Source: Antedon mediterranea
Taxonomy: Eukaryota; Echinodermata; Crinoidea; Comatulida; Antedonidae
NCBI RefSeq assembly: GCF_964355755.1
Contig: NC_092676.1
Location: 3,082,288 to 3,146,287 of the forward strand
Length of the DNA stretch: 64,000 nucleotides
Reading direction: 5' to 3'
Position 1 is the first letter of the stretch. Each line of letters begins with the position of its first letter. This document shows positions 1 to 64,000 of this stretch, in pieces. The position numbers and the translations under genes were made by a program. The notes under the pieces are model-generated. The model made no database searches, had not been told where the DNA came from, and saw nothing but the letters and a program-made list of their open reading frames with translations.

Positions 1-60
1 GTACTAAATTCAATCCGTCGATCTGCAACAATGGAATCTGATCAAACATGAGTACTCCAT
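1..60 (-). CDS. GST exon 3 (truncated by window edge)
   Basis: Acceptor TTCTTCTAG; the exon opens in phase 1 and continues to base 1. It encodes DGVLMFDQIPLLQIDG and a few more residues, the conserved glutathione-binding strand region of GSTs. Confidence 0.8.
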
Positions 61-1349
61 CTAGAAGAAAGCACACCAAATGTCAGACATGCAAATATGT
101 GTTCACTGCCATCACCAGCAATAAGTAACATAACAAACTTAACTTAATAATGATGAAAGTTATATTATATTCAATTGTTCTATTCAACGGCCAGCTCAAT
201 TTTGACATTTTTGTGCTATGCGCTATAACAGGGCCGTAGCCACCAGTACAGTTGGTAAGGTTTCAACCTGACCAATTTTCACAGAGGCCTTTAACAACAA
301 GGGCCTGCACAGAGACTTTTTTTTTTTTTTTTTTTTTTTAAAATAAAATGCGACAACAAAAAACATGTATAATTACTTTCTCAACTTCAAACACAGGTGT
401 TAGGTCCTTCTCCCAAAACATTCATATATAAGTCACGTTTTCTATCTATCTATCTATCTATCTATGAGTGAGTGAGTGGCCGAGCAGTTAAGACAGTGGA
501 ACCGTAATTACGTAGCCATAACATCGGCAGGGGTTCGAGGCTCACTCACTCCATGGTTCTGGTGTTAGAACGAGTCTTCTCGGATAAGGACTATAAACCG
601 TAGGTCCAGTGTACACAACTTGCTCGTGTGCACTTTAAAGAACCTAGTACATCTTTCGAGACGAGTAGGGGGTTACCCCGGTGTATTAGTTCATCACAGC
701 CACTGATCACCAACTGGGCCCTCTGGGAGATCAGTCTTTGACTGAAGAGGTCACCCAGTATAAAGATAAAACAAACAAACAAAGCATTACAAATCTCTCA
801 ATGAATGAATATGTAACAACTTACCTTTTCTTAATTGTTCAATTTCTGATTTGTCTGCGAGGTGTCTTTCTTCCCACTGTAACATAAATTAGAATTCACC
901 TCTCAAAAAATGTCAGAAACCGCATTGTTTCAAGTGTGTATTTGTTTAATTAGTAATTCAATTTATTTGAGAGCTTGAGAGCATCAACATAAACTGGTTG
1001 GATAATAATACTGTAATGTCCTGGATTTATGTAGCGCCTAATATTGTGAAACCTCCAAGCGCTGAACATTATTACACCAGTCATTTTGTTTATATCAAAC
1101 GCGTACTCCCATATGCAGCTAGTAATCAGCCTAAATTGTGTCTTGATCAACTGGATTCCCATTTATACCCTGGCTTGGGTCCATATATTATTTTGTCACT
1201 TATTTTGAACATTAAGATGTTTAGTAGAATTAGGACTTTAACTTTGCAATTAAAATATTTACCTCAACACCAGCGGCTGCCATAATCATTCTGCCACTTT
1301 CTGCCAAGCCACGCCCATTTACATATGTTAGTTTAATTTGACTAGTCAT
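1..1349 (-). CDS. Glutathione S-transferase, N-terminal three exons (partial gene, runs off the left edge)
   Basis: Cytosolic GST, which conjugates glutathione to electrophiles or acts as a prostaglandin-type isomerase. Three minus-strand exons join in frame: 1263-1349 (ATG to phase 0), 825-876 (phase 0 to phase 1) and 1-60 (phase 1 onward, cut by the window edge). Together they give about 66 residues of the thioredoxin-like N-terminal domain. Visible landmarks are LTYVNGRG with Tyr9 in the place of the catalytic tyrosine, then the helix GRMIMAAAGVE, then DGVLMFDQIPLLQIDG, which matches the family's cis-proline and substrate-strand region (the QxP and IDG signatures). All splice sites are GT-AG. 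The sequence sits between alpha and sigma classes; I cannot settle the class from the N-terminus alone. The intron between exons 2 and 3 carries a SINE. The rest of the gene lies to the left of this window. Confidence 0.85.
318..338. repeat. Poly-T run in GST intron 2
   Basis: An uninterrupted T run followed by A-rich sequence. Just upstream (228-250) is CAGGGCCGTAGCCACCAG, which resembles ends of hAT-type elements, but no partner end is visible. Confidence 0.6.
441..464. repeat. (TATC)n microsatellite
   Basis: About six TATC units directly in front of the tRNA-like head of the SINE. Confidence 0.85.
466..780 (+). mobile_element. tRNA-derived SINE (type II tRNA-like head)
   Basis: Bases 466-552 fold like a tRNA with a long variable arm: GAGTGAG pairs with CTCACTC at the ends, an A-box-like TGGCCGAGCAGTTAAG is present, and a B-box-like GGGTTCGAGGC lies about 55 bases later. 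An unrelated body of about 200 bases follows, ending in an (AAAC)n tail at 765-780. This is the standard SINE layout (Pol III head, body, simple tail). It lies in an intron of the GST gene, opposite in orientation to it. Confidence 0.7.
825..876 (-). CDS. GST exon 2
   Basis: 52-nt exon between acceptor TTACAG and donor GTAAGT, encoding WEERHLADKSEIEQLRK plus one base. It enters in phase 0 after exon 1 and leaves in phase 1. In the family this is the charged segment after the first helix. Confidence 0.8.
1263..1349 (-). CDS. GST exon 1 (start codon exon)
   Basis: 29 codons starting at the ATG at 1349-1347. The product begins MTSQIKLTYVNGRGLAES and ends AAAGVE. The donor reads GAG|GTAAAT, phase 0. 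Y9 is in the position of the catalytic tyrosine of alpha/sigma GSTs. Confidence 0.85.
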
Positions 1350-2100
1350 AATTAAGCAGCACTTAGCAATCAATTTCTAAAAAGTTTGATATTGAATAAT
1401 GTGTAAGTTAAAGATGTATTTTTCCCCTTAAACATTAATTTAATATAGGCCATTTTATTGTCGCAATTGTTAATGTCGACAATTAAAAAAAAAAAATCGA
1501 CAAAGCAGAAGACAAAATAGGTAACCATAAGGGGTGTCTAGAAATCTGAGTTTTCTAGACACCCCTTAGATGGTAAATGATTATCATAAACCTATTTACT
1601 GTAACTCAAAAGGGTTCTCTTCTTTATTGTTTATTTTGTCCATTTTCAATGCAAACATGATTATTTTATACATTTCGGAAAGACACTGTCTGAGTGTTTT
1701 GCAATTACAAATAATTATATATCAGCTTCGGCAGGTTTCTTATGTAAGTTTATCGAACCTGAACTGAACTTCCACACAACAGTACACCACAGCCTTGGAA
1801 CTAGGCCTATACAGAGCCTATATAACCACTTCGAATAAACAAAATGGTAGCCTAGGTCTAGCTAGTTATGTTGTTATACTGTATTATTGTATGTTAACAG
1901 TATAATGGTACGGCGGTCTCGAGTAAAAATGGCCATCTCTCACCTAATAATGTGGATGTCAAAAGATTTAGGAGCTAGCAGCTAAGCAAGGGCAACACCA
2001 CCGGCTACAAAATATTAACCAATCGGAACGCTTATAGATTACATCATGGGTCTACTCCACCATTAGGATAAATTTTAGGGGGCGCTATAGGTACAAATAT
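1350..2100. other. GST upstream region; no gene recognised
   Basis: AT-rich sequence upstream of the GST start codon. It should hold the GST promoter, but I see no clear TATA or initiator. It contains the hairpin at 1528-1568. No coding exon is recognisable. Confidence 0.5.
1528..1568. repeat. Short perfect hairpin (17-bp arms)
   Basis: TAAGGGGTGTCTAGAAA at 1528-1544 is exactly complementary to TTTCTAGACACCCCTTA at 1552-1568, with a 7-base loop. It lies 180 bases upstream of the GST ATG. It may be a tiny foldback element or a structured regulatory site. Confidence 0.8.
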
Positions 2101-2692
2101 ATCAGAGCCATGGAGAGAGAGTTTCGACATTGAATTCAGAATGGATTAGAAGCCGTGTTTGTGTCCAACTAGTCACGTAGCGTATGGAGTTGAGTCTTTT
2201 GTTTTGAAAATGTATAACGTTCAAAAGGCTTTAATTATCGAATTTAATATCAAAACAATCAATTTGTTTAAAGGTTTTTGTTAAAATAATAAAAAAATTA
2301 TAAAGTTACTGCGAACATGATTTTAAACAACAAAAATAGCAATTTCGGAACGGCTCTGGGTTTGCGCTCCATGCACGCCGCTACGCGTGCGCATTTAGTT
2401 TGTACAGCGATTCTCTATAGTAATGCATTGTTTTTACATTTTGTTTGTTTAAAATCATGTTCGCAGTAACGTTATGATTTCGTTATTATCTTAACAAAAA
2501 CCTTTAAACAAATTGATTGTTTTGATATTAAATTCGATATTTAAAGCCTTGTGAATGTTATACATTTTTTAAGCAAATGACTCGACTCCATACACTACAT
2601 AGGCATAGCTGGACACAAACATGGCCGGCGTGCACACCACGTGACTTTCTAAAATCCGTTAACGCAATGCCGTAACTCTCTCTATGGCTCTG
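2101..2692. mobile_element. Foldback/MITE-like element with ~240-bp inverted arms
   Basis: The ends TCAGAGCCATGGAGAGAGAG (from 2103) and CTCTCTCTATGGCTCTGA (to 2691) are inverted copies. The complementarity continues inward: 2210-2340 (CGTTCAAAAGGCTTTAATTA, AAACCTTT and GAACATGATTTTAAAC blocks) is mirrored at 2440-2590. About 100 bases separate the arms. No open frame is present, so it is non-autonomous. I could not fix a target-site duplication. Confidence 0.7.
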
Positions 2693-2885
2693 AAATAATA
2701 TGTTCAGAGCCATTATATTTCAATGAAACAAGTGTTACCAAAATGACGAACATTTCAGTGTATAGAATTAAAACTTTCAACTCATAAGCATTCATTATTT
2801 GTATAATATACAACAGTATTATTTTCAAGCTCAGGTTTGAAATAAAAAAGGAAAAACAAACAACAATATTTTTGATCAACGTAAC

Positions 2886-3772
2886 AGGAAACTCACCCAA
2901 AGTGGCCTTATATGGAGATTTAGGATGGATACCCTTAACCGTATCTCATAACATATTACAACTGGAATTCTTTGAACGTTTAGTCGGGTTAAATGAGAAA
3001 CGATTGCCCAACCTATTATACAAGACTATATGTTATTAAAAATCTATGGAAAATTGGTTTAATTTACTGAAACAAAATATTTTAGATAATGTAAATAATC
3101 AATTGTCAGAGGACCTCGCATCTAAATCGTCCCTATCTTTTTATGCAAAGTTAAAATCAAAGCCGGATCGTAAAAAGTTTTTAATTGATAAAACAAATTT
3201 TAATGGTGCCCGTCTTCTTAAATTTCAAGCCCGTTCCAATACTCTCCCTTTACATTTTATGGACCGTGGATAATGATGGTCTCTGTTCATTATGTAACTC
3301 TGGAAATATAGAGGACATATCTCACTTTTTATTTAGTTGTGATGCATTACAATGTGTAAGAGAAGAACAGCTAAATAAACTTAAACTAGACTTAATTTTT
3401 CATAACGAGTTAGATGTTTGGGAAACATTCTGCACCAGTAAGAATTACGAAAAAATGTTATATGTTCTGGGGACGGATACACTTTCCCTCAGTAATAATG
3501 TTCTATTGAGTCTTGACAAATTTTGTAAAGTATACCTAACAAGATCATGGAAAATACGAAACAATCTTTACAACTCGCAGACAGCATGTAATGTTTTTGT
3601 TTTGTTGCGGTATAGAGATCTTTTTATTTTGAATTGACTAGTTTTATTTTATATCTGTTTGTATTTATTAATTTGTATCTGTTGAATGTCTATCTGTATA
3701 TAGAATGCACCGTATATGAACGGGTGCCACCGTTGTAAAGGTGTAGTTTCAATAAATTATTATTATTATCAC
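2886..3772 (+). pseudogene. LINE fragment: C-terminal end of a reverse-transcriptase ORF plus 3' tail
   Basis: The reading frame can be followed by homology-like sense through GNSPKVALYGDLGWIPLT (2889 on), a TAA near 3036, a segment containing SKPDRKKFLIDKTN, then a frame change into 3185-3637. That last part holds a CxxC...HFLFxC zinc-knuckle-like motif (CSLCNSGNIEDISHFLFSC), typical of the C-terminus of many LINE ORF2 proteins. The tail ends in GTGCCACCG, AAAGGTGTAG and an (ATT)n run. A similar tail recurs at 48085-48163, and bases 3400-3530 recur degraded at 63392-63510. It is broken by a stop and a frameshift and truncated at its 5' end. Confidence 0.7.
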
Positions 3773-3920
3773 CTCGTCTGGTGGCGCAGCCAAAATCTAA
3801 GCGCCGAATTATAATCCTTTGATTTAATGAAAGCTTTTGAACGCCGCTGTGTGTGCAACTCTGAAATAAACTCCTATTCAACTCATGATGCTGTATATTG
3901 CTACATATTCTATAACAAAT

Positions 3921-4191
3921 GCCGTGTGTTTCCGCAGCCAAAACAAAAATTATCAGTTATTTAATTAAGTTCAGTTAAGTAATTAAACATAAAGTGCGCA
4001 TGATCAGTCATTACCGAACAAGTGGCCAATCACAACGCAACAATTTGTCCTTCAGGTCAAAAGTCAAATTCAATTGAAATCGGATAATTATCCGACAAAT
4101 GCGATAAATTTACTCGAGTTGGATCGGTTAAACCCCGTTTACATAGACAGTTTATCGGATCGGTTATTTTGGGCTGCGAAAAAACACGGCC
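3921..4191. mobile_element. MITE with GCCGTGT...ACACGGC termini, copy 1
   Basis: The left end GCCGTGTGTTTCCGCAGCCA and the right end TGGGCTGCGAAAAAACACGGC (read in two halves) are imperfect inverted repeats. Between them are blocks AAAGTGCGCATGATCAGT and CGGTTAAACCCCGTTT that recur in the second copy at 40709-40979. No coding capacity. Confidence 0.7.
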
Positions 4192-5376
4192 TTCTTTATA
4201 AACAAGTTTCTCGTTTGATAAAATCTACTGGCGGAAATTGTCAACCGTATAAAAACTCGCATATCCGAAACTTCACAATATACAGTACGTTTTTAATGAT
4301 AGGCGTACATAATACATTGTGTAGCAATTTTGTTTATTAACAAGCCTATCATTATTTACCAACTCAAGAAAATTAATTGATAACCCATAATTATCTATAA
4401 TTTTTATAGTTTAACAACCTACATGAAACATAACTAACTATCTCCGCCAACCAATTTTACATCCACTACTCCATTTGCATTAGCATTTAAAACTAATAAA
4501 ATACAGGATACGACAGGGCTGAGATCAACCAGTAGGCCCTACTTGGGAATTTAAATTGCAAACTCCCATTCCAACTGTTTCGATCAATAATGGTCCGGGA
4601 AGTGTTCCGATATTTCAAGCCATCTCCCGCTCTACCGCCAATATGCAATTTCTCCCGATATTCTGGATAAACTAAACAAATATCCCGATATGTAGGCAAT
4701 AGAAAACAAACTGCTGCTAATAATAATGTAGTGTTTTCTCTTTTGCAGCAGAGGCACACTTCTTTACAGATGTGCAAACAAATAAAAGTATACCACAAGT
4801 GGTTTTAAACATACATATCGGTCCGTAAGATAATATTTATAATCAATTCATGCTTTGTTTAATAATAAGTATATATTTAATATGTATAAGTTAAATAATG
4901 AGTTGGCACCATATTTTCCGCATCTGGCCTGACATACTCATGTTTACTAATCATAGATGCCGATGTTCATGCCTTCGGCCACTCACCTCCGCTTAAATAA
5001 TTATTTTTTAGTGATACATTTGATGTCGATTTAGGGATTGTGTTAGACTTGCCCCAAGTCTTATTGTCTTTTTTATTTCGATTTTACAAGCTCAAGTAGT
5101 ATACGTATGAAACTCCATATGTGCCAAAATATTTATATTTTTAACTAATAGTAAGTAAAAACTCAGACTAGTATTGTGTGGACGGTAATGAAAAGAATCG
5201 AGGCTAAAGTGAGAAAATTACTAGAAATTGCAGAAATAGACCTGCTCCGCGTAAGATTTTGTATATCTAGACTGGGTGTTTAAGCCACCCATTTTACTTT
5301 GCTATAGATATTATTAAATAGAAAAAATAGAAAGTTCATGAAAATATTGAAATTTACATTAGGCAAAAACAAATGT
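4192..5376. other. Downstream flank of LGR-A; no gene recognised
   Basis: AT-rich non-coding sequence with an open frame at 4493-4798 on the minus strand that matches no family I recognise and lacks coding-like composition. Presumed 3' flank or UTR of LGR-A nearest to 5376. Confidence 0.5.
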
Positions 5377-5382
5377 TTTATT
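5377..5382 (-). promoter_or_regulatory. AATAAA polyadenylation hexamer overlapping the LGR-A stop codon
   Basis: Minus strand reads GACAAATAAAAC; the TAA stop is inside AATAAA. If used it would give almost no 3' UTR. It may be chance in AT-rich sequence. Confidence 0.3.
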
Positions 5383-6503
5383 TGTCCGTACTGTTTCTGT
5401 GTGTCATATCTTGAAGAGGTATAACCTCAGGATGTGCTCGAACGGGTGGTTTTGTATTTTTGCTTGAACAACAATACCAAAAGACGATAGTGTATAGATA
5501 CGGATTGATTGATGAGTTAATTGGCATGATAAACGTCGCTGACCAGATATATATTTCTGGAGAAAGCCGCCACCATCCAATTTCAGAACCAATTGCCATC
5601 AATATAATAGGAAACCAGCAACAGAAATCAGTAAAAACTATAAAACCTATTTTAATTGCAATTTTTATATCTTCTTCTCTTCCTCGTCTTCTGTTAGCAG
5701 CCGATGCAGTGCGCTTGATAGACATGAAAATGAGTACATAACTCACAGCAATAACGATAAATCCAAAACTGTTAAATGCAATAAAAATAGCAATTGCATA
5801 CTCCCAGCCTGGCCATCGACTTCTTGTCATAGGCAGTGCCAGACACACACTCTGTTGCCCATAGTAGTTTTTGCCAAAATACGATATGTTGATGAAGCTT
5901 GTAAATTTGTTAACTACTGGAAGAAAACTGATCACAACCCAAACCAACCATGCAATTACGACAATAGCTCTACATTGTTTACGGCTGAGTCCTCTATCTT
6001 TGAATGGATAAAAAATGTTTAATGCGCGGTTAATGCTCATAAGCATCAACAAAAACACAGAACACTCGCTAGAGAGAGTAGAAATTGCACCGGCAAAGCT
6101 GCAGAGAAAGCTGTTCTTCCAATCTCTTGCAACCTGTGCGTACCGCCCTCTGTAGTGGATATCTGCACTCGCAATGATGATGAGGTAGACTGCCATTAGC
6201 ATGTCAGACACGGCAAGATTAATAATGAGTATGGTTTGAACACTGTTGTCGCGTTTATAAATTCGAGATAGGATAACGAATAAATTGCCAATGAGAGATG
6301 ATACTCCAATTAAGAACATTAATACTCGGAGAATCTCCTTTTTTAGTAAGTCATCACAGGAAGAAAAATCATCAAGAGCATCACAGTAACACGATGGAAA
6401 CTTCGTAATGGATGCGCAGTAGCACCACGCGTACTTATCAATTGGTGAGTGGCATTGTTCAATACTGGACACCATGCAACAAAGACGAGAAACGTCTGTC
6501 GAT
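5378..6503 (-). CDS. LGR-A hinge and seven-transmembrane exon (C-terminal exon)
   Basis: Rhodopsin-type GPCR exon after acceptor TTATCACAG (phase 2), ending at TAA 5380-5378. Numbering from the upstream in-frame ATG at 6565: hinge cysteines 29-70, TM1 about 79-101, TM2 111-137 with NLAVSD, TM3 152-180, TM4 198-217, TM5 255-281, TM6 300-326, TM7 338-363 with NPYLY at 354-358. The YRGRY motif in the first extracellular loop and YFGKNYYG before TM5 are hallmarks of relaxin-type LGRs. The DRY position reads NRA (179-181). The hinge has about 22 extra residues containing four cysteines relative to LGR-B. The frame is fully open although upstream exons are broken. The ATG at 6565 lies in the intron and is probably not used. 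Confidence 0.9.
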
Positions 6504-6554
6504 CTGTGATAACAAAAAAGAATAATGCTAGTTTTATAATTACGGTGTAGTCTC

Positions 6555-7460
6555 AACAAGGCCAACAGCCATTAAGTCGCGTGCTACAATGCATAATGAT
6601 ACCGGACCGACAGACAGACCGACAGACAGCAGACTGACAGACAGACCGGCCGACATAGTGAACTATAGTCGCGTCCACGCGACTAAAAAGGCATAATTTT
6701 GACGAATTTTGTAACTTTTTCATCAAAAACGTGCGCAATTTATCCAATTCGACGTGCTCGTATGAGGTAATTTTAAGTCGAAATTGTTTAAAAGATGGTA
6801 AAATTATTAGAAAAGGCTGCAAAAACATAAATCACGCGAAAAAAGTATGTATTTAACGCTACGTGCGCACCATGCGCGTACAAATTTGCGCGCGTATGGG
6901 AATTTTTGATATGCTCAAAATGACAAGAAACGCGTAGAAAGTTGATTAAAAATGAATTTTGCGCATTTTATTTTAAATGCGCGTGCGCGCGTAACTTTGT
7001 GGCTTTGTGACTCATGGCAATTTTGTAAACGCTTAAAATTGCCTGAAACGTACTCTTATTTCATCGAAAATAAATTTTGAAAATTTTAAGCGCGCGTACG
7101 CATGCGTTACATGCGCTACGCACGTAATTGTATTGCCATATGATGATTTATGCCCTGAAATTTATGAGTACCAAATTTTATTTAATTGTGATTCATGGTT
7201 GTGAAGATATGATTACAAACGTGATTTCGTTAAATCGTGCGTAGACCGCGTAATTTTTTATTGCGCACCGTGAAAACATAACCACATCGATTCCTGGCCA
7301 TAAGGAATATACTGTGAAAAATTGACTTAGCTAGATTAAACTGATATCAAGATAAGGTCAGAAAGCGATAAAACGCATAGTGATACCGGACCGACCGACC
7401 GACCGACAGACCGACCGACCGACATAGTGAACTATAGAGTCGCTTCCACGCGACTAAAAA
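6555..7460. mobile_element. GC-rich non-autonomous repeat P, copy 1
   Basis: Begins ACAAGGCCAACAGCCATTAA, then GTCGCGTGCTACAATGCATA, a (GACA/GACC)n stretch, a CpG-rich core (6840-7140), a second GATACCGGACCGACC microsatellite at 7381-7425, and ends in the palindrome GTCGC(T/G)TCCACGCGAC followed by TAAAAAG. Copy 2 at 20565-21325 shares the same start, core and end. Here it starts about 50 bases upstream of the LGR-A 7TM exon acceptor. It has no protein-coding frame. Confidence 0.75.
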
Positions 7461-7642
7461 GAACAAATAGGCCAACTTTTTGCTAACTAGAACTTAAAAA
7501 CATAAACATTTGTTGCCATTTATTCTTTTAACAATAAATAAGACGTATAAACTGCAAGTTTCCTTTTACGAGTGTTTTCAGTTTATTTAAATTCTTGTTA
7601 CCTTTTTTTCCCATTTAGAATTTTGACTCTATAGCTCACTAT

Positions 7643-10263
7643 CACGATCACGGTCATTTAAACAACAAAATATATATCGCTTCATAAACACGATACAAAC
7701 AACTGAATGGAACAATGTACTTCAAGAACAATCGCCTGAAATAGCATATAATATATTTTCAGACAAGATTACAAACACATACAATACATGTTTTCCTATA
7801 CAATCTAAGCACAAAAAATCTAAATATAATCGCATTCCTCGAAATCCATGGATTACTAAAACCATTATAAAATCTATAAATCGTAAAAATAAGCTCTATA
7901 AAAAGTATATTTCATCGCCAACCTTCACAAATAAAAATAAATTTACTCGCTATCGTAATATACTTACCTCAATACTCAGAAACGCAAAGAAAAAATACTA
8001 CACAGAAGAACTAAATAAAACCCAAAATAACCTAAAGAAAACTTGGAATATTCTTAATGGACTTCTAGGTCGAAAACAAAATTACCACTTACAGGATAAT
8101 ATGAAAATAAATGAGACGGAAGTTAATGACCCTAACGTAATCGCTAACAGCTTTAATAATTATGTTGGTCCTGAACTTGCCTCAAAAATTCAATCAACCC
8201 AAAACGATGAATTTAGGAATCATCTGAAGAACTTATCATCACCAATTAATTCCTTGTTTTTTCTACCAACCGATGTTAATGAAATAATTAGCACATGTAA
8301 CTTACTTAATTCAAACTCAAGTCCGGGATATGACGATTTAAAAATGAGTATCATAAAGTATGTTATCCACTCCTTGGCGATTCCTCTAACACATATCTTC
8401 AATATGTCTATCCTTTCTGGTATTTTTCCAACTAAACTTAAAATATCAAAGGTAGTACCAATTCACAAAGCAGGTTCTTATAATAAAATTCAAAATTACC
8501 GTCCAATATCTGTATTGCCAGCGTTTTCAAAAATTTTCGAACGAATTATCCATAATCGCCTATATCAATTTATAAATAATAATACTTTACTTTATGACCA
8601 GCAATACGGGTTTCGTAGTAAATATTCATCTTACATGGCAGTGCTAGAAGCGTATAATGATATAGTTACAAGACTTGATAACAATCATCATGTTATGGGT
8701 ATATTTTTGGACCTCGCAAAGGCATTTGATACCATAGACCATCAAATCCTTCTCAAAAAACTTTATCATTACGGTGTTAGAGGGATCGCCTATGAGTGGT
8801 TCAAGAGTTATTTAACCAACAGGTCCCAATTCACCGTGTATAACAATCATAAATCAACAACTAATATAATTCGATGCGGGGTTCCACAAGGGTCCATTTT
8901 GGGCCCATTATTATTTATAATTTATTTAAACGATATTGTTTCTATTTCCGATAATTTCTCATTTTATTTATACGCAGATGACACCAATATAGTAGTTTCT
9001 GATAAAAATATTAAACAACTAATTACGACAGTAAATCAAGAACTAAATAAAGTTTCCTCCTGGCTTAAATCTAATAAATTATCATTTAATATACTTAAAA
9101 CAAATTACATTATGTTTAAAAATAAGCATAGTAGACGACAATATCACAATATTCAAATTATGATTGACAATACTACTATTTCACAGGTCTCTAATACTAA
9201 ATTTTTAGGCGTAATTATAGATGAAGCACTAACATGGTTTAATCACACAGAATATATATCCAACATTATTTCTAAATATACTGGCATTTTATTTAGACTA
9301 AAACATGCTCTCGCACCGAATATTTTATTTTCTTTATATCGCACATTAGTTCTCCCATACTTATATTATTGTAATCTTATTTGGGCAGATGCAAACAACT
9401 GCAATTTGAAAACCATTCATTTAAAACAAAAGAAAATAATTAGACTCTGTACAAACTCATCCTGGCTGGCCCATACTGCACCCTTATTTTTAAAATTAAA
9501 AACTTTAACAATCTATGATATTCATAAATTACAAAAAGCAAATTTTATGTTTAATTTTGTTAATAATAATCTACCAAGTAATTTCAATACTTTTTGGGCT
9601 AGGGTAAAAGAAACACATTTTCATAATACAAGAACATTAAATGATTTGCGTCCGCATAATTTCAGAACAGACCTGGGAATGAATACCATTAAACGGCAAG
9701 GACCTATATTGTGGAATGATATAAGCAATCTTATTAAGAACCAATGTACCTTAAGTTTATTTAAGAAGAAATTTATTCACAGTTTATTATCAACGTATCA
9801 GTAATATTATGTTATATTATTTAATTAGTAGAGTAACATTATTTAAGTTTACTTAAACAACATACATTTTTATGTGTGTGTATGTAAATCTATTACATTT
9901 TTTATCTAAAAGATGATATTCAGATTTTATTACCATGTACTAGTAAAAATAAAAATAACTATATGTAATCTTCATGTTAACCTTCTTCAGAAGTAAGTTA
10001 AAAATTATCATTTTATGATCAAAAAGAAATATACTATCTAATTTTCTCCTTTATATAAATATATTATTTTATCCAAGGGGTTGCAAACACAAGTGTTCAC
10101 ATGTCTTGTTATGTATTGCACCTTTGTCTTGTCTTTATGTTGTCTGTAATGTCACTGCACTAACGGGTGACCGGCTAACGAGCTTCGCTCTTACGGTTAT
10201 CCATCCATATAAGTTGTTTATCTTATGTTCATAAATTGAAATGGAAAATAAACTGAAACTGAA
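7643..10263 (+). mobile_element. 5'-truncated LINE (CR1/Jockey-like), 2.6 kb
   Basis: The insert separates GACTCTATAGCTC-ACTAT (to 7642) from ACTAT-GTCGGTCGG (from 10264). The same host sequence is uninterrupted at 10465-10500 (GCTCACTATGTCGGTCGG). This gives target duplication ACTAT. The element starts inside the linker between endonuclease and reverse transcriptase, so it is 5'-truncated. Its 3' end is a short (AAACTG)n tail. Confidence 0.8.
7645..9804 (+). CDS. LINE reverse transcriptase (ORF2 C-terminal part)
   Basis: Open frame continuous from the truncation point to TAA at 9804; the first ATG is at 8101 but in-frame LINE-like protein precedes it (TEWNNVL near 7720, PWITKTIIKSINRKNKLY near 7850). 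Numbering from 8101: RT palm motif A FLDLAKAFDTIDH 202-214, GVPQGSILGP 260-269, catalytic YADD 291-294, then the thumb and a C-terminal region with HNTRTL and LRPHNFRTDLG. It would copy LINE RNA at a nicked target. The endonuclease domain is missing because of the 5' truncation, so this copy is not autonomous. No stop codons or frameshifts interrupt the remainder, which suggests a fairly recent insertion. The clade (CR1, L2, Daphne or Jockey) cannot be fixed by eye. Confidence 0.85.
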   Translation, partial: RSRSFKQQNIYRFINTIQTTEWNNVLQEQSPEIAYNIFSDKITNTYNTCFPIQSKHKKSKYNRIPRNPWITKTIIKSINRKNKLYKKYISSPTFTNKNKFTRYRNILTSILRNAKKKYYTEELNKTQNNLKKTWNILNGLLGRKQNYHLQDNMKINETEVNDPNVIANSFNNYVGPELASKIQSTQNDEFRNHLKNLSSPINSLFFLPTDVNEIISTCNLLNSNSSPGYDDLKMSIIKYVIHSLAIPLTHIFNMSILSGIFPTKLKISKVVPIHKAGSYNKIQNYRPISVLPAFSKIFERIIHNRLYQFINNNTLLYDQQYGFRSKYSSYMAVLEAYNDIVTRLDNNHHVMGIFLDLAKAFDTIDHQILLKKLYHYGVRGIAYEWFKSYLTNRSQFTVYNNHKSTTNIIRCGVPQGSILGPLLFIIYLNDIVSISDNFSFYLYADDTNIVVSDKNIKQLITTVNQELNKVSSWLKSNKLSFNILKTNYIMFKNKHSRRQYHNIQIMIDNTTISQVSNTKFLGVIIDEALTWFNHTEYISNIISKYTGILFRLKHALAPNILFSLYRTLVLPYLYYCNLIWADANNCNLKTIHLKQKKIIRLCTNSSWLAHTAPLFLKLKTLTIYDIHKLQKANFMFNFVNNNLPSNFNTFWARVKETHFHNTRTLNDLRPHNFRTDLGMNTIKRQGPILWNDISNLIKNQCTLSLFKKKFIHSLLSTYQ

Positions 10264-10640
10264 ACTATGTCGGTCGGTTGGTCGGTCGGTAAACACTAAC
10301 TCATATTCATCTTTTTTCCTCCGTTATTTCGACAGGGGATATTAATACTTGGAGGTAAATATAGATGTCAGCAATTTCAGCAATTTTGATCGGGTGGTCG
10401 GTCGGTCGGTAAACACTAACTCACATTCATATTTTAAGTCGCGTGCGTGCAACGCGACTCTATAATAGCTCACTATGTCGGTCGGTCGGTAAACAATAAC
10501 TCGTATTCATATTTTTAGTCGCGTGCGTGCAACGCGACTCTATAATAGCTCACTATATGTCGTGTACAGTGACAGTGTGTGTATATATAGTAAACACTAA
10601 CTCAAATTTGCGCACGCGACTGCAGCCATATTGTTCTATT
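10264..10640. repeat. Hairpin-bearing GTCGG repeats
   Basis: Holds three GTCGGTCGGT tracts each followed by AAACA(C/A)TAACTC, and two copies (10437 and 10515) of the palindrome AGTCGCGTGCGTGCAACGCGACT followed by CTATAATAGCTCACTAT (palindrome arms AGTCGCGT / ACGCGACT). The same modules form the ends of repeat P. Confidence 0.7.
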
Positions 10641-10757
10641 GCTATACGAATATTTATATATAAACTTTTCCGATTAACGTAATTTATAGAAAATATGTTT
10701 ATATTTGAGTGTGTACGTCATTTGTTTGTTTGGCAACAGGAAAGTTGTTTTACTTAC

Positions 10758-10805
10758 AAAATCAAAAGCGATGGAACAAGGATGGAAGATAATGCATCAC
10801 GATCT
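10758..10805 (-). pseudogene. LGR-A LRR exon, downstream half (split by BEL/Pao)
   Basis: Donor-side half of an LRR exon, ending at GTAAGTAAAAC. It encodes DRDALSSILVPSLLIL. Joined to 18757-18786 it makes a 78-nt exon; the LGR-B counterpart 45425-45499 is 75 nt and uninterrupted. The ATGGT at 10806-10810 is the target-site duplication. Confidence 0.8.
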
Positions 10806-10810
10806 ATGGT

Positions 10811-12074
10811 TGTAGCGTACTACGCGAGTTCGCTTGGTGGCGTGTGTGGTCAATCGACGCAGATAACAAAAGACACTGATCCAGCAAATACAATATCTAC
10901 AATTTATTTACAATAGACCGATCTTCCGTTCTGTTCTGGTGACTAAAAGAAGATAAAGGAAACTACATTACTTTCTATAATGTGTTACAGAATACAACGT
11001 TATTCAAGAAGTTACAGCGATATTATAATGAGTTAAATGAAAAGGTGTATAAGTGTACCAATTAAAATTAATATAAACATATCAATAGAATAGCGATCAC
11101 AACAATGTTACCATTAAAGCAACAAGTAACAAACGTATTCCTTATCAATTACCACTACAAGTTAAAACGAGCCATGGGGTTCAAAATATAAACCTACTTG
11201 ACTTTGACGCCTCAAATATACCAATCACAGTAAACAGATGCACTTGAACTACTCCCAGTTCAAAACAGCTGCAATATAAATAAATCGATCCTTGTTTATA
11301 ATTTATAACCCATCCCCTCTCAACTATCCAGTTGCTATTGGCAACCAAAACTTAAATTGCCCTCCAATGAATCGAAATGAGGCACCACTCAGGCATTACA
11401 CTTTATAATCGTTATACCTTAATACAAATGATGTATAGATTTCCAAACTACAGTAGGTTATTCTAAATAGCATACAACTGCTATAATGTATCAATAATAT
11501 CATAAAAAACATCCTAATTAGACATATTAAATCCTTATCGCAACTGGAGAATTTAAAACAATCACTAATATCAACAAAGGCAAGAAATATATATACGGTA
11601 TATAATGCATAGTTATAGTTTATAGCCTACCTACGGTATGAACGATAATATATATGTGATTAAAACAACTACTGTATATCGATAATGATACAGACTCTCA
11701 CGAGCCCAATAACGTCATAATCGATTATTCAACATTATAAACATAAAGTATTCTATAAAGAAAAAATCGGAATCAACTTACATATAAAAAGTAACAAGGT
11801 TGTCGAAATCACAAATGTTGCCAAATTACACATAAATGTTTCATACAATTAACCAAGCTTTCAAAGTTATAAACAAGTTGTAAAAGTTACAAACAAGTTC
11901 CAAATAAACAATTTGTCACAACAAAAAATTAGAAAAGTGTCGAGTTGGAGATGTGTCGCTGTTCAAACCCAAAATTCATCTCTCCTGGAATTTGGTCACA
12001 CCCCTATATATTAGACCTAGGAGCAACATCCACAAAATTATAGAGGGCGTTCTATTATATTTCAATACTTTACA
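10811..12074 (-). repeat. BEL/Pao 3' LTR
   Basis: 1264 bp; its plus-strand ends are TGTAGCGTACTACGCGAG and TTTCAATACTTTACA. It reads the same as the 17493-18756 copy wherever compared. Confidence 0.95.
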
Positions 12075-12090
12075 CTCCCCCCTTTAAACC
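12075..12090 (-). promoter_or_regulatory. BEL/Pao polypurine tract
   Basis: Minus strand GGTTTAAAGGGGGGAG directly abuts the 3' LTR, the usual site of plus-strand DNA priming. Confidence 0.85.
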
Positions 12091-12180
12091 AAACGGGTTT
12101 AACAATCACTTAATAAAAAGGTAAATGAAATATTATAAAAACTAAATACATATGTACATAGTAAACACGACTATAGGGTC

Positions 12181-15100
12181 TTAATTAGCTCTTTCGAGCA
12201 TACATAACTTGGTTATAGGTCTCTCATAGACACCACCCTTAGTTCTAATATGTACAGATCTTACATGTCCGTCACTACCTACATTCACATCCACCACCAA
12301 CCCCAGTGGCCATTGATAGCGCGGAGTAGAGTTATCGGTAATAAGGACGAGATCACCAATTTTAAGATCTCTTTTCTCCATACCCCATTTTTGCCGATGT
12401 TGTAGCAATGGAAGGTATTCCTTCACCCACCTTCTCCAAAATATATCAGCGAGATACTGGACTTGTCGCCACCGTCTCCTGTAGATGTCTTGCTCTGCAA
12501 AGTGTCCAGGAGGCAAGGATGGTCCACTCCTCAGCAGGAGTAAATGGTTAGGAGTCAATGGTTGATCATCACTTGGATCGTCGGACAGTTTCGTAATAGG
12601 CCTGCTGTTAACGATGTTCTCGATGACACACATCAGAGTAGTGAGACTCTCATCATCAAGTGTCTGTTGGCGCACAAGACTATACATAATGGTTCTTATA
12701 GTGCGAATTTGTCTTTCCCAGACTCCGCCCATGTGAGACGCCTTCGGTGGGTTGAATGACCAGCTGATTTCCTTCTGCAACATAAAGTTGTCGATATGTT
12801 GACGATTCCATTCGGTCATGGCCCGTCTGAGCTCTTGCTTGGCCCCAACGAAGTTCGTGCCATTATCGGAGACCATCTCTTGAGGTACTCCTCGTCGAGC
12901 GATAAACCTCTGCAATACATTTATAAATGAATCCGTCGTCATAGAATGGGCGACTTCTATATGGACAGCTCGTGTCGTCATGCAAGTAAACACGCAACCG
13001 TAGCGTTTATGTTCTGTGCGTCCACGCTTAATGACGAGTGGTCCAAAATAGTTCACACCCACCCTGGAGAATGGCGGTTCGCCAATCTGCATCCTTGACT
13101 TCGGTAGTAGACCCATAATTTGATCAGTTGGCCGAGCTTTCATCCTCTTACACACGATACACTGTGACAGTTCCCGTCTCACGCTCCTCCGACCCTTCAC
13201 CAACCAAAACTTCTGTCTTATATCAGCCAGCGTGCGTTCAATACCCCCATGTCCTGTTTGAAGATGGTAATGCCGTATAACGAGGTTGGTTACGTGGTTA
13301 TCGCATGGCAACAAAATTTGATGTCGTTGGTCAGTGGTGAGGGTTGTCTGCAGTTCTATTCGACCACCAATCCGAATAATACCATCGTCAGCCAGGAAGG
13401 CTCCCAATCCCTTAATGTTTGTGATGTCTTTATAGCGTGTGGATTGGGTATACTGAATAATCACCCTCTCTGCTTGTTTGGTTTCATCCACCGTGAGTTT
13501 GTCACAGATAAGGCTCTGAATGTCATTCCTTTTCTTAAGGACGACATAACTTTTGAATCGCAATATCCAAGCTACACTTCGCTTTAATCCAACCCAAGAC
13601 GAATATCGATCGAAATAGTGTTGAATAACAACGTTATCTTGCACGTTGGTACACACATTCACAGATTTCTTCACCTCTAGATCATCAGCGCTTACATCAC
13701 CATACCCATCTGGTTGCATAGGCCAGGTTTTGTCAGTATCTTGTCTTAAAAATGTGGGACCCTCCAACCAAAACTTGTTGTTTACCAGCAGCCTCGCTTC
13801 GAGGCCTCTCGATACAATATCTGCCGGGTTATGTATCCCCTCGATATGTCTCCATTGTTCCGGATTAGAGCCGTCGTGTATAGTCGCTAACCTGTTGCTA
13901 ACGAACGTCTTAAACCGCCTTTCTTCATTCTTGATGTACTGCAGAACTATCATACTGTCAGTCCAAAAACAAGATTTCCCCATTTTCAGCCCAATTTCAC
14001 GAGTCAGTGTCTTGTCAATCTTTACTGCCAGTGTCGCCGCCATTAGTTCTAATCGCGGTATAGTCACAGTTTTCATGGGGCATAGACGTGACTTGGCTAG
14101 TATAAGTGCACTCCTAGTGCAGTTGTCCTCATTTGTCGTACGTAGGTACGTAGTCACCCCATACGCTATTTCTGAAGCGTCAGCGAAGTGGTGTAACTCT
14201 CGTGCCACCACAGTACCGAACACGTTGTCTTCTAGACATCTAGGTATCTTTAGGTTTTGTAAGTTCTGGAGATCGTTCTGCCATGATTGCCAACGTGACA
14301 ACAAGTCATCCGGAACCGACTCATCCCAATCAACGCCCCGACGCACGAGTTGTTGCACGATGAGTTTGCCCCTCAACGTGAATGGTGCTGCGAATCCATG
14401 GGGATCGAACACCGAGCTTAATGCACTTAACACCCCTCTACGAGTTTTTGGTGTGTCCTTGTGGTTTACATTAAATCCAAACGTGTCGTCTTCGACATTC
14501 CACTTCATCCCTAGTGCCTTTTCGGATGGTAGGATGGCACCTTCTAGGTCAAGCTCCTTAACCGTCGTGGCCCTGTCCTCCACTGGAACATGACGTAGGA
14601 TTTCTGAGCTATTGGCTATCCATTTCGTCAACTTGAACCCTCCCATGGATAACAAGGCCGTCAGATTCTTTAAAACTCTAACTCCTTCTTCTTCAGTTGA
14701 AACAGAGATTAGAGCGTCGTCCACGTAGAAATTTTCATTCACAATCTCAGTGATATTAACATCAACTTTAGCACGGTTATCTTGTGCCGCCTTTCTTAGA
14801 GCATAAGTGCTCGCGCTTGGGCACCAGGTTCCACCAAACAGGTGCACACACATACGGTAGGTACTCACTTCCGTCATTTCGTCGTCTGTCCACCAAAGAA
14901 ATCGAAGAACCTCCCTTTCATTTGGTGGCACCCTAACCTGATGAAACATAGCCTTGATGTCACCCATGATGGCGTATTGTCGCCGGCGGAATCTCAGAAG
15001 GACCCCCATCAGGCTGTTGACAAGATCTGGTCCCTGCATGACTACGTCATTTAGCGATAGACCCCTATGTTTTGCCGCGCAATCGAATACTACTCGTACG

Positions 15101-17469
15101 TCACCATTCTTCTTGGGGACAGCGTGGTGTGGCAGATACCAATTTGGGAACGTCGAATTGCGGTTACCTACAGGTTCTGCATGATTTTCTTCAACTAGGG
15201 TTTTAATAACCTCAGCATATTTGGCTTTAAGGCTTACATCCTTCACCAATTTCCGTCGGAGATGGCCAAGTCTGACTTCAGCAGTATGTCTATTGTCCGG
15301 TAAAATAGGCGGGCGTTGCTTGAAGGGAATAGGTAAATGGTAATGTCCATCCTTAAACTGTACATTTTGATCCCATAGTTTAACTACTCTTTTGTCATTA
15401 ACAGACATCATTCTGTCATCGTCATCCAATGCAGGTACGTCACAATCAGTTGTCCAAAATCTCTCCAGTATCTGATCAAGCCTCACGTTGTTCTGAATCT
15501 CGCAAGCAAACGTGGAAGATCTCTTCTCATTTCTTCCCATAACAGGACCGTTTAGGGACCACCCAAGGGATGTTCGTGTGGCATACGGTTCCCCTTTTCC
15601 ACCGGCTCTTATTTCAAGCGGTTGTAACGCATCTGGAACATCTAGCCCAATTAGGAGGTCCACCTCTGAGTTGTCTAGTCGTGGGAGATTAACTCCATTT
15701 AGATGAGGCCATTTGTTCACTTCATCCAACTTCAAGGCTCGACTTGTCGAAGAGCGAATTGTCATTTTTCGTGTGGAATATACTAGTGGGAGTGCTACAG
15801 GTTCTCCTCCACCCATGCCTCTCACTTCCAGACTGATTATTCTGCTGGGTACACTGCTTTCATTATCACCGATGGTGTTAATGATCAGGTTCTCCGGTCT
15901 ACCTCTCACCTTCAACGTCTTTGCCAATCTCTCTGTACAAAATGAGCTTGTACTCCCACTGTCCAATAGTGCGTATGCGTCTACCTCTATCCCACTTTCC
16001 GGTGATCGTATTGTGACCGGCAAGATTGGTAATGAGATGAAGGTGTTCATCTTGTCGGCGTGCCCAACTGGCTGCGTCTGTGGTTGCTGCGGTACACTAG
16101 CAGCTGGTGTCTGCTCTGCTTGATGTGGCTGAGCTTTAGATGCGGGGGCTTGTTGTTGTTGTTGTTGTTGTTGTTGTGTCGCCTTTGGCTTAATTATATG
16201 AAGGAACTTGGTGTGTTTCTGTCCACATCCAGCTACCGAGCATGTCCTATTCAATAGACATCTTGATGCGTTATGTCCAGGTTTTAGGCAATTAAAGCAT
16301 AGCCGGTTCCTCTTTACGAATGATAGCCTTTCTTCAACATTCTTTTCTTTAAACTGTAGACAACCAAATAAAGAATGAGAACCTTCACACATTTGACAGG
16401 ACGGGGATCCGATGGCAAAATTCTTATTTCGGCGTTTTTCGGGTTCTCTGTTGCTGGTCGTCTGTCTCTCTGGCTTGTTACCTGCACTACCCGAGACAAG
16501 GCTACCAAATACAGGATCATTTGCCTCCTTAGAGGCCGATTTAACAAAGTCAACAACATGTGCAATGGTAGGTGGACTGCCTCTAAGCTTTATCCTTTGA
16601 TATTCTTTAACCCACCTTATCTGTAAGTATCGTGGTAACTTGTCAATTATTGACCTAAGGCTACGTTGGTTATTTAATTCCCCAAGAAAACCCATCGCAT
16701 CTAGCGTTTCCCTGCAGGATGATAAATCGTCGGTAAATTGCCTTAACTCGGCAACGTCAATCTTAGGGCGATTTACAATCTTATCTACCCAGGTCTGGAC
16801 GATCGTCCCTTTATCTCCGAACCTCTCTGAGAGGATTTCCCTTGCCAGTTTGTACCCTTCAGTTGGGGGCCGCATAAGGCAACATTGTAGGGCGTCACTT
16901 GCTCTACCCCTACAATATTTTAATAAGGTAGTCAGTTTAAAATTGTCGTCAGATACCTCCGACATTAATACATCAAAGGCTCTTATAAATGGCCAATACC
17001 TTAAAGGATTGCCATCATACATTTGTAATTCGGGCCTAGGTAAAGACATCGCCTTCACTAGGCTATCCATACTTAAATTACTACTACTAGTCTTTAGCTC
17101 ACCGACCGCCTTAGTTCCTTGTTGGTTGTTGGCAGCGTCGACCTTTCCATTACCATGGTCTACTTTCCTCAATTCGCAAGAATGAGCCAATGCGCTCCTC
17201 CTCTGATCTGTATATTCTTTTTCTACTTTCGCCATCCACTCCTCTTCTTGCTCAAATATGTCATCGTCATCAATGACATCCAACAACGCGAGATGGGCCT
17301 TTTCTACTACTTTGAATGCCTCGTCCACCCGCTCTAATTGGTCGTCTATGTCAACAATAGTAACTCCTTCCGTTTTTAACAATGCGCTCAAAGTGTTCAA
17401 ACTTCTTGTTACCAATCCCTTTCTGTTTCGGCGCTGCAAAGTCAGCGTAGTCTTCCTATCTTCTGCCAT
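12181..17469 (-). CDS. BEL/Pao Gag-Pol polyprotein, 1762 aa, uninterrupted
   Basis: Single fused Gag-Pol frame. Gag-like helical region 1-340; zinc knuckles at about 358-424 including CFNCLKPGHNASRC (391-404); a nine-glutamine run near 432-440; aspartic protease with DSGSTSSF at 503-510; reverse transcriptase 750-960 with YVDD at 915-918; RNase H with FADAS at 1095-1099 and TDS at 1170-1172; integrase zinc finger (H1400, H1407, C1437, C1440) and catalytic core with D1535 (SDNGTNF) and E1585 (GVWERQ). The first catalytic aspartate of the DDE triad is expected in the motif GVxYFGPL at residue 1473 but reads Asn (codon AAC, 13053-13051). The ORF has no stop or frameshift. If that Asn is real, this copy's integrase should be inactive and the element needed help in trans. 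Confidence 0.95.
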   Translation of the reverse strand: MAEDRKTTLTLQRRNRKGLVTRSLNTLSALLKTEGVTIVDIDDQLERVDEAFKVVEKAHLALLDVIDDDDIFEQEEEWMAKVEKEYTDQRRSALAHSCELRKVDHGNGKVDAANNQQGTKAVGELKTSSSNLSMDSLVKAMSLPRPELQMYDGNPLRYWPFIRAFDVLMSEVSDDNFKLTTLLKYCRGRASDALQCCLMRPPTEGYKLAREILSERFGDKGTIVQTWVDKIVNRPKIDVAELRQFTDDLSSCRETLDAMGFLGELNNQRSLRSIIDKLPRYLQIRWVKEYQRIKLRGSPPTIAHVVDFVKSASKEANDPVFGSLVSGSAGNKPERQTTSNREPEKRRNKNFAIGSPSCQMCEGSHSLFGCLQFKEKNVEERLSFVKRNRLCFNCLKPGHNASRCLLNRTCSVAGCGQKHTKFLHIIKPKATQQQQQQQQQAPASKAQPHQAEQTPAASVPQQPQTQPVGHADKMNTFISLPILPVTIRSPESGIEVDAYALLDSGSTSSFCTERLAKTLKVRGRPENLIINTIGDNESSVPSRIISLEVRGMGGGEPVALPLVYSTRKMTIRSSTSRALKLDEVNKWPHLNGVNLPRLDNSEVDLLIGLDVPDALQPLEIRAGGKGEPYATRTSLGWSLNGPVMGRNEKRSSTFACEIQNNVRLDQILERFWTTDCDVPALDDDDRMMSVNDKRVVKLWDQNVQFKDGHYHLPIPFKQRPPILPDNRHTAEVRLGHLRRKLVKDVSLKAKYAEVIKTLVEENHAEPVGNRNSTFPNWYLPHHAVPKKNGDVRVVFDCAAKHRGLSLNDVVMQGPDLVNSLMGVLLRFRRRQYAIMGDIKAMFHQVRVPPNEREVLRFLWWTDDEMTEVSTYRMCVHLFGGTWCPSASTYALRKAAQDNRAKVDVNITEIVNENFYVDDALISVSTEEEGVRVLKNLTALLSMGGFKLTKWIANSSEILRHVPVEDRATTVKELDLEGAILPSEKALGMKWNVEDDTFGFNVNHKDTPKTRRGVLSALSSVFDPHGFAAPFTLRGKLIVQQLVRRGVDWDESVPDDLLSRWQSWQNDLQNLQNLKIPRCLEDNVFGTVVARELHHFADASEIAYGVTTYLRTTNEDNCTRSALILAKSRLCPMKTVTIPRLELMAATLAVKIDKTLTREIGLKMGKSCFWTDSMIVLQYIKNEERRFKTFVSNRLATIHDGSNPEQWRHIEGIHNPADIVSRGLEARLLVNNKFWLEGPTFLRQDTDKTWPMQPDGYGDVSADDLEVKKSVNVCTNVQDNVVIQHYFDRYSSWVGLKRSVAWILRFKSYVVLKKRNDIQSLICDKLTVDETKQAERVIIQYTQSTRYKDITNIKGLGAFLADDGIIRIGGRIELQTTLTTDQRHQILLPCDNHVTNLVIRHYHLQTGHGGIERTLADIRQKFWLVKGRRSVRRELSQCIVCKRMKARPTDQIMGLLPKSRMQIGEPPFSRVGVNYFGPLVIKRGRTEHKRYGCVFTCMTTRAVHIEVAHSMTTDSFINVLQRFIARRGVPQEMVSDNGTNFVGAKQELRRAMTEWNRQHIDNFMLQKEISWSFNPPKASHMGGVWERQIRTIRTIMYSLVRQQTLDDESLTTLMCVIENIVNSRPITKLSDDPSDDQPLTPNHLLLLRSGPSLPPGHFAEQDIYRRRWRQVQYLADIFWRRWVKEYLPLLQHRQKWGMEKRDLKIGDLVLITDNSTPRYQWPLGLVVDVNVGSDGHVRSVHIRTKGGVYERPITKLCMLERAN

Positions 17470-17492
17470 ACTCGTATAGGCTAGTCAATCAC
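17470..17492 (-). promoter_or_regulatory. BEL/Pao leader between 5' LTR and ORF (primer-binding region)
   Basis: Only 23 bases separate the LTR from the ATG: minus strand GTGATTGACTAGCC and onward. The primer-binding site must fall here or use an unusual primer. It does not begin with the common TGG complement of a CCA tail. Confidence 0.4.
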
Positions 17493-18756
17493 TGTAGCGT
17501 ACTACGCGAGTTCGCTTGGTGGCGTGTGTGGTCAATCGACGCAGATAACAAAAGACACTGATCCAGCAAATACAATATCTACAATTTATTTACAATAGAC
17601 CGATCTTCCGTTCTGTTCTGGTGACTAAAAGAAGATAAAGGAAACTACATTACTTTCTATAATGTGTTACAGAATACAACGTTATTCAAGAAGTTACAGC
17701 GATATTATAATGAGTTAAATGAAAAGGTGTATAAGTGTACCAATTAAAATTAATATAAACATATCAATAGAATAGCGATCACAACAATGTTACCATTAAA
17801 GCAACAAGTAACAAACGTATTCCTTATCAATTACCACTACAAGTTAAAACGAGCCATGGGGTTCAAAATATAAACCTACTTGACTTTGACGCCTCAAATA
17901 TACCAATCACAGTAAACAGATGCACTTGAACTACTCCCAGTTCAAAACAGCTGCAATATAAATAAATCGATCCTTGTTTATAATTTATAACCCATCCCCT
18001 CTCAACTATCCAGTTGCTATTGGCAACCAAAACTTAAATTGCCCTCCAATGAATCGAAATGAGGCACCACTCAGGCATTACACTTTATAATCGTTATACC
18101 TTAATACAAATGATGTATAGATTTCCAAACTACAGTAGGTTATTCTAAATAGCATACAACTGCTATAATGTATCAATAATATCATAAAAAACATCCTAAT
18201 TAGACATATTAAATCCTTATCGCAACTGGAGAATTTAAAACAATCACTAATATCAACAAAGGCAAGAAATATATATACGGTATATAATGCATAGTTATAG
18301 TTTATAGCCTACCTACGGTATGAACGATAATATATATGTGATTAAAACAACTACTGTATATCGATAATGATACAGACTCTCACGAGCCCAATAACGTCAT
18401 AATCGATTATTCAACATTATAAACATAAAGTATTCTATAAAGAAAAAATCGGAATCAACTTACATATAAAAAGTAACAAGGTTGTCGAAATCACAAATGT
18501 TGCCAAATTACACATAAATGTTTCATACAATTAACCAAGCTTTCAAAGTTATAAACAAGTTGTAAAAGTTACAAACAAGTTCCAAATAAACAATTTGTCA
18601 CAACAAAAAATTAGAAAAGTGTCGAGTTGGAGATGTGTCGCTGTTCAAACCCAAAATTCATCTCTCCTGGAATTTGGTCACACCCCTATATATTAGACCT
18701 AGGAGCAACATCCACAAAATTATAGAGGGCGTTCTATTATATTTCAATACTTTACA
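17493..18756 (-). repeat. BEL/Pao 5' LTR
   Basis: 1264 bp, same sequence as the 3' LTR. It should carry the element's promoter. The polyprotein ATG lies only 23 bases inside it. Confidence 0.95.
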
Positions 18757-18786
18757 ATGGTAGTTATAGTATTGTTTTCTATGTTC
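18757..18786 (-). pseudogene. LGR-A LRR exon, upstream half (split by BEL/Pao)
   Basis: Acceptor TTTTAACAG, then 30 bases encoding NIENNTITT and part of the next codon, stopping at the retrotransposon LTR. Same phase (2) as the LGR-B exon, which reads NLDNNAITT. Confidence 0.8.
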
Positions 18787-19641
18787 CTGTTAAAAGATGA
18801 ATCAATATCGGTATTAACAATCTTTTTTAGAATGTAGTATAAAAATAACTACAGTATAAATAAAACAAAAGTTAAAAATTTGAATTCGTTAATGAGGCGG
18901 TCTTAGTTATCCGCGCATTTGCATGTTGACGTCATAAAAATGAAAGTAGTAAGACAGAAGCGTTCCTAAATTGGAAATCCACATGATCAAACAAAAGAAA
19001 CACACCGTTCCGAAAGAAACTAATGACAATTACAAAGGATGACACAGTTTGAATAGAGTAAATACCGTATAACATAGGCCTAATTAAATTTTGTTAAGAA
19101 AAATATATTATACTGAATTTACTTTTTACATTTATTTAATTTAGGCCGTAATTAGGTTTGTTGTTCATTTATGACTGTGAAGAAAAACATACGATTAAAA
19201 CAACTATAAAATTAAAAAAAATAATGATTCAGTGTTATAATTTTAATTACCTATCAATATGTTAATAAAACATATTTTAAATTTAATTTCTATCATGTTA
19301 GATATATTTTCAATGACATTTGTTATATAAAAATTATTTTGCAAAGAAATAGTTGCATAAATTAATTTTATCAAACGTATGTAACATAACGAATTATGAT
19401 GTTGAAAAAATTGTTTGTAATTCAGTCCATTTGCTCAGTAGTTCGTTTAAGTTTTATTTGTGTAATATTCTTGTAAATAAGAGAATTTATTGTTAACCTT
19501 TGTAATTATTTTGTAAATATCATATGTGCAATATTTTGCAAAGAAATAGTTGCATAGATTTAATTTTAGCAGGATAATATTTAAATTACATTTTACATTT
19601 ACAAATTTATAAGTGTAATTAAACATTAGCAATAAACTTAC
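18787..19641. other. LGR-A intron; nothing recognised
   Basis: Very AT-rich intron sequence without exons. A block near 18890-18940 (GAGGCGGTCTTAGTTATCCG) resembles one near 22675-22700, so it may hold part of a dispersed repeat. Confidence 0.5.
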
Positions 19642-19713
19642 AGTCTTTCCAATGCTTTTAAACCATTAAATGCATTTTCTGGCAATTTCCTTATTTGGTT
19701 ATTTTCCAACCTC
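19642..19713 (-). CDS. LGR-A LRR exon (72 nt)
   Basis: Acceptor TTATTGTAG, donor GTAAGT, phase 2 in and out. Encodes one LRR: RLENNQIRKLPENAFNGLKA then LERL. Its LGR-B counterpart is 46875-46946. Confidence 0.85.
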
Positions 19714-20225
19714 CTACAATAAAGAATACACAGGAAAAAGAAATTAAAACATCCAAAAAGTTGTCAAATTTATCCTCCTAAAAATGGTCCGAAACTCCCC
19801 CATTCGCAAATTGACACTTGACAAACACTCTCCCAAAAGTATCTGCTTATCCTTTCTATTCGGTTACCTGGGCTCTTAAATATCAAATTTTCGAGGACAG
19901 AAAAGGACAACAGAAAGAGGACACTTAGGAAAAATCGTTTTGTTTCTATAAATAACTTCTAAAAACTTTATTATCATTAACACAATGAGTATAATTTTGA
20001 AAATACTCAATACCATGGTGATCAACTAACAGGAAATTGTCTAAATACCTTATGGTTATGGAAGCTTCAACAACTCAATTAGGCCTAACGCTTTTACTGT
20101 ACTTGACCAGGAATTTTACTAAAAAATAGCCTATACCGTATTTGTTACAGTACAAGATTCCATTTATTTTTTAATGTAGAATTCAATCAAATTTAGGAAA
20201 TTGAATAGCATGATAAAATACTCAC

Positions 20226-20297
20226 AGTAAAGTCAATGATGTCAAACCAACAAATGCATTGGATTGCAATGTACTTATCTCAAAATCTCTCAACCAC
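20226..20297 (-). CDS. LGR-A LRR exon (72 nt, WLRDF type)
   Basis: Acceptor CCTTGAAG, donor GTGAGT, phase 2 in and out. Begins WLRDFEISTLQSNAF. The counterpart in LGR-B is 47635-47706, with the same WLRDF start. Confidence 0.85.
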
Positions 20298-20477
20298 CTT
20301 CAAGGTAAAACAATGCATATGTAATATGTATTATTATAATACATATTTTTAAACGCACGCGCATCAGAGATTAGATGAGTGGCCATGTTTTGCTATTGAT
20401 TTTGGTTTACCGATTACAAAACATTTTCTGTATTTATAACGTTTGTAGAGTTATAAGCAAATTGAAAAAATACTCAC

Positions 20478-20555
20478 AGTTCTGGCAGTGATGTCAAACC
20501 ATTGAATGCATAGGCTTCCAGTGTACTTATTTGATTGGTTTCGAACAAGTCATTT
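20478..20555 (-). CDS. LGR-A LRR exon (78 nt)
   Basis: Acceptor TTTCTTTAG, donor GTGAGT. Encodes NDLFETNQISTLEAYAFNGL then TSLPEL. LGR-B has an 84-nt counterpart at 48632-48715. Repeat P copy 2 starts 10 bases upstream of the acceptor, so it may replace part of the native branch-point region. Confidence 0.8.
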
Positions 20556-20564
20556 CTAAAGAAA

Positions 20565-21325
20565 ACAAGGCCAACAGCCATTAAGTCGCGTGCTACAATG
20601 CATAGTGATACCGGACCGACAGACCAACAGACAGACAGACCGACCGACCAACCTACCAACTGACCGAAATTACTGAACATGTTTAAAAATGTTGAAATGT
20701 TTAAAAACATTAATATATTTTTTTAATTTACACGTGCGTAGCCTGTCACATTTGACGTGCTCGTATAACATAATTTCGAGTTGAAAAGTAAGTCAAGAAA
20801 ACAGAAATCGGGCAAAAAGAGTGAGCAATAACATTTGACGCGCAGTGCGCGCGCAAAAATCTGCGCACTCATGGCAATTTTGTAAATGCTTAAAATTGCC
20901 TGAAACGTACTCTTATTTCATCGAAAATAAATTTTGAAAATTGTAAGCGCGCGTACGCATGCGTTACATGCGCTACGCACGTAATTGTATTGCCATATGA
21001 TGATTTATGCCCTGAAATTGATGAGTACCAAATTTTATTTAATTGTGATTATTTGTGAAGATATGATTACAAACGTGATTTCGTTAAATCGTGCGTAGAC
21101 CGCGTAATTTTTTATTGCGCACCGTGAAAACATAACCACATCGATTCCTAGCCATAAGGAAAATACTGTGAAAAATTGACTAGATTAAACTGATATCAAG
21201 ATAAGGTCAGAAAGCGATAAAACGCATAGTGATACCGGACCGACAGACAGACAGACCGACAGACAGACCGACAGACAGACCAACCGACCGACATAGTGAA
21301 CTATAGAGTCGCGTCCACGCGACTA
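20565..21325. mobile_element. GC-rich non-autonomous repeat P, copy 2
   Basis: Same start (ACAAGGCCAACAGCCATTAA), CpG-rich core and palindromic end (GTCGCGTCCACGCGAC) as copy 1 at 6555-7460, with (GACA/GACC)n tracts at both ends (20620-20660, 21236-21290). Confidence 0.75.
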
Positions 21326-21821
21326 ATAAAGGCTCAGTATGAAATAAATCAATTAGTTATAACTATATTTTTTCTTCTGTAATTTAAAACCATTAGTTAA
21401 TTAATAAAACAAAATTTAATTCAGTATCATTTGTCTGGTTGTGAAATGTTAGGCAACATAAGGTCATCGGAATGCTATAAAAGTCACTATATTATGAATT
21501 ATGCTTTATGCGATCGTGAGTATTTTGACGATTTCTAAGTGAGACCTATCGCGCTCAAACTATCTATCTACAGTAGTAGTCGAGCCGTTGACGAGTGAAC
21601 ATCGTATTATTTGGCTCCGCATACCATGCTGTAAGCCAGCGTGCATGTTTGATTCGTGGCAATACTGTATACTATTCAACAGTGCCTTACTACTATTATA
21701 AAGAAATGCAAACCTTACTCAAATATTAACAAAAGATGTAATTTATGCATTTATTTTTGCAGTAAATCATTGAAATGAATTATTAATCAAAAGGAATTCA
21801 CTATGTAACTATGAAAAATAC

Positions 21822-21854
21822 CTGTATCCAACGATTTGCCCAATGTGCAGTATC
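21822..21854 (-). CDS. LGR-A 33-nt micro-exon
   Basis: Acceptor TACTTTGAAG, donor GTATTTTTC, phase 2 in and out, encoding ILHIGQIVGY plus split codons. LGR-B has the same-length exon in the same place (49744-49776, ILHVGQITDY). Conservation of length, phase and both splice sites is the evidence. It would insert 11 residues between LRR modules. Confidence 0.6.
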
Positions 21855-22187
21855 CTTCAAAGTAAGAGAAATACAAAATAATTGTTAATATTAAAAAAAA
21901 TATATTTATATTTTGATGACTCAAAAGAAAATCACTACATGAACAAATACTAAATTCAGTGACATTCCTTTAATGATATTTATATTTTAAAATATAATTT
22001 TACAACTGAAAAATTGATTCTGATCATTATATCTTACAAACAATAAACATAATTAATGGTGAATTGACTAAAAATCTTTTTTTTATAAAACCAAATAATG
22101 AAATGTATTTGTTTAACAATACAATGCAAAATAATCTAAATTAAAACCAAATTGGTAAAAGTAAGCAAACATAAGCAATACACTTAC

Positions 22188-22259
22188 AGTGTTTCCAATG
22201 CTGTCAAACCAGCAAATGCATTGGCTGGTAATGTACTTATTTGGTTACTGCTCAAATCC
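22188..22259 (-). CDS. LGR-A LRR exon (72 nt)
   Basis: Acceptor CTTTTAAG, donor GTAAGTG, phase 2. Begins DLSSNQISTLPANAFAGL. Confidence 0.85.
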
Positions 22260-22378
22260 CTTAAAAGTAAAAAGAATGCACAGTATAAGTAAATCAAAAT
22301 ATCCAAGCTGTTTGATATAGACTTATTTTACATTAATTATAACTTTGTTCAATTAAACCTAAATAAATTAATAATGCA

Positions 22379-22431
22379 AAAAAAAAAAAAACAAAAAAAA
22401 AAAAAAAAAACAAAAAAAAAAAACAAACAAA
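22379..22431. repeat. A-rich low-complexity tract (An with C)
   Basis: Poly-A interrupted by C. Similar tracts stand at 24374-24440, 27112-27175 and 27907-27922, at the same relative place in each LRR-exon unit, so they belong to the tandemly duplicated intron sequence. Confidence 0.7.
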
Positions 22432-22885
22432 AATGAGGAGTGGCGAATAATATTTACAGTCAAATGTCACGAACAAAAACATGTTTTGTAATTAATTAGT
22501 GAGTGTAATAAATACAGAAACATGACCTTTTCCCCTAATTTTAAAATTAATTCTTTTAGTCACCTAAAACTGTACAAATCTACATTTCTAATACATTATT
22601 TAGTTACTCCATATAAAGTATTGTATCAAGCCGTATGCAAACTTTATTGACTTTAACTAGATTTAAATTTGTCGATGAGGCGGAGTAAGGTTATTCGCGT
22701 ATTTACAAAAACAAATTTTAACATGATAACTTCATATAAGTAGTTTCTGAGTACAAAAATAAAATTTAGAAGAAAATCCGACACACAGACGCAAGATGCA
22801 CCCTGAAATGATTATGAAGAAATGGATATTTACATTTTGATAACTCAAGACAAAATTACTAAGCAAACATAAGCAATACACTTAC

Positions 22886-22957
22886 AGTGTTTCCAATGCT
22901 GTCAAACCAGCAAATGCATTGGCTGGTAATGTACACATTTCGTTACCGTACAAATAC
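22886..22957 (-). CDS. LGR-A LRR exon (72 nt)
   Basis: Same frame and splice pattern. Begins YLYGNEMCTLPANAFAGL; a cysteine replaces the usual Ser/Arg before TLP. Confidence 0.85.
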
Positions 22958-23150
22958 CTTAAACGTACAAAGAATGCACAGTATGAGTAAATCACAATAT
23001 CCAAGCTGTTTTATGTAAACCTATTTGACATTAATTATGACTTTGTTCAATTAAACCATAATAAATTAATAATGGAAAAAAAAAGAATAAAAACGAGGAG
23101 TGGCGAATAATATTTAGAGTCAAATGTCATGAACAAAAACATGTTTTGTA

Positions 23151-23910
23151 GTGAGTTCTATCAATCAGATTACACAAGTAATGTCCACTATTATACATTC
23201 TGATCAAAAAGGTTACATTACTGAAAGGTTTGGTGGTGAAAATATAAGACTTGTAGAAGATATACTTTCTTTTACTAATATCAAACCCGGCGCTTTAATT
23301 TTACTCGATTTTGCAAAAGCGGTTGATTCGGTAAACAGAAATTTAATGTTAAAAACGCTAACAAAAATTTGTATTTGGTCCGTCTTTTATTAAATGGATT
23401 AAAGTAATATATATACCGATACAGGAAGTATAATGGTAATTAATGCTTTGATGTTGGAAAGCATTAAGATGGAATGTGGACAAGGGTTTCCTCTATCGGC
23501 CTTGTTATTTATTTTGGTAGGTAACATACGGAACAATCCCCTGTAAAGGAATTGAATTGCCAAAAATAAATGATGAAAAATGTACTGTTAAGATTTCTCA
23601 GCTTGCAGACGATAATATCATCTTTACAAAAGATAAAGAATCGTTGATTTGTTTTTTACATGAGATTGAGCTATTCTGTAGAATATCAGGTTTAAGATTG
23701 AACAAAGAAAAAACAAATGGTATGTGGATTGGTGCGAGTAAACATAATATGTCAGAACCATGTAATATTACATGGACAAAGAAACCTGTAAAGTTTCTAG
23801 GAATTTATGTTGGATACGATAACAAATTATGTGAAAAGAAAAACTGGGACCATAAGATTATTTCTTTAGAAAATATCGTAAGATTATGAAAGAGAAGAAA
23901 TCTCAAGTTA
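23151..23910 (+). pseudogene. LINE reverse-transcriptase fragment, frameshifted
   Basis: Interrupts the LRR-unit intron repeat. Two frames: 23151-23393 with IHSDQKGYITERF and LLDFAKAVDSVNRN (RT motif A), and 23557-23889 with SQLADDNIIF (motif C, first residue of the YADD box changed) and GLRLNKEKTNGMWIG. Between them a region with ECGQGFPLSALLF in another frame. It is truncated at both ends and shifted at least twice. It may be the RT part of the same family as the fragment at 2886-3772. Confidence 0.75.
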
Positions 23911-24181
23911 TTTTTTATGTATGTACCTTAGTGATGTCAAATATTATATTAAGATAAAAATGTGGTAAATATATTTAAATAACTTAAAACAAAATTTCTA
24001 CACCAAATTCAATTGTTTGTTAGCAACCATATGATAAATGTATTATCTAATATGTTAAACAGATTATAACATTATATAAGGAAATATAGTTGTTTAACAT
24101 ACAATGCGAAATAATTTATAATTTAATTTCTAAATGAAAACCAAATTGGTAAAAGTAAGCAAACATAAGCAATACACTTAC

Positions 24182-24253
24182 AGTGTTTTCAATGCTGTCA
24201 AACCAGCAAATGCATTGGCTTGTAATGTACTTATTTGGTTAATGTACAAATAC
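24182..24253 (-). CDS. LGR-A LRR exon (72 nt)
   Basis: Phase 2 in and out. Begins YLYINQISTLQANAFAGL. Confidence 0.85.
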
Positions 24254-24519
24254 CTTAAAAGTAAAAAGAATGCACAGTATAAGTAAATCACAATATCCAA
24301 GCTGTTTTATGTAAACTTATTTTACATTAATTATGACTTTGTTCAATTAAACCTAAATGAATTATTAATGCAGAACCCCCCCCCCCAAAAAAAAAACCCC
24401 CAAAAAAACAAACAAACAAAAAAACCAAACCAAAAAAAGTTGGATAATTTTATTTAGAGTCAAATGTCACGAACAAAAATAAGTTTTGTAATTAATTAGT
24501 GATTTTAACAAATACTTAC

Positions 24520-24591
24520 AGGTATTCCAATGCTGTCAAATCAGCAAATGCATTGGCTGGTAATGTTCTTATTTTGTTCCTGTCCAAATTC
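24520..24591 (-). CDS. LGR-A LRR exon (72 nt)
   Basis: Phase 2 in and out. Begins NLDRNKIRTLPANAFADL and ends LEYL. Confidence 0.85.
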
Positions 24592-24690
24592 CTTAAAAGT
24601 AAAAAAGAATGTACAGTATAAGTAAATCACAATATCCAAGCTGTTTTAAAATTATTATTTTTTTTTTTTACCGTAAACATTGAAATGACG

Positions 24691-25912
24691 TAGTTAGACT
24701 ACAGGCCCGTAGCCAGTGGAGTTTTATGGTTCGGGCGAAAGCCCCACCCCACCCCACTTTACAGCGAATTCCCCTTAATCGACTGCGAACCCCCATACCC
24801 GACATGCCCAATACCCTCACCTCATCTCTGAAAATCTTCCAAACACGTGCCCCACAGTACAAAAGGTTATTCGTAAATTGAAAAATTCGTAAACAAACTC
24901 GATTGTAAATAACTCCTATCTTCTTCACTGTGTATGAGCGTACGTCGAGCGATACGTGTCTGTAAATTTTTAAGAGTTGCAAGATAATTTCCGATTTTCA
25001 CCTAAAAATTAGATACGAATTTTTGGTCCCTGGATATAACACGATATTGACGTGAATACCACTCTACAGCGAACTATGCCCCGAACAATTTGTACAAAGT
25101 ACACCGCCAGAAAACCGCGTACCTATTGTTTAGATTAGATCACTCCAGTCGGCATGCATCAGGTATAGCCTTCCGATGTACATACTAAAAAAGGAACACT
25201 ACGGTTACCTACAGTAAATTATAGTGAATATAATATAAACACTATCTATGCAGGGGAAAATTTCATTTTAAAATTTTGTTTAGCAATATTGCTAATCAAA
25301 CTGATTTTTTAGTCCAGAAACATATAGTTTTGTTTTGTATTTTTTGCTACACAATTGTAGAAATGTGTAGCAATAAGGTTGTTTTGTATAGCTTTTTGCT
25401 ATGCTACACTGGCGAAATTATTCCCTGTCTATGGTATCATGTACTGTAGTTTACATTTTAGCATCTGATTATTTTTTTCTAGGCCACCAGCAGCCGATAC
25501 GTACTCAACTGTATCAATACCATCTATTTATTGATATATTTATTTCCTTAAAACATTCTGTAAATAAATATAGATAGAGGAGCTATAAAGCAGCATTGAA
25601 TTTGCCTTCTCACTCAAAGTTTGCTTTTTTTCGGGGCTTTCTCTAGACGTACGTTCGCATTGAACTTGAAAGAAAACGCCCATCTAACATAGGGCAACAC
25701 AATGTTATCGTCCTTTAAATAGTCCATGTGTTTAAGGAGGAGGAAAACAGTAGCCTACGATCGATTTGCTCATTGTTAGCATGCTGCATGAGAGCGGCCA
25801 ATTGGACTTGCAATTTATCATGAATTTTATGTGCCAGATACCATTTCCGGCAGACGGCAGTGACCCAAATACAAATACTTAGTGTCCGAACCCTCCTTGG
25901 CAGATCCTGGCT
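24691..25912. mobile_element. ~1.2-kb insertion of unknown type in the LRR-unit intron
   Basis: On both sides the sequence is the standard LRR-unit intron (CCAAGCTGTTTTAAA... on the left, CTATGTTAAAATAAAAATG on the right), and the middle is unlike any other unit. The left side has CAGGCCCGTAGCCAG and the right side, reversed, has AATAGCCAGGATCTG, which might be degenerate hAT-like ends. No coding frame is recognised. Confidence 0.4.
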
Positions 25913-26347
25913 ATTGTATGTCAAATACTATGTTAAAATAAAAATGTTGTAAATATATTTAAATAACTTATTTTCTTAAAACAAAATTTCTAGACCAAAT
26001 TCAATTGTTTGTTAGCAACCATATAAATAAATGTATTATCTAATATGTAATACAGATTCACTTTCAATTGTTATATCTTACAAAAAATAAATAGTTAAAA
26101 TCATGATGAATAAAATTAACACATTTTGTACAACTGAAAATTTGATTCTGATTTATTCTATTTACAAATAATAAATAATTCATGGTGAATTAACTAAAAG
26201 TTAGTTTTGTTTTTGTTGAACTTATTTAAAAAAAATATAAAATCACATAATGAAATATATTCGTTTAACATACAATGCAAAGTAATTGTAATTTAAAAAA
26301 ACAAATTAAAATTGGTAAAATTAAGCAAACATAAGCTATACACTTAC

Positions 26348-26419
26348 AGTGTTTTCAATGTTGTCAAAACAGCAAATGCATTGGCTGGTAATGTACTTAT
26401 TTGGTTACTGCTCAAATCT
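26348..26419 (-). CDS. LGR-A LRR exon (72 nt)
   Basis: Phase 2 in and out. Begins DLSSNQISTLPANAFAVL. Confidence 0.85.
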
Positions 26420-26924
26420 CTTAAAAGTAAAAAGAATGCACAGTATAGGTAAATCACAATATCCAAGCTGTTTTTAAATTATTTTATTTTTTCTGTCACC
26501 TCAAATGTTGAAATGTCTACATTCCTGTACATTATACAGTAGTTATACTGCATGTACTCTATTGTATGTACTTTAGTGATTTCAAAATATACTATGTTAA
26601 AATAAAAATGTGTGGTATAATATATTTTAATAACTTATTTTCTTAAAACAAAATTTCTAGACCAAATTCAATTGTTTGCTAGCAACCATAAAATAAATGT
26701 ATTATCTAATATGTAAAACAGATTCACTTTCAATCGTTATATCTTTCAAAAAATAAATAGTTCAATCATGATGGATAAAACACATTTGTACAACTAAACA
26801 TTTGATTCTGGTTTATTCTGTCTTACAAATAATAATAATAATATTGAATTAACTAATTAACTAATTAAATTTAATTTCTAAATTAAAATTGGTAAAAGTA
26901 AGTAAACATAAGCAATACACTTAC

Positions 26925-26996
26925 AGTGTTTCCAATGCTGTCAAACCAGCAAATGTATGGGGTGGTAATGTACATATTTCGTTACCGTACAAATAC
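26925..26996 (-). CDS. LGR-A LRR exon (72 nt)
   Basis: Phase 2 in and out. Begins YLYGNEICTLPPHTFAGL; differs from neighbours at PPHT. Confidence 0.85.
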
Positions 26997-27269
26997 CTTA
27001 AACGTATAAAGAATGCAGAGTATAAGTAAATCGTAATATCCAAGCTGTTTTATGTAAATTTATTACACTAATTATGACTTTGTTCAATTAAACCTATATA
27101 AATTTATAATAATAAAAAAAAACAAAAAACAAAAACAAAAACAAAAAAAAAACAAAAAAAAAAAAACAAAAAAAGAATAAAAAGCAAAGAGTAGGGAATT
27201 TTATTTAGAGTCAAGTTTCACGAACAAAATATGTTTTGTAATTAATTAGTGAGTTTAAGAAAAACTTAC

Positions 27270-27341
27270 AGGTATTCCAATGCTGTCAAATCAGCAAATG
27301 CATTGGCTGGTAATGTACTTATTTGGTTCCTGCCCAAATTC
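27270..27341 (-). CDS. LGR-A LRR exon (72 nt)
   Basis: Phase 2 in and out. Begins NLGRNQISTLPANAFADL and ends LEYL. Confidence 0.85.
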
Positions 27342-27728
27342 CTTAAAAGTAAAAAGAATGTACAGTATTAGTAAATCACAATATCCAAGCTGTTTTTAAA
27401 TTATTTTAGTTTTTCTGTCACCTCAAATGTTGAAATGTCTACATCTCTGTAAATTATACAGTAGTTATACTGCATATACTCTACTGTATGTACCTTAGTA
27501 AAGTCAAATACTATGTTAAAATAAAAACAAGGAAAAAATATTTTAATAAATTATTTCTTAAAACAAAATTTCTACACCAAATTCAATTGTTTGTTAGCAA
27601 CCATATAATAAATGTATTATCTAATATGTAATACAGATCCATTTTCAATTGTTATAATAGTTCAATCATGATGGATACATTAACACATTTTTGTACAACT
27701 GAAAATGTAATTCTTACAAAACACTTAC

Positions 27729-27800
27729 AGTGTTTCCAATGCTATCAAACCAGCAAATGCATTGGCTGGTAATGTACTTATTTGGTTATACCTCAAATCC
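27729..27800 (-). CDS. LGR-A LRR exon (72 nt)
   Basis: Phase 2 in and out. Begins DLRYNQISTLPANAFAGL. Confidence 0.85.
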
Positions 27801-27987
27801 CTTAAAAGTAAAAGAATGCACAGTATAAGTAAATCACAATATCTAAGCGGTTTGATGTAAACTTATTTGACACTAATTATGACTTTGTTAATAAATTATT
27901 AATGCACCAAAAAAAAAAAAAACAAGGAGAGAGAGGAATAATATTTAGAGTCAAATGTCACGAACAAAAACATGTTTTAATGAGTGT

Positions 27988-28045
27988 AAGAAAAACTTAT
28001 TCCAACGATATTAAACAAGCAAATACATTGACTGGTATAAAACCA
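27988..28045 (-). pseudogene. Decayed LRR exon
   Basis: AAAAACTTATTCCAACGATA and AAGCAAATACATTGACTGGTA match the donor half of neighbouring LRR exons with deletions; the acceptor half is missing. It should not be spliced in. Confidence 0.6.
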
Positions 28046-28151
28046 TATAATGAAATATAGTTGCTTAACCTACAATGCGAAATAATTGTAATTTATTTTC
28101 TAAACTAAAACCAAATCGGTAAAAATAGGCAAACATAAGCAATACACTTAC

Positions 28152-28223
28152 AGTGTTTTAAATTCTGTCAAACCAGCAAATACATTGGCTGGTAATGTAC
28201 TTATTTGGTTATATCTCAAATCC
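28152..28223 (-). CDS. LGR-A LRR exon (72 nt)
   Basis: Phase 2 in and out. Begins DLRYNQISTLPANVFAGL and ends FKTL. Confidence 0.85.
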
Positions 28224-28540
28224 CTTAAAGTAAAAAAAAAAAGAAAAATGCACAGTATAAGTAAATCAAAATATCCAAGCTGTTTTTAAATTATTTTAGA
28301 TTTTCTGTCACCTCAAATGTTGAAATGTCTACATTCCTGTACATTATACAGTAGTTATACTCCATATACTCTATTGTATGGTTTTTAGCAATGTAAAAAT
28401 AATTTTCTTAAAACAACATTGGTACACAAATTGTTTGCTAGCAATCATTCATATTAATAAATGAATTATTTAATGTGTTATACAGATTCACATTCTATTG
28501 TTATATCTTACAAAACAAATTGTATATATATAAGAATACT

Positions 28541-28606
28541 TAGTTGTTCGAACCCACGACCTCCAGATCACTGGCCTGGCATTCATACCTCTAGACCACC
28601 GAGCTT
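28541..28606 (-). repeat. tRNA-like SINE head, minus strand
   Basis: Minus strand carries AAGCTCGGTGGTCTAGAGGT (A-box-like) and GTCGTGGGTTCGAAC (B-box). It is an inverted copy of 28830-28897. It has no proper tRNA acceptor pairing, so it is SINE-derived rather than a working tRNA. Confidence 0.6.
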
Positions 28607-28731
28607 GTTTTTATTTTATTTTTATTTTTATTTTTATTTTATTCAGTCAAAACCAACAGCGATAAATACCGCCACTAACAGGTTTGAAACATAAAACAAT
28701 ACAACATCAAACACGGTTAACAATAAAATAT

Positions 28732-28827
28732 GCTGATGGCTAGTGGTTAGATTCGAACACAATTGCAACCCTGTCGGTGTAGTACCCCCTGCTTACTTGG
28801 GCTCGAATCTAACCACTAGCCATCAGC
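28732..28827. repeat. Inverted repeat with 27-bp arms
   Basis: GCTGATGGCTAGTGGTTAGA (28732 on) is the exact complement of TCTAACCACTAGCCATCAGC (ending 28827); the match continues over TTCGAA(C/G). The 40-base loop is unpaired. It sits exactly between two oppositely oriented tRNA-like heads. Confidence 0.8.
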
Positions 28828-28829
28828 GC

Positions 28830-29045
28830 AAGCTCGGTGGTCTAAAGGTAGGAACGCCGGTCTAGCGACCTGGAGGTCGTGGGTTCGGGTCCCACTCGAG
28901 GACAATATTCTCAAATGTACTTAGTACTCCCTGACGCAAAGCTACTCCACAGTAGTTTAACACAATTACAATATATGGGCCCTTGCACTGATGAAGGGCT
29001 AGTGTTGCCCGAAAGCTCTGCTAACTTTTCTGGGTGTTTTACTTT
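28830..29045 (+). mobile_element. tRNA-derived SINE with CCCGAAAGCTC tail
   Basis: tRNA-like head AAGCTCGGTGGTCTAAAGGT ... GTCGTGGGTTCGGGT, then a body, then TGAAGGGCTAGTGTTGCCCG and AAAGCTCTGCTAACTTTTC. The last block is uninterrupted here and is the empty-site partner of the MITE insertion at 35208-35740. Confidence 0.7.
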
Positions 29046-29197
29046 TACTTTCGCCTTCATGATATGCGTTAAATTTACCATGAATTATATACATATATAA
29101 ACATATCAGGCAAAGAATTCACCGCCCGGTGATATACTGAAATTTTAATTAATTAATTTGAAACGATAAAGATGAGGAAATCTGTTAAATATATATA

Positions 29198-29792
29198 TCT
29201 ATATATAAATTAACGTAAGGGCAAAATTCGGTAAATCGCGCCTTATTTCTAGAATGTTTACTCGATGGTATATAAAGTTGGTTCGTACTTTCGGTACTGA
29301 TTTTAACCACCTGATGTAACCCTGTTTACTAATTAAATTGAGTTCGATAATTAGTTATTGACGATTAAAACAAATTTAGGTTCAACGATTTGCCCCAAAT
29401 GTTTTACTGTATTTAGATGTAGGCCTATAGTATTAATAGGCCTATAGTAAAACATGAAAAAAAATATTTCGTTACTGAGTGGATAAAGAATATATTTAAA
29501 AATTGTTCTTCTTTGTACCTATCCGCTTTCCCATCCCTCAACCCTAATGTTACATACAAAACACAAATTGGGTTTCTTTAAATGGGTCCAAATCAAAAAT
29601 TTGGACTCATTTTGATAAGTTTCTCCTTCGGAAGTAATTCCCAGGGTGCTAATTTTAGTTGACTACATAAATCATCGTGTCTATTTATTCGTTTCTGTAA
29701 ACGACAATGTATTACAGTCCTACGGTACGTACATTTGAAATCGCCAGTTTTGCTACGCTGCTGAAATTACTGTGAATTCGAGAACCATCTAG
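29198..29792. repeat. Repeat X copy 1 (internally deleted)
   Basis: Starts TCTATATATAAATTAACGTA, then GGGCAAAATTCGGTAAATCG. It lacks the middle of the unit present in copy 2 and ends GAGAACCATCTAG. It is followed at once by copy 2 in the same orientation. Confidence 0.7.
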
Positions 29793-30911
29793 TCTATATA
29801 TAAATTTACGTAAGGGCAAAATTCGGTAAATCGCGCCTTTCTTTTAGAATTTTTACTCGATGGATATAAAGGTGGTTCGTACTTTCGGTACTGATTTTAA
29901 CCACCTGATTTAACCCTATTTACTAATTAAATTAAGTTAGATAATTAGTTATTGACGATTAAAACGAATTTAGGTTCAATGATTTGCCCCAAAGAAGGGT
30001 GTTTTCCGATCGTGGTATACACTGTCTAATGGATGTCCATCTTGAAAAATACCCGCCACAAAAATGCGAGGAGGCTTCGCATTTTCCTATCTCCTCCTAC
30101 GATAATTGTTTTTAATAGCTGAAAACCGGTTGAACAGCTAGAGTACAGCATCATAATGTTGAAGACAGGCCGATTTTCTTTAAAAAATACTATTTTGATA
30201 GATTTAATATACGATTATACAAATGTAGTGATTTGCGATGAATGGAACATCCCAAAACTTGCAATACTTTGACAATACTGTACTGTAAATACCTATTAAC
30301 TATTTTCGGTCCTCATTTGAATCGAACAATTCTTACAGTGAATGTTCGTACTGTTAGATGTAATATAAAAATATATACAAATAAACTTTATTACTGAGAT
30401 TGTGGATAGGCTCTACTGTTAGATATATAAACACATTATTATATACAAATAAACTTTATACTGACAGTTCCTTCTCAACGTTTGTATTAATTAATAATTA
30501 CCAATAATATAAACGTCGTAGTGGTGTATCGTGATATGTACTTTAATATTTTAATCGATTATGACAGTGACAGTTTTAAACAAAGTATTAAATCGCAAAT
30601 GTTTTACTGTATTTAGAGGTATATTATTTATAGGCCTATAAAACATGAAAAAAATATTTCGTTACTGAGTGGATAAAGATTCTATTTAAAAATTGTTCCT
30701 CTTTGTACCTATCCGCTTTCCCATCCCTCAACCCTAATGTTACATACAAAACACAAATTGGGTTTCTTTAAATGATGAGTCCAAATCAAAAATTTTGACT
30801 CATTTGTGATAAGTTACTCCTTCGGTAGTAATTGAATTCCCAGGGTGCTAATTTTAGCTGACTACATAAACCATCGTGTCTATTTATTCGTTTCTGTAAA
30901 GACAATGTATT

Positions 30912-33709
30912 TCAAAAGTCGATATAGCTGTGTTAACAGAGACTTGGCTGAATGATGCTACTATTGATTTTGTGAATTGTTCCGGTTTTAAAAAGTTCAC
31001 GAAGAATAGATGCAACAAGAGAGGTGGTGGTGTTGCTATTTTTGTTGGTGATGATTTTGCCTGTGAATCTTGCATTGCACATGGTAGCTGTAATTTCGAA
31101 TGCCTTTGGATAAAGACAACTATTCCAGGCAAGTCAAATCAAGGTAGTCACTTTTATATTGGAGCTATTTATTATCCTCCGTCTGCCGCTAATGCGGATT
31201 TGTTGATTGAGCACATTGTTGATACAATTGATAACATTCGTTCTATGGATTTCGCTGCTCCTACTGCTATTTTGGGTGACTTTAATGACCTAGATCTAGC
31301 TGAGCTGGAAGTGAATGTTGGACTGTCGCAAGTTGTTAACTTCGCTACACGAAAGGATGCCCTGTTGGACAAGATATTTTTGAGTCGTGCTGATCTTTAC
31401 CATCTTCCGCAACGCTTAGCGCCACTGGGTCGGAGTGACCATAATGCCATCCTATTGGAACCACTGATTGAATTACCTCAGCACAAGCGTCTATCAGTGC
31501 GTTCTCAGCCATATCGTGACTCCTCTGTTTTGTCCTTTGGTCAATGGGTTACAACCCATGAGTGGAATGATGTGCTGAATATTGAGGACGTCAATCGAAA
31601 AACCAAAATGTTCTCTTCAATTTTGAATGGTGCTTTTAACAAGATATTTCCTGTGCTGAGTAGGAACAAGCGCACTGCTGACAAGCCCTGGATGTCCGAC
31701 AAGATTCGAAGATTAATTGACTCTAGACAAAATTTGTTTCGTAGGTTTGGTAGAACGGATGAGTGGCGTTCAATTCGCAACTTAGTCCAAGATTGTATTA
31801 GAAAGGCTAAAAACAAATATTATTGTAATTCCTTATTAAGTCTTAAACGTAACAACCCTGCCATGTGGCATACAGGTATTAAACAACTATGTAATCTTAA
31901 GACTAAAAATACTAATTTCACCTTGCCTGGGCTGTCCAAAGTTGAAACTGCCTCTGAGATTAATGCCCATTTCTCTAGTGTTTGTAATGCCATCCCTCCT
32001 CTTAATTTAAACGATTTGCCTGCTTATCTCTCAGCCCCTGGGCCACCACCTTTAATATATGCTGGTCAGGTCCTAAAAGCCCTTTGTAATCTTAAGCCTA
32101 ACAAAGCTGGCCATCCAGATGAACCTCCTATTAAACTATATAGAGATTTTGCTCCTGAACTTGCTGAACCTGTTGCGGATATCTTCAATCATGCATTGAA
32201 GGATGGTGTTTTCCCCGACCTTTGGAAAAGGGCTACTGCAGTTCCCATTCCTAAAACTGTGAATGCTAGTTCTGTCTCTGACCTTAGACCTATTTCCCTT
32301 ACCAATGTTCTTGCCAGGGTATTTGAATCTTTTATTGTTAAGTGGATTCTTGAAGATATTAAGGGTAAATTAGATTCTCGTCAATTTGGTAGTAGGAAAA
32401 AGGCTTCCTCAACTCACTATCTTGTTAGTCTTATTGACTCTACACTCAAAGATGTTGAGAAGGGTAAATGTTATGTTAACCTATGTGCCACTGACTTTAC
32501 TAAAGCTTTTGATCGTGTTGATCATAATGTTATTATTATAAAGTTGATTGAACTGGGTGTGAGGTCGTCCATAATTCCCATCGTCTGCAGCTTTCTCACT
32601 TCCCGTTCTCTCAACACCAAGTTTGCTGGGATTTTGTCATCTTCAAAGTCACTGACTTGTGGTGTCCCACAGGGGACATTGCTTGGCCCTGTACTTTTCC
32701 TAGTACTTATTAACGATGCTTGTGTTGATTGCTGCAGACGATGGAAATATGTGGATGACCTCACCCTTGGGGAGGTCGTTCGCAAAGGTGATTTGCCTTC
32801 CATGCAATCCCTGTTAGATGATCTGAGTGTTTGGTGTTCATCCAATAATATGATACCCAAACCCTCCAAATGCCATATCTTGGTTGTCAATTTTCTTAAG
32901 GACAAGTCGGATGATATTATATCGCCTTCTTTTAGTCTGAGTGGTTCCATTTTACAAGTAGTTGATCACATGACGCTTCTTGGTGTAATCATTCAAAATG
33001 ACCTGAAATGGGAACTTAACACTAATAATATTGTGTCTAGAGCTTCTAGACGTTTATTTTCCTTGTGCATTTTGAAGAAAGCAGGAATCTTAATTAATGA
33101 TCTGTTGACTGTTTATATGGCGTATATAAGACCTATTTTAGAATATGCTGCCCCTGTTTGGCATGGCGCTATCACTAAGGACATGTCCAAGTCTATTGAA
33201 AAGGTACAAAAGAGAGCATTGCGTATCATGCTAGGTAACAACTATTTGTGCTATGATCATGCATTGTCTGTTACTGGTTTACCTACTCTTGTAGAGAGAA
33301 GAAACAAACTTGTGTTGTCTTTCGGGGAAGGCTTATTAAAATCCGAGCTGTTTAGAGAAATACTTCCCCCTCTTCATAAGCCAGCTCGGTCTCTCAGAGT
33401 CAACCGCTTTCTAGAAGTACCTCATTGTAAAACCAGCAGACTTAGGTCGTCTCCAGTTCCCACCATGGTGGATATAATTAATAGGCACCACTAGCTCTTT
33501 TTTAGATATGTAATAAGTGAATGTTTTAAGGTTTTTTATTCATGTATGTTTTTAATTGTATGGTACGATATCTAATTTTATTAAGATGTTTCTATTTTTA
33601 TAGCAATTTTAACTAATTTTTAGTCTTTTGTAATACATTTCATTTCAGTCCTTGACTGTCGTTTTGTAATATATTTTTATATACCGAATAAATAAATAAA
33701 ATAAATAAA
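30912..33709 (+). mobile_element. 5'-truncated LINE inserted in repeat X
   Basis: Left junction GACAATGTATT|TCAAAAGTCG, right junction AAATAAATAAA|TTACAGTCCTG. The uninterrupted paralogue at about 29704-29725 reads GACAATGTATTACAGTCCT, so boundaries are fixed to within about three bases. The 3' end is an A-rich (AATAA)n tail. The element begins in mid endonuclease domain. Confidence 0.85.
30930..33494 (+). CDS. LINE endonuclease (partial) and reverse transcriptase, 854 aa
   Basis: The frame is open from the 5' junction (coding SKVDIAV before the ATG at 30930). Apurinic-type endonuclease remnants: TETWL 3-7, GDFN 116-119, SDHN 169-172. Reverse transcriptase: PISLTN 454-459, motif A DFTKAFDRVDH 522-532, GVPQGTLLGP 578-587, catalytic YVDD 607-610, then thumb and C-terminal region. 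YVDD replaces the more common YADD. No stops or frameshifts. The endonuclease N-terminus is missing through 5' truncation, so this copy should be unable to move by itself. The clade is probably CR1/Jockey-related. Confidence 0.85.
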   Translation: MLTETWLNDATIDFVNCSGFKKFTKNRCNKRGGGVAIFVGDDFACESCIAHGSCNFECLWIKTTIPGKSNQGSHFYIGAIYYPPSAANADLLIEHIVDTIDNIRSMDFAAPTAILGDFNDLDLAELEVNVGLSQVVNFATRKDALLDKIFLSRADLYHLPQRLAPLGRSDHNAILLEPLIELPQHKRLSVRSQPYRDSSVLSFGQWVTTHEWNDVLNIEDVNRKTKMFSSILNGAFNKIFPVLSRNKRTADKPWMSDKIRRLIDSRQNLFRRFGRTDEWRSIRNLVQDCIRKAKNKYYCNSLLSLKRNNPAMWHTGIKQLCNLKTKNTNFTLPGLSKVETASEINAHFSSVCNAIPPLNLNDLPAYLSAPGPPPLIYAGQVLKALCNLKPNKAGHPDEPPIKLYRDFAPELAEPVADIFNHALKDGVFPDLWKRATAVPIPKTVNASSVSDLRPISLTNVLARVFESFIVKWILEDIKGKLDSRQFGSRKKASSTHYLVSLIDSTLKDVEKGKCYVNLCATDFTKAFDRVDHNVIIIKLIELGVRSSIIPIVCSFLTSRSLNTKFAGILSSSKSLTCGVPQGTLLGPVLFLVLINDACVDCCRRWKYVDDLTLGEVVRKGDLPSMQSLLDDLSVWCSSNNMIPKPSKCHILVVNFLKDKSDDIISPSFSLSGSILQVVDHMTLLGVIIQNDLKWELNTNNIVSRASRRLFSLCILKKAGILINDLLTVYMAYIRPILEYAAPVWHGAITKDMSKSIEKVQKRALRIMLGNNYLCYDHALSVTGLPTLVERRNKLVLSFGEGLLKSELFREILPPLHKPARSLRVNRFLEVPHCKTSRLRSSPVPTMVDIINRHH

Positions 33710-33830
33710 TTACAGTCCTGCGGTACGTACTGTACATTTGAAATCGCCAGTTTTGTTACGCTGAAATGACTGTGTATTCGAGAACCATCTGTGGGCACGA
33801 CCTAGATGGTACGCGAGCGAAGCGAGCGTA

Positions 33831-34803
33831 TCTAAATATAAATTTACCTAAGGGCAAAATTCGGTAAATCGCGCGTTATTTCTAGAATGTTTACTCGATG
33901 GTATATAAAGTTGGTTAGAATCTCGGTACTGATTTAAACCACCAGATGTAACCCTGTTTACTAATTAAATTGAGTTAGATAATTAGTTATTGACAATTAA
34001 AACGAATTTAGGTTGAACGTTTTGCCCCAAATAGGGGTGTTTTCCGATCGTGGTATACACTGTCTAATGCATGTCCTCTTAAAAAATACCTGCACACAAT
34101 AATACGAGGATGCTTCGCATTTTCCTATCTCCTCCTACGATAATTGTTTTTAATAGCTGAAAACCGGTTGAACAGCTCGAGTACAGTATCATAATGTTGA
34201 AGACAGGCCGATTTTCTTAAAAAAATACTATTTTGATAGATTTAATATACGTTTATACAAATGTATTGATTTGCGATGAATGGAACATTCCAATCTCTCA
34301 GACTCCCGGTTTGTAGGTAAATTTATGAGCCCTCCATGGTTTAACACAAGTAGGTACATTTATGGGCCCTTTGAGAATAAACTTAACACTAGATATGGCA
34401 TTGCAATACTGCAATTACTGAACGTAATAACTATTTTTGGTCGCCAATTGAATCGAAATTTTCTTACTGTGAATGTGGTTACTGTTTATTGTATTAATTA
34501 GTAATTATAAAAAATATAAACGTCGTAGTGGTGTATCGTTACATGTACTTTACTATTTCAATCGACTATAACAGGTACAGTTTTAGTTTTTTTGAACTCA
34601 TTTTAAGACAAGTTTCTCCTTCGGAAGTAGGCCTAATTCCCAGTGTGCTAATCTTAGTTGACTACATTAATCATCGTGTCTATTTATGTATTTATAGTCC
34701 TGCGGTACGTACATTTGAAATCGCCAGTTTTTTTACGCTGAAATTACTGTGTATTCGAAAACCATCTGTGGACACGACCTAGATGGTACGCGAGCGAAGC
34801 GAA
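33831..34803. repeat. Repeat X copy 3
   Basis: Starts TCTAAATATAAATTTACC directly after the GCGAGCGTA end of copy 2 and ends GGTACGCGAGCGAAGCGA. Three copies therefore stand head to tail. It contains GAAAACCGGTTGAACAGC like the other copies. Confidence 0.65.
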
Positions 34804-34998
34804 TATATAATTCGTGGTAAATTTAACGCATATCATGAAGGTGAAAGTGCTCGATATATATATATCTCTAAAGGCAAATATCTGAAAAATGACAATGCTG
34901 TGGGTATCAGTGGCTGGATCTCAATGGAGATACAAAAAAAAGCGAAAAGTATATATATAACGATAAAGATAAGGAAATCTGTGAGAATGAGAAAAAGT

Positions 34999-35070
34999 CG
35001 CCCCAACCGAGACTCGAACTCGGACCGTCTGCTTGATATGCAGTTGCCCTAACCATTAGACCACTGGGGC
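34999..35070 (-). tRNA. tRNA-like gene, apparent anticodon AUC (may be tRNA pseudogene or SINE head)
   Basis: Minus strand gives a 72-nt cloverleaf. The acceptor stem GCCCCAG pairs with TTGGGGC (one G-U). The D arm TGGTCTAATGGTTAGGGC is like tRNA-Glu. The anticodon arm CTGC-ATATCAA-GCAG has four pairs. The T arm CCGAG-TTCGAGT-CTCGG is perfect. A TTTTT Pol III stop follows at 34996-34992. The loop reads ATATCAA, so the anticodon would be AUC, which is unusual. The body resembles tRNA-Glu, so a derived pseudogene is at least as likely as a working gene. Confidence 0.45.
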
Positions 35071-35164
35071 TTTCATGGTATTGTTCAAACTGGATTGGAT
35101 AGCGACTCTTTAACATTCTCAACGTGGTACGGCGGAACAGCACTAGTCCTCAGTTGTACGCACG

Positions 35165-35800
35165 CGTAACAACAGAGATCAAATTGATACGCCAGAAAAG
35201 TTAGCAGGGGCGGATTGCTATAAGCGGTCTATAACCGGTCTTAGCGCTTAGTCGGCTATAATTCGTGACGTAGCAAGTAGTCTTACATTATAGACCATTG
35301 CTATACCGCGGTCTAACCTGTAAACGGTCTTTAAAATTAAAGCCTACTCGAAGGAGTCTTAAAACAGTCTTAAACCTCTCTTTTTGTTGCTTTTACGTAT
35401 TATTTATCGTCAAAGACAACCAATAGAACGAGTTTTAAGTGTTAAATCAAATAATAACGGTGATTTTATTCTTATATAGCCCTAGAATAGATTTTCTTGC
35501 GTAGAAATGTACGTACTGTTATGATTGTGAATGGAACAAGCGTGACGAACATTACCTTATTTGGTATTCTACGCGCAAAGTACGCCCTCAATTTGTTACT
35601 TTACGCGGTCTTATCTAAGACTGTTTTATAGCAATGGTCTAACAGGGGTGGCTTTAGTAAGACCGTCTATCAGATAAAGCCGGCTTTAATCGTCGGGGAG
35701 TTAAGACCATTAGTTAAGAATGTTTTATAGCAATCCGCCCCAGAGCTTTCGGGCAACACTAGCCCTTTTTGATTATGATCATGCGGGAAATTACCCCACG
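35165..35800 (-). mobile_element. SINE copy interrupted by a MITE
   Basis: Outside the MITE the minus strand reads AAGGGCTAGTGTTGCCCGAA ... CTAACTTTTCTGG, matching the SINE tail at 28995-29035. Confidence 0.65.
35208..35740. mobile_element. PIF/Harbinger-like MITE, 533 bp
   Basis: Perfect terminal inverted repeats GGGCGGATTGCTATA / TATAGCAATCCGCCC. CAG stands on both sides (35205-35207, 35741-35743) and once at the empty site in the SINE at about 29020, so it is a 3-bp target duplication. Internal GGTCT/AGACC motifs (CGGTCTATAACCGGTC) repeat inward from both ends. No ORF. The 3-bp duplication and GGG ends fit PIF/Harbinger. Confidence 0.8.
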
Positions 35801-35862
35801 ACGTTACTTGATGGAAATAAAAGTGGGATGAACCCACATAAGACAAAAGAAAATACACTTAC

Positions 35863-35934
35863 AAGTATTCCAATTCTGCCAAACCAGCAAATGCATTGGC
35901 TTGTAATGTTCTTATTTTGTTACTGTACAAATAC
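35863..35934 (-). CDS. LGR-A first LRR exon (72 nt)
   Basis: Acceptor TTTCAAG, donor GTAAGTG, phase 2 in and out. Begins YLYSNKIRTLQANAFAGL and ends LEYL. It is separated from the next LRR exon (28152) by 7.6 kb of inserted repeats. Confidence 0.85.
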
Positions 35935-36349
35935 CTTGAAAGCAAAAAGAATGTACAGTATAAGTAAATCACAATACCCAAACTATCTTAGTTTTTCTGT
36001 TTGAATGTCTCGATATATTATATTTTAAACAAAATGTCTGCAAAAAATTCAAATTGTTTGTTTAACCATATAATGTACTATATAATATGTAATATGTTCA
36101 AATACTGTAGTTTAATCATGGTGGATCAATTAAAAAAACGTTTTTTGTTGTACTGTAAATAACAATAATAATAAAATTATAGAATATATTTCGTTATCAA
36201 TGTAAAATAATGTGTAATTTTATTTCTGATTCACTATTAACATGGACCTATATAAATTCTATTCTCAATGAAACATAAATTGTAGAGTTTGGTTGTAGAA
36301 TATTAGTGGTATCAAACAATTTTAGTTAAACAAAAACATTTGTACCTAC

Positions 36350-36494
36350 AATGCTGTTATTGGATCATACACATTGTACTTAACAAGCTCTGTATGTATA
36401 TTTGCATTCTATCGAGTACATCTAGTGTCATTAAGACAATAACCATTTGAGTAACACGTCTGGACATTGCATGTGCAATATGTTGAGCATCCGT
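36350..36494 (-). pseudogene. LGR-A LRR N-cap exon with in-frame stop
   Basis: 145 nt; acceptor ATCATTATAG (phase 1 in), donor TT|GTAGGT (phase 2 out). The cysteine cluster GCSTYCTCNVQTC is the LRR N-terminal cap, followed by VYDPITAL. The codon TAG at 36411-36409 stands where LGR-B (58997-59138) has TGG in CTRW. All other positions align without indel except one extra codon. Confidence 0.85.
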
Positions 36495-36604
36495 CTATAA
36501 TGATTTTTAAAAAAAACACCATCAGTTAATTCAGTAATTCATATAAAACAACAACATTAACATTGCTTATATTTGACATAGTAGATGATGATGAATAATG
36601 GTGA

Positions 36605-36611
36605 TGATAAC

Positions 36612-36672
<61 letters not shown>
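36605..36672. repeat. (AAT)n microsatellite
   Basis: About 20 AAT/ATA units; the poly-isoleucine frame over it is not a gene. Confidence 0.9.
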
Positions 36673-36675
<3 letters not shown>

Positions 36676-36949
36676 TTAGCTTACAAATCCAAAATATCCA
36701 TATTAGGCCTATTTAGAAAACGATATGTCAATTTAAGTATTTTTACGGTTAACATTAATTCTTATACAGTTCCATACAGGTGTATTAAAACAGCTTTAAG
36801 ATTACACTGTTTATTTCGTGAGATTATTTTTCCTGATTTAATTAAAAATAAAACAAATCGCTTACTGAAGACAATAATAAAGACAAAATAAATTACATTA
36901 ATGAATCCATTTTTGTAAATGACATGCAATTTGACTTTTTTTTAACACT

Positions 36950-37345
36950 AGTCGCGAATTTTTACTAGATGGTATATAAAGTTGGTTCATACTTCCGGGT
37001 TTGATTTTAACAACCGAATGTAACCCTGTTTACTAATTAGGTTGAGTTAGATAATTAGTTATTGACAATTAAAACGAATTTAACTTCAGCCATTTGCTCC
37101 AAATAAGGGTGTTTTTCGATCGTGCAAACTGTATAATTGATCGCGGTATTGCTGAAAAATACCCACACACAATAATAAGAGGATGCTTCGCATTTTCTCT
37201 TCTCCTAATTGTGTTTGATAACTAAAAAACCGGTTGAACTGCTCGACTACAGCATCGTAATGTTGAAGACAAACCAACTTTCTTAAAAAAATGCTTTTTA
37301 ACAGATTTTGTATACGCTTATACAAACGTATTTCTTGTCGATTAA
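36950..37345. repeat. Repeat X, partial copy 4
   Basis: Shares ATGGTATATAAAGTTGGTTC, GTAACCCTGTTTACTAATTA and AACCGGTTGAACTGCTCGA with copies 1-3; both ends are lost. Confidence 0.65.
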
Positions 37346-38238
37346 TGGAAAATTCCAATCTTTCAGTCTTTCAGTCACCATAGGTATTTGGTATAACACA
37401 GGTAGGTAAATTTAGATTGTTCAAGTAAATACCATCCTAATTGGTATAATTAATACATTATTTAGTTTACACATCGTTTGAAACTAACTTCTGCGAAAGA
37501 GTGGGCGGTTTCGGCCTAAGAAGGAAGACGTTGCATCAAGGACAGAAGTATCACACGGTCCTAACGGGACACACAGATAGCCCACAGTCTTCCATGCCAG
37601 CTTACTCAATAACTCGGCTATCGGGGTCTTATCATCAGTTCTCCCTACGTAATTTTATATACTATTCCCCACAATATACTCGGATGCTTTATGGCGGGCA
37701 CAGTTGAAAATCTACCGATGAAATCAGACATTTTAGTTTCAAAACCCTTTATAATATCTTCCTAAGATAGTGAACAATATCGTAATAGTGGAAATTAATG
37801 TTATCAAATCTACGTTTCGCGGTACATCTAAGATAGATAAGGTAGGTATCCAAGGCGGAGATTTGTCTCGAAGTTTTCCATTGTGCTCGCCAATGTCAGA
37901 TTAACCATATTTATATATAGATAATGACAAATTATAGCAAAAATACCGGATCTAAAGACAGTCCGCAAGATTCGTAGTAAAATAAAATTTAACGAGATCT
38001 AAGTAGTAAAGATAACTTTATAAGTGGCAAGATCTGAGTAGTCTAGTAAACCCTACCAATTGATTTTTAAAAAGTCGATACTTTGGTCATTTTTCGAAAA
38101 TGTCCATGAAAATGGCGAAATTTGGTCAGATATGTGCAGTCAAGTAAATGCACGATACTCGCTAATAAAAAAAAAATGTAATTATAATATATTATGCTAT
38201 TATATGATAAATTTAAAAGTAAAAAAAATTAATCTTAC
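37346..38238. other. LGR-A first intron; nothing recognised
   Basis: AT-rich, no exon or known repeat seen. No SRCR-like exon corresponding to the one near LGR-B was found here. Confidence 0.5.
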
Positions 38239-38377
38239 CAGTTAAACTGGGATTACTATTACTATAATTAGAGTAATAAGGATCATACGAATAACTGGAA
38301 CTGTTTGCTACTTGGCCAGAAACATAAAAGCTAGAAAACACCACCACGAATATCACAAGGATTTTGAAGATCATCAT
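38239..38377 (-). CDS. LGR-A signal-peptide exon (first coding exon)
   Basis: Starts at ATG 38377 (a second Met follows at once; an earlier in-frame ATG at 38410 would put eleven mostly polar residues first and is less likely). MMIFKILVIFVVVFSSFYV is a typical secretory leader with a hydrophobic core, followed by a Ser/Tyr/Asn-rich linker. Donor ACTG|GTAAGATT is phase 1, matching the phase-1 acceptor of the LRR N-cap exon; the split codon would be Asp just before GCSTYC. This phase match is why I place it in LGR-A. Confidence 0.75.
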
Positions 38378-38929
38378 CTTCTTGCACAGGTCTGTATAAA
38401 CGCTGTCCAAATAATCAAATTAGACTACCTGTGAGAGTTGGGTCAGTTTATGAAATACTTTTTACTCTGAGATTGTATCTATTATTGGCGCTAGTGAGTT
38501 TTAATAATTTAGGTTATTAATCACTTCACCAGAGATCTTCAGATAAACGTAGTCATCATGATACATTTAATATTTAATTTGTTTTTTTTTAGAATATTAA
38601 TATAGTAGAAAGTTGAAACGTGTAACAACTGTCATCTTTATAAGAATACATTATACTGTAACGTTTTTGAGTTCAACGTCTCTGATATATGTTATGTTGT
38701 TAACGTTTTCCGTCTTCCGACATTACGCTTTTCACAATTTGTTTCCATTTTTTTTCTGTTTATGGCAGGATGGTTTGTTATTGTGTTAGTGTCTACTTGT
38801 CCTTGTAAGTCTTTGTTTATTTGATTCATCCAGTTATTTTTTTGGTCTTCCTACGGGTCTCTGATAGGTCTATTACAATTATATATTTTCAATTAATTTT
38901 TTTCAAAATATGGCAGCGCAAAATTTCGA

Positions 38930-39940
38930 CCCTTTTATTTGTCGACAAAACTGTAGCGCTCAGTTGATGAAGCGAACTGTTTATTCGGCAGTCTTTACTA
39001 AATAAATTGCATGAAACAAACAATTAAATAACAGCATTAACATGATGTTGGCATGTAGTTGATAATATTTTTTATCATAAAAATACTACCGGTGGTCTAG
39101 GCTTAAATTAGTGTAACCGTCACAAAAAGTTGTATACATCCTCATTTATGGCGGCGCCCTACCACATGGACAATATTACTTTTACAGAGAAAATCGCGGA
39201 TTCTTGTGATATATTCTATGGTAAAACTAAAACCAAAGAATATGTCAGAAGAATGGGCAGTCCTCGATTTTTGCAATGGAAATTTGGTATCACTTTTAAC
39301 CGAGCATGGACAGACTAGAAAAGACTTGATTTAAATTGATATTATACATGTCGCATTAAATAGAATTATAATAATATTTATGCAATTATATAGCATTTTA
39401 TAGAAAATATTTAGTAACAAACTATTGTACATTCACTTCTAGAAAAAATTATTTTACCACCATGCTAAATTAGTTCACAAAGAAAGGCTTAGCAACAACC
39501 AACATCAACCATTTGTTACCAAGCATGACGTACTGCCATTACCGCAAACTAATGTACATAGGCCTACCCGTTATTCAAGTCATGTTTGTATGATATAAAT
39601 TACTATAAATAATAATTATTTTTGCTACCAGAAACAATTAGTTCATAAATATTATTAAACTATCCTTTGTGAAAACTCGTCAACCACTTTAACGCGCCCG
39701 GTAGTTGACGCGAACTGTATTCGGCAATTTTTTTAATAAATAATTTGCATATCACGAAAAATTAAAATATCGAATACTAGCATTTAACATGATTGTTAGC
39801 ATATAGTTGATAACATTTTTTATCATGAAAACCCTACGGTGGTCCAGGCTTAGATCTTTTCACAAAAAGGTATATGCCCTGCCGCATGGGAAACATTACT
39901 GTTGCAGGGGAAACCGCGGATTGCTCATTCTTCTGAACTA
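38930..39940. repeat. Tandem pair of a ~300-bp non-coding repeat
   Basis: 38945-39215 and about 39690-39930 share AACTGTTTATTCGGCA / AACTGTATTCGGCA, CATGTAGTTGATAATA / CATATAGTTGATAACA, TTTTTTATCATAAAAA and GGTGGTC(T/C)AGGCTTA. The open frames over them (39130, 39807) are not conserved between the copies. Confidence 0.55.
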
Positions 39941-40231
39941 TGAAACGCTGTTAGTGTCTTTGCATTGTATTTTGTACCCAATCCATTTCATTGATTAATT
40001 GCCAATCACGTGCCGGAAAAGTGATAATGATAATAATGAACAGTATACTAATGAACGTTCAGCTTTTTGTAAAAATGTTGATATAAGCCGTTTTCAAAAG
40101 TCAATCTCTTCTTATAGGCTGAGTGCGTGCTGTTTATTTACTAATTACCCTCATCCAAAATTGGAGCACAGCTTTTCCGAGTGTTTAGGCCTAGAAATAG
40201 TGCTCTTTCTGCATTATTTTTTCTCCTATGA

Positions 40232-40545
40232 GGCTAATGGCAGAAATTATTAATAATTCATGAGAATAATCATGACATCATAAGGTAATTATATTTGCAT
40301 AGAAGAGATCAGATACCTTTTGCAATGTCAAACAGTTGGTCGATAGGCCTAGTATACTAATGATCTGGTGCTTTGGGTTCGGTGCTCATCAACATCATCC
40401 GTATATTTTTTAATTGTTGAGAGAGATTATTTAGAGGGATAGGTTAAGTTATATTTAGGAAGTAGGTCAGTTATCTCGTAATTCTTTTAACATAGAAAAA
40501 ATTAGGTACATGAATTATTCATAATTTCTGTCATAATCTAATTGG
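40232..40545. mobile_element. Degraded TIR element, relative of 47811-48451
   Basis: GGCAGAAATTATTAATAATTCATGA on the left (positions 40239-40263) mirrors TGAATTATTCATAATTTCTG on the right, and AGGGATAGGTTAAGTTATAT with TTAGGAAGTAGGTCAG matches the interior of the copy at 48290-48325. Confidence 0.5.
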
Positions 40546-40708
40546 AACAAAAATAATGCTTCCCGTCTTGGTCTTCGAAAAACACATTACTCTCAAATTA
40601 TCACAATACAATGTGTAAATGTATTATCTTTATTGACATGGTGTTGCAGTATAATGAAAAACCTATCATGTGTCACTACCAATTAATTCTTACTTTAATG
40701 AATATTAT

Positions 40709-40979
40709 GCAGCAGCCAAAACTAAATCATTGGTTAATTTTTTTTAACTAATAAAGTGCGCATGATCAGTAATTAACAAAACAACCAGATGCCCAATCAC
40801 AGCGCAAAAATGTGTCCTCCAGGTCAAAGGTTAAAAAGGATCGCATTTATCCGATAATTACCTGATTTGAATGAGATAATTATCGCTTAATTTTTCTCGA
40901 GTGCAATCGGTTAAACCCCGTTTCCACAGGCAGTTTATGGTTAATTATCGGTTAATTTTGACTGCGGCAACACGGCCTT
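40709..40979. mobile_element. MITE with ACACGGC terminus, copy 2
   Basis: Shares AAAGTGCGCATGATCAGT, GCCCAATCACAGCGCAA and CGGTTAAACCCCGTTTCCAC with copy 1 at 3921-4191; right end ACTGCGGCAACACGGCCTTA, left end degraded (GCAGCAGCCAAAAC). Confidence 0.6.
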
Positions 40980-41735
40980 AGAAATGTACATTTACTACAG
41001 TACTACATGGTAAGAAGAAATGTTCTATTAACAAATACAAAATATTTGTTTATTTATAAATATATACTACTACCACACAACAAGCTTGTGATAATTACTC
41101 ATACTATTATCCAGTAACCTTTAGTTACTTCTATTACAGTTACACATATCATATGGTACCATGTGGCCTAGAAAAAAAGCCCCAGATAAAGTTAACGGTA
41201 ATTTTGTCTCAATTTTTGAAAAAGGCTAACTTATCAAACTACTTGGAATATTGTTGGCCAATCAGAAGGATCAGGGTGGTTTTTTTTAAAATAGTTAAGA
41301 TATATGTTTTAAGTTTTAGTTTTGGTATGAAGGTGAACAGACACAGGCCAGCAAGAGTGCCTGTTCATTAAAGAAATATACTTTTACTTTAACTTTACTG
41401 CATTTTTTATGTTCATCTTTGTCTGATAACTATATTAAAGCGCTGGGACGTTTCTCCTATCTGACTACATAAGTAAACCGCTCATTCGAAGCCCGTAACA
41501 AAGCTCTTATTTTAACCATATGTAATTTCATTTTTGATTTGAACATGATTTAGGTTTTTTCCTTCTTACAGTATTTGATATTTAAATATAGCTCATTTCA
41601 ATATATCACTATTCAATTCTTCACATAATTTTACAAATTACCTAACCAGAGAAGAGTGAAATTTAACTCTTCCGTGACCTAACTACTGTGCATAAAAATG
41701 TAATTGTATAACCACTATATTTGCACTATAATTAA
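40980..41735. other. Intergenic; possible LINE/SINE 3' end
   Basis: The segment at 41310-41400 (GAACAGACACAGGCCAGCAA, TTCATTAAAGAAATATAC) looks like a retroposon 3' end because of its terminal AAAGAAATATACTTTTACTTT. Nothing else recognised. Confidence 0.35.
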
Positions 41736-42050
41736 AAATGTATTGTCCCCCAATAACATAAAAACATGAAGATTTATTAAATCAGACTTTGAATTGTAGA
41801 AAAAAACTGGGAAAAAACATCGTTTTCACTTATAAAAAGAGAAAATAAATGGTTAAATTCAACCAAAAAACCTATTAGCTGGCAACCAATTTGACTATTT
41901 TTCCTTTAAATTACAGTTTTTTTTCAAATAAATAAATTTCTTTTCGATCCAATTTTTAGTCTAAATGGATAACTATTATGTGATATTAAAATGGCATATT
42001 CAACCAAAAATTTAGAAAAAAATATTTTTCAGGGGGACAATACATCTTTA
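41736..42050. mobile_element. MITE with ATGTATTGTCCCCC termini, copy 1
   Basis: AAAATGTATTGTCCCCC at 41736 is mirrored by GGGGGACAATACATCTTT at 42032. Interior TTTTCACTTATAAAAAGA and AATAAATGGTTAAATTCAAC recur in copy 2 (45553-45823). Confidence 0.7.
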
Positions 42051-42089
42051 ATAGAAATAGGCCTACTATCTAATTTAAATTGCGTTTGG

Positions 42090-42402
42090 ATAATATCAAA
42101 GAACTTATAACACAAGAATCTCCAGTTCGTCCGAAGCGCGTAACAATTTCGAAAGGCATTGTGGGATAGAATAGACCTATGGGTGGCGCCATTGTGAGCC
42201 ATGGAGTAGGGCGCCCGCATCAAATTAGAAAGTCAAAATCATAGAGGGGATCTGCTAATGCTCTAGGGGGGATAGAGTAATTGACTGAGGAGTAGGGCGC
42301 CCGCATCAAATTAGTAAGTCAAAATCATAGAGGGGGGGGGGGGGGGGGTTTGAATGCAAATTGAAGAACAGGAGATTCTTGTGTTATAAGTTCTTTGATA
42401 AT
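42090..42402. mobile_element. Hairpin element with 30-bp arms, internal duplication and poly-G
   Basis: ATCAAAGAACTTATAACACA at about 42096 continues to AGAATCTCC and is exactly mirrored by GGAGATTCT...TTTGAT at 42371-42400. Inside, the 46-base block starting GAGTAGGGCGCCCGCATCAA occurs twice (42206, 42292), and the second copy ends in a run of about 17 G. Confidence 0.7.
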
Positions 42403-43320
42403 ATTAAAATACAGAGTATATAAAGAAATTAGGCATATTGTACGAATAAAAGAACACTAGAAAAACAATTGTTTTTATAATTAGTATGCTATAGTTATGT
42501 AATTGTAAAATAATTCCATTCCAATTATCCATGCATGATTTATTTACACGTGACATGTGGCTACGCGCATATCACGTTTTTGTCATGAAAATGAAACATT
42601 AGACATTAATTTGTCGTACCAGACTGGAGCAGGTGTGAAAGACCATTCACTAAATTAGAACAGAATTTATTTTTGTTGTACTTCCTAACAGTAAGACCCA
42701 TCTGAATAACATATCAAAAATGGAGAAAAGGAAGAAAAATTGCTAAAACTAAAATGGCCGTTTTCTCTAAATATATATAGCCAAATATCATAATATACAG
42801 TAATATAATACTTGCTAACTATAGTTATTGTACCTATAATGTGCATGAAAATCACTGGAGATGTTTAAAAAATGAATTGTTCAACTTTTAAAAATCCAAG
42901 ATGGTTTAAAATGATGTTCACAATGGCTGCCATTTTTCTTATCCTGTATAAAACACCAAATAAAGTCTTTCAAAATTGTCTGTCATAGGTCGTATACAAC
43001 ATTACCAAAATACATTGATGAATAATTTAAATGGGTATATAGATATACTGAAATCTTGAAAATTAAAATTAGCAAACTAGATTGATGAATTCATTGAATA
43101 TTCTATAATCTTGACATATAAATTCTTAAATCTTTTTTAGCACAAACAAACATATGAATTGTACAAGAATTAAGATAATTGTTATCAAAATTAATAAATG
43201 CTTTTAAATGATATTAATAAAAAGTTTACAAGTTTAAATTAGATAAAAATGTGATTAAAACAAGATCAAAGCAGAGAGTTGTTAATTGAAACTCTCTGAT
43301 CAAAGATTGAATTCAATAAA
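42403..43320. other. 3' flank of LGR-B; nothing recognised
   Basis: AT-rich, no exon seen. It should hold the LGR-B 3' UTR nearest 43320. Confidence 0.5.
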
Positions 43321-44345
43321 TCACAATGTATTAAGTGGAATCTGTACAGGTGCCGGTTGACGCACTTTGCACTTAAACATATAAGCAATTGTGTAAAGAT
43401 ACGGATTGACTGAGGAGTTGATGGGGATGATAAATGTCGCTGCCCAAACATATATTTCATCAGGAATCGTCATCCAACCCGTCTCGGAACCAATTGCCAT
43501 TACTATAATCGGGGCCCAGCAACAGAAATCAGTGAAAACTATCAAGCCAATTTTTCTGGCCATTTTCAACTGTTTTTTCCTCCTCTGTTCACTATTGACA
43601 GTGGCCCCCGATCTCTTCACTGACAAGAAAATTGTCAGATAACTAAGTACAATTACAAGAAAGCCGACGCCATTAAAGGCAACAAAAATGGCAACAGCAT
43701 ACTCCCAACCTGGCCACCGACTTCTGGTTAAAGGAAGTGCAAGGCACACGCTTTCCTTTCCATAATAATTGTCACCAAAATACGATAAGCTTAATTCATT
43801 GGCTATCACTGGAAGAAAACTCAGCACAATCCAGAATAGCCATCCGAAGCCGATAATGATTCGACATTTTGTACGATTGAGGCGTTTCGTACTAAATGGA
43901 TTAACAATGTTAATAGCTCGATCCACACTCAGCAGCATCAGTGTAAACACTGATAACTGCCCAGACAGTGTAGAAATAGCTCCTGCAAAGCTGCAAAGGA
44001 AACTGCTCTTCCAATCCCTTGCAGCTGTCGCGTACCGTCCACGATAGTGTACATCCACACTGGCAATGATGATCAGGTAGACTGCCATCAGCAAGTCAGA
44101 AACGGCAAGATTAGTAATGAGTGTGGTTTGGGCCTTATTAAAATCGTTACTATCATTATCTTTTTTAAACTTTCGTGAAACGATAACAACAACATTCCCA
44201 ATGACCGAAGATAACCCGATAATCATCATCAACACACGGAGACGTTCATTTTTTAGCAAGTCTTCACACGATGAAAATGCATCTGAAGGCTCGCAGACAT
44301 CGATGGCGCCAACAAGGCAACAGAGACTAGAGTATTCCGAGTACC
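43321..44345 (-). CDS. LGR-B hinge and seven-transmembrane exon
   Basis: Acceptor GATTATTTTAG, phase 2 in; stop TGA at 43323-43321. Numbering from the upstream ATG at 44388: hinge cysteines 23, 24, 32 and 41; TM1 about 50-72; TM2 87-112 with NLAVSD; TM3 131-155; DRA at the DRY position (156-158); TM4 176-195; TM5 229-255; TM6 277-302; TM7 311-337 with NPYLY 328-332. YRGRY and YFGDNYYG match the relaxin-receptor loops. The C-terminal tail is short. Clearly paralogous to 5378-6503 but without the 22-residue cysteine-rich hinge insert. Confidence 0.92.
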
Positions 44346-47300
44346 TAAAATAATCAAAACATTCTTGAGTTTTGAAATTTGTGCACATTTTTTAGTCACC
44401 CACCTGTATTCTTGAAATACCCACCAGCAACTAATTCAAGTTTATGTATCTCCCTTTTATTTAGCAGTCCCACACTGCGAGTAGATTAACAGAATGCTCA
44501 TGTGACTTAAGCACACATTTAGTGGCACATTTGTGAATTTCAAAAACATGCAAAATACAATTTTGAGAAACAAGAGAGATCTTTATCGTCGTAAGTTTCC
44601 ACAATCATCCTGTTGATTGTAAACTAGTCAGTGTGGTGGCAGTCTTTCACAGATGGTTTTGGGATTAGTAAAATACTTTTATTTCTATTTTAATTTATTT
44701 TTTTTAATAGATTTTTTTTTAAATTTATTTTTTTCAACAATTAATTTATTTTTACAAGGGAGTTACTTGGATTGCCCAAATTTTGATAAATCATTACTTA
44801 CAATTCCTTTAAGCTTATCAATTGATGAAAGGTCCTGTCCCTGTAAACCTGTAACTTGTTGCCTTTTAATTGTCTAAAAAAAAATAAATTTAAACTAAAT
44901 AAGTTTGTTTTCACACTTCTTAATTCCTTCATTACTTAATATATATGCTGTACATATTAACATTTCTTATTTTAATACTGTACAGAAGGAATAATAAGTT
45001 TAGATTTGTGTGTGTGTGTGTGTGTGTGAACAACACAAATAGGTTAATGCTAAACTATCAAACTTTATGTGAAAACCATATGGACACGATGATATCATAT
45101 TACTACCATATTCAGCACATCACACATTTTGTCCTTGAACTAGTTTCATAGTGTAGATTAGAGTTTAGTTACACATTGCACTGATTATATAAGCATGTGT
45201 TCGCAGTTGCGAATCCATGATATCCGAAATGTGGAACACTATTGAATTAGTGGTAAATCACACGCACTAATATTGTTAAGAATAATTCAATTGAGGCAGT
45301 CAAAGGGGAATGTTCCCCCTGATCCTGATACAAACCAAATCAATTCAGGTCATCGTAATTATGTGTTGTGTACATTCAGGAAGGCAACTACATGCAAATT
45401 ATATCTTACATAATGTTAACTTACAAAATTAAAAGTGATGAAGCAAAAGAAGAGAATGCCTCAGGATCTATGGTAGTTATAGCGTTGTTATCTAAGTTCC
45501 TGTTTAAAGATAAATTAATAGACATTTAATAAATATTTGTTTATTGAAAAATATGTTTTATTTAAAAATGTTATGTCCCCTATCAAATCAGACTTTGAAT
45601 AGGCCGTTTTGTTATTTTAATAAAGTTATTCACTTCCATAGAATAAAAAAATTAAAACAAATAATGTTTTCACTTATAAAAAGACAAAGTAAATGGTTAA
45701 ATTCAACAATTTATATTTTGCTTAATATATATATGTTTTTTTGGTCAAAGTGAATTTAAATATTTATGTGACAATTAAAAACATTGTTTTTTTTAAATAT
45801 TTGGACAATGTATCTTTAAGACTATATTACGATTTAAAATGTTATACTGAGAGTAACAAGCATTCCTGCTTGAAACTACGGTAGTTATTATACAGTAGAG
45901 GTAATGATGAAAGAAAAGTCTATCTGGAGCTGACTACACCACAGACTCATTCATTCATTCATTCATTCTTTATTTAGCCTTTAAAATCGAAATACATTTA
46001 AAACAAGGTAACAAAAACAAGACAGGGTGGAAATCTAAGGAGGCAAGGATAAGCAAAAGCAATTATAATCGCTGTAGCTCTCAGGCTTGCTTATCCATCC
46101 TTAGACTAAAAATAAAATAATTTATAGTAATTAAAATCATATAATAATATATAATTTGTTTGATTCAGTCTTATGGTAAGATTTCATTCTTTTTAAAGTC
46201 ACGGAAATATCTTTAAATCAATTAATCAATTATAATTAATGTTGTTCATTCGAATTCCATTGACTGACACATGTGTTTACTCATTGTTTGTTAGGGCAGT
46301 CCATGAAATTCAGTATTAACTGGAATAATTATAATAACCATAATTTAGGAAGTATTGAAAAAAACTCCAAATGATTTCAAACATTGGTACCAGTGTTACA
46401 GCAATGTTAGGGCAGTCCATGACATCCAGTATCAACTGGAATAATTAGAATAGTTCTAAAACCTTAAATGATAAATAATACAAATTATGGTCTTGCTAGT
46501 TTGAGCAGTAAATTAAGTTAGTTGCAAATCGATTTAATATAAACACTGCATTTACCCCTTTTATTTTTGTTTTCAGGTTAAAGTTTTTATATATATAGAT
46601 TCTTCCATTTACAGTTTTGTTGGCAACCAAACCCACTGCGCTAATTAGTCTTAAGCTTTACTTGCCCAGCCTGTAAATGTTTTGCTTTATCCTAGAGAAT
46701 AGTAACCCTTTTATAGTACAAAAGTGTTATTTCAGGCAAGTCGACCAGTGGCTTCAGGTTCATCATCATAAAATAGGCATAATTTTACAAAAATGTAATT
46801 GAAAGATTACACTATAAAATGCATATTGTACAATGTAGTGATTTGGGATAAATTTGTTCAGATATTATACTCACAGTTCTGTCAATTCTGTCAAACCATT
46901 AAATGCATTTGCTGGCAATTTCTTTATTTGGTTATTGTCCAACCTCCTATAATAAAGAATACACAGTGAAAAGAAATTAAAATATCCAAGAAATTGTGTC
47001 CGCTTGACTTTTCATAATATGACTTTATTCCTGTGGAAACCACTTGTAAATGGACACCTCATAACGGATACTCACATAAAAGTCTGTGTGTCCTTTTTAT
47101 TCAATATAGTGCATTGGTATGTACCATTAGGGAAGAGTGGAATTACTTTCCCTGGTACCATCTTAAATCATCTCAAACATTTCCATAAGAAGACAGGAAA
47201 AACATTTCATTTGTATAGATAACTTCTAAAAACTTTTTATTTTCTAAAAATAATTTTAAATACTGAAATCTCTGTTACTTTACTTTAAAATAGCCCATAT

Positions 47301-50300
47301 TGGAGAATTAGACGCTATACATTAAATTCATTCATTCATTCATTCTTTACTTGGTCCAATATAAAAATACATCAGAAATTCTTCTTATATACACTGCAGA
47401 GATAATAACAATATACGTACATGCAGAAAACAATCAATATAAAAAATCACTGATAAAATATCAATTCTAATTCTCCGACTGGGCAATTATCACAAAATTT
47501 AATTCAATATTGTGTTTTGTCTGATTGTGAAATCTACTTTTGACTTACTTTATAACAAAATTTAAACATGAACTCATTTTTTTATGTAGTAATTCAATTA
47601 TAATTATAAAGTACATATCAATAAAAATACTCACAGCAATGTCAATGCAGTTAAACCAAAAAATGCATTTGCTGGCAATGTGCTTATCTTGAAATCTCTC
47701 AACCACCTTCAAGATAAAACAATTTAGTATTAACCAATTAGCAGACCATGTATTAAAAAATAAATTTCATGTTTTGCGATATGTATTACATATTATTAAG
47801 TCTATTTCGTGAGATCCCTACCTGTATAGACTCTACATATGCCATTATTCCCAATATGGACACCCCTCGTAAGGAAAATGGAATAGTCCAGGCGCCGTAG
47901 CGGGCCGCGTAATTTTTTTTTCCAGGACGAACGTGGGCAGAAATCATGAATAATTCATGATTAATTATGACATAATAGGGATCTACTGTATGTATCGATG
48001 TAAATTGGGGGGGGGGGGGGGGTAGGATAGGGGTTGATAGTTGCTTTTGCCTTTTTTACTTTTCTGTTAATTGTTATATTTTATATTGTGAAGGATGCAC
48101 CTTTGTGCTAAGTGTGCCACCGATCTAAAGGTGTAATTCCAAATAAATAAATAAATAAAATAGGGAACATTATAGAGGGCGCTATATAAGAATGCAGAGA
48201 GATTAAATAATTAGTGCAAACAACGTTTGCCAACCGAAATGTTTGGTCTAGCGGTAAAGGCTTTAACCTATTACGCTGAATTATTTAGAGGGTTAGGTTT
48301 AGTATATTTAGGAAGTAGATCAGCTATCTTTCAATTCTTTATAATAGAAAATAATTAAGGTAATGAATTATTCATGACTTCTGCCCACGTTCGTCCTGGA
48401 AAAAAAAACACAGCGAGGGGAGGCGAGGGGGTTTCTATACAGGTAGGTATCTCACTCATAGACTATACCAACACCACTGTTGGTTTGTGTAATCATATAC
48501 CATCTGTAAGTGGCCATGTTTTTTTGTTGGTTTTAGTTTGGAACAAAAATTATTACAAAAATTTTCTAAAATTTAGTTTTATTTGAAAATTCTAGAAAGT
48601 TTGTAGGAATTCAGAGTAAAAAAATACTCACAGTTGTGGCAGTGATTTCAACCCATTAAATGCATAGGCTTCCAGTGTACTAATTTGATTAGTTTCTTCC
48701 ACCCACCAGTCAGGACTAAAGAAAAGGAAAGTTCAGTAAGAAAAAATTGCAGTATTCAAAACTATATATACTACTATAAACTATAATTTAAAACCATTAG
48801 TTACCATTAAAGATGAGATCTAAGAATTCTAATTCTCCGACTGGGTAATTATCACAAAATTTAATTCAAAATTGTGTTTTGTCTGCTTGTGAAATGTTAC
48901 TTTTCTTTGTTTTCCACGGGATTACACTGTAGTGATATAGGTGGACAACATTATACATCGCAATTCAGTTATTTTTGTAAACACACATATCCCCCCCCCC
49001 AGTTTTTTAATGGTGGTGGGGGAGGGGGATCCTGTTGTCACCGCTGTAATTCAATAAATGAAACAGGTACTGAAATGGTACTGAATGATGCTTCATTTTA
49101 TGAAAACCACATAAAATAATCATGATTATTGAAAGAAAATTAGACATTGGTATAAGAAATGCATTAAAAAAGTAGAAATAACAAAGCAATTTCAATAAAT
49201 ATGTAAATAATGTTTAGGTAAGTTTTGATTTTTAAAGAATAGGTTTAAGCAGCAAGACAAGAAATATGATATGAACTAACTTTAATTTTATAGCCTTGTT
49301 TTGTTCACATTCATTTATTCATTCATATTCAATATCATAAGTAAAAAATAGACATTTTGTTCTCATAGTACACTGTTTAAGCTAAATTATGTTACAAAAT
49401 AAAATATAACAGTTTATTATATCTCAACCGTATGTTGTAACAGTAAATAAAAATATAATTATATTTTATTTGTATTACCAACTGAATGGATCTTTTAAAG
49501 GGTAAAGTATGTTTTTTTTTTTTATAGGCATGTTGCAAGTCATGACAAAATATCTTTTATTTTTTAACAGCAAACTGTAGTGATAGTAGGCCTAGTGTCA
49601 CTTAACCCTGAACGGAATGATAATAATGAAATGGCAAAGATTAAAACTGTGTAGCATTTTTTAATTCATTTTTGCTGTACATACATTGAACTAATGAATT
49701 ATTAATCAAAAGAAATTCATAAGAGTAACTATAAAAAAAATACCTGTAATCAGTGATTTGCCCGACGTGCAATATCCTTCAAAGTAAGAGAAATACAAAG
49801 TAATTGTTATTATAAAAAAAATATATATATATATATATTTTGATAATTCAAAACAAAATAACTACATAAACAAAATGTAGTAAATCTTACTTAAATGATA
49901 TTTAAATTGTAAAATATTATTTTACAACTGAAAATTTATTTTGATTGATTATTATCTTACAAAAAATAAAAAAAATTCATAGTGAATTCATTAAAAAGAA
50001 GTTGTTATTTTTGGGGTTGGGTGTGGGGAGTGGTTTAAACTTATAATCACATAATATAATTATATATTAATTATTTTGTTATAGTTGTCCTACAATGTAA
50101 AATACAATTTCTAATTTAACTTTTTAATTAAAACTAAATTGTAGTACAGTAAATACATTATACTGCATGTAATCCATCTATTGTATACTTTAGTATGTCA
50201 AAATATAATATGTTAAAATAAAAATTTGGTAAATATATTTAATAATTTATTTCCTAAAACAAAATTTTTACACCAAATTCAAATCTTTAGCAACCATAAT

Positions 50301-53300
50301 AAATGTATTATCTAATATGTAATACAGATTCAGTTTCTATTGTTATATCTTACAAAAATAAATAATTCAATCAAGGTGTATACATTTTAAAAATGTTGAT
50401 TTTAAGATTATTTGAAATAATTTGATAAATTTAAAAATGTTGATTTTAAAATTCTTTTTCTGTAAATAGTCGTAATGTACACATTAGTCCATTTTTACAA
50501 TTGAACCTACAATGAATGCACTCCATTGTATAAACATTTTAATGTCAAAATATAAAATATAGGCCTATACTGTATGTAAATTTTAATTTTAAATCACTAC
50601 ATAAACAAGTACTACTGTAATTATTTAGTAACATTTGTTATAATGATATTTATATTGTGACATTTACAATAAAAATTTATTTTGAATTATTTTTATTTAA
50701 AAAAAATAAAATGTGTTCATGGTGGATGAGCAAAAAACTACTGATTTTTAAGATATTTTCTATAAGATCACAAATTGTGAAATTTTGTAAACATTTTAAT
50801 CCATTATCATTGTTTAACCAACAAAGTAAAATAATTTGTAATTTAATTCTAAATTAAACCAAATTTGTAAAAGTAAGCAAACACAAGCAATACACTTACA
50901 GTTTTGTCAATGCTGTCAAACCAGCAAATGCATTGGCTGGTAATGTACTTATTTGGTTCCAGTTCAAATACCTTAAAAGTAAAAAGAATGCACAGTATAA
51001 GTAAATCACAATATCCAAGCTGTTTTTAAATTATTTTAGTTTTTCTGTCACCTCAAATGTTGAAATGTCTACATTCCTGTACATTATACAGTAGTTATAT
51101 TGGATGTACTCTATTCACTTTCAATTGTTATGTCTTACAAAAATAAATAATTCAATCATGGTGGATAAATAAAAAAAATTTGATTTTCAAATAATTCTTT
51201 TAGCTATACATACAAATATAAAATATATATTTATATAATTTTTTTCTCATAAGACAAAATTAATACATAAAAAAATACTAATTATTTAGTGACATTTGTT
51301 ATAATAATATTTATATTGTGACATTTACAAAAAAATTTATTTTGAAATATTATTATTTAAAAAAATAAAATTCATTCATGGTGAATGAGCAAAAAACTAG
51401 TTATTTTTTTTAATTATTTTTTATAAGATCACAAATTGTGAAATTATATAATAATAATCCATTATCATTGATTAACCAACAATGTAAAATAATTTGTAAT
51501 TTAAGCAATACACTTACAGTGTTTCCAATGCTGTCAAACCAGCAAATGCATTGGCTGGTAATGTACTTATTTGGTTACTGCTCAAATCCCTTAAAAATAA
51601 AAAGAATGCACAGTATAAGTAAATCACAATATCCAAGCTGTATTTAAATTATTTTAGTTTTTCTGTCACCTCAAATGTTGAAATGTGTACATTCCTGTAC
51701 ATTATACAGTAGTTATATTGGATGTACTCTATTGTATGTACTTAAGTTATGTCAAAATATACTATGTTAAAATAAAAATGTGGTAAATATATTTAAATTC
51801 ACATTTTTGAATTGTTTTACAACAATAAATAATTCAATCATGGTAGATAAATAAAAACAAATGTTGATTTTAAAATTCTTTTTACAGTAAATAATTAAAT
51901 TATGGAATCATAGTCCATTATTACAATTGAACCTACAATGCATGCATTGTATTGTATCAATATTTTATGGAAAAATATACAATATATATGTAAATTTTAA
52001 TAGTTTTTATTCTCATAAGACAAAATTATTACATAAATAAATATTAATTATTTAGTAACATTCATTATAATGATATTTATATTGCAAATATTTAAAATCA
52101 AAGATAAATTTTGAATTATTATATATTACAGAAAAAATAAAGTTCATTCATGGTGGATGAACTATGAGACTAGTGATTTTTAAAGATATTTTTATAAGAT
52201 CACAAATTGTGAAATTATGTAATAATATTAATCCATTATCATTGCTTAACCAACAGTGTAAAATAATTTTATATTTAATTTCTATATTTAAACCAAATTG
52301 GTAAAAGTAAGCAAACATAAGCAATACACTTACAGTTTTTTCAATGCTGTCAAACCAGCAAATGCATTGGCTTGTAATGTACTTATTTGGTTACCGCCCA
52401 AATACCTTAAAAATAAAAAGAATGCACAGTATAAGTATAATCACAATATCCAAACTGTTTTAAAATTATTTTAGTTTTTCTGTCACCTCAAATGTTGAAA
52501 TGTCTACATTCCTGTACATTATACAGTAGTTATACTGCATGTACTCTATTGTATGTACTTTAGTTATGTCAAAATATACTATGTTAAAATAAAAATGTGG
52601 TAAATATATTTAAATTCACATTTTTGAATTGTTTTACAACAATAAATAATTCAATCATGGTAGATAAATAAAAACAAATGTTGATTTTAAAATTCTTTTT
52701 ACAGTAAATAATTAAATTATGGAATCATAGTCCATTATTACAATTGAACCTACAATGCATGCATTGTATTGTATCAATATTTTATGGAAAAATATACAAT
52801 ATATATGTAAATTTTAATAGTTTTTATTCTCATAAGACAAAATTATTACATAAATAAATATTAATTATTTAGTAACATTCATTATAATGATATTTATATT
52901 GCAAATATTTAAAATCAAAGATAAATTTTGAATTATTATATATTACAGAAAAAATAAAGTTCATTCATGGTGGATGAACTATGAGACTAGTGATTTTTAA
53001 AGATATTTTTATAAGATCACAAATTGTGAAATTATGTAATAATATTAATCCATTATCATTGCTTAACCAACAGTGTAAAATAATTTTATATTTAATTTCT
53101 ATATTTAAACCAAATTGGTAAAAGTAAGCAAACATAAGCAATACACTTACAGTTTTTTCAATGCTGTCAAACCAGCAAATGCATTGGCTTGTAATGTACT
53201 TATTTGGTTACCGCCCAAATACCTTAAAAATAAAAAGAATGCACAGTATAAGTATAATCACAATATCCAAACTGTTTTAAAATTATTTTAGTTTTTCTGT

Positions 53301-56300
53301 CACCTCAAATGTTGAAATGTCTACATTCCTGTACATTATACAGTAGTTATACTGCATGTACTCTATTGTATGTACTTTAGTTATGTCAAAATATACTATG
53401 TTAAAATAAAAATGTGGTAAATATATTTAAATTCACATTTTTGAATTGTTTTACAACAATAAATAATTCAATCATGGTAGATAAATAAAAACAAATGTTG
53501 ATTTTAAAATTCTTTTTACAGTAAATAATTAAATTATGGAATCATAGTCCATTATTACAATTGAACCTACAATGCATGCATTGTATTGTATCAATATTTT
53601 ATGGAAAAATATACAATATATATGTAAATTTTAATAGTTTTTATTCTCATAAGACAAAATTATTACATAAATAAATATTAATTATTTAGTAACATTCATT
53701 ATAATGATATTTATATTGCAAATATTTAAAATCAAAGATAGATTTTGAATTATTTTATATTACAGAAAAAATAAAGTTCATTCATGGTGGATGAACTATG
53801 AGACTAGTGATTTTTAAAGATATTTTTATAAGATCACAAATTGTGAAATTATGTAATAATATTAATCCATTATCATTGCTTAACCAACAGTGTAAAATAA
53901 TTTTATATTTAATTTCTATATTTAAACCAAATTGGTAAAAGTAAGCAAACATAAGCAATACACTTACAGTTTTTTCAATGCTGTCAAACCAGCAAATGCA
54001 TTGGCTTGTAATGTACTTATTCGGTTCCTGCTCAAAGACCTTAAAAGTAAAAAGAATGCACAGTATAAGTAAATCACAATATCCAAGCTGTTTTTAAATT
54101 ATTTTAGTTTTTCTGTCACCTCAAATGTTGAAATGTCTACATTCCTGTGCATTATACAGTAGTTATACTGCATGTACTCTATTGTATGTACTTTAGTTAT
54201 GTCAAAATATACTATGTTAAAATACAAATATGGTAAATAACTTTAATAACTTATTATCTTATAACAAAATCTCTACACCAAATGTAATTGTTTGTTAGCA
54301 ACCATATAATAAATGTATTATGTAATACAGATTCACTTTCAATTGTTATGTTACAAAAATAAATAATTCAATCATGGTGGATAAATAAAAAAATTTTGAT
54401 TTTAAAATAATTCTTTTAGCTATAGGCCTACATACAAATATAAAATATATATTTATATAATTTTTTTCTCATAAGACAAAATTAATACATAAAAAAATAC
54501 TAATTATTTAGTGACATTTGTTATAATAATATTTATATTGTGACATTTACAATAAAAATTTATTTTGAAATATTATTATTTAAAAAAATAAAATTCATTC
54601 ATGGTGAATGAGCAAAAAACTAGTTATTTTTTTAAATTATTTTTTATAAGTTCACAAATTGTGAAATTATGTAATAATATTAATCCATTATCATTGCATA
54701 ACCAACAATTAATTAAACAAATAATTTGTAATTTAATTTCTAAATTAAACCAAATTGTTAAAAGTAAGCAAACATAAGCAATACACTTACAGTGTTTTCA
54801 ATGCTGTCAAACCAGCAAATGCATTGGCTTGTAATGTACTTATTTGGTTATAGCTCAAAGACCTTAAAAGTAAAAAGAATGCACAGTATAAGTAAATCAC
54901 AATATCCAAGCTGTCTTAAAATTTTAGTTTTTCTGTCACCTCAAATGTTGAAATGTCTACATTCTTGTACATTATTACTCTATTAGTGATGTCAAAATAT
55001 GTTAAGTTAAAATAAATGTGGTAAATATAATTATTTTAATAATTTATTTTTATAAATCAATTGTTTGGTCAACCATAATAAATGTATTATCTAATATGTT
55101 AAACAGATTCAATTTAAATTGATATCTTACAAAATAAATAGTTCAATCATGGTGGATAAATTTAAGAATTGTTGCTTTTTAAATTTGTTTTACTATAAAT
55201 AATCATGAAATCATAAGGTACATATTAGTCCATTATTACAATTGAACCTACAATGCATGCATTGTATTGTGTCAACATTTTATTGATGTCAAAATAAAAA
55301 TTATTAAAAGTAAATATTCATCTCAAAACGTATGAATGTATAGTTGTACATGATATTGTTCACTATAGGTTTAATTATGTTACTCTGCACCTTATATCTT
55401 AATTTGTGTTTTATTTAGGGTTATCCCTTTGTTCTTATAATTATGGGATGCCACTGCCCTTTTTTTACCACTCAAACAAATAAAGACTTGGTTATACTGA
55501 TCGGTTTGATAAATGTGTATTTATTGAAGTCTGTGGTTGAATTTGAATATAATTATCAATTATCAAAGACAAAATTACTACATAAACAAATACTAGTTAT
55601 TTAGTAACAATGATTTTGATATTTATATCGTGAAATTATACAATAAAGGATTTCGAATTATTATTATTAATTAATTATTAATTGGTTACCGCTCAAATAC
55701 ATTAAAAGTAAAAAGAATGCACAGTATAAGTATAATCACAATATCCAAGCTGTTTTTAAATTATTTTATTTTTTCTGTCACCTCAAATGTTGAAATGTCT
55801 ACATTCCTGTACATTATACAGTAGTTATACTGCATGTACTCTATTGTATGTACTTTAGTTATGTCAAAATATATTATGTTAAAATAAAAATGTGGTAAAT
55901 ATATTTAAATTCACATTTTTGAATTGTATATAAAATATATATTTATATTACATAGCCTATGTAAATACGCGAACGTGATTGGTTGAAACTGCATCACATG
56001 ACTACCGCTGCGAGGATCGTAAATCGTATATATCCTCGAGAACGATGATATTGACTGTGTAATTTTCGCGTAATAATCGTGTCCCCTGTCATTAATCATA
56101 TAAATTCTCGAGTACGATGATATTGACTGTGTAATTTTCGTGTGCAACACTCGAGTTTGCCGATAAATAAACAAAAGTCATCTACTCGATCTTGAACTCG
56201 GGTGGAATTGTCACTCCATCGCAAGACAACGTTTCATCCGCTGGGCCACGGAATTTGCTTGAAGAAATTAATCTTCTAAACTTTTTAAGCTATGCATACA

Positions 56301-59138
56301 TAGCGCCCTCATTTGTTATAAGTCCACCCTAAATGTGATGAAACACCGTTTGTGATTGGTCAATACTCACGGTAGTAACCTAGTAACTAGTACGCGCTGA
56401 ACATCCGGTGATTCGGCTCCTCGAAGATCGAGAGAAGACGAATTCTTTATTCGGCCTACCTGATTATAATATTATTATTAATAGGCTTATTGATGGAAAT
56501 TCTTCTGTTAATTTAAACGACCTAGGCCTAAGTGAATATTTTATTGCCAAGGAATCATTAATTAGTAATTATCTGTATATTATTCTTCGCAAGGTAAGGT
56601 GTCTAGGCAGGCTTGTTTTAAATACAATACAAATACTATAGGAGGCCTAGGCCTAGCCTAGCTTCACCCAACCCAGCAGACTTGTTCTTGGCTATATAAT
56701 ATAACAGATATTGCCTTTTATATCGGTTAAATATAAGATTTGACATCCCCTCGGGAATGATATTAAGTTCGAGGAAATATATATTCCCTCGAACTTAATA
56801 TCATTCCCTCGGGGATGTCAAATCTTATATTTAACCTCTAAGCAGTCAATATCTGTATAATATAATTTTTTTCTCATAAGACAAAATTAATACATAAAAA
56901 AATACTAATTATTTAGTGACATTTGTTATAATAATATTTATATTGTGACATTTACAATAAAAATTTATTTTGAAATATTATTATTTAAAAAAATAAAATT
57001 CATTCATGGTGAATGAGCAAAAAACTAGTTATTTATTTTTATTATTTTTTATAAGATCACAAATTGTGAAATTATATAATAATAATCCATTATCATTGAT
57101 TAACCAACAATGTAAAATAATTTGTAATTTAAGCAATACACTTACAGTGTTTCCAATCCTGTCAAACCAGCAAATGCATTGGCTTGTAATGTACTTATTT
57201 GGTTACTGCTCAAAGACCTTAAAAGTAAAAAGAATGCACAGTATAAGTAAATCACAATATCCAAGCTGTTTTTAGATTATGTTAGTTTTTCTGTCACCTA
57301 GTGATTGACTATCATGTCAAAATATAATTTAAAAAATCAAATAATAATTGTTTAATAACATTCATTATAATTATATTTATGTAGTGAAATTCGAATTACA
57401 CAAAAATAAAGTTCATTCATGGTGGATGAACTAAAAACTAGTGATTTATAAAGTTATTGTGAATCAAAAATTGTGAAATTATATAATATTAATCCATTAT
57501 CATTGCTTAACCAACAATGTAAAATAATTGTTAATTTAATTTCTAAATTTAAACTACATTGGTAACTGTAAGCAAACATAAGCAATACACTTACAGTGTT
57601 TTCAATGCTGTCAAATTTCTAAAAGAAAATTTCTACACCAATTTCAAATTGTTTGTTAGCCACCATATTATGTAGTATCTAATATGTTATACAGATTCAA
57701 TTTAAATTGTTATCTTACAAAATAAATAGTTCAATCATGGTGGATAAATTTAAAAATTGTTGCTTTTTAAATTTGTTTTACTATAAATAATCATGAAATC
57801 ATAAGGTACATATTAGTCCATTATTACAATTGAACCTACAATGCATGCATTGTATTGTGTCAACATTTTATTGATGTCAAAATAAAAATTATTAAAAGTA
57901 AATATTCATCTCAAAACGTATGAATGTATAGTTGTACATGATATTGTTCACTATAGGTTTAATTATGTTACTCTGCACCTTATATCTTAATTTGTGTTTT
58001 ATTTAGGGTTATCCCTTTGTTCTTATAATTATGTGATGCCACTGCCCTTTTTTAACACTCAAACAAATAAAGACTTGGTTATACTGATCGGTTTGATAAA
58101 TGTGTATTTATTGAAGTCTGTGACATTTGTTGAATTTGAATATAATTATCAATTATCAAAGACAAAATTACTACATAAACAAATACTAGTTATTTAGTAA
58201 CAATGATTTTGATATTTATATCGTGAAATTATACAATAAAGGATTTCGAATTATTATATCCTCCAAAAAAAAAGTTCACTCATGAACAAGAAAATGAATT
58301 GTTTTTAGAGTTATTTTTATAAGTATAAAGATAATAAAATTATATAATAATATTAATCCATTATCAATGTGTAAATGTATTTATAAATTAAAAACAAACT
58401 GGTTAAAATAACCAAACATGTAAATTTGCCTTTGTTCCACACACAAAAGAATCACAAAAAGCTGGTAAAAATCACAAAATACAAACAATATAGTATAAAC
58501 TAGCAAATGTGAAAAATTAAAACATTAAAAATAATACAGAGCACTCTACTCTCATTCAGGATGTACACGTCACATTACTTGTTTTAACTACCTTATTTAT
58601 ATATATTCCAAATAGATGATTGACTGATTGGGAGCATGCACATAGCTGACCATGTTATAATTTTTGGAAAACTAAGGCCTACCTACCAAATACCTACAAT
58701 CGTTTTAATCATTTTTTTTTTAGTCTATCACATTCTTACGTAAAATGTCGTATACGGATATTGACCAGATTAATGATGAGCCCGTAAACTGATTGAAACG
58801 ACCTAAATATACTGTAGACCGCCACAAGACCAGTAGTTTCACATTAACAAATTCCACCCACTCCCCCTCTGTTCAATATTATCATGATCCTACTGTATAA
58901 AGCATGGACCTATTATCAAAGAAATATAAATTTTGCTCACAGTATGACATAAATTTAGTTAAATTTCAAAATATCGACAAAAGATGTTCTACTTACAATG
59001 TTGTTATTGGATCATACACATTGTACTCAACAAGCTCTGTATGTATATTTGTATTCCATCGAGTACATCTAGTTCTATTATAACAACCTGCTGAGTAACA
59101 CGTCGGGACATTACATGTGCAAGATGCTGGGCATCGGA
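43321..59138 (-). CDS. LGR-B: relaxin-receptor-like LRR-GPCR, apparently intact
   Basis: Paralogue of LGR-A. Exons on the minus strand: LRR N-cap 58997-59138; seven 72-nt LRR exons (57146, 54791, 53968, 53151, 52334, 51518, 50900 as left ends); 33-nt micro-exon 49744-49776; LRR exons 48632-48715, 47635-47706, 46875-46946, 45425-45499, 44802-44873; hinge and 7TM exon 43321-44345. Every exon after the N-cap joins in phase 2. The product would be a surface receptor with about twelve LRRs before a rhodopsin-type 7TM domain, coupling an LRR-bound ligand to G proteins by family analogy. The leader exon is not visible and probably lies right of 64000; an SRCR-like exon at 59559-59605 fits in phase upstream. 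Two extra LRR exon remnants (57595, 55680) are broken and presumably skipped. The ligand is unknown. Confidence 0.85.
44802..44873 (-). CDS. LGR-B last LRR exon (72 nt)
   Basis: Acceptor TTTTTTTTAG, donor GTAAGT, phase 2 in and out. Encodes QLKGNKLQVYRDRTFHQLI then SLKEL. No counterpart was found in LGR-A, where a LINE and hairpin repeats occupy the position. Confidence 0.8.
45006..45028. repeat. (TG)n microsatellite
   Basis: About eleven TG units in an LGR-B intron. Confidence 0.9.
45425..45499 (-). CDS. LGR-B LRR exon (75 nt), empty-site partner of the BEL/Pao insertion
   Basis: Acceptor TTTAAACAG, donor GTAAGTTAAC. Encodes NLDNNAITTIDPEAFSSFAS then SLLIL. The ATGGT duplicated around the BEL/Pao element occurs once here (45471-45475). 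Confidence 0.85.
45553..45823. mobile_element. MITE with ATGT(A)TTGTCCCC-like termini, copy 2 (degraded)
   Basis: TTTAAAAATGTTATGTCCCC on the left, GGACAATGTATCTTTAAGA on the right; interior TTTTCACTTATAAAAAGA as in copy 1. Confidence 0.6.
45950..46110 (-). mobile_element. LINE 3' end with (AATG)n tail
   Basis: Minus strand ends GGCTAAATAAAGAATGAATG and more AATG units. Similar tails stand at 47333-47360 and 49310-49330. Only the 3' UTR remains. Confidence 0.55.
46875..46946 (-). CDS. LGR-B LRR exon (72 nt)
   Basis: Donor GTGAGT, phase 2. Begins RLDNNQIKKLPANAFNGL. Counterpart of 19642-19713. Confidence 0.85.
47635..47706 (-). CDS. LGR-B LRR exon (72 nt, WLRDF type)
   Basis: Donor GTGAGT, phase 2. 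Begins WLRDFKISTLPANAFFGL. Counterpart of 20226-20297. Confidence 0.85.
47811..48451. mobile_element. TIR element (~640 bp) with a nested LINE tail
   Basis: GTGAGATCCCTACCTGTATAG at 47811 (read as two overlapping 20-mers) is mirrored at 48431-48451 (CTATACAGGTAGGTATCTCAC, one mismatch). The inner arms CCAGGACGAACGTGGGCAGA and TCTGCCCACGTTCGTCCTGG are also exact mirrors. Inside at 48085-48163 lies a LINE 3' tail (GTGCCACCG, AAAGGTGTAA, (AAAT)n) like that at 3700-3772. A poly-G run stands at 48008-48022. Confidence 0.75.
48632..48715 (-). CDS. LGR-B LRR exon (84 nt)
   Basis: Acceptor TTTCTTTAG, donor GTGAGT, phase 2. Starts PDWWVEETNQISTLEAYAF; six bases longer than the LGR-A counterpart 20478-20555. 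Confidence 0.8.
49744..49776 (-). CDS. LGR-B 33-nt micro-exon
   Basis: Acceptor TACTTTGAAG, donor GTATTTTTT, phase 2, ILHVGQITDY. Same length, phase and location as in LGR-A (21822-21854). Confidence 0.6.
49777..50899. other. LGR-B intron of LRR-unit repeats; no exon
   Basis: AT-rich sequence made of the same intron motifs as the LRR units (TTCAATCA(A/T)GGTG, CCATTATCATTG) but with no LRR exon. Confidence 0.5.
50900..50971 (-). CDS. LGR-B LRR exon (72 nt)
   Basis: Phase 2. Begins YLNWNQISTLPANAFAGL. Confidence 0.85.
51518..51589 (-). CDS. LGR-B LRR exon (72 nt)
   Basis: Phase 2. Begins DLSSNQISTLPANAFAGL. It lies in the first of the 817-bp-spaced units. Confidence 0.85.
52334..52405 (-). 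CDS. LGR-B LRR exon (72 nt)
   Basis: Phase 2. Begins YLGGNQISTLQANAFAGL; identical to the exon at 53151-53222. Confidence 0.85.
53151..53222 (-). CDS. LGR-B LRR exon (72 nt)
   Basis: Phase 2. Same sequence as 52334-52405, one 817-bp unit away. Confidence 0.85.
53968..54039 (-). CDS. LGR-B LRR exon (72 nt)
   Basis: Phase 2. Begins SLSRNRISTLQANAFAGL; its acceptor half differs from the previous two, its donor half is the same. Confidence 0.85.
54791..54862 (-). CDS. LGR-B LRR exon (72 nt)
   Basis: Phase 2. Begins SLSYNQISTLQANAFAGL. Confidence 0.85.
55135..55655. repeat. Segment duplicated at 57718-58255
   Basis: Near-identical over about 500 bases at an offset of about 2.59 kb (for example TACTCTGCACCTTATATCTT at 55381 and 57969). 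It contains a retroposon-like 3' end (ATGCCACTGCCC, AATAAAGACTTGG). Confidence 0.8.
55678..55702 (-). pseudogene. LRR exon remnant (acceptor end only)
   Basis: TTGGTTACCGCTCAAATAC matches the start of an LRR exon, but the acceptor AG reads TG and the rest of the exon is missing. Confidence 0.6.
55935..56704. other. CpG- and CCAAT-containing insert with a candidate plus-strand exon
   Basis: Interrupts the LRR-unit intron sequence. It has two inverted CCAAT boxes (GTGATTGGT near 55975 and 56350), a 30-base duplication (GATGATATTGACTGTGTAAT at 56044 and 56115), and an open frame 56408-56594 ending at AAG|GTAAGGTG. No family recognised. Confidence 0.45.
56408..56594 (+). CDS. Candidate first exon of unknown gene or transposon
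   Basis: ATG at 56408 opens about 62 codons (begins MIRLLEDREKTNSLFGLP) ending at a good splice donor CGCAAG|GTAAGG. Composition is coding-like (hydrophilic then mixed). It is preceded by a CpG-containing region with CCAAT. I do not recognise the protein; it may be the 5' exon of a DNA transposon or a gene remnant. No second exon was found downstream. Confidence 0.3.
56705..56855. repeat. Long near-perfect hairpin (~55-bp arms)
   Basis: Inner arms GATTTGACATCCCCTCGGGA ... TTAAGTTCGAGG and CCTCGAACTTAA ... CCCTCGGGGATGTCAAATC are mirrors, and the outer ends CAGATATTG / CAATATCTG also pair. Confidence 0.85.
57146..57217 (-). CDS. LGR-B LRR exon (72 nt), first complete one
   Basis: Phase 2. 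Begins SLSSNQISTLQANAFAGL. The flanking 56860-57300 is nearly identical to 51210-51650. Confidence 0.85.
57595..57615 (-). pseudogene. LRR exon remnant (donor end only)
   Basis: The donor GTAAGTG and 21 exon bases are kept; then the exon breaks into intron sequence (TTTCTAAAAG), so it has no acceptor. Confidence 0.65.
57718..58255. repeat. Second copy of the segment at 55135-55655
   Basis: See the first copy; same order of motifs, with a few small indels. Confidence 0.8.
58256..58996. other. LGR-B intron; nothing recognised
   Basis: AT-rich with no exon-like signal. Confidence 0.5.
58997..59138 (-). CDS. LGR-B LRR N-cap exon
   Basis: 142 nt, acceptor GGGCCTATAG (phase 1 in), donor TT|GTAAGT (phase 2 out). 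RCPASCTCNVPTC is a classic LRR N-terminal cap; it continues to VYDPITTL. The CTRW codon that is a stop in LGR-A is TGG here. Confidence 0.88.
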
Positions 59139-59558
59139 CTATAGGCCCTAATGATTTTGTAAAAAAAAACAAGCAGTAACTAAAAGTACTGTACTTTGTT
59201 TCTATCTTACATAGTAGAACACTACGATAATGATGAATAATGATGGTGATAACAATGAGTATTTTAAAGATGAACATAAATTCTTATAATTCGATATATC
59301 ATATTTAAGTTTCAATATTACACTGTTTAATTTAACGGTATTGTTTATTTCGTCGTGTTAAACAATGGAATATTATGAAAGGAGAATAAACGACGCCAAA
59401 AGTAGTTTAATCTCTTTTTTCTCTAACTGGGTAAACTCTTGAAAATAGAACTTATTTTTATATAATTTATAAAACAAAACACTCCCTCTTAGTCAATAGT
59501 GTATTGTAATACCGCCTGTTAGTACTGAAGTTTGTATTAAGTGTGAAATTGTCCTTAC

Positions 59559-59605
59559 ATTGACAAATAACACTAGCATCCTCATCGTGTCCACAATCGT
59601 GTACA
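59559..59605 (-). CDS. SRCR-like terminal exon fragment
   Basis: Encodes VHDCGHDEDASVICQ, which matches the C-terminal signature of scavenger-receptor cysteine-rich domains (C..H.EDA.V.C). Donor CAAT|GTAAGG is phase 1, the same as the acceptor of the LGR-B N-cap exon 420 bases downstream, so it could be spliced into LGR-B. The acceptor (GGAATGAG|T) is weak. The rest of the domain is not in sight; an orphan fragment is possible. Confidence 0.45.
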
Positions 59606-59905
59606 CTCATTCCATTACATTGTAAAATTACAATACAAGTTTAAAACATTTCTTTATTTACATGCATACTGCTATTAATCCTAGTTGAGTGTTAGTAGCA
59701 GCGGCAGTATATTATTATCAGGGCATCGGCAGCGGCAGTAGCAGTAGTAGTAGTAGTACTACACGGTATTCTTGGAGTGAGGGGTAATAATATTCTGCCT
59801 TACAAATAAGTAAATAAATAGTTTGCGGAAAATGTTTACTAAAGCCAAAAAATGAAATTATTATTAATTAATTTTATTAATTACTGCTATTATTTTTAAA
59901 TTATC

Positions 59906-62900
59906 AAGTGTGACGTAACAATCGTATGTGTAATAGGCATACAAAATGGAAGCGATGTCCGGAGATCAAAACTAGTAAAATCTTATAAAGTGTGACGTAA
60001 CAATCGTATGTGATAATAGGCATACAAAATGGAAGCGATGTCCGGAGATCAAAACTAGTCAAATCTTATAAAGTGTGACGTAGCAATCGTATGTGATAAT
60101 ACGCATACAAAATGGAAGCGATGTCCGGAGATCAAAACCAGTCAAATCTTATAAAGTGTGACGTAGCAATCGTATGTGATAATACGCATACAAAATGGAA
60201 GCGATGTCCGGAGATCAAAACCAGTCAAATCTTATAAAGTGTGACGTAGCAATCGTATGTGATAATACGCATACAAAATGGAAGCGATGTCCGGAGATCA
60301 AAACTAGTAAAATCTTATAAAGTGTGACGTAACAATCGTATGTGATAATAGGCATACAAAATGGAAGCGATGTCCGGAGATCAAAACCTGCCGAATGTTA
60401 TAAAGTGTGACGTAACAATCGTATGTGATAATAGGCATACAAAATGGAAGCGATGTCCGGAGATCAAAACTAGTAAAATCTTATAAAGTGTGACGTAGCA
60501 ATCGTATGTGATAATAGGCATACAAAATGGAAGCGATGTCCGGAGATCAAAACCAGTCAAATCTTATAAAGTGTGACGTAGCAATCGTATGTGATAATAG
60601 GCATACAAAATGGAAGCGATGTCCGGAGATCAAAACCAGTCAAATCTTATAAAGTGTGACGTAACAATCGTATGTGATAATACGCATACAAAATGGAAGC
60701 GATGTCCGGAGATCAAAACCAGTCAAATATTATAATGTGTGACGTAACAATCGTATGTGATAATACGCATACAGAATGGAAGCGATGTCCGGAGATCTAA
60801 ACTAGTAAAATCTTATAAAGTGTGACGTAGCAATCGTATGTGATAATAGGCATACAAAATGGAAGCGATGTCCGGAGATCAAAACCAGTCAAATATTATA
60901 ATGTGTGACGTAACAATCGTATGTGATAATACGCATACAGAATGGAAGCGATGTCCGGAGATCTAAACTAGTAAAATCTTATAAAGTGTGACGTAACAAT
61001 CGTATGTGATAATAGGCATACAAAATGGAAGCGATGTCCGGCGATTAAAATCAGTAAAATCTTATAAAGTGTGACGTAACAATCGTATGTGTAATAGGCA
61101 TACAAAATGGAAGCGATGTCCGGAGATCAAAACTAGTAAAATCTTATAAAGTGTGACGTAACAATCGTATGTGATAATAGGCATACAAAATGGAAGCGAT
61201 GTCCGGAGATCAAAACTAGTAAAATCTTATAAAGTGTGACGTAGCAATCGTATGTGATAATAGGCATACAAAATGGAAGCGATGTCCGGAGATCAAAACT
61301 AGTAAAATCTTATAAAGTGTGACGTAGCAATCGTATGTGATAATACGCATACAGAATGGAAGCGATGTCCGGCGATTAAAATCAGTAAAATCTTATAAAG
61401 TGTGACGTAACAATCGTATGTGTAATAGGCATACAAAATGGAAGCGATGTCCGGAGATCAAAACTAGTAAAATCTTATAAAGTGTGACGTAACAATCGTA
61501 TGTGATTATACGCATACAGATTGAAAGCGATGTCCGGAGATCAAAACTAGTAAAATCTTATAAAGTGTGACGTAGAAATCGTATGTGATAATACGCATAC
61601 AGAATAGAAGAGATGTCCGGCGATTAAAACCAGTCAAATCTTATAAAGTGTGACGTAACAATCGTATGTGTAATAGGCATACAAAATGGAAGCGATGTCC
61701 GGAGATCAAAACTAGTAAAATCTTATAAAGTGTGACGTAACAATCGTATGTGATAATACGCATACAGAATGGAAGCGATGTCCGGCGATTAAAATCAATA
61801 AAATCTTATAAAGTGTGACGTAACAATCGTATGTGTAATAGGCATACAAAATGGAAGCGATGTCCGGAGATCAAAACTAGTAAAATCTTATAAAGTGTGA
61901 CGTAACAATCGTATGTGATTATACGCATACAGATTGAAAGCGATGTCCGGAGATCAAAACTAGTAAAATCTTATAAAGTGTGACGTAGAAATCGTATGTG
62001 ATAATACGCATACAGAATAGAAGAGATGTCCGGCGATTAAAACCAGTCAAATCTTATAAAGTGTGACGTAACAATCGTATGTGATAATACGCATACAAAA
62101 TGGAAGTGATGTCCGGCGATCAAAACCAGTCAAATCTTATAAAGTGTGATGTAATAATCGTATGTGATAATACGCATACAGAATGGAAGCGGTGTTCGGC
62201 GATTAAAACCAGCCGAATCTTATAAAGTGTGACGTAACAATCGTATGTGATAATACGCATACAGAATGGAAGCGATGTCCGGCGATTAAAATCAGTAAAA
62301 TCTTATAAAGTGTGACGTAACAATCGTATGTGTAATAGGCATACAAAATGGAAGCGATGTCCGGAGATCAAAACTAGTAAAATCTTATAAAGTGTGACGT
62401 AACAATCGTATGTGATTATACGCATACAGATTGAAAGCGATGTCCGGAGATCAAAACTAGTAAAATCTTATAAAGTGTGACGTAGAAATCGTATGTGATA
62501 ATACGCATACAGAATAGAAGAGATGTCCGGCGATTAAAACCAGTCAAATCTTATAAAGTGTGACGTAACAATCGTATGTGATAATACGCATACAAAATGG
62601 AAGTGATGTCCGGCGATCAAAACCAGTCAAATCTTATAAAGTGTGATGTAATAATCGTATGTGATAATACGCATACAGAATGGAAGCGGTGTTCGGCGAT
62701 TAAAACCAGCCGAATCTTATAAAGTGTGACGTAACAATCGTATGTGATAATACGCATACAGATTGAAAGTGATGTCCGGCGATTAGAAACAGTCAAATCT
62801 TATAAAGTGTGACGTAATAATCGTATGTGATAATACGCATACAAAATGGAAGTGATGTCCGGCGATTAAAACCAGTCAAATCTTATAAAGTGTGACGTAA

Positions 62901-63306
62901 CAATCGTATGTGATAATACGCATACAGAATGGGAAGCGATGTCTGGCGATTAAAACCAGTCAAATCTTATAAAGTGTGACGTAGCAATCGTATGTGATAA
63001 TACGCATACAAAATGGAAGCGATGTCCGGTAATCAAAACCTGCCGAATGTTATAAAGTGTGACGTAGCAATCGTATGTGATAATACGCATACAGAATTGA
63101 AGTGATGTTCGGCGATTAAAACCAGTCAAATCTTATAAAGTGTGACGTAACAATCGTATGTGATAATACGCATACAAAATGGAAGTGATGTCCGGTGATC
63201 AAAACCAGTCAAATCTTATAAAGTGTGACGTAACAATCGTATGTGATAATACGCATACAGAATTGAAGTGATGTCCGGCGATTAAAACCAGTCAAAACTA
63301 ATAAAG
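59906..63306. repeat. ~83-bp satellite array, about 41 units
   Basis: Unit landmarks: GTGTGACGTAACAATCGTAT, GTGATAATACGCATAC, AATGGAAGCGATGTCCGG and ATCAAAACCAGTCAAATCTT. Variants alternate: GTAACAATC/GTAGCAATC/GTAGAAATC, TAATAGGC/GATAATACGC, CGGAGATC/CGGCGATT. A multi-unit block carrying GTAGAAATC recurs near 61566, 61979 and 62476, so a higher-order repeat is present. No ORF. Confidence 0.95.
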
Positions 63307-63391
63307 TTTAGACAAAAATGTTATTAAAAACGATTATTTTTCCATATCGGGCCTCTCTTTATGGAAATCCAAAAAACACTTAAGCAAGATT

Positions 63392-63510
63392 TAATTTAGC
63401 ATATAATGAGTTAGATGTTTGGGAAATATTCTGCAACAGTAACAATAATGATAAAATGTTATATATTCTGGGAACTACAATAATACTTTAATGTGTTTTG
63501 ACAAATTTAG
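63392..63510 (+). pseudogene. LINE fragment (same family as 2886-3772)
   Basis: GAGTTAGATGTTTGGGAAAT, ATTCTGCAACAGTAA and AATGTTATATATTCTGGG correspond to 3408-3475 with substitutions and deletions. Confidence 0.65.
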
Positions 63511-64000
63511 GGAAACGAAATGATCTTAAAACTGTACAGCTTGCAGAGAACATTGGTGCTGCATTTTTCAGTTGTTGCTCCCCCAACATTGGCACCTTTT
63601 TCAAGCTTATTCGCGAATCGTTTCGGTTTGACGTTTGACGCGCGTGTAAAATGCTCAGTGGGAACCGGTCTTAAGTGTGTGGATACATCGAAAGATGAAC
63701 AAAATAGTGCAAAATATTAGTTTTGAACAAATGGAAAAAACTCTCGTAATTTTACTATTTGTTCATTAAAAGGTAAACTATTGACAACAATAACTAAAGA
63801 ATTTGATCACAGTACCGTATATAAAAAATCTAAAATCTATAGTTCGAAAAAATATTTTCATTTCATTTCAATAAAACATTATAGAACAATGTTGTAAAAT
63901 AAGGATTAGCCACAAATTCAGAAAAGGTCATCAAATATTATAATGCCTTACAATATTATAATATCTATTAAAAATGATAAATATTAAGAGAAGTAATCAT
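63511..64000. other. Right edge; nothing recognised
   Basis: A 66-codon open frame at 63520 has no recognisable feature. The LGR-B leader exon was not found here. Confidence 0.5.

Follow-up and report, generated by a model that had tools for sequence, protein, structure and literature searches.

Turnover, exchange and concave-face variation of LRR exon cassettes, as suggested by a relaxin-receptor-like LGR gene pair of Antedon mediterranea

Results

Gene layout of receptor A

The window, by which we mean the whole stretch of 64,000 nucleotides of Antedon mediterranea DNA that was analysed, contains two related genes on the minus strand. These are receptor A (59147-43321), a putative relaxin-receptor-like LGR gene, and receptor B (36494-5378), and each of them was followed from an LRRNT exon to a 7TM exon. 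The LRRNT exon of receptor A (58997..59147, 151 nt) starts in phase 1 and ends in phase 2, and it shows AG/GT ends and an open frame beginning with CPASCTC. Between this exon and the 7TM exon there are 13 exons, 10 of which are 72 nt long, while the remaining exons of the LRR region are 33, 84 and 75 nt long and all keep the frame. Seven 72-nt exons, here called cassettes A1 to A7, come first after the LRRNT exon. A1 (57146..57217), A2 (54791..54862), A3 (53968..54039) and A7 (50900..50971) were located by the exon scan and nhmmer, and A4 (53151..53222), A5 (52334..52405) and A6 (51518..51589) were characterised by exon comparison. They are followed by a 33-nt exon (49744..49776), which is below one LRR in length, was placed by the spliced frame and has a counterpart in receptor B at 21822-21854. 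After it come an 84-nt LRR exon (48632..48715, spliced frame), two 72-nt LRR exons called A9 (47635..47706, AG/GT ends) and A10 (46875..46946, exon scan and spliced frame), a 75-nt LRR exon (45425..45499) and a last 72-nt LRR exon (44802..44873), the latter two placed by the spliced frame. The hinge and 7TM exon (43321..44344) closes the gene.

Predicted splicing of the LRRNT exon, the 13 exons and the 7TM exon yields a single open frame of 693 aa, and at the predicted exon borders 14 of 14 introns are in phase 2 with AG/GT ends. The first-pass annotation had described the LRRs of both receptors as 72-nt exons between phase-2 introns, and the spliced frame, the AG/GT ends and the uniform intron phase in receptor A bear this out. 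The interval that it assigned to the two receptors, 44802..57217, does cover LRR exons of receptor A, but receptor B lies outside it, at 36494-5378. The 5' ends of both receptors were not found in the window, and a search with simple patterns for exons encoding a signal peptide gave none; for receptor A, whose LRRNT exon begins in phase 1, the 5' end may lie beyond position 64000. Immediately upstream of receptor A there is a satellite with an 83-bp unit (59901-63307, about 41 copies at 92% match).

The exon scan searched both strands for segments of the form AG-(66 to 78 nt)-GT whose beginning resembles an LRR. This yielded 26 matches on the minus strand, 20 of them exons of receptors A and B and 6 not, versus 4 on the plus strand, and its strict pattern overlooked three true 72-nt exons (47706, 44873 and 20297). 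The 17 cassettes were recovered by nhmmer with E-values of 6e-42 to 7e-33, using a model that was built from these same 17.

Receptor family

PF00001 matches the 7TM exons of both receptors, with E-values of 1e-31 for A and 7e-28 for B. When the 7TM exon of receptor A was compared with solved structures, human RXFP1 ranked first among the best 60 of 182 matches (157.7 bits, E 4e-45). Within the same best 60, the gonadotropin and thyrotropin receptors came next at 113 to 118 bits (FSHR 118.5), and further down were 8w1z (83 bits), for which no name beyond family-1 profile protein is given, and LGR4 at 54.6 bits or less. In the spliced protein of receptor A, LRR_8 (E 3e-90) and 7tm_1 are found in the same predicted frame. 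Receptor A shows traits of the LGR family, namely the combination of an LRR ectodomain with a 7TM domain of the rhodopsin type, and one LRR per phase-2 exon. An LDLa module, searched for with simple patterns in six frames of the 64-kb window, gave no match.

In both A and B, the frame of the 7TM domain runs through unbroken and lacks the phase-1 introns in TM2 and TM5 that are reported for some RXFP/LGR3 genes (PMC11863921). For some LGR4 genes a phase-0 intron after TM7 is reported (PMC11863921); the 7TM frame of receptor A continues to a stop codon shortly past TM7, ahead of which a splice may lie. Judged by sequence, we consider receptors A and B to be a pair of relaxin-receptor-like, LGR-type GPCRs, and we leave their subtype unassigned. 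No relative emerged when viral contigs were searched with the 7TM protein. Expansions of RXFP1/2-like receptors are described for deuterostome invertebrates, including 27 such sequences in sea urchin (PMC3310001), and a single orthologue of each related LGR type is described for every ambulacrarian studied (PMC8286064).

Layout and lesions of receptor B

The LRRNT exon of receptor B (36350..36494) carries an in-frame stop codon, TAG, at a place where the sequence of A has TGG. Ten central 72-nt cassettes follow, and this number against the seven of receptor A agrees with the earlier count. B1 (35863..35934), B2 (28152..28223), B3 (27729..27800) and B9 (22886..22957) were located by the exon scan and nhmmer. 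The exon scan and self-comparison gave B4 (27270..27341) and B5 (26925..26996), which form a two-exon block resembling B7 (24520..24591) and B8 (24182..24253). B6 (26348..26419) has a 5' intron that is closest to that of A3 by flank comparison, and B10 (22188..22259) was characterised by exon comparison. Downstream of the cassettes are a 33-nt exon (21822..21854) corresponding to that of receptor A, a 78-nt LRR exon (20478..20555) and a 72-nt LRR exon corresponding to A9 (20226..20297), and a 72-nt LRR exon corresponding to A10 (19642..19713, exon scan).

The next exon, the counterpart of the 75-nt exon of receptor A, is split by an insertion. Comparison with A places its severed 5' part at 18757..18786 and its 3' part at 10758..10810, and between them lies a BEL/Pao LTR retrotransposon on the minus strand (10811..18756) with ACCAT on both sides. 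Its two 1264-bp LTRs are 100% identical, which indicates that the insertion is very recent. The element contains one frame of 1767 codons between stops. A counterpart of the last 72-nt LRR exon of receptor A was not found in receptor B by tblastn, and blastn gave matches at chance level only (E 0.1). The hinge and 7TM exon (5378..6503) has an open frame.

Considering the stop codon, the insertion and the missing exon, we rejected receptor B as a working second receptor, and it is very probably not intact. In the sequenced individual, receptor B probably represents either a young pseudogene or an allele that is inactive. The stop codon in its LRRNT exon could stem from a sequencing error, the insertion hardly.

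Other elements occur in and near the introns of receptor B. Two long reverse-transcriptase frames (RVT_1; 7627-9801 and 30900-33491), by their look of the non-LTR type, lie in B introns on the plus strand, antisense to the gene. A tRNA-Asp-like sequence on the minus strand (34999-35070, anticodon atc by ARAGORN) is possibly part of a SINE. Pieces of a dispersed repeat that are 80-94% alike (29196-30255, 33709-34304 and 36956-37369) are located in or upstream of the long intron between B1 and B2.

Probable exchange of cassettes between the receptors

The 7TM exons of A and B showed 69% DNA identity (673 of 975 aligned bases; 69-71% in local stretches), with dS of about 1.35 and dN of 0.26. Local matches between A and B cassettes that take in intron reached 93.2% identity (324 bp) and 95.0% identity (201 bp). 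We compared the flanks of all 70 A-B cassette pairs over 60 nt of upstream and 40 nt of downstream intron, counting gaps as mismatches. Their identity lay between 67% and 96% (median 81%), and 15 of the 70 pairs reached 90%, the closest being A3-B6 (96%), A3-B10 (95%) and A3-B8 (94%). The exons of A6 and B10 are identical at 72 of 72 bases. As the best cassette flanks, at 94-96%, are so much closer than the 7TM exons, it is probable that cassettes were swapped or copied anew once the two genes had separated. The closest cassettes appear younger than the rest of the A-B split, and most pairs are not specially close.

The 5' introns of the cassettes belong to two unrelated classes. On the one hand, the first class includes the A cassettes, with A1 and A2 less alike, as well as B2, B4 and B6. 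On the other hand, the second class is found in receptor B only, at B3, B5, B8, B9 and B10, and B1 and B7 fit neither class well. Exon types cross these classes, since DLSS is found in A6, B6 and B10 and DLRY in B2 and B3. The rank correlation of similarity was 0.23 between the 5' flank and the exon and 0.59 between the exon and the 3' flank. These patterns are consistent with cassettes that are mosaics built by exchange.

The likeness of A and B could also go back to a single event in which the ectodomain array was copied as a block from one gene to the other, instead of to repeated exchange. In favour of this, the exons downstream of the array are 80-86% alike and closer than the 7TM part, with 80% over 351 bp at the 33-nt exon and 86% over 132 bp at the A10 exon (the LRRNT region shows 74% over 299 bp). 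However, A1-A7 and B1-B10 have no visible collinear order, and one 5' intron class is restricted to receptor B although its exons match A cassettes. We consider a single block copy rather unlikely, but it is the alternative that survives best, and a block copy with later shuffling within each gene is compatible with this single genome. Exchange of cassettes between A and B is nevertheless strongly suggested by the comparisons of exons and flanks.

Variable codons on the predicted concave face

Based on the LRR consensus LxxLxLxxNxL (PMC4561518), the codons at x2, x3, x5, x7, x8 and x10 were assigned to the predicted concave face. Among A1-A7, 11 of 18 concave sites are variable, whereas the remaining exon positions vary at 2 of 54 (P 7e-7) and the flanking intron at 13 of 104 (P 3e-5), in tests that count sites and not independent events and that keep gene conversion, which can shift several changes together, outside the model. 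The 104 intron positions are those left when 7 of 111 with a gap in any row are omitted. Minimal changes among A1-A7 fall on concave codons in 12 of 14 cases, and none of them is silent where 3.1 were expected (P 0.02-0.03). In receptor B, 12 of 18 concave sites are variable, which is more than elsewhere in the exon (16 of 54, P 0.01) but no more than in its flanking intron (66 of 104).

Taking all 17 cassettes together, 21 of 37 changes are concave compared with 9.3 expected, and whole codons hold 36 amino-acid variants and 1 silent variant. When the split leucine codon is included, 3 of 39 changes are silent compared with 10 expected under the intron mutation spectrum (P 0.004). Variation at silent exon sites is lower than in the intron of receptor B, and homogenisation or a constraint at the DNA level may also act on the exon core. 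Across the cassettes, not one silent variant occurs in the 17 non-concave whole codons, which comprise about 12.7 silent sites.

The variable codons are located at both ends of the exon and are adjacent in the folded repeat, and this indicates selection on the protein. An origin of the concave variation of receptor A by gene conversion only was rejected because variable codons occur at both exon ends, and it is also opposed by the single variable site in the 37 intron bases just upstream. Relaxed constraint, under which the concave codons would vary freely and not through favoured change, could fit receptor B, which has lesions and whose concave sites vary at the rate of the flanking intron. 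In the intact receptor A, however, concave sites are about five times as variable as the flanking intron and silent changes are absent. Because relaxation alone cannot surpass the neutral rate, the pattern in A speaks against relaxed constraint, and we consider it an improbable explanation. Selection for new binding surfaces would account for the concave changes better. In human RXFP1, relaxin is described as contacting Asp231, Glu233, Glu277 and Asp279 (PMC4837482), and the spacing of two between these contacts would fit LRR positions x5 and x7.

Copy-number turnover of cassettes

An 817-bp tandem repeat of about 2.8 copies on the minus strand (51745..54021, with its low end taken as 52562 minus 817) covers part of the array of receptor A. 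With the sequence shifted by 817 against itself, the 1460 bases between 54021 and 52562, leading from A3 towards A6, hold 2 substitutions, and adjoining 817-bp units are 7 substitutions apart. The exons of A4 and A5 are identical. A3 and A4 differ at 5 of the first 18 exon bases and at none of the other 54, and their introns have 2 differences in the following 745 bases and 6 in 199 aligned bases upstream. In receptor B, the B7-B8 block is 85% identical to the B4-B5 block over 579 bp.

Exon fragments, one clear and two weaker, were found near the cassettes. A relic on the minus strand (55679..55746, nhmmer E 3e-14) retains the 5' part of a cassette and the 5' intron edge, its acceptor AG being lost and its 3' part gone. 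A 24-nt exon fragment or mini-exon of receptor A (57595..57618, minus strand) is in frame with AG/GT ends and has a partial nhmmer match at 57615-57587 (E 6e-5). In receptor B, a weak nhmmer match (27997..28037, minus strand, E 0.004) marks a possible relic, the decayed 3' part of a cassette. A 600-bp segment occurs twice, at 57647-58257 and 55059-55664, flanking cassette A1, and its copies are 97% identical; this duplicate is the sign of a more extensive rearrangement of the array.

That cassettes are gained and lost can almost be read directly from the sequence. The turnover in copy number that the first-pass annotation had singled out is thus corroborated by the near-identical 817-bp units, the exon fragments and the likely exchange between A and B. 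The array is likely to be a ready substrate for copy-number variation, and, judged from this one genome, cassette number may vary between living individuals.

Near-identical tandem units may also be an assembly artefact, with fewer cassettes in the true gene. The identical exons of A4 and A5 and the 2 differences in 1460 bases would suit such an error, but the differences that do exist are single substitutions, and A1, A2, A6, A7 and all B cassettes differ from A3-A5. Since all these cassettes are distinct, turnover does not depend on A3-A5 alone, and we give the artefact little credence.

Splice sites of the cassettes

The donor is gtaagtgt in 15 of the 17 cassettes and gtaagttt and gtaagtat in the other two. 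One acceptor or its one-base variant is used by 10 of the 17, and the other seven are slightly different. Combinatorial splicing, the second use that had been proposed for the array, found no support in the sequence, the splice sites of the 17 cassettes being much alike. That the cassette exons are a reservoir for alternative splicing, with many ectodomain isoforms from one gene, appears very unlikely to us: the frame would be kept whichever exon is skipped, the LRR exons of brown-algal ROCO genes, which match in size and phase, are described as alternatively spliced (PMC11378527) and repeat exons of ambulacrarian LGRs are reportedly 'sometimes skipped' (PMC8286064), but symmetric phase is ordinary in such genes, the uniform splice sites give no sign of regulated choice, and in human RXFP1 every splice variant characterised has reportedly lost its cAMP response to relaxin (PMC7196478).

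Discussion

We propose that the central LRR ectodomain of these receptors is an array of interchangeable units, each of them a 72-nt phase-2 exon with its intron. As the units are phase-symmetric and embedded in repeated intron, unequal crossing-over or gene conversion could add, remove or swap cassettes and leave the frame intact. The recent tandem copying in receptor A, the exon fragments and the discordant cassette flanks are visible in the sequence itself. Cassettes would pass between A and B, and the best pairs, introns included, resemble each other more closely than anything else the two genes have in common. In receptor A, and in receptor B only relative to the rest of the exon, changes cluster in the predicted concave codons, and nearly all of them replace an amino acid. 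Receptor B seems to have been built in the same way and is now probably inactive. Taken together, turnover of a cassette array, exchange between A and B and selection on the concave face of an LGR pair form a reading in which we have fairly good confidence, drawn as it is from the DNA of one genome. The variation of concave codons and the lesions of receptor B are new beyond the first-pass annotation.

If this reading is true, a receptor of the endocrine type can remodel the surface that meets its ligand through duplication and exchange of exons, and the locus offers a defined place in which to measure exon number, variation in populations and ligand specificity side by side. It would also be a warning that LRR counts in such receptors are perhaps unstable characters and that transcript assemblies are possibly wrong. 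A further idea, which we put forward only tentatively, is that a GPCR of the hormone-receptor type has turned into a fast-evolving recognition system. In this case, individuals would differ in their cassettes and concave residues, the decaying paralogue would act as a donor, and selection would favour new ligand surfaces in an arms race, in gamete recognition or in coevolution with a ligand.

The variable lymphocyte receptors of lampreys also have LRR cassettes with variable concave residues, as in A and B. Their germline gene is incomplete and is completed by somatic insertion of cassettes. Whereas these receptors arise by somatic assembly, the genomic sequence of receptor A has an open frame from the LRRNT to the 7TM exon.

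Among the LGRs, receptor A shares an LRR ectodomain joined to a 7TM domain with those described as type C, namely RXFP1/RXFP2, starfish RXFP/LGR3 and LGR4 (PMC4561518, PMC11863921). Human RXFP1 is described with 10 LRRs and an LDLa module (PMC4561518, PMC11863921), in contrast to receptor A with its one-exon 7TM domain, no LDLa found and turnover of the central LRRs. Strict exon modularity of LRRs is reported for several human families (PMC6642158). Among the listed titles and abstract beginnings of the open-licence literature, we found no description of copy-number turnover of LRR exons in an LGR.

Arrays of LRR exons are known from ciliates, and shuffling of LRR exons together with concave selection is known from candidate immune receptors of brown algae. 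The arrays of Tetrahymena are described with a uniform exon length, a bias to phase 2, a number that varies via unequal crossing-over and retrotransposons nearby, as in our receptors; in contrast to A and B, their exons are 90 bp long and are found in many ciliate genes, and the portions of that source used here name no GPCR domain (PMC6564038). The brown-algal ROCO genes come closer. They are reported to contain arrays of 72-bp phase-2 exons with one LRR each, intense shuffling and variable, positively selected sites on the concave face, features that are shared with receptor A, but they encode LRR-ROC-COR proteins with splice variants that have been shown, while receptor A has 7tm_1 without ROC-COR (PMC11378527). 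The receptor array thus appears to work like the brown-algal ROCO arrays, without being a member of them, and what we describe is an evolutionary mechanism that is known from elsewhere, here in a new context.
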